From positions 4,903,001 to 4,967,000 of the forward strand of contig NC_092677.1 of NCBI RefSeq assembly GCF_964355755.1: 64,000 bases of DNA, in the 5' to 3' direction. The position numbers and the translations under genes are program-made. Under the pieces are notes generated by a model, which saw only the letters and a list, made by a program, of their open reading frames with translations, was not told where the DNA came from and did not search any database. Shown piece after piece: positions 1 to 64,000 of this stretch. Source of the DNA: Antedon mediterranea (Eukaryota; Echinodermata; Crinoidea; Comatulida; Antedonidae). Every line of letters starts with the position of its first letter. Within the stretch, counting starts at the first letter, position 1.

Positions 1-528
1 ACATTTACCAAAAATGATATAATCATTCATTGTGTGATGTTATAATATTTTCTTTTTTACTTTGGCTGCTATCTCTTACAATGTATATAGTATTGTCCAT
101 TACAGTCTCCATCCGCTTACTTACCAAAATATACATTGTTCTTCATTAGATATTTTGATTATAAATATATGGTTTCTTTCACCTGCTTATACATTGGTTG
201 CTGTATTCTACAATACATTGATATGTATATTATACTATTGTACTCTTACATTTTGATCATAACAATAAATAAGTACCGGTATTAGAATTTAGTCATCAAA
301 ATTAGTGCGAGTTAGTGTGGTGAGACTATAGTACAAAGTGAATTACAAATATGTTTTTTTATTTCATTTTTTAAACATTTTTAAACAGAATTAATTTATA
401 TATTATCATTGCAAAATAACATTTATCATTTTTATATTTTAAAGTAAATGTATAAATCAGCACTGTTTTTAAATCCCAGATATGTCCCTGATATATTTAT
501 AACTTTACTATTTTTCGTTTTGTTTTAG
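1..528. other. No gene recognised
   Basis: AT-rich sequence upstream of the first recognisable exon of locus A. The short open frame at 62-256 has no recognisable domain and looks like chance. If locus A is organised like locus B, its upstream exons lie outside the window to the left. Confidence 0.5.
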
Positions 529-773
529 ATCTAAAACTTCATACTCAAGTAAGTATTAACGGAAATATTTTCAATTTTGAATTACATTTAATTAAGCATT
601 GTTGAGTGACATTCACACAAATCCAAATGTCAGTTTCATTATCATTTTGTATCCTTTGTAAGTACCGAGGGGTCACAGTGAGTGAAAGTTAAACTGTACA
701 TTATCAAAGTGTTGGATCATTTTACCTTGAATCTTTAAAAGCAACAAATAGTTTTTTTAACTTTGCGTTTAAG

Positions 774-905
774 TGTCTACAAGTGGTAGAGGAAAAATCA
801 ACCTAACGTTTCCAAATTCTGTGAGATCTAATTCAGGAGAGTACCACTGCAGTATAGAGGGCAGCAGACAACAGTATCCAGGTGTTACAAATTTATTTGT
901 TTATT
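774..905 (+). pseudogene. Ig half-domain exon, copy A
   Basis: Encodes the C-terminal half of an Ig domain, with 'NSGEYHCSIEG' as the F-strand cysteine motif. It matches exon 37958-38083 of copy B. It is flanked by an acceptor ending AAG and a GTGAGT donor, is 132 bp long, and is phase 1-1. The 20-nt micro-exon 529-548 upstream supplies a phase-1 end, as its twin 37115-37134 does in copy B. The N-terminal half of the Ig domain was not found. Confidence 0.6.
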
Positions 906-1057
906 GTGAGTTAATAATTCTGTGATTTTTTCATTACAGTGTAATATATTACCTCATGTTTACTTTTTGTAAAGTTTTTCTTGAAAATGGAAATATAATT
1001 ATAAGAAGCAAATTCCATATATTGCATAATATTTGTATATATAATTTTATTATTTAG

Positions 1058-1369
1058 GGATTGAGATGGTAAATTTAAACAACTCAACAGAACAAGGCTT
1101 CAGTAATGCTAAAATGATGTGCAGATATGGACCAGCAGATATGCCATTAACAGGTTACAAGTGGAAGAAGATTAAGAAAGATGGCACAACAGAGATTGAG
1201 GATTGTTCTAAAGATTCTAGATTTGAAGTAACAAGTTACCAAAATAGCATTCTGTCTTTGAAGATAAAGAAGGCTAAACTTAAAGATGCTGGCAAGTATC
1301 AATGTGAAGTGACGCCAGTTGATGGAGGACAAATACTGAAAGATACTACACAACTGACAATTGAAAAAG
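1058..1369 (+). pseudogene. Ig domain exon, copy A (open frame)
   Basis: A single 312-bp phase 1-1 exon encoding one Ig domain: B-strand cysteine in 'KMMCRYGPAD', tryptophan in 'GYKWKKI', and the F-strand motif 'DAGKYQCEV'. It is bounded by TTTAG and GTAATT and has no stop. Its twin in copy B is 38413-38724. The core from CRYG to LKIK differs at only two residues, much closer than neighbouring exons. I call it part of a pseudogene only because the locus as a whole is broken. Confidence 0.75.
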
Positions 1370-1661
1370 GTAATTTTATGTTGAAAGAATCTTAAAGATG
1401 ATAAATGTTCTTATTTCATAATTTACTGATTTATAGTCAGCCTAATTCACTGTATGTATTTAGGAGGGGATTTTGATATGGGAAAATAATTGTCTGGAAA
1501 TATATTTCTAGACGCCCAGATAGCATCTGAGGCATTTTTACCGGTCAATTCATGTCATAAAATTATCTGAATATAGTGTGTTTTATAGACCATATTTAAT
1601 ATACAAATTTTTTGTTGCCAATAGCCTAAAGCCTGTGTGTGTACAGAAAGAATAATAACAA

Positions 1662-3268
1662 CTAGACATGAAACTCGTCACTTTGACGAGTTTGGTTATC
1701 CACCGCGCAAGGGGTGCAACATGGACGTTTAACGCACAGATAAAGATTATGCCATTATGACTTGAACTGAAAAATATGATATGTTGTTATTGCTGAATTC
1801 TATTATTTTTATTCATATAGTATACACAGTATAATCTGTATCCATATCACATACAGTGTAGAATAGGTGAAATTACGGGACCCGCTATTTATTGCAATTT
1901 TTAACATGTTTACGGTTTTAAAATGAAACGCGAAGGTAGCAATTTCGGAAGGAAATTATCTCAGCAACAACATATTAACGTGTAGAAGAAATTTGAATAC
2001 GTGAAATATTGATGCACGCTCTTTTAAATGTGATGAACTATTACGCAAAATATGAAAATACGACTGTTTTTATTTAACTGGCCATATGATGACGTCACAA
2101 CATCCGATTGGCAAAATTTTTACATGATTTCGTATCTACAATCCAATAGCTTCCAGCCCGTTTTAATTGTGATTATCACGTTTTATTCTTACGATTAAAA
2201 TGTACTGTAAAGATGAAATTAACGCCACACATAATTAAAATTTTTAGGCATGATGACGTCATAAAAATTAAAATATTTTTAAAACATGCGAAAGATAGTT
2301 GATTGACCTAGACAATATCAAAATCTGGGTGAAAATGGAAAACGGATAAGTGGAGATGCGCTCTATTAAATGTGATGAGCTATGACGTAAGATACAAAAA
2401 TCCTAAATTTTATATTTGGGTGGCCATACGATGACGTCACAATGTCCGGTTAACCATATTAATGCATGATCCCATATCTACAACTTATCAACTTCCAGAA
2501 TATGCAATAAAAATAACTTTGACCGTTTAGTTTAGAAACTACGACTGTTTAAAAAAAGGTATAATTTTGACGAATTTTTGAACTTTTTCATAAAAAATGC
2601 ACGCAAATTATCCAATTCGACGTGCCCGTATGACGTAATTTTAAGTCGAAATTGTTTAAAAGTTGGAAAAATTACTGAAAAAGGCTGAAATAACATAAAT
2701 CATTCAAAAAAATTATGTTTTAACGCTACGTGCGCACCGTGCGTGTGAAAATTTGCGCGCGTGTGGGAATTTTTGACATGCCTAAAATGACATGAAACGC
2801 GTAAAAAATTGATTAGAAATTAATTTTGCGCATTTTGAAATTTTAAACGCGCGTGCCTGCGTAACTTTGTGTGAAACACGCAATTTTTTTTCAACAGAAA
2901 GTTAGCGCATGATATAAATTAAACTTTGTGCAAAACACGTAATTTTTTTCACACAAAAAGTTAGCGCATAACATAAATTAAACTTTTGCTAAGTTTCAAA
3001 TTAAAATGTTATATTGTTTTCGATCTATGTTAAATACGCGAAATTCATAAAAACGCGCGTAAGTCACGTTGCGCAACTCTGACGTCATTAAAAAATAAGC
3101 GGTGCACAACTTCACGTGAATGCGCATGTTGACAAAGTTAGGAAATGTTATGTTTACAAGTTTTAGAGATACGCTCTGCACAAAAATGACAGAAAGAAAG
3201 AAGAATACAGAAAAAAAAGATGAAACAGGACAGTTACAAGGAGTTATCCGCTCAATGCGGATAACTAA
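1662..3268 (-). mobile_element. Helentron/Helitron2-like non-autonomous element
   Basis: Read on the minus strand, the 3' end is a perfect 10-bp-arm hairpin (arms 1671-1680 and 1684-1693, 3-nt loop), a 5-nt spacer and CTAG, with T as the next host base. Just inside the hairpin is the motif GGATAACC. The opposite end (3242-3264) is a palindrome of the same word, GTTATCCGC/GCGGATAAC. An end palindrome at one terminus and the same word inside a hairpin at the other match the asymmetric terminal repeats described for Helitron2/Helentron elements. The interior is rich in CG-containing words and has no ORF of note. The right border is approximate. Confidence 0.55.
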
Positions 3269-3455
3269 AAAAAGATGATGATGATGATGATTTCGTACAA
3301 TCACAAGAGGTTATCCTGCAACTTCGTTGCGGATAACCAATAAAGATTTTGTACAATAACAATAGGTGATCATTTTATTCTAAATGATCACCTAATAAAG
3401 ATTTCATACAATAACAATAGGTGATCATTTTATTCTAAATGATCACCTAAATAAA
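3237..3455. repeat. Series of hairpin repeat units
   Basis: Four palindromes in a row: GTTATCCGC type at 3242-3264, GGTTATCC type near 3309-3340, and two near-identical units of about 60 bp, each with AGGTGATCATTT / AAATGATCACCT arms around TATTCT (about 3365-3390 and 3419-3449). The same unit is at about 21560-21591. They look like solo ends of the hairpin-bearing elements or nested tails. Confidence 0.7.
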
Positions 3456-3639
3456 TATATTTTACAAAAGGGTATTAAATGTAGAATATTATTTAGAATA
3501 TTTATATAAAGATATGATGATCATACAACAGTTCCTTACAGTAGTAATCCCACTAAACACACCTTTTCAATATGAACTTAATACCAGTTATTTAGGCATT
3601 ATCTATCGTCTTTGTATTAACTTTTTAAACTTCTTAGTA

Positions 3640-3905
3640 TAGAAAAATATAAGAAAATGAAAGAAAAAAGGAGGTACAGTAGTATGGAATATAAAGTGAA
3701 TTTACAAGATTTAAAATGTTACTCAGCTGAAGTTTTCTCAAATGTAATGACATTAGAAATTAACAAAAATGTGATGAATAATAATGATGATTTTGGTGAT
3801 GACATGAAAGATGATATTAATGTGAATAAAAATGGTATTAATGCAACAAAAGAGAAAACAAATGAACTTAATACCAAAGAAAAAGATTTCAAAAAGCAAC
3901 TTATG
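3640..3905 (+). repeat. LINE 3'-tail-related sequence
   Basis: The open frame at 3657-3908 is not a gene. The stretch 'aatgtgaataaaa' followed by '..caaaagagaaaa' matches the 3' region of the LINE at 17456-17505 and, inverted, 56200-56255. It is a fragment of that repeat family. Confidence 0.6.
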
Positions 3906-4141
3906 TAATTTCTTGTCTTATTTAAATGAACCACTAATTTATGCCCTTATAAGACTCATGTTTTTAATCATTCTAGTTTTAAAAAGCTATAGATTTTTTT
4001 ATCTCACAGTCATCATTCACATTTGTAATAAAACATCTATTCTATCAAAGTTTGTAATTGTATTATATGCACATACCTGTAATTTATTTTTAAATTGTGA
4101 TATTCAAAATATTGATGATTTGTTTTGTCTTGTTTTTTTAG

Positions 4142-4474
4142 TTCCTCTCATCATGGAGATTCCGACCATTATTACCAGAGAGAGTGTAAATTATGTTAAG
4201 TTGATACTGAAGTTAACAAATGTTAAAAATTATGGTGAAATGTCCAATGTCATGTGGTATAAGCATATTGAAGGTAAAGAAAACAAGCTGCTGACATCAA
4301 TAAATTCACCTGATTCAACATCACGCTATCAATGTGGATATGTTGATGAAAGCAGTGCATATCTTGAGATCAGGAATGTTAAATCTGGAGATGAAGGAAA
4401 ATACATATGTCAAGTTGAATTTAAAGAAATGGAGCAACACAGACACAGTTGTTCTGGAAGGTTAACAGTTCAAG
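4142..4474 (+). pseudogene. Ig domain exon, copy A (intact)
   Basis: A 333-bp phase 1-1 exon with an Ig core: tryptophan in 'VMWYKHIEG', then 'DEGKYICQVEF' with the F-strand cysteine. It is open from the acceptor at 4141 to the GTAAAA donor. The homologous exon in copy B (38825 onward) stops prematurely, so for this domain the decayed locus keeps the better copy. Confidence 0.7.
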
Positions 4475-5369
4475 GTAAAAGCAGATATACAACTGGATCA
4501 TAATCAGGATGTTAGTATTATTAAGGAGGTTATTTCAATGGCAGTGAATATAAATACATTTTGAGCTTGGAATTGATAAAATTGAAAGGATTCATCCTTG
4601 AAACTTAATAATGTGTTGGATTGTTTGCCGAGTGTTATGTTTATGTTTTATAGTAAACCTTGTTAGTGTGAACCTTCCTTTCTTTTTTTAAATACTAGAG
4701 CCTAAAAACGAATTGAAATGCTAAACTATTTGTTGTATTGTTAACATTTTAAAGGTGGACCACTTTCAATATGCCAAGGAGGTATTATGTAGTCGATCGC
4801 GTGTGTTTGTTTGTTAGCAGGATTACTAAAAAAGTCATTTACCAAAATTAAAATACAGATAGATATGTGGTCAAGGAATTTTCAAAAGCCGGTGAGGCAG
4901 TCTTAAAGTAACAAGTAAACTGAAATTGCATTTTCTCGAGAACTACTTGTCCAAAAAACTTCATTTTTGTACAAGAGGCAAGAGTTATAATTTGTAATTT
5001 TAAAACATTTTTTTTTTTTTCAATTCAAAGTAACATTTATTTTCTTCAAAATAAAACAGTCTACAAAATGGAAAGAAAGGTAATTTAATATGATTGAAGA
5101 AGGCATGATCAAAAAAGCAAAAAGCTTGTGACAGACATGCCTAAACAAAGATTAGAAAAAAACAACACGGAAAAAGAAAAAAAATAAATAAATAAAAAAA
5201 ATAAAGAAATAACAATATAAAAATATACATAACATGGGTTAAACTAAATAAGTAAGATAACTAAAAAAAAACAATTTTGGTATAAATTAAGAATTGATTC
5301 GTCTTCTTGTTACTCATCATTAACATTATTATCATAAAATGTAATATAATAAAAATTAATACTTGGATG

Positions 5370-5800
5370 TGATATATCTTTTAAGTTTAAATGAAAAGCT
5401 TTTCTTAGATACAGCAACTTTAATATTTGAAGGTAGTTTATTCCATAGTTTAGGTCCACTAAATCTTATGTTATATTGAAATGATGTTTTTTTATGAAGA
5501 GGGATATGCATATCCTGTACAGTTCAAGTTCTATAATTGTGAAAAGATGCGTTTCGTTGTAATAAATTTGTAAATTGAGGTGGGTTTAGGGAGTTAATCG
5601 ATGAGTAGAGAAAAGTACACTGTTGATGATAGTTAAGATCTTTCAACTTTAAAAGGTTTAGGGAGGAAAATAAGGGATCTGAGTGAGCTAGTGGTGGTGC
5701 ACCTGATATTATTCGAACTACTTTCTTCTGTTTGATAAATAATCTGCTAGTGTTGGACTCATACGTGTTGCACCAAACTACATTTGATTTAATTTACAGG
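5370..5800 (-). mobile_element. LINE reverse-transcriptase C-terminal fragment
   Basis: The minus-strand translation shows the conserved non-LTR pattern after the RT core: 'KQKKVVRIISGAPP' (host-element 'qkrairii' motif), 'HSDPLFSSLNLLKL', 'FLYSSINS', then 'FSGPKLWNKLPSNIK'. An in-frame stop lies between the middle and last motifs, so it is dead. It sits in an intron of locus A. Confidence 0.75.
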
Positions 5801-7440
5801 TTTTTTGATACGAGTAGTTTTGAAAAACCTATTTCTTTTCAAATTCACCCGTTTGTCTTTGGCGTTGCTGTTCTATTGTTAGTCAACTGAAACTATTGTT
5901 TGTTGAAAGGCTGGTTACATAACCATTACACCAAATTCGCGTACACATGCTTGTAATGAAATTAGCCTAAGACACACAAAAATATATATATATTTTCCCG
6001 GAGAAATCTTATGTAGGAGAATTTTACAGTAGGCGGAGGTATGCACTCTCGGAGTGGCTTCTAGTTGTTATTGAAAGCAATATAATCAAGACAATCAATT
6101 AAAATATTTTGGTATTAATATTGATAATCAGTATGTTACTTGCATTTTGGTTTCAATAAATTTACATCAAGGCATTCAAGGTGTATATTAAGTCTATTTC
6201 ATTTATTTATTAGACTTTATCACTGCATATAAAAATAAATTTTAAAAATCAGAAGAACAAAGGCAGTAAAAAGAAAGACATGAACAAGTGGCCAGCACCT
6301 CTATCGATATCCTTAAACAAATAATTACATGTATTCACATATTTTGACAACTGACAAGAAATGACATTTCTATAGATTTTAAACAAACAAGTCTTGGTCA
6401 ATTTACTCTTGCATATATAGAAACACTGATTTGAAATCAATACTTTCCACTATACGATACATAATTTGCCTAATAAATTTATTTTAAAAGGCAAATTTAT
6501 AAATTCTGGTAGGTAAATATTTTTTAAAACAGGTACTGTATCACCCATATTATTGATCGGTATCAAAAATAATAATTATTACTACTGTTAGTGTATTACT
6601 ATTAGTATTTAATAATTAGTATAAATACAAAGAGGAATCTCATGTTGAGGTCCTTGTTTTTTTTTTCTATATACTTTACAATGTACAGAGTTAATACATT
6701 TTGTTTTCTTTGAATGAAATAATGGAATACAAAATTTAAAAAAAATGTTGATATACAAACCTTAAATTTAAGATCCTAACAGGATTTATCAACATCATAT
6801 GTTTACTATGAAGCATAGATGATTTGATTTAGAACACAATAAAAAAAATTATATACATGATATTATTATAAATGGGAAAATATTGATTTTTGTTGAAGTT
6901 TAATCTTTCTCCACTATGTCAGAAATGTTGACTAATTGCTAAATTCTAACTTTTAGTGCACCAGGAATAGACTTTCAGATTCAGAAACTAATTGATGGTT
7001 GTCTATACCTTTAAAGATTTAACAAAATATTTTAAAATAATTTTAAGAAATAAATATTTACAGTAACATGGTTTGTCCAGTATTATCTTTATTTTAGAAA
7101 TTCTCACTAAAATGTAAACATATCTTTTGTTTAAAAAAGATTTGGAAGTGTATGTATTGGTATTTTTTAACCAATACAGTGATTTTGTTACACATAAAAG
7201 CTTTACCTTTATATCCCTCATTATGCAGTGATTTAGAAAAGATCTCTAATAATCCTTGTCATTTTCATGTACATTGTCATTTTTTCAGTGCTTTCAATCT
7301 ATATCCATCAGTGGCTCTCATCTTTTCTTATTCATTCCTGACTATTAAGGATTATCTGTTGGCATTGTTGTTTGGCATATTCTTATTTTAGTGCAGTGTC
7401 TGTATGTAAATGAGAATCTGTGTATAGTGCTTATATTTTA

Positions 7441-7660
7441 CAGAATGTAAAAGAGAATGTACAGTTTCATGTCCTGCTTTGCTCTTTGCTATAATTCTAT
7501 GTTCTTTTTCTGAATCACTATGCAATGCCACCAAGTGTGTTTTTGTCTATGTTCTATGTTGAAAAATCTGATGCTGGTGACTACCTTTGTCAATGTGTGA
7601 CAGGAGGAAAGGATAATGAAATTCACTCGGCAACAAGCAAATTAGTTGTGGATTCATGCT
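7441..7660 (+). pseudogene. Partial Ig exon, copy A
   Basis: Only the second half of an Ig domain is readable ('KSDAGDYLCQCV', then a strand ending in 'KLVVD') before a GTAAGT donor at 7661. No B-strand cysteine or core tryptophan is visible upstream in frame. No equivalent was found in copy B. Left border uncertain. Confidence 0.5.
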
Positions 7661-8011
7661 GTAAGTATGTTTGGTGTTATTGGTACATTCAGCCACTCAT
7701 GTACACTGAGCCAAATTTCTGTAATTCTGTTGCTGTTGCTTTCATTATACCAGTCATTGTTGGTGTAGTATAAACTCTTGCGTGCTGCTCTTATGGTTCT
7801 TTACAAGTTATTAAAATATATTTGCATTAATACATCAATCTGTGTGTGATCTGTAGAGTTGGCATACAAACCCTCTCAACTTTATTGCCATTATTTGTCT
7901 CGCAATATGATAAATTATGCACATTTTCATGGTAATTTGACATGGCCTGAATAGAATATAGAAATAGATGAATGAGAAATTCATTAAGTATTTCAATATC
8001 TTATCTTTTAG

Positions 8012-8362
8012 TTTTAGACATGGATGATAGTTTTGTAGCATCAGTTGGAGAAAAGGCTGCTTTAACTTGTAAAATATAAAATAGAGGATAAAGATATTTT
8101 CGTCAGTTGGTATATTAAGAAGACTAATGAAAAAAAAAATTCATATGGTCTTCTGATAAATCAAAACAGAAGAAGATATTAAAAGAAGTACAAGAAAGAT
8201 GCAAAGTAACTTTTGATGGTAATGGGTCCTGCTTAGAGTTGGAGAAAGTGGAATTGGTTGATGCTGGACAGTACATTTATGAACTTTATAAGAATGAGGT
8301 TAATGTTATGGGCACAAAAAAGACACCATTACATACAAGAGCATCAAGCCTGTGTGTACAAT
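8012..8362 (+). pseudogene. Ig domain exon with two frameshifts, copy A
   Basis: Aligns with the intact exon 39320-39679 of copy B. The start ('GEKAALTCK') and the end ('VDAGQYIYEL', with the F-strand cysteine replaced by tyrosine) are recognisable. An extra A near 8071-8074 creates a stop at 8077-8079, and the run of about ten A near 8131 shifts the frame again. The donor GTAAGT at 8363 is preserved. Confidence 0.8.
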
Positions 8363-9276
8363 GTAAGTCAATTGTTATTCAGGTTTTGCTTCATGAACCC
8401 TCATTTTGTGAAGGTTATTTTCTTTTCAAAAGTAACCTGTAACACAATGTGAAGAGTGGCCCAGCCCACCCAATCTCCCACCTTTAATTTCGACAATGTA
8501 AAAGTAGGTTAGCTTCAACATTTCAAATCACAATTTCTGCCTATGCCCTATCCTGTGGATGAACTGCTATTCTCTGATTCTGATGAATAGTAGTTTATTG
8601 CCCAAAACATATATTGTAGCCCAAAACGTATATTGTAGCCCTAATAAATGCAACTGTCATCGTAACATTTTAACATCATAACATTTTAACAGTCATATTA
8701 ATAATTTTATTATTTATTTTACAGTTATAATACATTAAAGATAATGCGCACTACAAAAAAATTATCAGAAATATTACCATAACTCCCAGAGATAAAGTGA
8801 TGCATACGTAGGAATGACGCACTTTGTTGATGTTTTAGAGCGATGTTTTTTGAAATTAAGATTTTTTTGGCAAATTAATTTAGTGTATGGTATAAAAATC
8901 ATTTTCTTTAGAAGTAAATGTTCAACAGATCTTTTTGTTGTTTTTTGGGGGGTTTTTTTGTCCTTAGGGTCCTCATGAGAGAAGTCACTGTCTTTTTGTG
9001 ACCCTTTTAAGTTTTACCAGTTCGTTTATTTGTTTAATCTATGTATGAAAATTTAAAAAAGATACTCAAGTTCGTTATTAGACCTAATCCATTTAGGTTT
9101 TTAGATCTAAGTGCAATCATTGCCATAAGTTCATGAGATGAGATAATTGATGGACAAGTCATATTATTCTGACAAAATCAACAATATGCAATGCATAACG
9201 TAATGAATGTTTAGTTAAAATTGTTAAAATTTTATACAAAAATAATATTGAATTGAAAATTGGTTTATTTTTGTAG

Positions 9277-12200
9277 TAGTGGATGTGTTTTCTGCAGTTG
9301 ATAGGGAACAAAGAAACATTTACAGGTAATTGTTATGACTATTTTAATCCCGATACATCACCATCTACAAATACTATTATAGATTATGGAATTGAAATTG
9401 GTTTAGAGAGGTTTGTATTTACATTTGTGTAGTTCTCTACTACTATTGTTGGTCTAACTCTAAGAAAGATTTATTGTGATAAGAAACTAGTTTGTATTTG
9501 AAATAAGCAATGTATAAAAAAATAATACAATTTTTATACATAGTATTTAAACTTAAAACGTATAAATGTTGGTAACAGCTTCTATTCTGCTTTCTTTTTT
9601 CCCCATATAATTAAAGTTCCATTTCTATTTACTGCATATGGTCATTAAATAAACAAGCATGAAGCTCTGTTGAATGGAGGAGATTAAAAAATAATATATA
9701 TATATCATAAACCTTTGAATTTGTTTTTCATATGGTTGTAATCTGTATCTGTGTGGCAAATTAACTAAATATATTCGTCCTCCATTTATTTGCCCTTATT
9801 AAGTGGCACGAAAATAAAAAAAAAATTTTACGGTTAAAATGAAGTGTTAAATTTTGTTTCTATTGAATTCTACTATTTACTATACAGTTTTCAGAATCTA
9901 GTACTAATTGTGACAGATAAGAACAATGGAAAGGTGATTCTCATGTGTATTAGAGAAAACAACAACACAAAAGAGAGGAAGATTATAAGGATGACATCTG
10001 ATGATAATGGAGAGAATTGCAATAGTCTAAGTGAAGTACAACTTGATTATAAATTCAATAGATAGCCTAAGTAAGTAGTTTTCAATGATTTTCCATGGCC
10101 AAAACACTGATCAAAAAATTGTACGGGAAAATATTTTATTGAGTTTGTTACTTCCATATTATTTTTAACTACAATTAAGGTCACAAAGGTACATTTTATG
10201 TAAAATAAATACTATATGGACCCAGTGGGATTTTTTTTATCTTTAACCGGTTAAAATGTGAAAAATAAGTTGATTACAATAATTTAAGTGGCCCGCTATA
10301 AATATCAGAATGTATCGTGCGCGGATTGGTACTGTATGTAGTTAACCCTAGCCGAAACTATGCCTAAGATCGTCCACGGGAGGACATTCAATGTGAGCTA
10401 CTTGTGTAGTGCATTGTTTCTCTGAATTGATCATAATTTACCATAAAACGTACATTTAAGACAAGGAATGACCTGGTTTAATCTTTTAAAAATAATATAT
10501 ACGCATTATTTTTACAAAACGCAGAAGAAACAATTAATCTAAGTCTATAAAGTATAACTTTTTTTTTATTTCAAAATTTTATTTTCACGTCTACTTGGTT
10601 ATATGTGTAGTGGGAAAAGGTGTTGTCTTGATTGAAAAATTAAAGATATTATACAAAAAATACATTTTGTTTTTCAGGCTTGGGTAATGGTGTATGCTTA
10701 AATTCTGGAAAATTGGTTATTGCAGGAATTTTGAAGCTGAAATATGATCAGCGTAAGAAAGTAACATTCAAAGAGGCCTCAAATAATTGCCCTCAAACAT
10801 TGCACATACAATATTCAATTTATGTTCCTTTCTCATTCTTAGTTAACAGACATATTTAATGTAGGAGATTATTGTCCTCCTCATTTAACCCTTTACATAC
10901 AATTATAGAAACTAGAGGGTGTACTCACTCTATATTAAGTAGTGTACAGAGATAGTTCTTGAATTAAATTATGAACATGTAATAAAAATTGTTCATCTGC
11001 CAGTCTTCACATAATACACTAGTTCTAATTTTGTTTTAGTTTTGGAAATTAATATCAACATCTACATAAACTATTCTTGTAAACTGAACAAGTAATAAAT
11101 AATAACAATTGATATTATAGCGCTCTACAAAGAACACAGCACTTTATAGTAGAAGTATAATTGGATACAGACGTATTTGAAACAACATGTCGTCTTTACA
11201 TTTCTAATGTCACAGAGAAGCTGATTTCAAAGATGCAGATTACATGCTTTGTCACTAGCTTGTGTGAGAAATTATTAGTCTTGTGGCATGACGGTGCAAA
11301 CGTAGTCGACATTTGTGTTGTTCAAAATTAGAGTATATTACTCTGGAAAACTGGATATTTTGTAATGAAAAGCAACACTTCATGATCTTATAATTGATCT
11401 TGTGAAAATTTACTGTAGCTAATATTGCTTTCCAAACACTTGCAAAAAAAAAGCATTGAAAATATATTTTAATGGCTCTGGAGCTGCCTCTACATAACCA
11501 ATCAGAGATTTCAAGTGTAATAATTAAAACTTCTACATACAGTATGGCATAGATCTGATCATTAGTTGTAATTATTTTAATTTTGAGTTATTTGTGCTGT
11601 TGTTTTTGCAGGAAGACTATTTGTAATGAGAAGTGTCGATAATGGTGACATCTGGACAACTGATGTTAAACCACTTGATGCTCCACCAGATGCTACCTTG
11701 GGAGAACACATACAAGTAAGATGAAGAATTTTCCATTGTGTTTATTTGAAATTGTGGTATCAAGTTTTTTCACACAGATTTTAGTAGAGATCTCTAAATG
11801 TTACTTTGTCATATAATGTGATTTTTATTAGGTTGTTGAATATGCTAATGATCTAGTTAACATCAGCTGTTCGTTCGAGGGCTCTAAACAGTGTTTCTGT
11901 ATATACAGTGATACAGGATTTAAAGTATTTGATTGCCAGATTAAGGATGCAAATCCAGAATGCCAGGTACTTTATAATATGAAAGCTTGTATCTCTAGTG
12001 TTGTCTGTCTAGTTGTGGTATATAGTTGTATAGATACACTACCTATCTATTTTAATGTATTCTAAAATGTTGTCATCACTACTACTTTTACAATAAAAGG
12101 TGGAAGTTCTGCTGTAGACACAAATACAATAATGTTGCATGAACTCTGCTTCTTCATGGATAAATTATTTGTACATAATTTTTCCTTAAATTGCATTTTT

Positions 12201-12479
12201 ATCTAGGGTTGTATCGTACGTTTACCAACAAAGACAAATAAGTTCTACCATATAGCAATGGCAAGTCATGGAAATGAAACGGATAAGGATCTTACACTTT
12301 ACTTAAGTGAAGATGGTTGTAAAACCTGGTATCAGTTTAACACACTAGGTGCAGTGAATGCAGAAGAATCTGACCTAGCTTACTACAGTGTAAAAGAAGG
12401 TGAAGAAGAAGCAAAAGGAATAGTGTGTGTTACAGTTATGGTTCAGAAACAAAGGGTTATAATATTGGAATGCAGTTAA
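9277..12479 (+). pseudogene. Sialidase-fold exons, copy A
   Basis: Six exons matching copy B, with Asp-box-like turns 'SDDNGENC' (second exon), 'SVDNGDIW' (11612-11715) and 'SEDGCKTW' (last exon). Blade pieces such as 'GVCLNSGKLVIAGI' and 'VVEYANDLV' match NEU-family order. The exon that should carry the arginine motif is missing between 9325 and 9888. The third-blade exon reads into TAG just before its donor. The final exon lost one T relative to copy B (GTGTGTTACAG against GTGTGTTTACAG) and ends in a different frame. Confidence 0.75.
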
Positions 12480-12552
12480 TTTCTAACAAAAAAAAATAAG
12501 CACAAAGACAAATTCTGAACGATATTAGAAACTGATCTGCTCAGTTTCAATG

Positions 12553-12648
12553 GTACGGTGGCCCACAACTGTCACGCACACTATATAAATCATATGTAAT
12601 TGTGTGATTCTGTGTTATAGTGTGCGTGACAGTTGTGGGCCACCGTAC
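12553..12648. mobile_element. 96-bp palindromic MITE with 4-bp TSD
   Basis: Arms of 33 bp, beginning GTACGGTGGCCCACAAC, are perfect inverted repeats around a 30-nt AT-rich loop. The element is flanked by AATG on both sides (12549-12552 and 12649-12652), read as a target-site duplication. The perfect arms suggest recent insertion or conversion. Confidence 0.8.
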
Positions 12649-12659
12649 AATGGAGACCA

Positions 12660-14190
12660 ATATTGTAAAAGAAAATGTTGTCACTGAAACGAGTTACTTT
12701 TACCATTTACATTTTTCATCACATTCAATCACAATTGTGATTATTTTGTTCTGTAGTAGATATTAACATTATTTACCTAGATACAATTTATGTAGAAAAA
12801 ATATTAGGGTGTAGTACGACTACTATAAATTTGAATAATATTAACGGTTTTAGTCATTTTTAATTGTTTAAGACTTATAGCTAGTAATAAGTTTAGAATA
12901 GTTAAAATTCAGAATAAACTTGTGACATCAGCACTCGCTCTAGCCCTTTTGTCATCTGGCATTTTGTAATTGTCAGATGTGAATACAGTACTAACTGTAA
13001 AACTAATGTTTTGAATGTTTTATTAATTGTTTAATCCTCCAAATCAGCAATTTATAAAACTGTTTATGTAACATGAAAAAGCGATTTCGGTGTGATAGTA
13101 TTTACACTTTCTATTACCACTGTACTTTCTATAATATTTACAGTTTCTGTTACTACTTTCTATTATTTCATATACTAATAACAGTTTTAATGTTTGCAAT
13201 ATAAATTACATTGCAGGAACAATAGCACAAATATATTGTGCATTGTTCACCGTTTATAGTTTACAAAATGTAATAATAAAGTATATGTATGGTGATTATA
13301 AATAAGTACCTAAACATAACAATCCAAGCAAGATTAAGTATGACTAATTTTTACTGTTATGTTTAATCAACACAATGTTATTAGAACAGGTTGTTTATTC
13401 AGCAAAAATATTTTGTTTGTTTATATACAAACAAAAAATATAAACTAGAATTATAGGTGATCATTTTTATAATTTTACTGACATTTAATTTAAAAAAACG
13501 TGGACATACATTCAATCAATACAATCCAAAAAAGTTGATATATGTCATCCTATGGCCTGATGCTTATAGTTCCGAGTTGTGCCTATTGTATATGTGTCAT
13601 AATAGAATATGTAATTTATATCTATATAAAGTGTAACATAGGTGAAATTACGGGACACACATCAATGGTCTAATTGGAGAGAAAATCGGTCATGGAAAAG
13701 CGAGGTACGCTTTGTTGAATGTGATATTCTATGAAGAAAGAGAAAAACAACCCCTAATTTTCAATTTCAAGTGTCCATGTGATGATGTTACTAATTTTTT
13801 TTAACGTAAAATATATACATACATTCATATCTACAACTCATTGGCTTCCATAATAAATTGACATTTAACTTTTAGAGATAGGCCTAATTGACACAAAAAA
13901 TATGTACACAAGTAAATAAAGAAGAGGATAATTAATGATTCATACAATAACTACAGTTTATACTAAATGATTGCCTAATTAGGGCTTTGCACCACGTACT
14001 ATAAGTATAAATATATTAGGCTACAATCGTATACAGTACGTTAAAATGTAGGTTGGAAATATTTGCTATCTCTCCAATAGAATTAAATCCTTGCAAATCA
14101 TATTTTAATAATTGTAATAATATTGTATCATTTTTTACCGTCCATAATGAGTACCGAAACATCATCAATACTATTGACTTAAACACAATT
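12660..14190. other. Intergenic spacer between convergent loci
   Basis: Separates the 3' end of locus A from the 3' end of gene 1. Parts, such as runs of 'actttctatta' near 13110-13170, resemble 48790-48820 and 49130-49160 in the equivalent spacer of block B. No ORF or RNA gene recognised. Confidence 0.5.
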
Positions 14191-14192
14191 AC

Positions 14193-15369
14193 TTAGTCAT
14201 TGAACTGTTTACAATAATATGATTCTGAAACTTTTCCTATTTTGAATGTACTAGTAACGCCACTATCACAAATCTCTTCGTAAAGGACATCAGGACTTGC
14301 CGAAACCAAACCTTTGTTTTGTGAATGTTGGCGTTCCATTTCAATTCCACGTCTCATTGCCTGAAGAAAGAATAATTTATTATTTTATACTCGCCTCTTT
14401 TATTTTATTTAGATAGATGCCTACAATATGTTGCATGTTGTAAAATGGCTATTTATAGTTTATGCATTTAGCACACCAATTTTGTTTTTCTTTTTGTTGT
14501 TTCGCTAAGCGCCGTACAATATAATATATTATCTTATAGTATGATTTTACGTGCCTACTTTGTCATTGTTATACGAAGTGTATAGTGTTTACCTCTAGTT
14601 TTGATGCACTATCGTCGCCTATGTCATCACTAGACAGTCCTTTGTATTGAGGATTTTGGCATTTGATTTCTATCACTTCTCTTTTCTAATAATATAAAAA
14701 GATTTCAAATTCGGTGTTAAATGTCTTGAGTGGCATTAAGTATCAGAGTTGGTGAAATAAGGTGATATTTTATTTTATTCTCAACAAATTTCATCTGGTA
14801 AAAAAAATAGTTAACATTTATTTTTAAATATTTTATTTTATGTTACCCCAAGTTTTGCACTGCATGTAGGCCTAACATATCCCTCGTCATCTATCTCGTC
14901 ATCAGCTGCCATACTTTGGTATTGATTACTTTGATCTTGGATTTCTCCTACTTCTTTCTGTTAAACAATGCAATTATTGAGTGTTAATTGACCTTTTATG
15001 TTTAATTTGTAAAAATGACAAATAAATAACGAAACTAACTTTGAACTTTATTATAAATTATAATTCATCAACATTGATATTTATCAACTCAGAACTTGAA
15101 AATAAAATACGCGACGAAAATTAGCTTTTACTATAAGGCCTATTGTTTTCAATTAGCAACTGTAAAAAAAAATCTGTAAATCAATCATGCAAAGGGTATT
15201 TTTAAGCAAAGTTTACCTGTATTATTGTTCTGGATCTTTCTTTATGTGACATGTTAGAAACACCAACCCCTGCCGTAGCACTTTGGTTTGGCACAGCGGC
15301 AGATTTAGAATGTCCTCCCTGATATGGAGCATTTTGATGTCTGGAACTGATTTCTTTTATTCTTCTTAC
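14193..15369 (-). CDS. Cytoplasmic tail exons, gene 1
   Basis: Four phase-0 exons of 51, 37, 31 and 55 codons. They are rich in charged residues and contain NQYQSM, GYVRP, QNPQYKGL, DVLYEEI and SYYCKQF. VLYEEI satisfies the ITIM pattern and also resembles a pYEEI Src-family SH2 ligand. NPQY fits NPxY. The order of motifs is conserved only partly in gene 2, where the VLYEEI position reads VIYEEP. Confidence 0.65.
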
Positions 15370-18300
15370 CTTTAAAACAATCGGTAACAACAGATAGTAG
15401 AGAGAGTAGAGTTTATTTGTACATTCTTCTCTATAGTTCTTTCTATTGCAAATATACTTACATAAATACAACGGGTTATCATAAACGTCAAGACGCAGCA
15501 AAGAATAGTTGCAGTTGTTGCTATGGCTGTACCCATTGGATACAAATCTATACAAAGCCAATATCAAATGTTTAAAAAAATTAATATCACTTCAAACAAT
15601 TTTACAAGCACGAACGTTTTATACGTTAGGTATACAATGTGTTATGGATAGTTCAAATAAAAGTACAACAATACTATCTACACAGTTGCTGCAGTATATT
15701 CTGCCTATTTGTGAAAGTACAGAAGAATGTACCAGAAAAAACTGGGATGTTAAATTAATAGAGCTAGAAAAGACTTTAAAACAATGGAATGCTAGAAATC
15801 TCTCAATTTTTGGTAGAATAATAATCCTGAAAAGTCTTGCACTATCTAAATTAACATATGCTGCAAATATCACTGATGTTCCAAAATATGTATATACACA
15901 AGTTACAAATCTAATATATAATTTTATTTGGAACAATAAAAGGGAAAAGATAAAAAGAAAAACTCAAATTGGTGATGTTGAGATGGGAGGCATTAAAATG
16001 CCTGATTTTACTCTTCATGTTAACGCACTCATGTGTGGCTGGTTAAAAAGAATGATGATGGTGCTAAATGGAAAAATATTCCAATGTATTATATTAAAAA
16101 AATATGTGATATTAACGTGTTACTTAATATGTCATGTTATAACATTATTGATGTTAATTCTGATAAAATTCCACTGTTTTACAAAAATATGATAAAAGCC
16201 TACATAAATTATAACAGAATCTCTAAAAAAAAACCTGAAACTTATAACGATATAATGAATGAGCAACTGTGGGGAAACAACTACGTTAAACTAAAAAAAA
16301 AAATCGCTTTTCTACAAGCATTGGATTGACAGTGGCATTATCAGTATTAAAGACATTGTTAATAAGAACACTTTTTTAACATCAAACGAAATACTGGTGA
16401 AACTACAATGTAAAACAAACTGGTTAAATGAGTATTTGTGCATTATTAAGGCAATACCAATTCAATGGAAACGTATTATTAAGGAGGTAGATATTTTCAA
16501 TTGTGATGATAATGATGAATTAGTTGGGACCAAGTATGAGATTAATACTACCAAACTAATATACTCATGGTTTGTGAAAGAATATTTCATTATTCCAATG
16601 TCACAACTAAATGGGAAGAGTACTTCAATGATAACAACATTGATTGGAAAACTTCTTGGTTACGGAAAGTATGTAAAATGAAAGATAAGAAACTAGCTCA
16701 ATTCAATTATAAGATGTTACATAGAATACTGCCTACCAACAAACGGCTGTATCAGTGGAAAGTTAAGGAAACACAAACGTGTGACAAATGTGGAGAAATT
16801 GAAAATGAAAATCATTTGTTTTTTAGTTGTAGATTTATTCAGAAATATTGGAGGAAAATGCTTAGTATCTTTGTAAGTTTAAATCACAATAATATATCAT
16901 TTAAACAATTAATACTAGGAACGGGAGATAAGCTAATAGATTATATTTACACTTTTGCAGCATTTACTATTTATAGAATAAAAATGTTATCTGCACTAAA
17001 TAAGCCAGTGGGTAAATCTTTATGGAATTCATTTAAAAGCAATATGTTATATAACATTGAATGTGAAACATATAACAATAAAGAAACAAGTATAGAAAAA
17101 TGGGTAGCTTTAAGAAATAAGATTATGATAATATAATTTCTAATTTGATACGATTAACCGAAAAAGAATTACAGTGATACGGGTTACTGGTGGTACTGAG
17201 CTATTATTGTTTTTTTTGTATCATGTATATAAATATATTGTATAATCCGGGTTGTAAAATGAAAACAAACAAATGAAAAAGTGTGAACTATTTTAAAACG
17301 GGATAGATGATAATGATGATCCTGTCAAGTGTATAACAAAATATAAAAAAATTAATGAAAAAAGGAGTAATACAGAATTCATATATGTAAAAATGTTACT
17401 TATGAACTGTAACGACATTTACAAGTTAAATAATACGATTTTATGTAATATGAGATAATATGAATGTGAATAAAAGTGGTGTTTGCGCCACAAAAGAGAA
17501 AAAAAAAGTACAACAATTCTACTATCTAGTCATAGTCATATATACTTTATTGTCCATTTAAAAAACAGAAATGTGATTTGAAAACTGGCAAAATACAAAA
17601 ATAAAAAAAATCTACACAGTTGCTGCAGTATATTCTGCCTATTTGTGAAAGTATTCTTATATCTTTAAAAATTATATTTAATAATGTCATTTAATATAAC
17701 TAGAGCGTGTGCTCGCTCACCTTCTAGTAAGTTACATGATGGTTCTCGCAAATATTGACAATAGGCGTAGGCCTACTAAATGTTTGCTGTTTCGGCCTAA
17801 AAGTGAGTGTGGACCGAAATGTCCCAGATATGAGTTTTAAACGGGGCGTAGCATGACATGCAAAAATGGATTGAAAACGCTCCATTTAGTGGTTGTAAAA
17901 CCCCATATGAAACAATATTCTATATGCTTGCTAAAATGTTTTATCAAATCTACCCATCTCAGTACATCTCTTGGTGTGAGTTGGATGGTGTGTGGCAGTT
18001 TTTTTTTTGCACATTGTGCAGGGCTATGTTGTTGAACTATAGTTGTTAAGACGCTTACCTGCAATACAGTAGTTTTCTAGTAGACATATTGCTGTATCGT
18101 TCAGCTCTTTTTCAGTTTCTGTATGCCATGGAATACTTGACTGACATATCTTATCATTAGTTCCTAAAGTAACTGTATTTTTCCCTTGCTTAATCACTTC
18201 CCCATTTTGTATTATCATTACTGATGATGGCTTGGGTTCGTCCTCTTCTGTGCATGTTGCTAAAACATCTTCCGATTGAAATGTTACAAAGACATCTAAA

Positions 18301-20747
18301 CAAGTGAGAATAACTGTATGGTATATTTTGTATTTATGGTCAACAACACATATTATGTCTCTAGATCTGAAATCTGACATATTATGTGTTGTTGGAACAC
18401 AACTTCTTGAATTGAAAAGGCTTAAGCCAATAACTGTTATTCCAATACCACTTTTACTTACTGTATATGCTCAACTGTTTTCCAACACTTGTTTTAGCAT
18501 CCTCTCCTTTAAACTGATCACTTTCTGCTTTACATGTATAATTCCCACCATCTTCTTCAGTAGCTAATTTAATCTTAAGAACTGACTCTGTACTGTTAAT
18601 ATTGGTAATCTCATATCTAGAAGAGTTGTTTGTGTTGACTGTCTGTTCATCTTTATACCAAGTAATGTGAGGAATAGGATCACCATCAGGTTTGATACAG
18701 GTAAAGGTCACCGATTGACCTTTATAGGCAGCACTTTCTGTTTCACCAAGAAGTGGTTGATTCAAATCTGAAAAGACATACGAGACCTACTATTATGAAA
18801 ATGCAATATAATGTCAGCCACATGCTGCTCACAATTTAGATTTTTTAAGATTTATATAGTCATGAACTTCATTTCATGTTAGTAACATTGTTTTTGTAAA
18901 TATCTCATTGAAGAAAGTCTAGCTTCTAATCATTAAGTTTATTTAAATTCCCAATAATCAAAACTTGAAATGTCCAGTACAAAGATGATTAAAATGCACA
19001 TTTTAAACATGTTTTTGCACCACAAATCAGTTGGTTAAATTAAGTAGCAGAAAAGGAGCGTGTTGAATTGTTGATTAAATGTCCGATGTCGTTGGAAACT
19101 CCATCGTCCACATCTACAATGACCCGCGGGTACAAGGTACAAAAACAAGAAGGCAAATCTCCAAAACTGGTTCAGCTATCATTAAATCACATCAGGCATG
19201 TTATTAAGTGAGTAATGTTATATCTCTTTTCATTCAGTATACATTTACATTGGGTGAATATATTATTATTGATAACAAAATAAAAATGAGGAAATTCCAT
19301 TTAAGCAAAATGCTTTAGCAAAAGATATTGACCGCTATTTGAAAAAAAGAGTACATAGTCTAACAGTTCATTTTATTTTTAGTCGCGTGCAACGCGACTC
19401 TACAGCTCACTATGTCGGTTGGTTGGTCCATACCTCCATGGTTGGTCGGCAATTACAAGATGGATAAACTATATTAAGTAACTTATCGTGCTTATAAACT
19501 AAGTCTCATTTGCGGCTTAAGGAGTGGAGTTGAAAGTTAGTTACAACCCTGGCACTAGGTCAGTATTGCACCATGGGATTGGAAGCCAAGCACGTTAACC
19601 ACCAAGCTACAGCTGCACTTAGTAGAATATTTTTTTATACTCACAATATACAGTTAGAATAGATGGATTTGATCTTTGAATATCACCTCTTGTTCCTATC
19701 TCGCACTGAAATTTTCGTTGAGAATCATTTCTCATTGGCTGTGAGATCACTAAGTCAGTTCTCCCAAGTGATATATTCAATTTGAAACGATCATTTTCTA
19801 GTTTATCGTCATTTACACGGTTTATTCTGGATCCGTCCTTATTAATTTCATCCCATTCGATTGCATCAGGTGTAGTAAAAGTAAATTGTGAATAATCACA
19901 AGTTATCAACACTTCAGCATCACCTTCCTTGGCTTCCTGGTCAGAAGTTGTCACCAATTGACTATTGGCCTCTAGAAAGGAAAGAATACATTAGGTCAAG
20001 TAGAACTAAATCTACGCTTCTTCTTTTAATTGCCTTTTGCTTGAGTTCCTTTTTCACTGAATACTATGATCAATTGTACTTTCATTTTATTTTACAATCA
20101 TTCAAATCATATATTTCATGTTGTACAAACGTTTTTATGAAAAATAGTGAAATAAGATATGTTATTATAATTATGTTTTTTAAATTAGTATATTAAAATT
20201 TTACTCACGATATACAGTTAGAATAGAAGGATTTGATCTCCTTATATCTCCATTTGTTTGTATCTCACACAGAAATATTCGTCCAAAATCATTTGTTGTT
20301 GGCTGTGACATCACCAAGTCAGCTATTCCAGGTGTAATATTCAATTTAAAACGTCCATTTTCTTTCCTCTTATCATTAACAAAACCAGGAGTAATAACTG
20401 CTTCATCTTCATTTAGTTCATCCCATCGTATTGCATCAGGTGTAGTAGTAGTAAATTGTGAATAATCACAAGTTATCACTACTTCAGCATCACCTTCATT
20501 GGCTGTCTGGTCAGATATTTTCACCGATTGACCATAGGTATCTAACAAATGACGAATACAGAACATTACGTAATAGAATTAAAACAAAAAAATTGTACAA
20601 ACCAGATGTCTAGTTTGGGCTTTAGACAGTAAATCTCTACATAATGAACTGAGATGAATTTAATTTAACTAAATTGTAGTCTGTTACTTTAACAAAATTA
20701 CCGTATAAAGAATGTGAAGCAATTAGAATCGTCAACCATAATGCCAT
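14193..20747 (-). CDS. Four-Ig type I receptor with ITIM-bearing tail (gene 1)
   Basis: A nearly complete minus-strand gene reconstructed from ten exons with matching phases: 20702-20747 (signal peptide), 20209-20541, 19645-19971, 18462-18767 and 18059-18295 (Ig1-Ig4), 15462-15547 (membrane helix), then cytoplasmic exons 15217-15369, 14847-14957, 14593-14685 and 14193-14360, ending in TAA. Ig exons start and end in phase 1, and tail exons are phase 0. The predicted protein is about 620 residues and all exons are open. It should be a plasma-membrane receptor with an extracellular Ig part and a tail of about 170 residues. Tail tyrosine motifs include YQSM (YxxM), NPQYKGL (NPxY and YxxL) and VLYEEI, which fits the ITIM consensus (V/I/L/S)xYxx(L/V/I). 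Recruitment of SH2 phosphatases is inferred from family knowledge. It is convergent with locus A, and a dead LINE sits in the intron before the membrane exon. Exon joins need transcript proof. Confidence 0.75.
15462..15547 (-). CDS. Transmembrane exon, gene 1
   Basis: Encodes about 29 residues, including the hydrophobic stretch GTAIATTATILCCVLTFMI followed by TRCIY, a positive residue at the cytosolic edge. It switches phase from 1 to 0. The homologous exon in gene 2 is 50307-50401, which also contains MGT before the helix. Confidence 0.7.
15677..17653. repeat. 43-bp direct repeats flanking the LINE
   Basis: The same 43 bases, from TCTACACAGTTGCTGCAG to GTGAAAGTA, occur at 15677-15719 and 17611-17653, immediately outside the LINE. 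Upstream extensions (AGTACAACAAT...) also match (15662 and 17508) but are separated in the 3' copy by an inserted AT-rich piece (about 17528-17610). The simplest reading is a long target-site duplication. Confidence 0.7.
15718..17505 (+). mobile_element. LINE (non-LTR) 3' half, frameshifted
   Basis: The plus-strand translation shows non-LTR RT C-terminal features: 'LKQWNARNLSIFGRI' with 'LSKLTYAANI', 'YNFIWNN', 'GGIKMPDFTLH', then 'NYKMLHRILPTNKRLYQW' and a CxxC-type 'CDKCGEIENENHLFFSC' motif near the C-terminus. Coding is split over three frames (15732-16192, 16200-16681, 16678-17136), so it is dead. The 3' part to about 17505 recurs, inverted, at 56160-56745. It lies in the gene 1 intron, antisense to the gene. 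Confidence 0.8.
18059..20541 (-). CDS. Four Ig exons of gene 1
   Basis: Ig1 (20209-20541) and Ig2 (19645-19971) are paralogous V-like domains, both with 'VLITCDYSQF'-type B strands, 'IRWDELN'/'IEWDEIN' cores and 'CEI' F strands. Ig3 (18462-18767) is an I-set-like domain with 'FTCIKPDGDPIPHITWYKD' and 'DGGNYTCKAESD'. Ig4 (18059-18295) is C2-like with 'ATCTEEDEPKPSSVMI' and 'NDKICQS', but the last cysteine region differs from its homologues ('SSIPWHTET' where gene 3 has 'SNITCNAEN'), so the usual Ig disulfide may be lost. All lengths are multiples of three. Confidence 0.75.
19540..19617 (-). repeat. tRNA-like SINE fragment
   Basis: The minus strand reads GTAGCTTGGTGGTTAACGTG, an A-box-like start, with a B-box-like GGGTTGTAACT about 50 nt later. 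It sits in the intron upstream of Ig3-Ig4 of gene 1. A further repeat-like hairpin (GTCGCGTGCAACGCGAC) is at 19382-19398. Too diverged for a tRNA gene. Confidence 0.4.
20702..20747 (-). CDS. Signal-peptide exon, gene 1
   Basis: ATG at 20747-20745 begins MALWLTILIASHSLYG: a short hydrophobic core and small residues, typical of a secretory signal. The exon ends in phase 1 at a GTAATT donor and joins the phase-1 Ig1 exon. The same arrangement occurs in genes 2 and 3. Confidence 0.7.
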
Positions 20748-21509
20748 ATCTGAAGGAAAAAAGTATTATGGACTTCATTAAAATAATGTTGGAGTTTACA
20801 GTACATGTACCTATTATTACGTGACACAAACACATTCCAATACTAATTTTTTTAAATAACCAGTTTCGTATAAAATTCACCTTTCCTAGTGAAAAAATGA
20901 TAGTTCTCCATCGGCCTCTCGCGTGGCACAGACATTTGTTTTCTTTATCTACTGCTTTTACAACACGCTGATGATTAATTATGAATTTAATAATAACCAA
21001 CAGCATTCAGTGATTATGATAATCATCTTTAATGTTCATTCATCTAAAATCATCTTTGTCAGTAGCCTACTATACAGAGTAGGTCTATATCATAATTAAA
21101 TTTTTCATAAACAATCAACTCAACTACTTACCGATATCTCTTATCATGTCCGCTTTTTAAATTGTATCATTTCGGAATAAAATGTACTGGATGTGTTTTA
21201 CAGAATTATACCTGATTGTTTCGATCACCAACAACCAAAACTACTATTGTCAATAATGTCTTACATGTTTAGTTTCCATTGCAATATTCTTTATACAGTT
21301 TTTTCTTTGGTAAACAATAAATAGGATTTGTCAGAGTAAATAATATAGACAATAACTTTATCTTAATACGATAAGAGAACAATTCACGTAGGCTAAACCA
21401 GACTTTTGAATTATTTTTTATAAAAATCAAAACATCCGATAGGCTTAATTTTTATGAATTCATAATTATCTACATTTCATAATTGAGATAATTGTTACAC
21501 AAGATAGTG

Positions 21510-21592
21510 TACAGAAAGACGAAGAAGAAGAATAATACGATTTCAAATACAATAACAATAGGGGATCATTTTATTCTAAATGATCACCTAAT
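21510..21592 (+). repeat. Solo hairpin repeat unit
   Basis: Matches the units at 3380-3450, including the 12-bp-arm palindrome GGGATCATTT..AAATGATCACC around TATTCT, with the same upstream 'atacaataacaata' word. One arm mismatch relative to the 3.4-kb copies. Confidence 0.65.
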
Positions 21593-21599
21593 AATGTTA

Positions 21600-22740
21600 T
21601 TATAAGATAATTAGTACAGTAAACTGATTGTTTTTTAATCCAAATCAGGTAAAACACTTGGGGATGTAGGCCTATTAATTGAATTGTGTTTGAAACTACT
21701 GTACTAATAAGTTTCTTTCAAAGGATTTGAGATAACAATAATTTCACATTAAGGGACATAAATGCATACTTGCACACCTTTTATGGATATGAATATAATG
21801 AATATTCATTTTTATTTTTTGACGTTCCATGAGGGGCCGGTCCCCAACTTATGTACGAAAAGAAATATCTCCGCCCGGCGGCCCCTGGTAGCCTAGTTAA
21901 AGTTCTATTTGGCAGTTTTTTACTAAATAAATTACATAAAACTAACAATTAAATATCTAAATAGCATTTAATATGATGTTAGCATGTAGTTGATAACATT
22001 GTTTTATCCTGAAAACACTACTGGGCAGGTGGTCCTCCAGGGTTAGATTAGTGTGACCGTCACAAAAAGTTGTATACATCTTGACTTATGGTGGCGCCCT
22101 ACCACTTGGACAATATTATTACTGTTACTTCTTAACTTACAAACTGCAGATTAATTATTCTTGTGATAATATTATATATGTACATTCTTTTTTCTTTTTG
22201 AGTGTAGGTTGTCGTGAAAATGATAGGGGCTCGGGGATCCAAATAAAATGACGAGAGGAGTAAACGGTAGTAATAGTAGGTCAAGGAATGGAGGAATATT
22301 GTAACTGGATATCCGTAGGAGGCATAAAGTAAGCAGATTAACATTTTGATGAATGACGGACACATCGACTGTGACATGACACACCTTAATAAAAAATGTC
22401 AGTGACTAGGCCTAGGCTCTACTCAATGTTTCCGGTATATCCAGGGACGCTTTCTCGGTCCGGCGGGTCGAAAACGTATAGATAGCTAGTATAGCCCGAC
22501 GACGAGAGGGGAATCATGTGCCCGAGCAAGCATATATCCGCGATATAATATTCAGTTCCTAATAAATTATTATATTGATACTTAATATATTATGTTCTAG
22601 GTCTAGGCCTAGCCAAGTTTAGTTAGGCCTAGGCCAAGAAACCCTAATTGCTAATTCATTGGTTATCCGCACTTGGTTGGTATATAATACGAAAGCCTAT
22701 ACTAATATCGGCGTACTAGCCTAGGCTTGTGCCATATAAA
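21600..22740. other. Intergenic, no gene recognised
   Basis: Upstream of gene 1 (minus) and gene 3 (plus), so a shared upstream region is possible. A segment at 21768-21862 (GGGGCCGGTCCCCAACTTATG) recurs inverted at about 33645-33730 and is an interspersed repeat. The stretch 22580-22640 is dense in AGGCCTA words. Confidence 0.45.
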
Positions 22741-22759
22741 GTAAATGTTCTACAAAATA

Positions 22760-23190
22760 ATGTTCAAACGAATTAGTATGATCCGTTCTAACGAATTACA
22801 ACATATACAGCCATTTAAGTGTGTTGTAATTCTTTTAAATGGATTAATTAATAATCTGTTAAAACAAATTAATAATCTGTTCAAACAAATTAGTAATCTG
22901 TTCAAACGTGAATTAGTAATTATAATTATATTCTAAACAAATTAGCCTACTAAAAATTTGTTAACAGAGTAATTCGTTTAAACAGATTAGTAATCCGTTC
23001 AAACGAATTAATAATCCGTTCAAACATATTAATAATTTCTTCAAACAAATTAATAATTCGTTCAAACGTTTAAAATTCGTTAATAAACAAATAATAATTT
23101 GTTGAACTAAATTAATCAATCGTTCAAACCATTAAATTAATAATTTGTTCAAATAAATAATTTGTTTAAACAAATTAAAGATGTATTTCA
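22760..23190 (+). repeat. Degenerate ~20-bp minisatellite
   Basis: About twenty imperfect copies of a unit close to AATTAATAATCTGTTCAAAC run across this interval. The short ORF at 22745-22936 is simply the repeat read through. The copies differ by many substitutions, so the array is old. Confidence 0.75.
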
Positions 23191-23527
23191 GTTCGACTAA
23201 TTTATGATACTTCAAAATGACCCACTTTTTGTCGAAATCTTTTTTAAATATTTTTTGGAATTATTCAAAGGGACAATACATCTCCAAATTGACAGTCGCA
23301 TATATTTAAAAAAGAGATTTTGATACTTTTAAGTATTAAAATAACTGTGTAATTAAGTTGTTGCAACATGTTCGCCTTGACCTCTACTTCTTCCGGTCAA
23401 AGTTCTATAGCATTGCATGCATTTACGCCCTCTACGACAAATATGTAAATAAGTTTTTGTATTTATTTAATTTAGGGTATTTAATATTAAGTAATTATAT
23501 TACTTTTCTTTTCAGCTTTTTGGAGCC

Positions 23528-26500
23528 ATGTATTTTCTAGTAATATTGCTGAATTTTATAACTAAGGGTAAATGTTTTTTTTTGTATTTTATCACATCTT
23601 AACATAGCAATAGAGATTTCTGCAGGTTAGAGTGCCGTTCCGTAGGTATGATCATCAGGCCTCTGATCTGACAACCCACATTAATACATGGAGCAACAAA
23701 AATAAAAAAGGCTCCTCATGTCTATGTCCTTTAGGCCCTTTTCTCACAGGCTAGATGCCTTCATCATTACTGGCGGTTTATACCGGTACAACTATTTACA
23801 TTGGACTGTTATGCTGGGAATATAACCAGTTTGAAAAGAAAAAGGGACGAGTTCGCGACACTGTTTCAATACTCAAGATTGTCACCATTTTTCAAAATCA
23901 AGAATATCACATGTACAGGTTTATTTTTACTCTAGAAATTTAACATTGTAACATATAGTAATGCAGTACTCATGAGGTAGTGTTCTTTAATTTGCAGAAG
24001 TACATGGTCAGTCGATTATAACATTTAACCAGACAGCTAAAGAAGGTGATTCTGAAGTACTGATAACTTGTGATTATTCACAATTTACTTCTACTACACC
24101 TGGTGGAATACAATGGGATGAACTAAATGAAGATGGATCTGCAATAAACCTTGTGAATGATAAGAAGTTACAAAATGGACGTTTTAAATTGAACATAAAA
24201 CCTGGGAAAGCTGACTTGGTGATGTCACAGCCAACGAGAAATGATTCTGGACAAACATTTCAGTGTGAGATACGAACAAATGGAGATATTAAAAGATCAA
24301 ACCCATCTATTTTAACTGTATATTGTGAGTAACGGATTCAATTTCAATAATTGACTATAGCATTGCATAAATATATGTATAGCATGTTTAAAAGCCACTC
24401 CTTACTCAATAACTCAGTCTATAACTCACAAATCTAAAGTATTGATAATTGTAAGACCTTGGGGATAACTGCTGCTTTATGCTTGTAATATAATCTGCCA
24501 CCATTTTTTCTTTTTACTTAACTGTATGTTCTAATAAATTGACAAATTTCCAAGAAAAATTTCTTTTTAAAAGCTCCCATTTAGTTTATTGCTGGGTAAA
24601 ATTTAAGTGACACATTTTTAATATTTTATTTTCTCCTTTCACAGACTTGAATCAACCAAATCTTAATGCAACAAATGGCATCTATAAAGGTCAATCCATG
24701 AGATTTACCTGTAGTAAATCTGGTGAGCCTACCCCTTACATTACTTGGTATAAAGATGGACAGCAAGTTAACAACTCTAGATATGAGATTGCAAATAACA
24801 GTACAGAGTCAGTTCTTAAGATTAAATCAGCTACTGAAGAAGATGGAGGGAATTATACATGTAAAGCAGAAAGTGATCAGTTTAAAGGAGAGGATGCTAA
24901 AACAAGTGTTGGAAGACATTTGACTGTATATTGTAAGTAAACATTACTTACCCTAACAAATCTGTAAAGTATATAATAAATAAAGAGCTTTTACGCACGC
25001 TCGTATTCTTAAGGACATTAGTCGTAGGTCGAGCTAAAACTTCATTCATAAACCGAACTAAATCTGTGACTAAATCAGGCCAACCTCGACTAATCGAGAC
25101 GGATTTTGATCGATTTTTTTAAGTCCTCGAGGGGGAGGCTAAATCGCCGACTAAATGGTATTTAAACAATGTTTATAAAAAATGTAACAGTTATTGAGAA
25201 ATGAAATATCTATTTTTATATTACTGTAGCTTAAAGATTTATTGTCTCCCCTGAAAAAATAATTCTTAAAACAAATTTTGATGAATATGCCATTTTAATG
25301 TAACATTATTAGTTATCCACTTTGACCAAAAATTGGATTGAAAAAAAATATATTTACCGGAAAAAATGTTTTTTTTTTTTTTTTTTTTTATAAGTGAAAA
25401 CATGATTTTTTTCGGTTTTTTTTCTATTGATGTGATAAAACTTTATTAAAACTACAAAACACAGAACATTATCTTCATTTTTCATGTTTATGAGGGACAG
25501 TACATCTTTAATTAAATATACATTGGTATATGTTATAATAATGGAAATCATCTTTATTTACAACCATATACAAATTGCATTATTTTCTTCGCGCAAGTCA
25601 GACTTGAACTATGTCACACACCACAGCGACAATGGGAGATGCGGAAATTCACCACAAAAAACCACCACCAAAAGCTCAAACTAGTACTTTTTGAAGTTGA
25701 AGAATACGAGCGTTAATTTTAATGTATATTACAGTGCATGAATGATATTTGAATAAAATTAGTGGATGCTTAGTCCACAAAAGAGAAACAAATTCGAATG
25801 AGTTAAGTTATTTGGTAATAGTCACAATGGACTTCTGTTGAGTTGTAACAATAGCTGATTAATTCATGAATACAATAGATTTAAAAAATTAACTTTTATT
25901 TTTTTACCAACAAATACTATAAATAAAAATTTATATTAAATTTTTCATATTTTAGATATTGCTGTTAATTTTACATCTGAAGATGGTATTGCAACATGTA
26001 CAGCAGATGGCCGTCCCAAGCCATCATCTGTAGTGATATTACAAGATGGAGAATTGGTTAAGAAAGGAGAAAATACATCAACTATAGAAATAGATGACAA
26101 GATATGTCAATCAAATATTACATGTAATGCAGAGAATGGACAGCTATATAAAACAGCAACACTTGAGAACTGTGAAGCAGGTAAATATGTAACATTTATG
26201 CCAGGTAGTTTTATGTAAGTTAAAATGTTCCTGAGTTAATAATTAATTTGGGATAAATATTCAGAGATAACTAGAAGAAAATTGAAACTGATTTTGCAAT
26301 CCTATGCCTACCTAGATCAATGCTCCAAAAGACTTAGTACTGTACTACTTTGTTGACACAGTTTTGTACAGAAGACCAATGGCTTAATGTCTTATCTAGA
26401 GCACAAGACAAAGTAAACCTGAGAAGTTCCTGTTGAGACAAAGCCTATTGATTTTCATGAAAATTGACATAATGTTGATATAAAGTTATCTTTGTTTTCA

Positions 26501-27046
26501 ATAGTGTGCCCTCTGTTGCCAAAAACTGTTTGTGTTTTACTGCACAGCAATTTTTTATTTATTAAGACAAAACCATAATAAATCTTCATAAAGTAACTAC
26601 CATTTGTACTTAAATACAATTGTAAATATTCAAAAAAATTTAAAAACTTCAAAATCAAATAAATCTGTTTCAAATGTATTTTTCTTAAAATTTCCATTCA
26701 AAATTTGAAGTAGTAAGAAAGGTAAGGCAGTCCAAAAATATGCCACACCCACCTCCATTTTTGGTTCCAAAGCACTTTTTTAAATTGTTTAGCATTTTCG
26801 TTTAAGCAATAATTTTGATTCAAAGTTTTGTCTCTACTTCCAAAATCACTGAGATAGGTTACATTTTTATGTTGTGAAACAAAATATCGTTTGATCAATT
26901 GTAGGCTCAAATATTAAATTGAAAAACATTTTTTTGATATGTTATTGGAATTATTAAATCATTTTTTACAGATATTTCACCAGGTTCAAGACAGTTGTAC
27001 ATCATCCTAATTGTTTTAATTATTTTATGGTTACTGCTTCTTTGTT
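23528..27046 (+). CDS. Three-Ig membrane receptor (gene 3)
   Basis: Exons: 23528-23567 (signal, MYFLVILLNFITKG), 23998-24324 (V-like Ig), 24645-24932 (I-set-like Ig), 25956-26180 (C2-like Ig) and 26972-27046 (membrane helix). All are open, flanked by GT-AG, and join in phase 1. Ig1 has 'VLITCDYSQF' and 'TFQCEI'. Ig2 has 'FTCSKSGEPTPYITWYKDG' and 'DGGNYTCKAESD'. Ig3 has 'ATCTADGRPKPSSVVIL' and 'NITCNAEN'. The membrane exon encodes LYIILIVLIILWLLLLC. Ig1-Ig3 correspond one-to-one to the domains of gene 2 and to Ig1/Ig3/Ig4 of gene 1. The membrane exon ends in phase 1 and needs a further exon. The nearest phase-compatible candidates are 29241-29501 and 29721-29751, but which exons supply the tail is unproven. 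Confidence 0.7.
25231..25511. mobile_element. MITE, TTAAAGATGTATTGTC family
   Basis: Ends TTAAAGATTTATTGTCTCCC (left) and GGGACAGTACATCTTTAA (right) are inverted repeats. At least two further full members occur, at 41812-42367 and 54859-55223, plus a fragment near 23177-23295. It contains a long T-run. TTAA at both termini suggests a TTAA target site, but this was not verified. Confidence 0.65.
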
Positions 27047-27385
27047 GTAAGTAAAACCTCTAATCTCTTAATCATTTTATTCTCAATTAGCATGCATGGA
27101 CATAGAATTATCCTAAATAGTATTCACAAATTCCTCACCCCAACTTAACTCTGTCGACATAAGCGCTCTGCGCAGCTGACCACAAGTGACAGACCCACAG
27201 CGCAACATGTAAAGAATAACTATTGAAATAGGCGAGTTTTTAGGACAGATTTGAATTTAAAAGGAAATGGAGTGAGCAAGTTGGTTCCAGAACTCTGGTG
27301 CCTAAGCAAAGAAGCCCTTAGGCACGGATTTTAGCTTAGATCTAGGTGGTTTTAACATATCCGTTTAATGGTAATAATAATGGTT

Positions 27386-28890
27386 TCAAATTCAAATTCA
27401 AATATTCTTTATTCATCCTCTATCATGAAAATATACAACAACAATATATGAGAACATAAAAAAGATGAAAAGGAAACACATAAAAACTCAAAAGAGCTTG
27501 ATTAGTTGTGTCCCCCTATGTCCCTAACTAGCCTAAAAAACTAAAACATAAATAATAAAAAAGCTAAACCCTGGTTTAATTAGTTTGTGAAGATAATGTG
27601 GAACAGTTTCATCTTTAAGTTTGTTTTATTTATACCACTGTCGCAGCTGAAGCTGAATTACTGTGTATTTACATTAAAATGTGTTCGTTTGTTTGTTTTA
27701 TTGGTTTCTCCACACATTTTAAAATAAAAGATAAAAATTACAAATTGCAAAAAGAAAATTACAATAAACAAGAAAAACATCAAAAATGTGCGGATGGACG
27801 TCAAAATAAGTTGCGAACAACTTTAAGTCGTGACCACCAGTTAAAAAAAAAAAATGAAGGTATACAATAGCAGTCCGGCTTACATAAAAAATACAGAAGC
27901 TTAAATTGCAAAGACAATAGTACAATTACAAGATGAACAATATGATAAGGTATTCAATTCAATAAAGTGAAGAAGAAAGGAAACAAGAACAACAAGAACA
28001 GGAGATTTAGCTGCCATATGCTGCGACCAAAGACTTTTTTAGGTTAGATTTGAACAAAGGTAGATTAGGAAGAGATTTTAATGAAATACTTAATAAATTC
28101 CATAGTTTTGGACCATTATAAAAAATCGATTTTCTTCTTAAATGAAATGTATCGTTTTCAGATAAAATATTTGTTTTAGCAAATCTTGTGAATATCAGGT
28201 TGTTGTTTAGGAAATAATATGATTTGGTAAAGAGTGATTTTTTAGACGATACATAAAAATATAAGTTTGTAATTTGTGTAAATCAAATACATTAAGTATA
28301 TTAAATTTATTAAATAAGTTTTTGGTGTGAGCTATTCTGGTTGACCCTGCACAAATCCTGATAGCACGTTTTTGTAGTTTGAAGATGTTGTCAATATTGG
28401 TTGCTTCAGGACTCGTCCAGGGACACAAGTAAAGAAATTTATCAATTGTGGTAGCCCAAGATATGTTACAATAATTAATATACAGTAGGGTAAAACTAAG
28501 GTGTTATATAAAGGTAAAAGAATGTGCTGTAGGAGATAGTGCTTTAGTTTATTCATTATTCCAATGTTTCTAGAAATTATATTTGAAATATTATTACGAT
28601 GGGACTGCCAGGATAACTTTGAGTCTAGGATAACACCGAGAAATTTTGTTTCATTAACTTGTTTAATTGATTACACTATCATTAATTTTAATAACATCAG
28701 AGTCTATATTTTTTATTTTATAATTAAAAAAAATATAGTTAGTTTTATTAATATTCAAAGATAATTTATTTAAATTGAGCCAATTGGAAATCTTAACTAA
28801 TTCATTATTTGTAGTTTGCACAAGTTCAGTAATATTTTTGTGTGAAAAGAAAATGTTAGTGTCATCAGCAAAAAGAACAAAATTGTGTAA
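27386..28890 (-). mobile_element. 5'-truncated LINE with RT FADD motif
   Basis: On the minus strand the fragment starts with 'FVLFADDTNIFF' (catalytic FADD box of reverse transcriptase), then 'ISNWLNLNKLSLN', 'FLGVILD', 'LQKRAIRICAGSTR', 'FNKFNILNVFDLHKLQ', 'FYNGPKLWNLL' and 'VAAYGS' before a TAA near 28007. A 3' UTR runs to AATAAAGAATATTTGAATTTGAA, a polyadenylation-like signal with a TTTGAA tail, near 27390-27420. Several frame breaks make it inactive. It lies between the gene 3 membrane exon and the next exon candidates. Confidence 0.8.
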
Positions 28891-29240
28891 AAAGATTTAA
28901 AAACAGTAAAAATTCAAGAAACAATTGTTATAAGCGCTCACACACTGGTTCCGTTCAGTTGCTCGAAAGTTGACATAAGCGCTCTCCTGCAACTGGTTTG
29001 TTTCAGTTCGACCTAAGCTTGCATAATTTTAGAATCGTAGTGCTTAGTTTCGTTAATTATTCTTTTGGAATTTTTCTGAATTCAAGGGGAAAATATGTGT
29101 TGACTTATGATTACGCAAATTATGTAATGACGTCTAATTTTTTTTATTATGTAAGTGAGTAAGGCTTAAATAAGAGTAGAAAAAAATATAAAAAAGGCAT
29201 TTAAAATAATATTAAATATATTTACAATTCTTTTATTTAG

Positions 29241-29501
29241 ATTTTATGCATTGTAAGAATATTGAGTGGAGTAATACAGATGTTGATATAGTGACAGTTG
29301 AAGGTGGTAAACCAGTTGAGATGAGTTGGAAATATCGTCCAAGTATTGCATGGTTCAAGAATTTTGGAATAAAGAAAGAAGACAAAATGCTTGGTTCAAA
29401 TAAAAAGCAATTCAGTAGTTGGAAAACAGTCTGCCAGTTTGTCTGTTATTGTTGTGCTTACTTTTGTGGATTCTTTTGTATTGAATACTGTAACAAATCA
29501 T
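29241..29501 (+). CDS. Exon with Ig-like piece and Cys-rich membrane segment
   Basis: A 261-bp phase 1-1 open exon between TTTAG and GTAAGT. The first part ('VTVEGGKPVEMSWKYR', 'IAWFKNFGIKKEDKM') looks like half of an Ig domain. It runs straight into a hydrophobic, cysteine-rich stretch, VCQFVCYCCAYFCGFFC, likely a membrane helix. Adjacent 29721-29751 (phase 1-2, NKDDKKRES) would be the first cytosolic residues. It may be an alternative membrane exon for gene 3 or part of another receptor whose upstream exons are lost. No close match in the other loci. Confidence 0.5.
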
Positions 29502-29720
29502 GTAAGTTAAATTTGTGTTCATTTTATCAATACACCATTGTTTTTCTTTTCAGTTCCTTATGATAAATCATACTATTTCAAAGGGTCGAGATATAGACAG
29601 TGATGACCATTAAATTCTGGAAAGAACTTTGCACAAATTATTTTTCATGGGAAAACCTAAACTTTATACTGTAGTATTGTATTACATTACACAAGATATG
29701 TTTAATACATTTTTTTTTAG

Positions 29721-29751
29721 ATAACAAAGATGATAAAAAACGAGAAAGCAG
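29721..29751 (+). CDS. 31-nt juxtamembrane micro-exon
   Basis: Bounded by TTTTTTTTAG and GTGAGT. Encodes YNKDDKKRES plus two bases; positively charged, as expected just inside a membrane. It links phase 1 (29241 exon) to phase 2, the entry phase of exon 33949. Confidence 0.5.
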
Positions 29752-30864
29752 GTGAGTTACTTCTATTAGAATTTGTATTGAACACATGGCACAAGGTCTT
29801 TCTTGTAGTTTGATATTATTAGGTTATATGCATTATTATGCATATAACCTCTTGATTCTGTCAAAATCTTTATTTGCTTATTTATTCTTTCCTTAGCACT
29901 ATTTTGTCCGTCAATTATCTTGATATCAGTTTCATCTATCTAAGTCAATTTTTCGGAGTATAATTCCTTATGGTCAGGAATCGATGTGGTTATGTTTTCA
30001 AGGTGCGCAATCAAAAATTACGCGGTCTACGCGCGATTTAACGAAATCACGTTTGTAATCATATCTTCACAAGCATGAATTACAATTAAACAAAATTTGG
30101 TACTCATAAATTTCAGGTCATATTTCATCATATGGCAATACAATTACGTGCGTAGCGCATATAACGCATGCGTACGCGCGCTTAAAATTTTCAAAATTGT
30201 CAAAATTTATTTTTGATGAAATTAGAGTACGTTTCAGGCAATTTTAAGCGTTTAAAAAATTGCCATGAGTGCGCAAATTTTTTTTTAAACGTTAATGCGC
30301 ATTATTTTTGTCCAATTTCTGTTGTACAATCTTTCTTTAATAATATCATCATATTTTATTCACTTTTCAACGCGAAATTGCGTTATACGAGCACTTCAAA
30401 AGTGACAGGCTACGCACGTGTAAGTTAACAAAATGGTGAAAATATGCTAAATTTTTAAATTAATATAGATCGTCAGAATGCTCGGGAACACCTATTTTTT
30501 ATTTCAGTTTCTTGAAGTGTATGTATCATATGTATGATTTATTATGAAATTAATAGAACAAAAGTTTATTAAGTCATCATTAATTGCATTTTAAATTTTT
30601 TTAAATTAATTTCGACAATCAAACAAATTATGACATTTTCTTAGGCCAAAATAACAAATTAACATTAACTTTCTCCCTTAAAAAGTTCATTATATTAAAG
30701 TTAAAAGTATATAGTTTGACAGTGCATATTTTTTTTTATTTTTTCAAAATGTCATCATAGTAAAAAATTATAATTCATTGCGGTATTTAATAATCTATCT
30801 GCACCAAAGTGGTTACTGTATTGTAAATACACGGAGGAATCTTTCTACAACCTTTAGTCAGTTG

Positions 30865-30935
30865 TGTATGGCTTGGTGGTCTGTGCTCGTGTCTATGGCA
30901 TTCAAGGTACCGAGATCGAGTCTCACCTTGGGAAA
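30865..30935 (+). repeat. tRNA-like SINE fragment
   Basis: Reads TATGGCTTGGTGGTCTGTGC with a B-box-like GAGATCGAGTCTC about 35 nt later. No anticodon arm or acceptor stem is convincing, so it is called a tRNA-derived repeat inside the Helentron-like element. Confidence 0.4.
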
Positions 30936-31166
30936 CGAAACGAAATAAGATTTTTTTTATTATCTGTATTGTTTGCTCAATGTTATTTCTTAGTGTATAG
31001 ATTATACACATGATTTATAATGAAATTATATATATTATATTTAATGTAACTTATGTCTTTATTATGTAACAAATGTGGTTTATGACATTATACGCAGAGG
31101 GATCTTTGATCGGATTTTGTATTGTGTTTGCATTAGCAAGATTCTGCTGTCATATATTATAAATAA

Positions 31167-32603
31167 CTAGATGGTACGCTCGCTTCGCTCGCGTACCATC
31201 TAGGTCGTGCCCACAGATGGTTCTCGAATACACAGTAATTTCAGCGTAACAAAACTTTCGATTTCAAATGTACGTACCGCAGGACAAATAAATAGACAAT
31301 GTGATTTATGTACTCAACTAAAAATAGCACCCTGGGAATTACTTCCGAAAGAGAAACTTGTCACAAAATGAGACCAATTGTTTAAGTCAAATTTAAACAA
31401 ACTTAATTTGTGTTTTGTATGTAACATTAGGGTTGAGGGATGGGGAAGAGGATGGGTGGAAAGAAAGAGGAACAATTTTTAAATATATTCTTTATCTATT
31501 TAGTAACGAAATATTAATTGTTTTCATGTTTTACAAATAATATACCACTAAACACAGTAAAACATTGCGATGTAATACTTTGTTGAAACTATAACCGTCC
31601 AAGTCGATTGAAATAGTACAGTAGCCTACATGTAACGATGTAACATCACTACGACGTGTATATGTTTATATAATGTAAAACAATTTGTGAAAACCACCTC
31701 TATTTGGGGAAAATCATAAATTCGATTTGATCGTCAATAAATATTAAATTATCTAACTCAACTTAATAAGTAGGCCTAATGGTTTTCAATTGTTTCTTAG
31801 AGCCAATTCATACTTAAGTTGGTTCCTACCCTACCCACCAAAGTTGTTCTGCGTTTAGGGCATGTGATGTACCGTAGGCCTATCCTCTACTGGTTTTACA
31901 ACGCTACTCATGCCAGTGAGGGAAGGGTGATGATGTGGGTGGTTTAATTGCAATAATAAATATTTGTACATAATATACGGCGAGTGAAAACTCTAGCTCA
32001 TTATCCGTTTAAAAAAATGTATATCCAACCACTGCAGCACAGATTGGAAAAAAAATGGATCGAATTTCTGCAGGTTATGAGATATACAGTACTTGCCTTT
32101 ACGACGCCTGAGGGAATAGACGCTTGTGGAACAGAGATTGGAATGTTCCATTCATCGCAAATCAATACATTTGTATAAACGTATATTAAATCTATCAAAA
32201 TAGTATTTTTTTTAAGAAAATCGGCCTGTCTTCAACATTATGATGCTGTACTCGAGCTGTTCAACCGGTTTTCAGCCATTAAAAACAATTATCGTATGAG
32301 GAGATAGGAAAATGCGAAGCATCCTCGTATTATTGTCTGCGGGTATTTTTCAAGACGGACATCCATTAGACAGTGTATACCACGATCGAAAAACACCCCT
32401 ATTTGGGGCAAATCGTTGAACCTAAATTCGTTTTAATCGTCAATAACTAATTATCGAACTCAATTTAATTAGTAAACAGGGTTACATCAGGTGGTTAAAA
32501 TCAGTACCGAAAGTACGAACCAACTTTATATACCATCGAGTAAACATTCTAGAAATAACGCGCGATTTACCGAATTTTGCCCTTACGTAAATTTATATAT
32601 AGA
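31167..32603 (-). mobile_element. Non-autonomous Helitron, copy 1
   Basis: On the minus strand it begins TCTATATATAAATTTACG and ends with hairpin GGTACGCGAGCG / CGAGCGTACC followed by AT-CTAG. The host bases are A before TC and T after CTAG, the canonical Helitron A^T insertion. It is 1,437 bp. Copy 2 (51722-53210) shares both termini exactly and most of the interior. It carries no Rep/helicase ORF, so it depends on an autonomous partner. Confidence 0.85.
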
Positions 32604-32741
32604 TGAAAGATTCTGAGAAAATCAATCAGTCAATATGTCTTTTAAAAATCAATTATCTTTATTTAAATCAATGCATATAACCTATAATTCGTCATAGTGA
32701 CGAATTAAATCTAGTTATCTTGTATTGTGTTAACCCTACAG

Positions 32742-32796
32742 CAATGGTAATAGAATTAGTGGTGAAGAGTATCATGATGGGTGTATGGTATCTTAA
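32742..32796 (+). pseudogene. Truncated duplicate of the tail exon
   Basis: The acceptor region and exon start (TTGTGTTAACCCTACAG, then GGTAATAGAATTAGTGG) duplicate 33926-33965, but the frame ends in TAA after 18 codons ('GEEYHDGCMVS'). It lies directly downstream of the Helentron-like element. It could be an alternative terminal exon giving a short tail; a decayed duplicate is simpler. Confidence 0.55.
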
Positions 32797-32799
32797 TGA

Positions 32800-33940
32800 T
32801 GCAGAGATCCCTGTTGTAGTTTACCATTAGGGATTTTTTTGAGATTTTCATGTCAACTGATAACTTATGATGTCATTTTTATGATATACTACCGCCAAAT
32901 TTGAGAACTTGTTCAGTGTCATTTGCCGTTCGCTCTCTGACATGAGTATGTAGTATGACTTCATAAGACTGCAAAAGTTTACCAAAATCATGGCGGAGAA
33001 TGATCCCGAGATGATTTTCTGAGAATACAGTAAAGGGCATTTCAGTTAAATTGTATTTACAAAGTGTGAATTATTGAATTTATTGGTTATTTTTAAATAG
33101 TTTAATACTACAGGTTAGGGCCTGAGTTTTGTCACTAGGACGCTAGCCTTTGTTCAGAAAAGTAAGGATCTAGGCTAGGCCTAAGCTACAGCCTACAGAA
33201 GGAGATCCAGGAATTTTAAATAGGAAGGGTCCTTTGAGCCACAGCGAGCCCCTTCCCACCTCCTCCCTCCATAGTTGGTAAATAACACCCCCAGATGGTT
33301 GGAAATGGTACTCTCCAACAAAAAATTATGATAAATGGCACCTCTAGTTGGCCCGAAAATAACACTCCCATGTGTCGCACAACAATCAGCAAAACGATCA
33401 GAATTTTTCCGCCGTATTTTAGATGCGCGTGTTTGATCGTGCTTCACACAGAGCCGGGTGTTTTGTTTTGGTTTGCGTTACCGTACAGGCTACATGCACT
33501 CGGACTGTCAACCAATTGAACAGAGTATTCAGTCGATAATACACAGCTGTGAGGCTTCCCCCTCTTCCACTTCTCGAGTCCGCCCCTTAATCAGCCCAAT
33601 GAGACCATGTGCATGTGCTTTGGTTGTACACGCCCGATCGCGACATTTATTTTTGTACATAAGTTGGGGACCCCTCATGAAACATCACAAAATAAACATG
33701 AATATTCATTGGTCATATCCGTAAGGTGTGACGTACAAAAACAAAAATCGTTGCCTTAGCTCCAAAAGCTCTTCTAGAGATTACAAGGTCAGATCCCAAG
33801 ATCATTACATCATACATTTACTAACACGTCGACGTAAATGTCGACTCAATCTAAACGTTCATATCTGTCAATGACACATAGTGAACATTTGGTCATATCT
33901 AAAAGTTCCTATTGAGTATTATTATCTTGTATTGTGTTAA
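32800..33940. other. Spacer with interspersed repeat
   Basis: No coding exon recognised. Positions 33640-33735 (ACATAAGTTGGGGACCCCTC) are an inverted counterpart of 21768-21862. The ORFs at 33193-33724 run through this repeat on both strands and show no domain. Confidence 0.45.
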
Positions 33941-33948
33941 CCATACAG

Positions 33949-34224
33949 CAGTGGTAATAGAAGTGGTGAAGAGTATCAGATGATGGTCAATGAAAGAGAA
34001 TGTCCTGATGTGCCAACAGTCTCTGGTATCTCTGGACCACCAGCAGGAGTCTCTGGTATCTCTGGACCACCAGCAGGAGTCTCTGGTACCTCTGGACCAC
34101 CAGCAGGAATCTCTGGTACCTCTGGACCACCAGCAGGAGTCTTTGGTACCTCTGGACCACCAGCAGCAGTCTCTGGTATCTCTGGACAACCAGCAGCAGT
34201 ATCTGAATCTGAACAAAAGTTAGA
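33949..34224 (+). CDS. Tail exon with Ser-Gly-Pro-Pro-Ala repeats
   Basis: Opens with 'SGNRSGEEYQMMVNERE', where YQMM is a YxxM site. It continues with six tandem 10-residue units of the form VSGISGPPAG (about 34018-34200), a coding 30-bp minisatellite, and ends 'SEQKLE'. If spliced at the weak donor GAG|GTTGGT (34224) it would join exon 34755 in phase 0. If not, translation stops at TAA 34232-34234. The repeat makes a flexible, proline-rich spacer; whether it is cytosolic or extracellular depends on topology. The minus-strand ORF across it is a shadow of the repeat. Confidence 0.6.
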
Positions 34225-34754
34225 GGTTGGTTAATAAATAGGGAGGTTGCGCAATGCTACAAATACGATAAATAAAACGTATTTGTTTTCGTTAGCCAGT
34301 AACAATCAGTTTCGCATAGCAATGAAATATTGAGGGTGCCGTCCAAAAAATATGCCTGTGGTAAATTTGAACGAAGTGCAGGTACGTGTTGCTTGGCCAT
34401 CTAGGCCAAGCATAACAACAGAGCAAGTAAGGAATTTTCAATTGACGTGACATTTTTCGTAAAAAACTTTCAATAAATTATCTATGATTATATTACAATC
34501 ATGAATCATTATTGTCTCAAATCAAAATGTGAAAAATAGATCAAAAACTATACTTGTTTTGTAGTTACGATTATGGTGATATTCGTCAATATGCTTTACG
34601 AATATGAAATGGGCATCAGCTCAAAAGTTTTAAAAATGTGTGAAATTATCGTATTCGTTCAAACAATTAAACAGACAAACAAACAAATTAAATAGAGTTT
34701 GTGAGAGTATATTTGAAAGCATTATATTCCTAACATTCTTCTACTTATTCACAG

Positions 34755-34851
34755 ATAACTCCTGATGATGCTGAGGATGATGAAGGTAGTAAACTTTTAG
34801 CAGAACCTCAAGGACCATCTCATGGAAATGAAATTGTTACTGAAGGGGAAG
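34755..34851 (+). CDS. Acidic tail exon
   Basis: Between TTATTCACAG and GTAAAC. Phase 0-1. Encodes ITPDDAEDDEGSKLLAEP and further polar residues, with no domain. It fits as a continuation of the repeat exon at 33949 and leads to micro-exon 35310-35325. Confidence 0.5.
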
Positions 34852-35309
34852 GTAAACTTTGTTATTTTATAGAATACTTATAATACTGGTTCAACAATTA
34901 TTGTTTCTTACTATTATACATTTCCAAATATTAGTTCAGTTTTTAAAAAAAAGTGTAGGCCTACATTAGATCTGTCATTCGCATATCCTTTCATTCAATC
35001 AATAAACATAGCTAATTTGGTTAAACTTATGTATACATGTACTTTTGTTTTTCCAATTGACCCAAAATATTCCATAATGCTGTTTCTACATTATTAAATG
35101 GCATTTGTTTTGGTTTTTTTTTAAATTTATTTTTAACTATGCTGTACGAAAGAATTATTTTTCCATAGTTCTATACATTCCAATTGATTTATTTTTAAAT
35201 TTATTAATCGATTTGGTTAAGTATGTTGTTATTCCTTGGTCAATATATTAGCCCTTCTGTTTGTTTACTGTTTATGTATTATATTATTTTTTGTTTATTG
35301 TTAATATAG

Positions 35310-35325
35310 CAAACGACTCAAACAG
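35310..35325 (+). CDS. 16-nt micro-exon
   Basis: CAAACGACTCAAACAG flanked by AATATAG and GTAATT; encodes ANDSNR when joined (phase 1 to 2). Its phase fits the exons before (34755-34851) and after (37115-37134), which is the main support for so short an exon. Confidence 0.4.
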
Positions 35326-35875
35326 GTAATTAATTTGTGGTTTTATATCCAGCAAAGCTTCTTGTTAAAATTGCTTACTCTTTTAAATTCAACAAATGTT
35401 AACTGGCGTTTTATCGTCTAGCGTTGTTTATCCTATGGCGCTGATGAGTTGGTATGGCGCTAGCAATATAAAAAAAGAGGAGGGGGCACGTCCTTTTGGA
35501 CCTATTGGTGGCGCCAAAGAAACTCATCGTTGTCATTGGCCTAATTGTTGCCTGGGTTGGGCTCTATAGTATTCATCTACCATATATTATCAAATAAACT
35601 TTTTGAGGTTAGAATCTTAACTACTTACTGTACTTGACTAGCTGTCTCTACCACTTTATAAATGATGTATATCACTGTTAATTAATTTTATTTAAATGTT
35701 TGGCATTTTAATTTTCACATGCTTAAATTGGTTTGGTTTCTGTCTTCTACAAATTAAGTTGAAAAAAAAAACAACTATTATCTGATAGTTATCTGAATTT
35801 GGTCTACTACTACTATGTTTACTAATGCAAAATCAATTTGTTTGTGAGCAAATTGCATTTTTATAACATTGTTTA

Positions 35876-36570
35876 AAGGCTTCAATATACATATAATGGT
35901 TCTTCTGTTGTAACTTTGGTCTTCAAAAACCCTACTTTCACTTTTACAGTTTTACTTCCTTTTCTTATAAAATTGGGCTTGTTCGTACTTTGATTGACAG
36001 AGTTTACAAATTGAATAATTCCTGGTCTAGCTTTAACAATGACATTTCAACTTTTAAAACCATTTTAAGTAAAAACTGTTTTCCACAACATTTACAGATA
36101 TCTTAATAATGTTTTCTCTCCCTGCAATGTTGCGTCAGTTGAGTCGATTATTGAACAAAACAAGGTTCTTTATTTTAAATTACCTTACTTACAGTTTGCC
36201 AAATGCGCACAACAAAGAATCGATAAAATTACACGTAAATATTGCAAAGGTATTAATATTAAATTAGCTTTCAAATCATTTAACATTTCAAACTTGTTTA
36301 GTCTTAAGGACCCGGTCCCCGATATGTTCCGCTCTCGTGTTTATATAAATTTAAATGTATGGGATGTAATTCTATGTATATTGGTGAAACCAATAGACGG
36401 TTGTCAATGCGGGTGCGTGAACATTTCAGGGACAAGGCTTCTCACATTTTTCAACATCTGCAGATTCCGCTTTCAAACTTAAGGTCAAGGAAGCCCTCCA
36501 CATCACGTGGAGTAAACCTTCCCTGAACAAACAAATCTATAACTTAGGCGTCACACTTACCATATAATTG
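35876..36570 (+). mobile_element. Penelope-like element 3' fragment with GIY-YIG domain
   Basis: Shifting frames show 'FGLQKPYFHFYSF' and 'SYKIGLVRTLIDRVYKL' (RT C-terminal region typical of Penelope), then 'LKDPVPDMFRSRV', 'CNSMYIGETNRRLSMRVREH' (GIY-YIG endonuclease core) and a C-terminal 'NKQIYNLGVTLTI' before TAA. It is frameshifted and 5'-truncated, therefore inactive. The sequence to about 36740 is probably its 3' UTR. Confidence 0.8.
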
Positions 36571-37114
36571 TTTGTTGCTTACATTCCTTGTTGTTTTATT
36601 ATGCTAATTACTTGCTTATTTACATACAATATGTCCTATTCGTATATAAGCACTCTAGGCGTTGTTTACGGTTCTGATGATGAGAATAGTTTCTCGAAAC
36701 ATGTCACATTTTAAGGCAGTTTGCCTTTTCATTGAATGCCTCGCTATAGTAATTTTAACTTGTAAGTTTGGTGGTATTATTCATGATTTATCTAACATAT
36801 AATATAATTTTTAATGGTAAACTAAAGTTAACACAGTGTGTACCAGCTTTTATCTTAAATTTTAGGTTATGCTTTGTGAAGAGTGGTCTGCTTCATTACA
36901 CTTTGCAATATTTAAACTTAAGTGGATTTTATTCTGCAGTGTGAATTTTTTGTCCTCACTTTATTTACCAGTGTTACCGCTGTAACATTGTACGTTATCT
37001 GAAAATATTGCAGTGTAAAAGTGCATAATAAAAAATCATGGAATTTGACCATACTGTATGTTTTAAACATAAATTAAATTAATCCGTTCCCTGATTATTT
37101 TTTTTTTTATATAG

Positions 37115-37134
37115 ATCTCAAAGTTCATACACAA
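37115..37134 (+). CDS. 20-nt micro-exon conserved in both loci
   Basis: ATCTCAAAGTTCATACACAA between ATATAG and GTAAGT. Its counterpart at 529-548 differs at few positions and has the same splice signals, so it is under constraint or was recently duplicated. Phase 2 to 1; joins 35310-35325 to 37958-38083. Confidence 0.55.
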
Positions 37135-37509
37135 GTAAGTAACAGATATCATATTTGTAATATAACATTTTACAATATTACATAACATTTACATTAACAT
37201 TACATTTTATATTGATTTTAAAAATTGGAAATAATAACTCTTGTTGTCTTCAATATCAAAATATATATATATTATGCTCATTGATTGTAAGGTATAATCC
37301 ATTTTCCAGTGGTGATGTACTAGAAATTGTATCTTCAACACAAATGATATGTACACACCATGACCCTGACAATCCTGACAAATTTGTGTTGTTAAACAAT
37401 GTGGCTACTTTGATTGCATGCGGATAACTTCAGAAGGGAAGTTGATCTGAAACAATATTTCTACAATATGGCATGAAATAAATAAGAAAGAACAAGTTAA
37501 ACTTGATAG

Positions 37510-37535
37510 GTATTATAACCCTAACCCTAACCCTA
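37510..37535 (+). repeat. Short interstitial telomere-like repeat
   Basis: About three copies of CCCTAA (the complement of TTAGGG) at 37514-37534, followed at 37810-37828 by a C-run. Too short to be a telomere; a scar of repair or a seed for slippage. Confidence 0.7.
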
Positions 37536-37957
37536 AGCTTCCAAAGTGAGGAAATTGCGTTTTGCGAATTTCTAAGAACCACGCCTCTTTTTTACATATC
37601 ATATAAGGCGATCCTATTACCGGTACAATAGTAAATCATATTTCTAGAGTTTTGTCAAAATTTGAGGCAATCGCGCAGGGCTTTTTTTAAATTTAGAAAT
37701 TGGCCCTATTATTTGTTTTTCCGTATCTTGGGAGAAATTTATTTGATTAAACATTCTACCAAATTACACCTAAAAAACACCTCTCTCAAATTAATGCCTC
37801 CCTCAAATAAACCCCCCCCCCCCCCCCTAAAAACACTCCCAAAAAATTATAATAAATACGGTAATGACCATGCAAACAGAAACACAGTAATAAATAAAAT
37901 TTACTTTCAAATTACATTAAGAAATTAAATTGACATGTCTGCATTCATTTTCCTTAG

Positions 37958-39679
37958 CAAATGGTAGAGGAAGCATCAGCCTAACACTTTTAAATCCTGC
38001 AAGATCTGATTCAGGGAAGTACAGCTGTAGTATAGAGGGCAGTAGACAGCAGTGTCCAGGTGTTAAGAATTTATTTGTTAATTGTGAGTTTTATTTCTGG
38101 AAATGAACTTCATAAAAATACAAAAAAGAACCATTTGATAATCTTATAAACTTATACAACATAATGAAAAAAGTCAAGGTTTAATAATTGTCCTGTTTTG
38201 AGTAACACAACATAATAAACACAATTAATATATTTTGTATGTATATTAAGTATACATTATTAATGCTTTTAACAAAAATGTTCATGAATTTTAAAAGAAA
38301 AATTACAATTGTATTGGCTCAAATTTATACGACACAGCTGGTGACTAACTGCAGAGTAATCGCTGCCCATGATTACTTTGAAACTAAAATAAATTTTTCT
38401 ACGAATATTAAGATACTGAGATGGTAGATCACAAGTATTCAACAGAAGAAGATATCAGTAATTTTAAAATGAAGTGCAGATATGGACCAGCAGATATGCC
38501 ATTAACAGGTTACAAGTGGAAGAAGATTAAGGAAGATGGCACAACAGAGATTGAGGATTGTTATAAAGATTCTAGATTTGAAGTAACAAGTTACCAAAAT
38601 AGCATTCTGTCTTTGAAGATAAAGAATGTTGTACTTGATGATGCTGGCAAGTATCAATGTGAAGTGAAGCCAGTTGATGGAGAAAAGAAGCTGGAAGATA
38701 CTACACAGCTAATAGTGAAGAAAGGTAATTGTAATCTGTATTTTACTTGCCAACAAAATTGCAAATACTTTATTTTATAAAGAAATTAATGAAAAATGTT
38801 TTGTTTCTTCATTTTGTTTTATAGACCTTGTTATAATGAATATTCCTGCTGTTACTACTAATGAAGGTAGGAATTCTGATCAATTGTTGCTTAACCTTAT
38901 GTGGGTTGGTGATGCTGCTGCAATATCCAATACATGTTGGTATAAGAAAGTTGAAGGTGGAGAGAAGGAACTGCTGACATCGTTGTAATAATATGTAATC
39001 TAATGTTGAAAGTTAAAAACATTTGTTTTCTTAAAACTGTAAATCCTAAATTAATTATGAAGTGACCTAAAATAAACAAAGACGGACTTTTGAATTTAGA
39101 TCCGTCTTCTATAGTAGTTTTGATCTTCGGCCTAAAATTTAAAAAAAGGAAAAAAAGCAATAAAAATAATGTTAAAAACAATAGTTTTAGCAACTACAGG
39201 GATCTTTAAGAAAACTGGTTTGTGGACTAATTTTGTTTTCATTTTGTCATACAATTTGATTAGACAATATTTTTGAGTGTATAATGAACTAATTTCATCC
39301 AATATATCATACTCACAGGTATCACAATGAATGATAATCTTGTTACACTTGGAGAAAAGGGTATTTTAACTTGCAAGTATAAAATTAAGGATAAAGTAGA
39401 AGTTGTCAATTGGTGTAAGAAGAAAGAAAACAAGTTGATATTTACTTCTGATGAATCTCAACAAAAGAAGATAGAAAAAGTGCCTAAAAGATGTAAAGCA
39501 ACTTATAAGTCTAATGAAACAAGCTTAGAGTTTGAGAAAGTGGAATTCACTGATGCTGGAGAGTATATATGTGAACTTAAGCCGAAGAAACACAATATTA
39601 ACTTTATTCCAGACAGAATTAGAAGAAAATTATCATTTTCTTCACCCCATACAAAATCAGCACACTTACGTGTACAGTG
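37958..39679 (+). CDS. Ig exons of locus B
   Basis: 37958-38083: second half of an Ig with 'DSGKYSCSIEG'. A possible first half ('TQMICTHHDPDN', 37311-37400) lies upstream, but its phase does not fit and it runs into TAA. 38413-38724: complete Ig ('KMKCRYGPAD', 'YKWKKIK', 'DAGKYQCEV'). 38825-38988: first half of an Ig ('CWYKKVEGGEK'), then TAA at 38986-38988. 39320-39679: complete Ig ('ILTCKYKIKD', 'VNWCKKKE', 'DAGEYICEL') with extra cysteines and a long basic loop before the G strand. Confidence 0.7.
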
Positions 39680-42600
39680 TAAGTAGATTGGTGGAGATTT
39701 CTATAGGTCTCTATGAAAATAAAATAAATATATTGCCTGCATTAAAAATATTGCCAAATTTTTAAATAAGTAAAATAACATATGACCAATTACTCAACTT
39801 CCTGATGCTACTCCACTTCATGGTATGTAATTCATAACAAATTATGACACTTATGACTGCATATTCAATAATATTTTAATAAATATTTTGGTTTTATAGT
39901 TAATGTGTTTACTGCAGCTGATTATGAACACGATAACACATACAGGTAAATGCATGGTTCTTTAAGTTGAATGTTAAAGTGTTGCTAACCAATTGGTTTT
40001 GAACAATACCATGAAAGCCCTAGTGGTCTAATAGTTAGGTCATCTGCTTTGTCATCAAGCAGAATTATTTTAATAAAAACCGTAATATATATTGGTTTTT
40101 TTTTAAATAATTTGTCAGAGTACTTTGATTTTTTTTTATTTCATTTGCTTTATTCAATATCGGCTCATTACAATTACAACAGAAAACATAAAAATATATA
40201 ATGAAATAAAAAGCCAGGATTGTCAAAAGCGAACCCAATCACTGTTTAAAGATTTTCCTTTAACAGAAATACAATATAATAAATAATAATATAGGCTAAA
40301 TGACGGTTAAAAAAAAAATATATTTAAAAAGCAAAATAAAGAAAAAAAATGGTTAAATTAAAATCTAAGACTCAAATCAAAAGGAAGAGAGGCAATGAGA
40401 GGAGAAATCAGGAATGGAAATAGGCGAAGACTAGTCACAAAATCTCGAAACCTGCTAAGGAGAGCAAGGTCTCTTAAATCAGAGGGAAGACCATTCCAAA
40501 GTTTACAGAATCTAGGAAAGAGTGAAGATTGACAGTTCGAGCAAAGGGTGGCCTAATTTATCAGGGGGCGAGTGCACTTATATTATACTTACTCATCCCA
40601 TGCACATTAGTATATAACCACATATTTAAAAAACAGGTTACTGCAGTATACTGTTAATTTGTATCCATTTTGTTCTCTTATTTTATAGACGTCCTGCAGT
40701 AGTTTTTATAAATTCTCATGTTCTTGTCTTTGTTGAGAAAAATAACTCAGATGTAATATTGAGAAGGGGAAAGATGAACATAAAGAGTTTGATTGAATGG
40801 GAAGAATCAAGAGTTATTTTACACGAAGAAGATAAAAGGTATTACATTTGAGTATGACAGTTATCTTGTCTTTAAAAAGTTGGGGTGTTTTTTTAACAGC
40901 AAGGGTGGGTTTGGGGAACACACCATGGATTTTAATTAATAATTAAATAAATTAAATACTTTGTGAACAATCTTAGGCTAATTAGCCATCTGGAAATTCA
41001 GGCTTTCAGAGCAATGATTTACAAACATATGTACTATAAAAATATTTCTGATTTTTTTATTCATTCTATGTAAGAAACACTAATAGAAACACTTTTTTTT
41101 TTGGCTATCCACAATCCATATGTGTGTGCTATGTATGTAATGAAAATGATGTGAATGAAGTTTGGAATTGGAATTTGAAGGTTTCCAATATTTTTAAGTA
41201 GAAACAAAAAATTGAAAACATGAAAATGATTAAAATATGCCAAGTGTGTGTTTGTTTTTACTTATACTATTTACCATACAGCTTTCAGAATCTAGTACCA
41301 ATTGTAACACACAACGGAAAGGTGATTCTAATGTGTGTTAAACAAAATAAAAACACAAAAGACTGGAATACAATAAAGATAGAAACTGATGATTATGGAA
41401 ACAATTGGAAAGAACCATTTGATGTAAAATTTCCATCAAAAATCGAAGAAATTACATCCCTCCTATGTGAGTATAGGCATGACCTATTCATGGCTTGTAT
41501 AAAATGTGATAGTTTTGGGAGTTGCCATGGCTAAACTGGCTATGCTGTGCATAATATCTGAGCTGTGCATATGAATGTCACTGAATTTCAAATATTAAAA
41601 TGTTCTTTTCTGCCATTAATGTGCTGGTAAAATGTTTTTGATAGTTGTAAATATTATCTATTGAATGTCTACAGTAATTGTACTTTCCTACTTTAAATTA
41701 CAATCAAATACTGACTAACCTGATAATCTATAAAGAAGAATAATGCAATTAAAACTAATAATTTGAAAATATCACTTATTCTTTTTCTCCAAAATAATAT
41801 TTTGTTATAGTTTAAAGATGTATTGTCCCTTGAAACACAAAAAAAAAAAAAAAAAAATATTCTACATTTAAATTAGCCATATCAAAGTAATATTAAAGTT
41901 ATTCACTTTAAGTCGAAAATTTGAGCCAAAAACAACAAGTTTACGTAATTAACAGGTAAATTAATTAGATTACATTTCGTCTGGGAAATCGTCGCAAGCG
42001 AAAGTAAACAAAGATTTCAAACCATGAGTATGCATTATGCATGATGCTAATTAGGATTGTTTACAACTCGTCACGGTTGAAAAGGTGTTTTTACACAGAT
42101 CGCGAAGAAGTTTTATGATTATGCATACAGAGTAGCCAAACAAGCGCGTTGCATTATGAGATATGTTTTGATTGAAAACTTTGACTGGAAGTCAAAGTTA
42201 TTTTTTGAACAAAAAAACATCTGTATTTCGGTTAAATTTTTTTTTTTTCGACTAATTTTTGGTGAAAGTTAATAACTATTATGATACTTCAAAATGACCC
42301 CCTTTTTTTGAAAATTAAAAAAAAATAAATTTTTTTTTAATTAGTCAAAGGGCATCTGATCTCTTTAAAAAATACCAAAATTAAATAAAAGTACTACAAA
42401 CTATAAAAGTAAATTTTTATCTTTTTGTTTTAACATATATTATACACATACATTTTTTTTAGGCATTGATGGTGTTTGCTTAGAGTCAGGGAATCTGGTT
42501 CTTGCAGGAGTTTGCAATATCGACAATAATGGCAGTAAAGAAAGTAATTATTTAGAAAATTTGAATATTATTATTTATACTTGTATTGTATTAGCTTTTT

Positions 42601-44468
42601 ATAACAGACCCTGGCATTACACATGACATTCACTTATTTTAACACACATATTTTCTATAAATACTTTTTATAGAAATAAAAATAGGCTATTGAATTAGAA
42701 TCTATTTCTTTATAGAATTATCCTGACCCTGGTTTAAAGTCCCATTCCCTACATTTTTTTTATCTCATTTAAGGTCACTAAGTACATTTAATGTAAAAGT
42801 AAATACTATATGGTCCTATTGAGATAACTTTTTTCGTCTTTAAACGTTTAAAAATGTGAAAAATAAGTGGATTCTAATAATTTTAGCGTCCCGCTATAAA
42901 TCCCAACATGCATTGTGTACAGATTGATATTTTCGTTTTTCTTCTGTAATTCACCCACTTTTCGATCGATCGTGAGGCCAAAACAATGGAAGACTTTTTC
43001 AGTGAAAGTACCGGTTTTCCCCAATTTATATCAACGGATTCTGGCAAAAACAGAAAGACAATCAATGCAGCAACTATACAACGTCAGGCTAGGCCTATAG
43101 CTAGCATACGATGTTCGTACATTACCGATGTTTACCAGCTAGGCCTACAAAACTAAGCCTAGCTAGGCTAGGCCTAAAGACCGTCCACGAGAGGACATTT
43201 ACCGTGAGCTACATTTAAGACAAGGATTGACCTGGTTTAATGTTTTTAAAGTTATATATATGCATTATTTTTACAAAACGTCACAAATTGTAGGGAATGG
43301 GTCTTTAAATAATAAGTTGTGTTTTTCATTTCAAAACACTCACACTCAATGTAATATCACAAAAAATTGTATACACTGGGACATTTGTCAGAAAAGTACA
43401 CATGATTCAGAAAATATTTTGTTGGCCCAGCATTAATACTTTTATATGAAAATACATATGCGGTAATTTTGCATCTGTCATGAGCTATTAACAGTCATAA
43501 GAAATATAAATTATTTGTGTTGTTTTTGTAGGAAGCCTACTTGTAATAATAAGTACGGATGATGGTGACAACTGTAACATTGAACATGTTATTAAACTAC
43601 AAGTTACATCAGGAATACATACACAAGTAAGAATACGAGTGAATTCTCTTTTCATACAATAAAATGTTTTTAATTAACACACTCGTATAATGATTTTTAT
43701 TACCTGTAGGTTGTTGAATATGGTCAAGATCAAGTTTACATCATCTGTACATTGGAAGATGATAGTACGCATCTTTTTATTATAAACAGCAAGGATGGAT
43801 GTAAAACAGTTGATGTTGTGAATGAGAAAGAAGAGACAAATCTCGAATGCCAGGTATGCGATGTTATTTTGTATCTCTAGTGGCTACTGTCATTTCTTTG
43901 TCATATTCTATAAAGCACTACTACTTTATGCATTACACTCGTACACATTGTATGTGTTACCTCCGCCAGAAAGACGAGAGGTTATGTTGCCTAGGCCTAG
44001 ATCGAGATTTGCGCTTTCTGTGTGCACTTTTAGTAATTTATATTTAAATAGTATATAAATTAATAGTCTTATTTTTACTCGCATTTATCAACACACAATG
44101 ATTATTTAAACTATATTTGCCTTATTTATGGTACATAAATTACGTTGTCATTTAAAATCTCTTAGAGTGGTATTATACCAACAAAGACAGATGAGTTCTA
44201 CCAAATAGCAATGGCAAGTCATGGAAATGAAACAAATAAGGATCTTACACTTTACTTAAGTGAAGATGGTTGTAAAACCTGGTCTAAGTTTAACACACTA
44301 GGTGCAGTGAATGCAGAAGAATCTGACCTAGCTTACTACAGTGTAAAAGAAGGGGAAGAAGAAGCAGAAGGAATAGTGTGTGTTTACAGTTATGGTTCAG
44401 AAACAGAGGGGTATAATATTGGAATGCAGTTGATTTCTAAGAAAGAAATTAAGCAAACAGAAATATAA
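37958..44468 (+). CDS. Ig-sialidase fusion protein, copy B (likely pseudoenzyme)
   Basis: Exons: 37958-38083 (Ig half), 38413-38724 (Ig), 38825-38988 (Ig, truncated by TAA), 39320-39679 (Ig), then seven sialidase-fold exons 39900-39945, 40689-40838, 41282-41466, 42463-42543, 43532-43626, 43710-43853 and 44166-44468 (stop). All joins are phase-compatible if the broken exon 38825 is skipped, since its neighbours are both phase 1. The C-terminal module follows the blade order of animal cytosolic-type sialidases (NEU2/3/4), with 'YRRPAVVFI' at the FRIP position, 'VILRRGK', 'TDDYGNNW', 'STDDGDNC', 'QVVEY', 'ESDLAYY' and 'GIVCVY'. Most catalytic residues are replaced, so glycan binding without cleavage is the best guess. 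No signal peptide was found nearby; the 5' end may lie in upstream exons (23528 or 33949 onward). Confidence 0.7.
39900..44468 (+). CDS. Sialidase-fold module of locus B
   Basis: Seven exons, about 330 residues, roughly the length of a NEU2-type propeller. Against NEU2 the first arginine (TYRRP for Y-R-I-P) and the Glu of the 'CQVAE' motif (here QVVEY) are kept. Residues replaced or absent are the Arg/Asp of the next loop, the Glu near residue 111, the paired tyrosines of the VPAY motif (here VLAGV), the second and third arginines of the carboxylate-binding triad, and the nucleophilic tyrosine (ESDL for YSDL). Asp-box turns are kept at three or four positions, so the fold is probably preserved while activity is lost. 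Alignment was by eye. Confidence 0.7.
40010..40075 (+). repeat. tRNA-like half (SINE head)
   Basis: GCCCTAGTGGTCTAATAGTT resembles the 5' half of a tRNA (A box), followed by a CATCTGCTTT..AAGCAG stem. No B box is seen, so this is a SINE or tRNA fragment, not a gene. Confidence 0.4.
40130..40560 (-). mobile_element. CR1-like LINE 3' fragment
   Basis: The minus strand reads 'CSNCQSSLFPRFCKLWNGLP' followed by 'LRDLALLSRFRDF', the terminal RT motif of CR1/jockey-type LINEs, with a short A/T-rich tail. Inserted in the intron between the first two sialidase exons of locus B, next to the tRNA-like half. Confidence 0.65.
41812..42367. mobile_element. MITE, TTAAAGATGTATTGTC family
   Basis: Left end TTAAAGATGTATTGTCCC; right end GGGCATCTGATCTCTTTAA. 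Internal words such as 'acttcaaaatgacccc' are shared with the fragment at 23205-23240. Lies in a sialidase intron of locus B. Confidence 0.65.
42733..43309. mobile_element. 577-bp MITE with 21-bp TIRs
   Basis: TTTAAAGTCCCATTCCCTAC at the left and its reverse complement (one mismatch) at 43289-43309. Part of its interior (about 42770-43270) is also present in the equivalent intron of locus A (about 10180-10525: 'actatatgg', 'tcccgctataaat', 'gtccacg.gaggacatt'). There the terminal repeats are lost, so the insertion predates the duplication of the two loci. Confidence 0.75.
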
Positions 44469-44739
44469 AAATTCTGAGAAGAGAATGTTGGGTGGGGGTG
44501 GAGATCATATTTTTTCTTTTTTGTGTTGTATTAACCACATAACATCAATGACAAATTTCAGTTGTTGAGAATATACATGTGACAAAAACTGCTTGACTTA
44601 TAACACAGATAATTAAAATAATATTGTTTATAGAGAAGCAAGTAGTTTAGACTCTTCAGTAAAATCTAGAATGTTGATTTTAATGTGTACTATAATACTA
44701 TTTTTAATCCAGTGACTTGCTTAATAATGTACTTGTCTA

Positions 44740-45130
44740 TGTTATGGTTCAGTGATTTTGTTTGATTTTTTGATAATGGAATAGCCCATGGGGAATGGGA
44801 ACCCTGCTGGACACCCAAGCCTAGAGAGCGGTATCCAAGGAGACATCTTTCTCTTTGGCCTGGGTGACTGGCAGGGAGAGGTGTGTTCTACTTGCTATAA
44901 AGCAAATAATAAGTCAAGTCAAGTCAAGTATCATAAATGCTAAAATGTATAAGTAAATTAAACTGCTATAAACTGAGCCTGTTTTGCTTGCCTGTTTTGC
45001 TTGCCTGTTTATATTCCAATAAATGTTTGTTGTGAGATCAAATCAAGACGATTTACCTGGTACAGTATCATTATTGTTGCACGTGTCAACCGCAATCCCA
45101 CACAAGTTAGGGAGGCTGGAGCCTTTTACA
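44740..45130 (+). repeat. 5' LTR
   Basis: Begins TGTTATGGTTCAGTG and ends GGAGCCTTTTACA. Contains AATAAATG about 150 nt before its 3' end, a plausible polyadenylation signal. Three AAGTC units, against two in the 3' LTR. Confidence 0.9.
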
Positions 45131-45381
45131 GTGGTGTCAGAAGTGGGATTGAACACAAGACAAGATAAAGGTAAAAAGTACGTTATTCAAGGAAGCAGCT
45201 CCAGTTTATGGAAGACCTTAGTTTATGGAAGAATATTATATACTATGGCTATGGAAAACGGAGAAGGTCCTTCTACACAGGAGATTTTACAAACAAATGC
45301 AATACAGCGATCATATTGTGTATTCAAATAATATATGTAATTGAATTCCGTTACATGCCCTGACTGGAAAGAAAACTAGAA

Positions 45382-45888
45382 ATGCGGGGAAGGGAAACTA
45401 TACAACAAGCCCATCAAGTGGCAAAAGATAGCATTGAACGGAAACTAGGAAACTCGACACTGAAGCAAAATATACATAAGATGAGTCCACAACTGAGCGT
45501 TGGAGATCGTGTACTGTTGAAAAGGTGTGCTTTTGAAGGCAGACACAAGTTAGAAGACAAGTTTCATCACGATGCCTACATCATAGTTTGGGTTAACGAC
45601 GCTGGAGACGTTTACAAGATTCGGCCTCTCCTGGGTGGCCCAACAAGTACTGTAAATAGAAAACTCTTAATTGTTGATCCAAGGGAAGCAACAACTGAAG
45701 ACATTGTAGGAAGCGACTCAGATGAAGAAGATGATATGCCAACCTGGGTATTTACACATCATGACTTACCACAGCAGGATGCAATACACCAACCAGTAGG
45801 AACACAACTCAGACGATCATCAAGATCAACTAGAGGTTTTCATAGTAACCCTGAGAAATGGCCAAAGTCTACAGTTTCTCGCCATTAA
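45382..45888 (+). pseudogene. Pol C-terminal remnant of the LTR element
   Basis: A 168-codon open frame: 'AHQVAKDSIERKLGN', 'LSVGDRVLLKRCAFEGRHKL', 'YIIVWVN..VYKIRPLLGG' and an acidic then basic C-terminus. This matches the region after the integrase core of Ty3/gypsy Pol. RT, RNase H and the integrase core are absent, deleted between a gag-like start (45247 onward) and this point. The two ORFs at 46329-46756 were not recognised. Confidence 0.75.
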
Positions 45889-46730
45889 GTGTTGACTTAC
45901 TTTATGAACTTGTATTTTACGTATGCACACCTTCTATTGTTTTGTGCTACTTTTCTGTAATTGTTAAACCATTTTAAGCTAAATAATCTATGATGATAAA
46001 GTGTTTAGTGTTCATCAATCTTTACTGCATAAGAGTTATTGTTATAATTATGTTACTATTGTTTACCTAATTGTTAATAGGTATTTAAGTTTATGAGTAC
46101 AGCATGTTATGGTGTCATAATATGGTATTTTGAAAATAATTAGGTACACACAGGTTCTTGTATCATGTAACATGAGATGTATTTATAGATGATTGAAAAG
46201 TTGATAATAATGGTTTAAAGTACCACAATCTCTGGAGCTTGTATTATATAATGTACTGATCTGTCACAGGGTAATGATTATAGGGTAACCTGTGAGTTGT
46301 AGTTATAGTTTTTGGGGTATGAAGCCGTATGGTGGCACCTATTGGATTGGTCATGCTCCTTGAGCTGTTAGTTGTGTTGGAAAGCAGTCTTATGGGTGAA
46401 CCTTTAGCAGTGGTCATGAGGTGCGATCAGAACTTTACTGATCGGGTGAGTGTCATGGTAACAAGGGCCATGATGGGTGGACTCGCATTGGAAATTCCTC
46501 ATACTTCTGCTATTGAGAGGGACCGTACTGGCTCCGTATTTAGTATCTTCACTTTAACAGTTGGCATGACATGATGGTTAGGAGTCCATTGCAGAATGTC
46601 TTAACGGGGAGTGGCATCCCAATGCTATTTCAACCAACAATCGGGTATCTAATAATCAGTATACTTTTATATTGCGACAGTGTGTCAGATTACAATACTT
46701 GGGGGCCAAGTATAGTCATCACGGGGAACA

Positions 46731-47116
46731 TGTTATGGTTCAGTGATTTTGTTTGATTTTTTGATAATGGAATAGCCCATGGGGAATGGGAACCCTGCTG
46801 GACACCCAAGCCTAGAGAGCGGTATCCAAGGAGACATCTTTCTCTTTGGCCTGGGTGACTGGCAGGGAGAGGTGTGTTCTACTTGCTATAAAGCAAATAA
46901 TAAGTCAAGTCAAGTATCATAAATGCTAAAATGTATAAGTAAATTAAACTGCTATAAACTGAGCCTGTTTTGCTTGCCTGTTTTGCTTGCCTGTTTATAT
47001 TCCAATAAATGTTTGTTGTGAGATCAAATCAAGACGATTTACCTGGTACAGTATCATTATTGTTGCACGTGTCAACCGCAATCCCACACAAGTTAGGGAG
47101 GCTGGAGCCTTTTACA
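46731..47116 (+). repeat. 3' LTR
   Basis: Same ends as the 5' LTR, with one fewer AAGTC unit. Preceded by a weak purine tract (ACGGGGAACA). Confidence 0.9.
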
Positions 47117-47169
47117 TCTATGAGAGGTTAATGTACCATAATAATGTATTCATTCATTAGTTGTTATTA

Positions 47170-47350
47170 GTATATTAATAATAATTATAGTAATAATAAT
47201 TATAGTAATAATAATTATAGTAATAATAATTATAGTAATAATAATTATAGTAATAATAATTATAGTAATAACAATTATAGTAATAACAATTATAGTAATA
47301 CTAATTATAGTAATAATAATTATATTAATAATAATTATAGTAATAATAAA
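47170..47350 (+). repeat. 15-bp AT minisatellite
   Basis: About twelve copies of TAATAATAATTATAG with occasional C substitutions, just downstream of the LTR element. Low divergence between units indicates a young array. Confidence 0.9.
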
Positions 47351-48324
47351 TCACTAATACAAATTGTGTGCTTGAAATCAAAGAAAATGTTGAAAAAAAT
47401 TCTCTGTATGCATTATGAAATACTTGTTATTATGATGTAATATTTTTATAAATGTGAACAGTAAAGTAAAGTAAAGTCTACCTTTTTTTGGTTCTGATGA
47501 ATACTACAACATTTTAGTAAATAACTAATGTATACCGGGAACAGATTATTAGAAATGTCGCATTTATGTTAAACATTATAATTGTCCACAGTGAAATTCA
47601 GTCTGTTTGAATATGACCAAGTAAAGCCTAACATTGAAACATAGAAACTGTTTTTACCACCGCAAGGCTTTCGTCAAACACTTTTCATCATCACATATGA
47701 GTTTAAGGAATCTGTGTCTTTAATTGAATAGTATACTATAGGCCTACTGTACTTCATTTCATTTCGCATTAATAATACTATATTAATATACTATAGTCAT
47801 TGTCTGTTATTGTATTAGTTTATGTGCCCCAAAAGTAGTACACAATACTTTATGGTATGTCGGTACGATTTGCACAAAGCGAGCTTATTTTTGTTTATAT
47901 AAGGAAGTTGTCTCACTTCTACGCCAGCCAATATATTATTTGTAATACAGTAGTGCAGCGCGTTAATCGTGAAAAAAGAAAATTTCGTTGATTTTTAACG
48001 TTTTTTGTTGATGTTTACGTTTCGAGTTAATTTTACGTTTTGTTGCGTAGATTTTTAAGGTGTTTGTATCAAAATCGTTGATTTCACAGTTTACAACAGC
48101 TTCAACGTCCTGAAGGAATGTTTTACGTTGGTTTGTAGGCCTACAGTACTGTACACTAATGTATTGCTTATAAAATTGAACAAGAAATATGAATAATTAA
48201 CGACGAAATTGGATGTTCATTAAAGTTTTTCCATTTTTATATCAATATTTTTTTTATTTGCGGATTGTTATGTCAGATTTTTCCGGGGCTCATTTTCGGT
48301 TAGCTTTCGACATTTCGTTTACAC

Positions 48325-48390
48325 ATATGTTTCAGAAACAAAGAGTATATTATAATGGAAAGCTATTGATTTCTAAAAAACATTAGATGA
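48325..48390 (+). pseudogene. Relic of a third sialidase last exon
   Basis: GTTTACACATATGTTTCAG and the following 50 bases align with the end of the last exon of locus A (12430-12485) and locus B (44388-44445), including TTCAGAAACA, 'tataat.tggaa' and TTGATTTCTAA. Only the exon end is preserved. It implies a third copy of the sialidase unit in block B or a gene-conversion scrap. Confidence 0.55.
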
Positions 48391-48399
48391 TATACTAAT

Positions 48400-49440
48400 A
48401 AAATATCTGATACTGTTTATTACATTTAAACAACACACCCTTTTTTGCCATTTGTTACCTGTACAACAACACATACTTTTTCATACAGTTTATATTAAGA
48501 AAACAAGTATAGTTTTGTTTGCATAGTCGATCGTTTTCGGTGTGACTTTTCGTCGTTTGTTTCGTTTATTTGACCAGTATCAACATAATGCAATACCGTA
48601 CAATATAACATAAAAAGGCCGGACACAAGCAGCTTTTCAAATTAGCCAGATGGGCCTATAAGTAGGTTAATCAATCAGTAACATTTTAATAAATTGCAAT
48701 AATAGTTTCATGTGTCTACACATTTTATTAACAAAGTACAATTAAGCATGTAAGATGCGAGAGAAAGTTTAAAGTTACTATCTACTCTACTTTCTATTAT
48801 TTTACAATTTTCTAATCTTCCTCAACTTGTTTATGTTGCAGCAGTAACGTAATTGCTATCAAAATACTATAACAAAGCACCGTATTTGTCACAGAATTAT
48901 AAACCGCGCTGAAACCTCGGTAACTTGTAAGCAGCGTTCATCACTGTTTTACAGTATTTCAAATGCTATTGGTTGTTATATGTATTAACAACGAACTTTT
49001 AAATGAGTCGTCTGTACGACACAGAGTAGACCTCGTATCTTGTATCATCATTAAGGTACGATAAACAAAACAATTATTGTTTTCATTTGCATAAGATGTT
49101 TTCAGTGTGACTTTCTATACAGTTTGCAGTATACTTTCTATTTCTACTTTCTATTATTTTACATTTACATAAGTTGTTTTAAACTTTATCAATTAACAGA
49201 TCTTCATTTGAAAATTTGTTCTCATTAACTAACTACTTGTAAAAATAATGCAGTAATTATCGATAATAATCAGTCTGTTCGAAATAAACATAGGCCTAAC
49301 AGATAAGATGGTATCTCTCACCTCTTCCAAATTACAAATTTCTATGTGTACCAACCATACTTAATCATGGTTATCTTATCTTATCTTAGGCCCTAATTTT
49401 ACTATTCATTACTTTATAACTTAAACACTAATTCGGGATG
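48400..49440. other. Spacer between locus B and gene 2, no gene
   Basis: AT-rich, with 'actttctattatttta' runs like those at 13110-13170, supporting homology of the two intergenic spacers. No ORF or RNA feature recognised. Confidence 0.45.
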
Positions 49441-49445
49441 AACGT

Positions 49446-50401
49446 TTAGTCGTATAACTGTTTACTATAATGTGGTTCTGCAACCTTTTCTTTCTGTGAC
49501 GTAATACAATCACGAGGCTCTTCATAAATGACCTCTTGACTTAAAGAAATAGGACTTTCAGGAGTTTGACATTCGATTTCAATCTCTTTTCTTTCCTAAA
49601 AAAACAAACAATAGCAATAATAATTGATTGTTTCTATTGAATATATTTTAACAAAATATTGTTAATGATGTGTTAAAATGTTATCAATGTATGTGCCATG
49701 TCGTAGAAAAGATGGTTTATTAGTCACTAACAAATTCATGGTACTTAAAAACAAGTTTCGATTGCTTATGATATAAGTAAATGTACTGGGTATATTTATT
49801 AATGTCAACAGAATCTTTCCTACACTGAACGTTATTTTTTGTTAAGCTTAATTCCCTCTTGCATGCAACGTGTTGTTTTTTCCCGCTGTTCACTCCGTCA
49901 AATCGAAAAAAACTTCGGTGTAAGAGTACAACCATAGAGGAAATTATACAATAGAATATTGGAAAATTATGATTTCAGTCTCCCATTGATTCTGTTTTGT
50001 TGGAATACTTCAACAGCGTCAAACCACAGAGTTGTCAAAATTAATTGTAAATCTGTTCAGTATTAATGTATTTAGGTTTTTTTACCTGTGTTCTTGTTCT
50101 AAATTGCCCTCTGTTGATTTTGCTGTAAACGTCAACATTGGATTGAGTTTTCACTTGGCATTGAAGATTTTGATATTTTGAATGGACTTCTCTTAATCGT
50201 CTTTGCTAAAGAAACAATTTCAATAAAAAGTTTGTTTGTTCGTTGGGTGCTTAAAGGAATGTTTATTCATCATCTTGACTTAAAACTGTAAACAAAAAGT
50301 ACTTACAGCAATATAACATGTAAGAACAGAACCAAGAATGAATGCAATGATGATAGCCACAGTTAGTAGGCCCACTGTACCCATTTGAAACGAATCATCT
50401 A
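49446..50401 (-). CDS. Membrane and tail exons of gene 2
   Basis: 50307-50401 encodes the helix ending CYIA. 50086-50205 encodes 40 residues with SKYQNL and DVYSKI. 49446-49595 encodes the last 49 residues with VIYEEP and HYSKQL. The last exon aligns with gene 1 exons 14593 and 14193 (ERKEIEIECQ against KREVIEIKCQ; YEEP against YEEI), showing a fused or shortened version. Confidence 0.7.
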
Positions 50402-53400
50402 CTGTAGAAAAGATTTAACCGTTTGTTCGGTTGTGAAATCATTGAAAATATTATCTTCAATACTGGGCTAAAAATGGTGAATGATTAAGTGGAAATGTAT
50501 AATTCAAACACTAAACTATTACTTGGTAAATACAGTATGGTGACTTACCTTTCAAATTGTCTGTAGGCCCATCTGTAGGCCTACCTGCTTTGGGCCTACA
50601 GTTCTCAAGTGATGTAGAGGCATTAAGTTTTTCATTCTCTGCATAACATGTAAGATTTGATTGACATATCTCATCAGTAATTTCTATAATTGCTGTACAT
50701 TCTCCTTTCTTAACCATTTCTCCATCTTGTAATATCAATACTGATGATGGCTTGGGATGGCCCTCTGCTGTACATGTTGCAAAACAATCTTCAGGTTTGA
50801 ATGTTGCGATAATATCTATTGAGAGAAGATAAGGCTTAAAGCTTAAGAAGATTTAGAAATATTGTTTTGAATCGATATGGGCCTAACAGCAAGACAAATT
50901 ACGCTTGTTATTACAGATTCAGTTCATCACACGTTTATTTAGTTATGAATGTAACTGGGTCCCAAGCAGAAAAAATAATAAGGATTTTCAAAATTTTAAT
51001 ATTTAGAATATAGATACAGAAATTTTATTTTTAGAAGAAAACAAAACAGTGGAACATTTTCTAATTTTTGTATTGCCTCATATATTTAATAGTAGGCTAT
51101 ATATATATATAATTTTCTACATACAAAATATTTCCAACTGTTTTCCGGCACTGGTTTTAGCATCAACTCCCTTAAACTGATCACTCTCGGCTTTACATGT
51201 ATATATACCACTGTCTTCCATAGTGGCTGCTTCAATATTAAGGACATTTCCTTTGGTATTTATCTTCTTTCCATCTTTATACCAAGTAATGTAAGGAATA
51301 GGATCACCATTAGGTTTACTACAGGTAAATGTGACTATTTCACCTCCATAGGCAGTGCTTGCTGAGGCATTAAGACGTGGTTGATCCATGTCTGAGAAAA
51401 ACAATACAAAAAACAACGAAAATAATGGTATAAAAATAAAACAATTTACAAATGGAAGAATGAAAGACATTTATAGAGTAGACCTAGTATTAATGAGGCA
51501 TTAAGACGTGGCTGATCCAAGTCTGAGAAAAAGTATAAAACAAATTAGACAGCAGACAAATAAACATGTAGTCAACACAAATTACAACAAAAAGAAGTGT
51601 ATATAGTATTATGCCTATTGATACTCAAGAAAATGTAACTCTAATTCCGGAGTTATACTATTGGCGTGACGTGGGAACATTTAAAATTATAGGCCTACTA
51701 TTTAGTAAACAATTATAAGGACTAGATGGTACGGTACGCTCGCTTCGCTCGCGTACCATCTAGGTAATGCCCACAGATGGTTCTCGAATACATAATAATT
51801 TCAGCGTTAAAAAACTGGCGATTTCACTGATGTACGTACCGCAGGACAATAATACATGTCGTTTACAGGAAAGAATAAATAGACACTGATTTATGTACTG
51901 AACTAAAATTAGCACCCTGGGAATTATTTCCGAAAGAGAAACTTGTCACAAAATGAGACCAATTGTTTAAGTCAAATTTAAACAAACTTAATTTGTGTTT
52001 TGTATGTAACATTATAGGGTTGAGGGGTGGGAAAGAGGATGGGTGCAAAGAGGAACAATTTTTAAATATATTCTTTATCCATGTAGTAACGAAATATTAA
52101 TTGTTTTCATGTTTTACAAATAATATACCACTAAACACAGTAAAACATTGCGATGTAATACTTTGTTGAAACTATCACCGTCCTAGTCGATTGAAATAGT
52201 ACAGTACATGTAACGATACATCACTACCACGTGTATATGTTTAGGCCTATATAATGTAGAACAATTTGTGAAAACCACTTCTATTAGGGGCAAACCATAA
52301 ATTCGATTTAATCGTCAATAAATATTAAATTATTGAACTCAACTTAATTAGTAGGTCTAATGGTTTTCAATTGTTTCTTAGAGCCAATTCATACTTAAGT
52401 TGGTTCCTACCCTACCCACCAAAGTTGTTCTGCGTTTAGGGCATGTGATGCACCGTAGGCCTATCCTCTACTGGCTTTACAACGCTACTCATGCCAGTGA
52501 GGGAAGGGTGATGATGTGGGTGGTTTAACTGCAATAATAAAGATGTGTACATAATATACGGCGACTGAAAACGCTAGCTCATTATCCGTTAAAAAAAATA
52601 CCAACCATGGAACTATAATATAAGATATATATATATATATATATTATAGTTCCATGATCCAACCTCTGCAGCACAGATTGAAAAAAAAATGAATCGAATT
52701 TCTGTTATGAGTATACAGTACTTGCCTTTACGACGCCTGAGGGAATAGACACTTGTGGAATAGAGATTGGAATGTTCCATTCATTTCAAATCAATACATT
52801 TGTATAAACGTATATTAAATCTATCAAAATAGTAGTTTTTCAACATTATGATGCTGTACTCGAGCTGTTCGACCGGTTTTCAGCCATTAAAAACAATTAT
52901 CGTAGGAGGAGATAGGAAAATGCGGAGCATCCTCGTATTATTGTCTGCGGGTATTTTTCAAGATGGACATGCATTAGACAGTGTATACACGATCGGAAAA
53001 CACCCCTATTTGGGGCAAATCGTTGAACCTAAATTCGTTTTAATCGTCAATAACTAATTATCGAACTCAATTTAATTAGTAAACAGGGTTACATCAGGTT
53101 GTTAAAATCAGTACCGAAAGTACGAACCAACTTTATATACCATCGAGTAAACATTCTAGAAATTACGCGCGATTTACCGAATTTTGCCCTTACGTAAATT
53201 TATATATAGATGTCGGTTTATGATGGGTTTTTTTTTCAGGCTACAGTACATCATGATTATCTGTTATACTCACAATATACAGTTAGCATAGATGGACTTA
53301 ATAATTTAATCAATCCATCTGCGATTTGTATCTGGCATCTAAATCTTCTCTGAGAATCGTTTCTTAAAGGATGTAAGATCACCAGGCTAGCTTCACCAGG

Positions 53401-53918
53401 AGCAGTGTGTAACCGGAAACGTGCATTTTCCATCTTTTTATCATTCACAATTCCTGGGTTGATCGTTACTTCATCTTCATTTAGTTCATCCCATTGTAGT
53501 GAAGTAGGAGTAGAAGTAAATTGTGAATAATCACAAGTTATCACCACTTCAGCGTCGCCTTCTTTAGCTGTCTGGTTAAAGGTCGTTTGACCATGTGCTT
53601 AAAATATTAAAAATATCCTATTGTTTACATTTAACCATTTTACTGTTGATAATTCAATATTTAACTGCCGCAAACTAAAAAAAAATATTTTCTATACTAT
53701 ACATACAAACAAGTAAAAAGAATAAAACTGCTTTCAACCTACTGTTTTTAGTTTTACGCGTTTGTAATCTGGTTATATAAAACTATTTCAATATTAACTG
53801 GCTGACTAAAAATTGTATTTGTCGTTTAGTTGTTGATTATCATATTTAGTTATATTTTAATTATCTTACCGAATAAAGATTGTAGATATACAATAAATAA
53901 AATTCGCTTCAACCCCAT
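49446..53918 (-). CDS. Three-Ig type I receptor with tandem tyrosine-motif tail (gene 2)
   Basis: Exons on the minus strand: 53870-53918 (signal, MGLKRILFIVYLQSLFG), 53274-53597 (V-like Ig), 51125-51391 (I-set-like Ig), 50549-50815 (C2-like Ig and stalk), 50307-50401 (membrane helix), 50086-50205 and 49446-49595 (tail), ending in TAA. All are open and all phases match; about 420 residues. The membrane stretch includes VGLLTVAIIIAFILGSVL. The tail has SKYQNL (fits the S-x-Y-x-x-L form of an ITIM), then YSKI twelve residues after YQNL. The pair YxxL-x12-YxxI fits a relaxed ITAM. Later come VIYEEP and HYSKQL. It is paralogous to gene 1 but has one V-like domain fewer and a shorter tail, and is likewise convergent with its Ig-sialidase neighbour. 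A Helitron fills most of the first large intron. Confidence 0.75.
50549..53597 (-). CDS. Ig exons of gene 2
   Basis: Ig1 53274-53597: 'VVITCDYSQF', 'LQWDELNED', 'FRCQIQ'. Ig2 51125-51391: 'VTFTCSKPNGDPIPYITWYK', 'DSGIYTCKAESD'. Ig3 50549-50815: 'FATCTAEGHPKPSSVLIL', 'ICQSNLTCYAEN', followed by a polar stalk 'GRPTDGPTDN'. All phase 1-1. Confidence 0.75.
51495..51525 (-). pseudogene. Duplicate scrap of an Ig2 exon start
   Basis: About 35 bases (AGGCATTAAGACGTGGCTG, then CTGAGAAAAA) repeat the acceptor and first codons of the Ig2 exon at 51366-51400. The rest of the exon is missing. A failed or eroded exon duplication 130 bp upstream of the working exon. Confidence 0.65.
51722..53210 (-). mobile_element. 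Non-autonomous Helitron, copy 2
   Basis: Same termini as 31167-32603: TCTATATATAAATTTACG start (minus strand), hairpin and CTAG end, A and T host bases. It is 1,489 bp, with a few indels and an inserted 51-bp palindrome at 52606-52656. It lies in the Ig1-Ig2 intron of gene 2, ending 63 bp from exon 53274-53597. Confidence 0.85.
52606..52656. repeat. Small palindromic insertion inside Helitron copy 2
   Basis: CATGGAACTATAATAT and its reverse complement flank an (AT)n core. Copy 1 has no such sequence at the equivalent place, so it arrived after the copies separated. Confidence 0.8.
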
Positions 53919-54119
53919 CTGGAAAAAAATGGATAAAAATATCTTTTTATTAAGATTGGCTTACAGCATGGAGGAAATCTATTTTTCCTCCATGAATATA
54001 TAAAGTTGATATTATATATAATGAAATCCAAGTCGTAAATAATCGTTAACAACGAACAAAACAGAAGGATAGTATATTTTAAAAGAATAAAAGCTATTAT
54101 ACAGACACGCTTGTTCGTT

Positions 54120-54190
54120 ACACGGAACCGGAGACGGTGCCGTTGCATTCTGTATATAAAAGTGACGGCACCGTCTTCCGTTCCGTGAAA
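54120..54190. mobile_element. GC-rich hairpin, probable MITE
   Basis: CACGGAACCGGAGACGGTGC and its near-perfect inverted counterpart (54163-54186) surround a 21-nt AT-rich loop. It stands out by GC content from the AT-rich flanks, upstream of gene 2. Confidence 0.7.
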
Positions 54191-54399
54191 CGGATCATGT
54201 GTGAATTTAGCTTTTTCTATGCCCAACATAAATACAAGTTCTAGGCCTATATCTCTCTTTTTCTTCGATATCTGTAATCAGTATTATGAGTTTTGTTTTC
54301 ACAATTATCGTCGCCGCCGCCGGCTCGTTTCATTTAGTTATCTTTATTATCATAATAGTTATTTCAAGATCAATGACAACATTGTCGCATTATATTAAT

Positions 54400-54850
54400 T
54401 TTCAATCTCTCCTTCGTCTTCTTTTTTTATTTATATTTAGTTATGGTTAAGCTACTTACCTTTGTCTTCTCTGGAAAAAATTGTGTGTCTGTGTCGGTTA
54501 TTAGTAGGCCCTATAATTCGTTATTATTTTAAATAAAATTGTACTTTTTTGTTTCATTTTCGATCGCATTCAAGGACGTAATCAACCATGACATTGATAT
54601 TTAAACTGATGATTGGTTGATTAATTTATAATATAAACCTTTATTTTATATTATCAATTATATATGTTTGTTCTATCACTCTCGTCTTATTCTTTTATAC
54701 GATCACAATAATCGTATTTTAGAGAGTGGCTCAGAGGATGCACGTGGGCATAACTACTGTGTAGGCCTATAATTCCCGTTCGATGAAATGCTTATACAAA
54801 ATATCATCTTCAGAAAATATTGTACATCTTCATAGCGAATACCGTTATGA
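54400..54850. other. Upstream flank of gene 2, no gene
   Basis: AT-rich with an isolated AGGCCTATAAT word at 54765. Nothing further could be supported. Confidence 0.4.
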
Positions 54851-54858
54851 AGTTAAAG

Positions 54859-55223
54859 TTAAAGATGTATTGTCTCCCTGGAAAAATAATTCTTTATGTT
54901 AACATATTTTTTTCTTGAAATATGCCATAATTCTAATGTTCCATAATTCAATTTGACCAAAAATTGGATCGGAAAAACAATCAATCAACCTGTTATTTAA
55001 AGCAAGAAAGTAGTGAAATTGGCTGCCAGCCAATAATGGGTTTTTGATTGAATTTAACCGTTTGTCAGCATGTCGGGTCTTATAAGTGAAAACATTTTGT
55101 TTTCGTTTTTCCCTGCCGGTAAGTATAATTAATTATTATTTATTAAAACTACAAAATGGCCTATTCAAAATTTGATTTTATTAATCTTATTTTTTTCATG
55201 TTTTTGGGGGACTATACATCTTA
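54859..55223. mobile_element. MITE, TTAAAGATGTATTGTC family
   Basis: Left end TTAAAGATGTATTGTCTCCC; right end GGGGACTATACATCTTA. Shares 'ttgaccaaaaattgga' with the member at 25231-25511. Third full member in the window. Confidence 0.65.
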
Positions 55224-56159
55224 TTTATTATACACTGTATATGCTAAAAAATATAAAAAACAAGAGTAACATAATTACCCTTTTTGTCACTTCGGGCGTT
55301 CCATAACATTTTATTTTTGAAGTACAGGGATGTTTAAAAGCAATGGGGGGTGTCACGCCAAATGAGGTACCACTGCCAAATGAGGTACCGCACTTAATTT
55401 GGCGTCTAAGGCGCCAAATTAGGTACTATTGCAAAATGAAGTTCTATTGTAATTTTGTAAAATACAGTTTATATAAAACAAGCATTATTTAAGCCAGTAT
55501 TAAACTACAATATGTATTCTGTGTTGTTACGCCTGTTATTAGATCAAGCTATTACATTAAATTAAATATAAAGCAGAAAATAGTTATCCTTTTTTGATTT
55601 TCGTCGAATAGATCGAAGCGGAAGTGCTTCGGTCATGGTCCGCAAATTATATGATACGCCTTGTGTACCAAAATGTTTTTACTGCTTTTAGTTGAATCAC
55701 CGCGTGTACAGTTAAAACCAATAGATTGTGCTGCAGTGCAGATTGTCTGTATAGTAATGTGGGCTGTGTGCTTCCTTGGGGGTCTGTCTATCAAGGTACA
55801 ACATTTCGACGAAGCCATTTAATATTTTCATTTTGTTTTAATATCTGTAGAATGCGTCGTCATTTATTCTGAAGCTAATACTGTAGGCCTACCGTAATCG
55901 GGCGGTATTATTAAGGCTAGCTCACGTACAGCAGAATTCACACGTAGAATTATGTGGTGTTGCTTGATTGTAAATTGCCCAGATTCTTCATTAGGAAAGA
56001 ACTGATCAATTTGAATTCAATGAAGGTTAATTCTAGAACTGATATTTAAGGAGTCTTTAGAACAGATTAAGATGTCCTCTATAAACGGAGTCCTCACAAA
56101 CTCATATAAGAGGTCCTCTTGTAAAATCAGGTTCCCGTCGAATTTATTTTAGATAATTA

Positions 56160-56745
56160 ACTAAATTATCATAGATTTCGTACCCACCATTCCATCGATA
56201 GCTTTTTTTTTCTCTTTTGTGGCGCAAACACCACTTTTATCCACATTCATATACTGTATTATCATGTCATTACATAAAATTATATTATTTAACACATTTG
56301 TTAATTCCCAATTCATCAGTAACATTTTTACATTTATGAATTCCGTATTGCCTCCTATTTTCATTAATGTTCTTCGTTTTAAAATATTTTACACATAAAG
56401 AATTTGTGAGATTTTCAATTGTTTGTTTTAATTTTACAACCCGGATTATACAATGTATTTATATACAAGATAAAATGAATTAAATCAGATCAGCACCACC
56501 TGTAACTCGTATCATCACAGTGAATTCCTTTTCTGATAATCGAGCAAATTAGAATTTATATTAACATAATAGTATTTCTTAAAGCTACCCATTTTTCTTT
56601 ATTGTTATATCTTTCACATTCAATGTTATGCATATTGCTTCCTTTTGAATGAATTCCATAAAGATTTACCCACTGGCTTATTTAATGCTGATTTATTCTA
56701 TAAATAGTGAAGGCTGCAAATGTGTAAATATAGGCCTAATCTACT
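56160..56745 (-). mobile_element. LINE 3' end fragment
   Basis: Reverse-complement match to 16935-17505: CCACTGGCTTATTTAATGC corresponds to the 'ALNKPVGK' coding segment, and GGCGCAAACACCACTTTTAT to its 3' UTR. Several indels; inactive. Confidence 0.75.
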
Positions 56746-57264
56746 ATATTCCATCGATATAGCTAATTAAATTACTGTATGTCAATAAATAAAGAATATT
56801 AACTTACAGTAGCATCCCACTCTCATCACCCCACAAAGTATAAAAGTGCATGCATGTTCCATATTATGTACGACGTATGAATTGATGGAACGAACAATCG
56901 AGATGAAAATAACGCATGCAATCTCCATTGCAAAATTAGGTTCCATTTACGTATAAATTCTAATATTCCCGACCTCAAAATAATTAGTGTTATAACTACG
57001 GTATCTGCATTTAGCTTCCTAAAATTTCGTCCACCCCTCCGAACATGTTTTCAACATCGTATGAACAAACAAGGTGACCGATTTTTTAGGTTCCATTGCA
57101 TTATTGCGAATTTAAGGTTGTTTCCAACTTCGAAGTAATACTTACTTAGAATTTCGCTCACCACCCCATTCCCATCCAAACTTGTTTCCCACATCGTAAT
57201 ATGAACAAACGAGATGACGACTTTATTGCAAAATTACGTTCAATTAATTGCGAATTCACGTTGT

Positions 57265-59809
57265 AGTCCAGTCAAAAATCACCCTCACCATGGTATAAGA
57301 ACGTACCCTAATAAAATTTCATCCGTAGGTTCTATGTATATAGGTAATAACATTTCTTGATGTTGCGTCTTGCAAAACTTGGGATTTTACGAGAAAATTA
57401 GACTTTTATACCCAATTTATAACTACCTCATGTCGTATTATTGTGTACAGCGAATTCGACGAAGCGTGACTAAAATTACGAGACGCCGTTAGCGCCCGTT
57501 GAAAAATGCATTAACAAAGCTAAAAACCTACAAAATTAATAGTTTATACAATAATTTAAATATAGTTTACAATAAATTGTATAATAAAATACATAACATA
57601 TAAAGAAAACCCAAGTATAATCTCAAATATTTACAGATATGTGTTTAAAAATGTACAAATCAAAATGGCCTTCCATAAAATAAAGTGCGCCCTCACTCGT
57701 CATACTTTTATCGGACTTGTATGGATGGTTATACAAGGCATTAATATATGAAACACGATGCGGTTTGTTAGTTATTGCCTCTGCAAGAGGCAGAATATTA
57801 TATTTTCACAAATATATTTCCAATTTTTATCATGGAAAAAAAGAATTGTATATATTTAAACACATTACAACCTCCAGTATACCATCATGATGGATTAAGT
57901 GTATATTTGTATATCTGCGCTGAAGCGTAATGATCTACTAGTTTTTCTGGTTTTATTTTTAGACATTCTTTTTTTTTAACAGCATTACTTGCGTGGATAT
58001 CACAATGCATTGCATATTTTGAACTATCATTCGCGATTATGATCTTAATTAGTGTAAGAACCAATCATTTAAGGATAATCCATTTCGTGTAGGCCTATAC
58101 GAAAGATACTAGGCCCTACCTCAAGTAGCCCTACTTTCACTTTCCAACAATTATTAAGAGCGTATCAAAGGGGCTGGTTGGCATTCGTCTGAATCAACAT
58201 TTATCATTTTTCCCTTTCACCCGCCGATGCCCCCACTGCCAATGGGGAGGAGGAGCCGGTTTGATCCTCTCTGAATCCGTCTGGCCTTCACATCGTACCG
58301 ATGTGTGAAGTTTGAGCCAATAAACGTCATTCATGACGATTCTTTAAGTTCGAAGTCGTCTTCCAGAATTCAAAGCATTCTAAATTTAAAGTATTTTTCC
58401 GTTTTTCCACCGTTCACATTTCACTAAATAAAAGAAAGTGAGAATGTTGGAGTGTGATTCGCGAGAAACGACATACTGTATTACCCAATTCTCCCAATTT
58501 TTTAAGACGTGACGTATATTAAATACATTCTAATATAAAGTGTTTTGGTTGAGAGTAGTCCTACAATTATTATTGGACATTTTATACACAAAAGCATGTC
58601 ATAAACGATCGGTTCACCTCCACGGCCTGAAAGTTCTCACTTGGGACAAAAAAGTAAAGTCCAGAACAAAAGTTTTATATGCATTTATTTCAAATATTGT
58701 TATCCGCCGAGTCCGACACATTTTAATGCATTTAAATAAAATTTAAAAAGCTTGGGAGAACACAGTAGTTTAATTTGTTGGCTTATTCAAATGCTTATAA
58801 ATGACGTTTTAAACATAAAAGATGTAGGCTATTTTTCCCAAAAGTGAAGATGAACATTAATTAATTAATTAAATGTAAAAGAATAACACAGTTATCCGTC
58901 AGAAGTCTTCGAACAGAAAGAATCTTCGGTGGCAGGATTACATTTTCTAAAACACGAAATTGTCTCACACATCATACGATGCCAATAAACAATTCAAAGA
59001 AAATTAAACAAAACTAACAATCACAAGGATTCTTTGTTGCGGATAACCAATGAGAAAATATTTCAGAGTACTTTATTAATTTAAATCTTTATTATATCGT
59101 ATACGCGAAATGGACTGTCATTTAAAAATGATTCTTACTCAAATTAATATTGACTATAATCGCGAATAAACAAATGCATTGTGATATCCACGCAAGTAAT
59201 GCTGTGAAAAAAAGAATGTCCAGAATATAACCAGATAACTAGAAGATCATTACGCTATAGCATATACAATACGGCGCTTCACTTAATCCATCATGATGGT
59301 AGACTGGAGGTTGTAATGTGTTTAAATATATACAATTCTTTTTTTCCATGATAAAAACTAGAAATATATTTGTGAAAATATAATATTCTGCCTCTTGCAG
59401 AGGCAATAACTAACAAACCGCATCGGGTTTCGTATTATTAATGCCTTGTATAACCATCCATACAAGTCCGATAAAAGTATGACGAGTGAGGGCGCACTTT
59501 ATTTTATGGAAGGCCATTTTGATTTGTACATTTTTAAACACATATCTGTAAATATTTGAGATTATACTTGAGTTTTCTTTATATGTTATGTATTTTATTA
59601 TACAATTTATTGTAAACTATATTTAAATTATTGTATAAACTATTAATTTTGTAGGTTTTTAGCTTTGTTAATGCATTTTTCAACGGGCGCAAACGGCGTC
59701 TCGTAATTTCAGTCACGCTTCGTCGCATTCGCTGTACACAATAATACGACATGAGGTAGTTATAAATTGGGTATAAAAGTCTAATTTTCTCGTAAAATCC
59801 CAAGTTTTG
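57265..59809 (+). repeat. Unit 1 of a giant palindrome (foldback element)
   Basis: Starts AGTCCAGTCAAAAATCACCC. Its left arm (57265-about 58100) is itself repeated inverted at the right (about 59090-59809), leaving a middle of about 1 kb. The right arm lacks the terminal 110 or so bases. Unit 2 is its reverse complement. The ORFs inside are spurious. Confidence 0.8.
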
Positions 59810-59813
59810 GACT

Positions 59814-62460
59814 AGTCCAGTCAAAAATCACCCTCACCATGGTATAAGAACGTACCCTAATAAAATTTCATCCGTAGGTTCTACGTATATAGGTAATAAC
59901 ATTTCTTGATGTTGCGTCTTGCAAAACTTGGGATTTTACGAGAAAATTAGACTTTTATACCCAATTTATAACCGCCTCATGTCGTATTATTGTGTACAGC
60001 GAATGCGACGAAGCGTGACTGAAATTACGAGACGCCGTTAGCGCCCGTTGAAAAATGCATTAACAAAGCTAAAAACCTACAAAACTAATAGTTTATACAA
60101 TGATTTAAATATAGTTTACAATAAATTATATAATAAAATACATAACATATAGATAAAACTCAAATATAAACTAAAATATTTACAGATATGTGTTTAAAAA
60201 TGTACAAATCAAAATGGCCTTCCATAAAATAAAGTGCGCCCTCACAAGTCATACTTTTATCGGACTTGTATGGAATGGTTATACAAGGCATTAATATACG
60301 AAACCCGATGCGATTTGTTAGTTATTGCCTCTGCAAGAGGCAGAATATTATATTTTCAAAAATATATTTCTATTTTTTATCATGGAAAAAAGGATTGTAT
60401 ATATTTAAACACATTACAACCTCCAGTCTACCATCATGATGGATTAAGTGAATTGCGCCGTATTGTATATCTGCTAAAGCGTAATGATCTCCTAGTAGTT
60501 ATCTACCTAGTTTTATTCTGGACATTCTTTTTTTTTCACAGCATTACTTGTGTGGATATCACAATGCATTGTATATTCGCGATTATAGTCAATGTTAATT
60601 TGAGTAAGAATCATTTTTATATGACAGTCCATTTCGCGTATAGGCCTACGATTTAAATGAATAAAGTCGTCTGAAATATTTTCTTATTGGTTATCCGCAA
60701 CGAAGTTAATCCTTGTGATTGTTAGTTTTGTTTAAGTTTCTTTGAATTGATTCATCCAATTTCGTCTTTTAGAAAATGTAATCCTGCCACCGAATATTTT
60801 TTATGTTCGAGACGTCTGACGGATAACTTTTACGTTTAATTAAATAATCTTCATCTTCACTTTTTGGGACAATAGCCTACATCTTTTAAGTTTAAAACGT
60901 CATTTATAAGCAATTGAATAAGCCAACAAATTAAACTACAGTGTTCTTCCAAGCTTTATAAATATTATTCAAATTCATTAAAATGCGTCGGACTCGGCGG
61001 AAAACAATATTTGAAATAAATGCATATAAAAAGATTTTTGTGGACTTTACTTTCTCGTCCCAAGTTAGAACTTTCAGGTCAGGCCGTGGAGGTGAACCAA
61101 TCGTTTATGACATGCTTTTGTGTATAAAATGTCCAATAATAATTATCATTGTAGGACTACTCTCCACCAAAAAAAGTTTATATTAGAATGTATTTATTAC
61201 GTCACGTCTTAAAAAAAGGAGAATTGGGTAATACTGTATGTTGTCGTTTCTCGCGAATCTTACATCACACTCCCACATCTCACTATCTTTTATTTAGTGA
61301 AATGTGAATGGTGGAAAAACGGGAAAATACGTTAACTTTAGAATACTTTGAAATCTGGAAGACGACTTCGAACTTAAAGAATCGTCATGAATGACGTTTA
61401 TTGGCTCAAACTTCACACATCGGTACGATGTGGAGGCTAGACGGATTCAGAGAGGATCAAACCGGCAACTCCTCCTCATTGGCAGTGGGGGAAGTGGTTG
61501 GTGGCGGCGGGTGAAAAGGGAAAATGAAAAATGTTGATTTAGACGAATCCCGACCAGCCCCTTTGATACGCTCTAAATAATTGTAGGAAAGTGAAAGGCC
61601 TACTTGAGGTAGTATCTTTCGTATAGGCCTACGCGTAATTGATTATCCTTAAATGATTGGTTCTTACTCTAATTAAGATTATAATCGCGAATGGCAGTTC
61701 AAAATATGCAATGCATTGTGATATCCACGCAAGGAATGCTGTGGAAACAAAAATGTCCAAAATAAAACCAGCAGAACTAGTAAATCATTACGCTCCAGCA
61801 GATATACAAATATACACTTTATCCATCATGATGGTATACTGGAGGTTGTAATGTGTTTAAATATATACAATCCTTTTTTCCATGATAAAAAATATAAATA
61901 AATTTGTGAAAATAAAATATTCTGCCTCTTGCGTCAAAAAAAGGCAATAACTAATAAACCGCATCGGGTTTCGTATATTTATGCCTTGTATAACCATTCA
62001 TATACAAGTCCGATAAAAGTATGACTCGTGAGAGCGCACTTTATTTTATGGAAGGCCATTTTGATTTGTACATTTTTAAAACACATATCTGTAAATATTT
62101 TAGTTTATATTTGAGTTTTCTCTATATGTTATGTATTTTATTATACAATTTATTGTAAACTATATTTAAATCATTGTATAAACTATTAGTTTTGTAGGTT
62201 TTTAGCTTTGTTAATGCATTTTTCAACGGGCGCTAACGGCGTCTCGTAATTTCAGTCACGCTTCGTCGCATTCGCTGTACACAATAATACGACATGAGGT
62301 GGTTATAAATTAGGTATAAAAGTCTAATTTTCTCGTAAAATCCCAAGTTTTGCAAGACGCAACATCAAGAAATGTTATTACCTATATACATAGAACCTAC
62401 GGGTGAAATTTTATTAGGGTACGTTCTTATACCATGGTGAGGGTGATTTTTGACTGGACT
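59814..62460 (-). repeat. Unit 2 of the giant palindrome
   Basis: Inverted copy of 57265-59809 including the middle (for example the TTATCCGCAACGAAG word at 60688 corresponds to 59029-59047). It ends in TTTTTGACTGGACT, the complement of the unit 1 start, and is complete at both ends. Scattered substitutions and indels separate the two units. Confidence 0.8.
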
Positions 62461-62773
62461 ATTTGTGTTTATTTGGAAATAAGTAATATCAATATTTATA
62501 ACACGATTAGCTCGCCAGAAAAGTGCTGCCAAAGACCTAGCCTTGTGTGATACAGGCCACGCGAACCTCATTTGGCAATGTCACTTCATTTGGCGTTACA
62601 GGGCGTATTCGATCCGGCGATTTCCCACAAGTCGCGTACAAATTTATAGAAGCTCCAGTTTATTTTAGCAGAAGTTATTAAACCTGTTCAAAAGAGGGAG
62701 AGGTAACTATAGCCACATTCTACTTGATTTTAAGGAGATTAGATTTAGCCTTTACATCCAGCAGCTAACGAAA

Positions 62774-63836
62774 GGGTGTCACGAAAGCTCAGACCACGAA
62801 AGCTCAGACCCCCTAAGACCTAAGAATAGATCACGAAACCAAACACCTAAGATTACAAATATTTATCTTTCGCACCTGCCTTGTATTTTAACTCCCAACA
62901 TTTATTCTGAATACCACACCTTAGAATTGGCACTTTCATGAAAAAGAATCACATAAAAAGTAACAAATACATTTTTAAATTGATGATTTTACAGACGTTT
63001 TTCTCGCACACAAAATGACTAGCCTACAGTACAGAGTAGGCCTACCCCATGGGCCATGTTCAATGTTTTTGTTTCTATGGAACGTCAAAAGAGCAAAAAC
63101 TATATAGAGGGCTGAAAACTCTGTGGAGTCCATCTACAGTGTGGATGGAACAATGTAAAATTAAAATTGTAATGATAATAGTATAATCATGCAAGTACGA
63201 AGAAATAAATACTGGCAAATACATTTTAATTTAAAAATCAGGATAAGTTTTTTTGTTTCGTTTTCTTTCTGTTTTTATACTTGTACTATTATTGTTGCTC
63301 TTTTGGCGCTCCATAGAAACAAAAATATTGAGCATGGGGAGCTCGAGGAGTTACATTGTCATTACAGTATACAAAGAAACACATCTGTAAAATCATTATT
63401 ATGTGTTTCTCCTTCTGAAAGTACTTATAAGTCCTAATTTTAAAGTGTGGTGTTCAGGATAAAGTTAGTCAACAAATTTGGAGTCAAAATACAAGAAAGG
63501 CAGGTGCGTAAGAAAAACATCCTCTGAAGCAACACAATGGAGTAAATATATACCAACAAACAACCCGTCAAGTTTGTTTGTTGTAAAGAAAAAATATACA
63601 TTTACTCAACGGGCGAAAATAATGTGAGTTTATCTATGTTTTGCGGTAGTATTAAATTATATTTATGGTAATAAATGAAACCTACTGTGTTTAAAATTAT
63701 GTATGGATAAACAAGTATTGTTTTTAAGCTGTAGTATATCTTAGTATTTGTAATCTTTTAGGTGTTGGGTCTTAGCTTTCGTGATCTTAGGTCTTAGGGG
63801 GTCTGAGCTTTCGTGGTCTGAGCTTTCGTGACACCC
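62774..63836. mobile_element. MULE-like non-autonomous DNA transposon with 10-bp TSD
   Basis: Long inverted ends begin GGGTGTCACGAAAGCTCAGA, with nested further inverted pairs (for example 63058-63099 with 63292-63333). GCTAACGAAA is duplicated exactly on both sides (62764-62773 and 63837-63846). TSD length and long TIRs fit Mutator-like elements; family assignment is inference. No transposase; the ORF at 63189-63437 shows no domain. Confidence 0.8.
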
Positions 63837-63888
63837 GCTAACGAAATGGCCAGTAGTGAGTTTTAGTTAGAGAGTTAGGACAGGTTAG

Positions 63889-63936
63889 CTAAACCATGGA
63901 TTAAAGAATAGAATATTCTTTAATCCATGGCTAAAC
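63889..63936. repeat. Perfect-looking hairpin
   Basis: TTAGCTAAACCATGGATTAA.. and its inverted copy meet at AGAATA/GAATATTCT. Arms of about 22 bp. Probably a small foldback repeat. Confidence 0.65.
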
Positions 63937-64000
63937 TAAGCGTCTACCACCCACGCTCATTTTGTCGTGGGAAAACCCAGAAACAGTGATTATCATTTGT

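Follow-up and report, generated by a model that had tools for sequence, protein, structure and literature searches.

Can an animal sialidase lose most of its catalytic residues, stay in the genome as a propeller, and do so as the C-terminal part of a protein that begins with Ig domains? This question is raised by ten exons on the forward strand of the 64-kb window, by which we mean the whole stretch of DNA analysed here. Namely, the exons, which run from 37958 to 44468, hold approximately two and a half Ig domains followed by a sialidase-type propeller, and the same window carries a second, decayed copy of the whole arrangement. In what follows, we ask whether the ten exons form a gene, what kind of propeller they encode, whether the copy with the intact frame (the open copy) is still in use, and what its product might do.

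Results

The exons of both copies are listed in Table 1. In the open copy the phases are compatible at all nine junctions, with AG acceptors and GT donors, and the spliced frame runs for 599 codons with zero internal stops. Ig1, Ig2 and Ig3 all end in phase 1, and the junction between Ig3 and N1 is therefore in phase 1 as well. The initial annotation had described seven sialidase exons preceded by Ig exons, and these exons do lie where it had placed them and in compatible phases; its Ig exons are indeed present, but the first of them is, by reading, just half a domain. The Ig relic lying between Ig2 and Ig3 is probably skipped in splicing. Chance open frames, which were considered as a trivial explanation, were rejected in view of the domain matches given below and of the existence of two copies.

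Table 1. Features of the open copy, of the region just upstream of it and of the decayed copy, in positions of the 64-kb window.
Feature	Position	Strand	Remarks
Candidate leader exon (signal peptide-like), MSHFKAVCLFIECLAIVILT	36701..36761	+	mechanical scan; phase 1 end before gtaagt
Possible 20-nt microexon	37115..37134	+	counterpart with splice sites at 529-548
Ig1 exon	37958..38083	+	by reading, latter half of an Ig domain
Ig2 exon	38413..38724	+	complete Ig domain; both ends phase 1
Ig exon relic	38825..38987	+	stops at its end
Ig3 exon	39319..39678	+	V-set Ig domain, 4 cysteines
Sialidase exon N1	39900..39945	+	first strand, up to Tyr of the YRxP motif
Sialidase exon N2	40689..40838	+	RPAVVF...ILRRG...W, blade 1
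Sialidase exon N3	41282..41466	+	Asp-box TDDYGNNW at 41385-41408
Sialidase exon N4	42463..42543	+	position of the lost Y179/Y181 pair; zero Tyr
Sialidase exon N5	43532..43626	+	Asp-box STDDGDNC at 43552-43575
Sialidase exon N6	43710..43853	+	Asp-box position NSKDGCKT at 43785-43808; zero Arg
Sialidase exon N7	44166..44468	+	stop TAA; Asp-box SEDGCKTW at 44259-44282; EESDL at 44316-44330 in place of NEU2 AYSDL (Y334); zero Arg
Second, decayed copy	529..12499	+	same exon order as open copy; 6 of 7 propeller exons
Microexon, decayed copy	529..548	+	
Ig1, decayed copy	784..905	+	
Ig2, decayed copy	1058..1369	+	
Extra Ig, decayed copy	4142..4474	+	open; counterpart of the relic 38825-38987
Ig3, decayed copy	8012..8362	+	stops
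N1, decayed copy	9277..9325	+	
N3, decayed copy	9888..10070	+	stop
N4, decayed copy	10678..10760	+	
N5, decayed copy	11612..11715	+	
N6, decayed copy	11832..11966	+	
N7, decayed copy	12207..12499	+	frame break

What kind of propeller is this? In Pfam, the spliced propeller matches BNR_2 (PF13088) with 60.8 bits against a cut-off of 31.4 bits (human NEU2, used as a control, reaches 151.2 bits), and the match extends over residues 34-285 of 333 and over positions 15-261 of the 277 in the profile, in keeping with the sialidase assignment made at the outset. A Sortilin-Vps10 match is weaker and lies under its own cut-off. The Ig part of the open copy matches V-set, I-set and other Ig families. No family of NCBIfam matches the propeller up to an E-value of 0.1. 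As for its origin among animal sialidases, local alignment with NEU2 gives a score of 63, when shuffled sequences have a mean of 31.9 with a standard deviation of 4.6 and none out of 500 scores as high, whereas the score of 40 with NEU1 (shuffle mean 33.3) is equalled in 51 out of 500 shuffles, in a comparison that covered NEU2 and NEU1, with NEU3, NEU4 and NEU5 outside its scope. NEU2-type descent, which had been suggested before, is thus favoured, and descent from NEU1 was rejected.

Set against this, searches of PDB sequences yield rather little. In particular, the best match of the propeller in a phmmer search is a sialidase-family protein with an E-value of 0.18, and a profile built from the two copies picks out nine sequences with E-values of 0.0005-0.005, all of them sialidases or sialidase fusions, that cover the propeller in part. 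Taken to bacterial and archaeal genomes and to viral contigs, the two-copy profile gave 25 and 437 pattern matches, with zero relatives confirmed. Within the propeller, Asp-box turns survive, as the initial annotation had maintained; there are four Asp-box positions, in the expected order, but the terminal Trp is retained in just two of them, those of N3 and N7. Fold prediction on single exons was of low confidence, with a mean pLDDT of 33.9 for N7 with its counterpart and of 45.2 for Ig3 with three other Ig exons, values too low for a meaningful comparison with known structures.

The second locus was located by a tblastn search of the 64-kb window with the product of the open copy, at 785-12493. 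No counterpart of N2 was found in it, and its open pieces, once joined, match BNR_2 with 32.1 bits, which is barely over the cut-off. Nucleotide comparison of the two copies by blastn gives 14 blocks. Of these, 11 coincide at least partly with an exon, the microexon or the Ig relic, and the other three are intronic; the latter sit in non-equivalent introns, and the idea that introns are conserved between the copies was therefore rejected, the three blocks looking instead like a dispersed repeat. The exon order shared by both copies implies that the Ig exons and the propeller were duplicated as one unit. On sequence grounds, this order, found in two tandem copies, is the best available evidence that the Ig domains and the propeller belong to a single gene, and it lends support to the fusion that had been proposed.

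Is the open copy still a gene? One could argue that it is a young pseudogene, that is to say, a once-working gene for an Ig-pseudosialidase, now drifting, from which the leader, one Ig exon and half of Ig1 have disappeared. Several observations speak in favour of this: an upstream exon with a sure start is lacking, Ig1 is half a domain, the Ig relic carries stops, the other copy is clearly dead, and an LTR-like pair, 98.7% identical, begins approximately 270 bases past the stop codon. What is more, dN between the copies is 0.228 and dS 0.242, a ratio of 0.94 over 382 codons in a set that leaves out Ig3 and N2 and cuts N7 at the frame break. Individual exons give ratios between 0.48 (Ig1) and 2.63 (N1, 14 codons), and there is no strong sign of purifying selection on the amino-acid sequence. 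Amino-acid identity between the copies is uneven: it reaches 89% in N7 and 77% in Ig2, is 70% in Ig1 and falls to 32-50% in N1 and N3-N6, and the values of Ig2 and N7 are such as gene conversion would give.

That said, the long open frame and the intact AG and GT at every internal boundary speak against drift. In simulations of neutral change with substitutions only and no indels, 0.05, 0.08 and 0.12 changes per site add on average 5.9, 9.2 and 13.3 stops to the coding sequence and leave it open in 0.25%, 0% and 0% of 2000 runs, respectively. In addition, half of Ig1 is all that either copy has, and the half-domain state must therefore be old. We regard decay of the open copy as possible but rather unlikely, and consider that it has probably been retained as a gene whose amino-acid sequence is free to change, a conclusion whose basis is one live and one dead copy.

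Where, then, does the gene begin? A mechanical scan upstream of Ig1 did not turn up a first exon whose start codon is certain. Moreover, in neither copy does N1 have an in-frame ATG before an upstream stop, which means that N1-N7 depend on an exon further upstream for their start. The phase of the candidate leader exon allows it to be joined directly to Ig1 at 37958, but it lies approximately 180 bases past a mobile element remnant with a weak GIY-YIG match. The possible microexon, which would be out of phase behind this leader exon, falls in a block (509-555 in the decayed copy) that is 83% identical between the copies by blastn. Would the picture be different if these exons were the 3' part of an Ig receptor-type gene lying upstream, at 23.5-34.9 kb, either as a long membrane protein or through alternative splicing? 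By reading, the exons at 34755 (with a phase 1 end), 35310 (16 nt) and 37115 (20 nt) do chain in phase into Ig1, but a fit of phases across three small exons is weak evidence, and the upstream open frame runs into a stop at 34232. In addition, the exon at 34755 resembles, by eye, the acidic tail exons of a minus-strand receptor-type gene and, were it such a tail, disulfide-type Ig domains would come to sit in the cytosol. For these reasons, we hold a common gene with the upstream exons to be unlikely.

Could the propeller still act on sialic acid? NEU2 has six catalytic residues, namely R21, R237, R304, Y334, E218 and D46 (PMC3431349). When the open copy is aligned with NEU2, one of these six is kept, namely R21, which lies in TYRRP as residue 15 of the propeller. 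The position of D46 falls within a loop that has been deleted. Asn stands in the place of R304 and the Glu of EESDL in that of Y334, while E218 and R237 are aligned to other residues whose exact identity varies with the alignment. The Y179/Y181 pair is replaced as well, the exon in which it would be expected being free of Tyr. Independently of any alignment, the only arginines of the propeller are at residues 15, 16, 40, 41, 56 and 154, and with zero Arg past residue 154, R237 and R304 are without an equivalent however the sequences are aligned. In other words, the earlier claim that most catalytic residues have been lost holds, with five of the six missing, among them two of the three arginines of the triad and the Tyr/Glu nucleophile pair.

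With two of the three carboxylate-binding arginines, the Tyr/Glu pair and Y179/Y181 absent, it is unlikely that the ancestral pocket works unchanged. By its sequence profile, the propeller is a relative of the NEU-type sialidases, but one predicted to fail as an enzyme. Note that Tyr residues at +5 and +6 from the Glu that replaces Y334, and one Asp in the shortened loop, could conceivably act as shifted substitutes for the lost residues. In the decayed copy, E218, R237, R304 and Y334 are replaced too, whereas the residues of blade 1 are unreadable, N2 being missing there. The loss of Y334 and R304 in both copies may be one event, as N7 has seemingly been homogenised between them; N5 and N6, the exons of E218 and R237, are well diverged.

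Catalytically dead relatives of enzymes often retain binding, and R21 of the carboxylate triad is kept here in its YRxP context. One could thus imagine that the propeller is a lectin for sialylated glycans, with a Siglec-like role achieved by another fold. Equivalents of R237 and R304 are, however, impossible in a sequence devoid of distal arginines, and E218, Y334, Y179 and Y181 have all been replaced. Classical sialic-acid binding by the propeller is therefore doubtful, and such a lectin seems to us quite improbable.

Finally, several features of the product suggest that the protein is extracellular, namely its Ig-type cysteines, to which Ig3 adds two more, and five N-glycosylation sequons. 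The highest mean hydropathy over 19 residues is 1.60, a value commonly taken as borderline for a transmembrane segment; it lies inside the propeller and we take it to be a buried strand.

Discussion

The reading that we propose, and to which we give about an even chance, is that of a protein-coding gene for an extracellular, perhaps secreted protein with tandem Ig domains and a C-terminal, non-enzymatic propeller of the sialidase type, putatively six-bladed, that acts in recognition. In this proposal, the propeller would derive from an animal sialidase of the NEU2 type (NEU2/3/4/5), would have become linked to Ig exons through a phase-1 junction, the two parts then being duplicated together, and one of the two copies would later have decayed. 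With its pocket remodelled, the propeller could then offer a surface to which a glycan or a protein ligand binds, with the Ig domains as a stalk, as an oligomerising module or as a second binding module, by analogy with the VIgL proteins of snails. The product would be a receptor, be it membrane-bound or secreted. That the Ig exons and the sialidase-like exons belong to two separate genes that merely adjoin, as the many Ig exons in the 64-kb window and the different gap between Ig3 and N1 (approximately 220 bases in the open copy versus 910 in the decayed one) might suggest, is very improbable and was rejected, since both copies retain the order from Ig3 to N1 with its phase-1 splice sites, and N1 begins at the sialidase N-terminus with no start codon of its own.

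How does such a protein compare with those already described? With the animal NEU2/3/4/5 sialidases (GH33; human NEU2, PDB 1snt) it shares the BNR_2 profile, YRxPA and LRRG...W of blade 1, the Asp-box positions in their order and the SDL motif near the end. It differs from them in lacking five catalytic residues of six, when a 2012 survey of 87 sequences from 21 organisms reports that all six are conserved in its five subgroups (PMC3431349). A second difference is in the seven propeller exons, compared with two exons in NEU2 and NEU3, three in NEU4, six in NEU1 and a mixed number in NEU5, as given in the same survey (PMC3431349). A third is the joining to Ig domains in what is probably an extracellular protein.

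A parallel in design comes from snails, whose VIgL proteins (FREP, CREP and GREP) are plasma lectins in which Ig domains are combined with a fibrinogen, a C-type lectin or a galectin domain (PMC5433772). N-terminal Ig domains, one further module of a recognition type and more than one gene copy are common to these proteins and to the candidate. The latter, however, has a dead sialidase propeller at its C-terminus: up to an E-value of 1, Pfam finds no fibrinogen, C-type lectin or galectin family in the product, and BNR_2 is found instead. The candidate is placed outside the VIgL family because of this different C-terminal module.

Two other comparisons deserve mention. Siglecs recognise sialic acid and are built of Ig domains, and in this they share the Ig domains and the theme of sialic acid recognition with the candidate; in the latter, however, the sialidase-derived part is a propeller, and the known exons are without a signalling tail. 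Bacterial sialidases such as PDB 1eut, which we take to have an Ig-like linker domain behind a propeller that comes first and is active, also hold a propeller and an Ig-like fold in one chain. Here, in contrast, the Ig exons match V-set and I-set families and are bounded by phase-1 introns.

No description of an animal Ig-sialidase protein was found in the open-licence literature searched, which is a weak negative, and the novelty of the Ig-pseudosialidase architecture is provisional. More tentatively still, and with the balance tilted against it, we suggest an undescribed class in which a sialidase propeller free of catalysis stands where an Ig-lectin receptor has its lectin module, has been duplicated among clustered Ig receptor-type genes and diverges so fast that dN/dS is near 1. 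If true, animals would offer a clear example of a sialidase that became a binding module with no enzymatic activity, linked to Ig domains, and the combination of Ig and lectin domains seen in snail proteins would be widened to include a module of another type. Whether glycans can be recognised by a sialidase pocket that lacks its arginine triad could then also be tested directly.

Judging by its neighbourhood, the open copy could plausibly have a role in immunity or self-recognition. Namely, by reading, Ig exons lie nearby on both strands, accompanied by hydrophobic exons and by tail exons that are acidic and contain tyrosines, and these suggest three further Ig receptor-type genes, at 14.2-20.6 kb on the minus strand, at 23.5-34.2 kb on the plus strand and at 50.5-53.6 kb on the minus strand. 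Three exons of the neighbouring Ig genes were searched against Pfam; two minus-strand exons match Ig families, and the exon 53257-53598 has no match. Mobile elements are found near the open copy on both sides.

Uneven likeness between the two copies of the Ig-pseudosialidase gene

Amino-acid identity between the second, decayed copy of the gene and the open copy is 77% for the second Ig exon, Ig2 (1058-1369 vs 38413-38724), and 89% for the last propeller exon, N7 (12207-12499 vs 44166-44468), while for N1 and N3-N6 it is only 32-50%. The closer likeness of the Ig2 and N7 pairs suggests that these two pairs underwent gene conversion between the copies.

Neighbouring genes and mobile elements

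Features neighbouring the Ig-pseudosialidase gene
Feature	Position	Strand	Basis
Ig receptor-type gene	14196-20578	minus	Pfam on one exon; reading by eye
Putative second Ig receptor-type gene	23528-34234	plus	reading
Third Ig receptor-type gene, same kind as other two	50511-53598	minus	Pfam on one exon
Direct repeat pair	44739-45130, 46730-47116		98.7% identity, 392 aligned bases
Mobile-element remnant	36069-36526	plus	weak GIY-YIG match

The first receptor-type gene has two N-terminal exons that are Ig-like by eye, an exon matching Pfam Ig_3 (18457-18786), a hydrophobic exon at about 15.5 kb, and tail exons bearing VLYEEI, which, judged by eye, we take to be ITIM-like, as well as NPQYKGL and NQYQSM. 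Inside this gene, on the plus strand, lies a stretch (15661-17140) that by eye resembles the 3'-terminal part of a non-LTR reverse transcriptase. The second candidate, as read, would comprise putative Ig exons, a leader-like exon, MYFLVILLNFITK (23528-23567), a hydrophobic exon at about 27.0 kb and a tail exon in which an SGxSGPPAGV-type repeat occurs six times. In the third, an exon within 51117-51467 matches Ig families in Pfam, and exon 53257-53598 has no Pfam match.

Directly 3' of the Ig-pseudosialidase gene, the repeat-bounded element is probably a young LTR-type insertion; the open frame between its repeats is retroelement-like, and a Pfam search with it gave no match. The GIY-YIG match of the remnant scores 18.0 bits, under the Pfam cut-off of 22.6, and this remnant is possibly Penelope-like.
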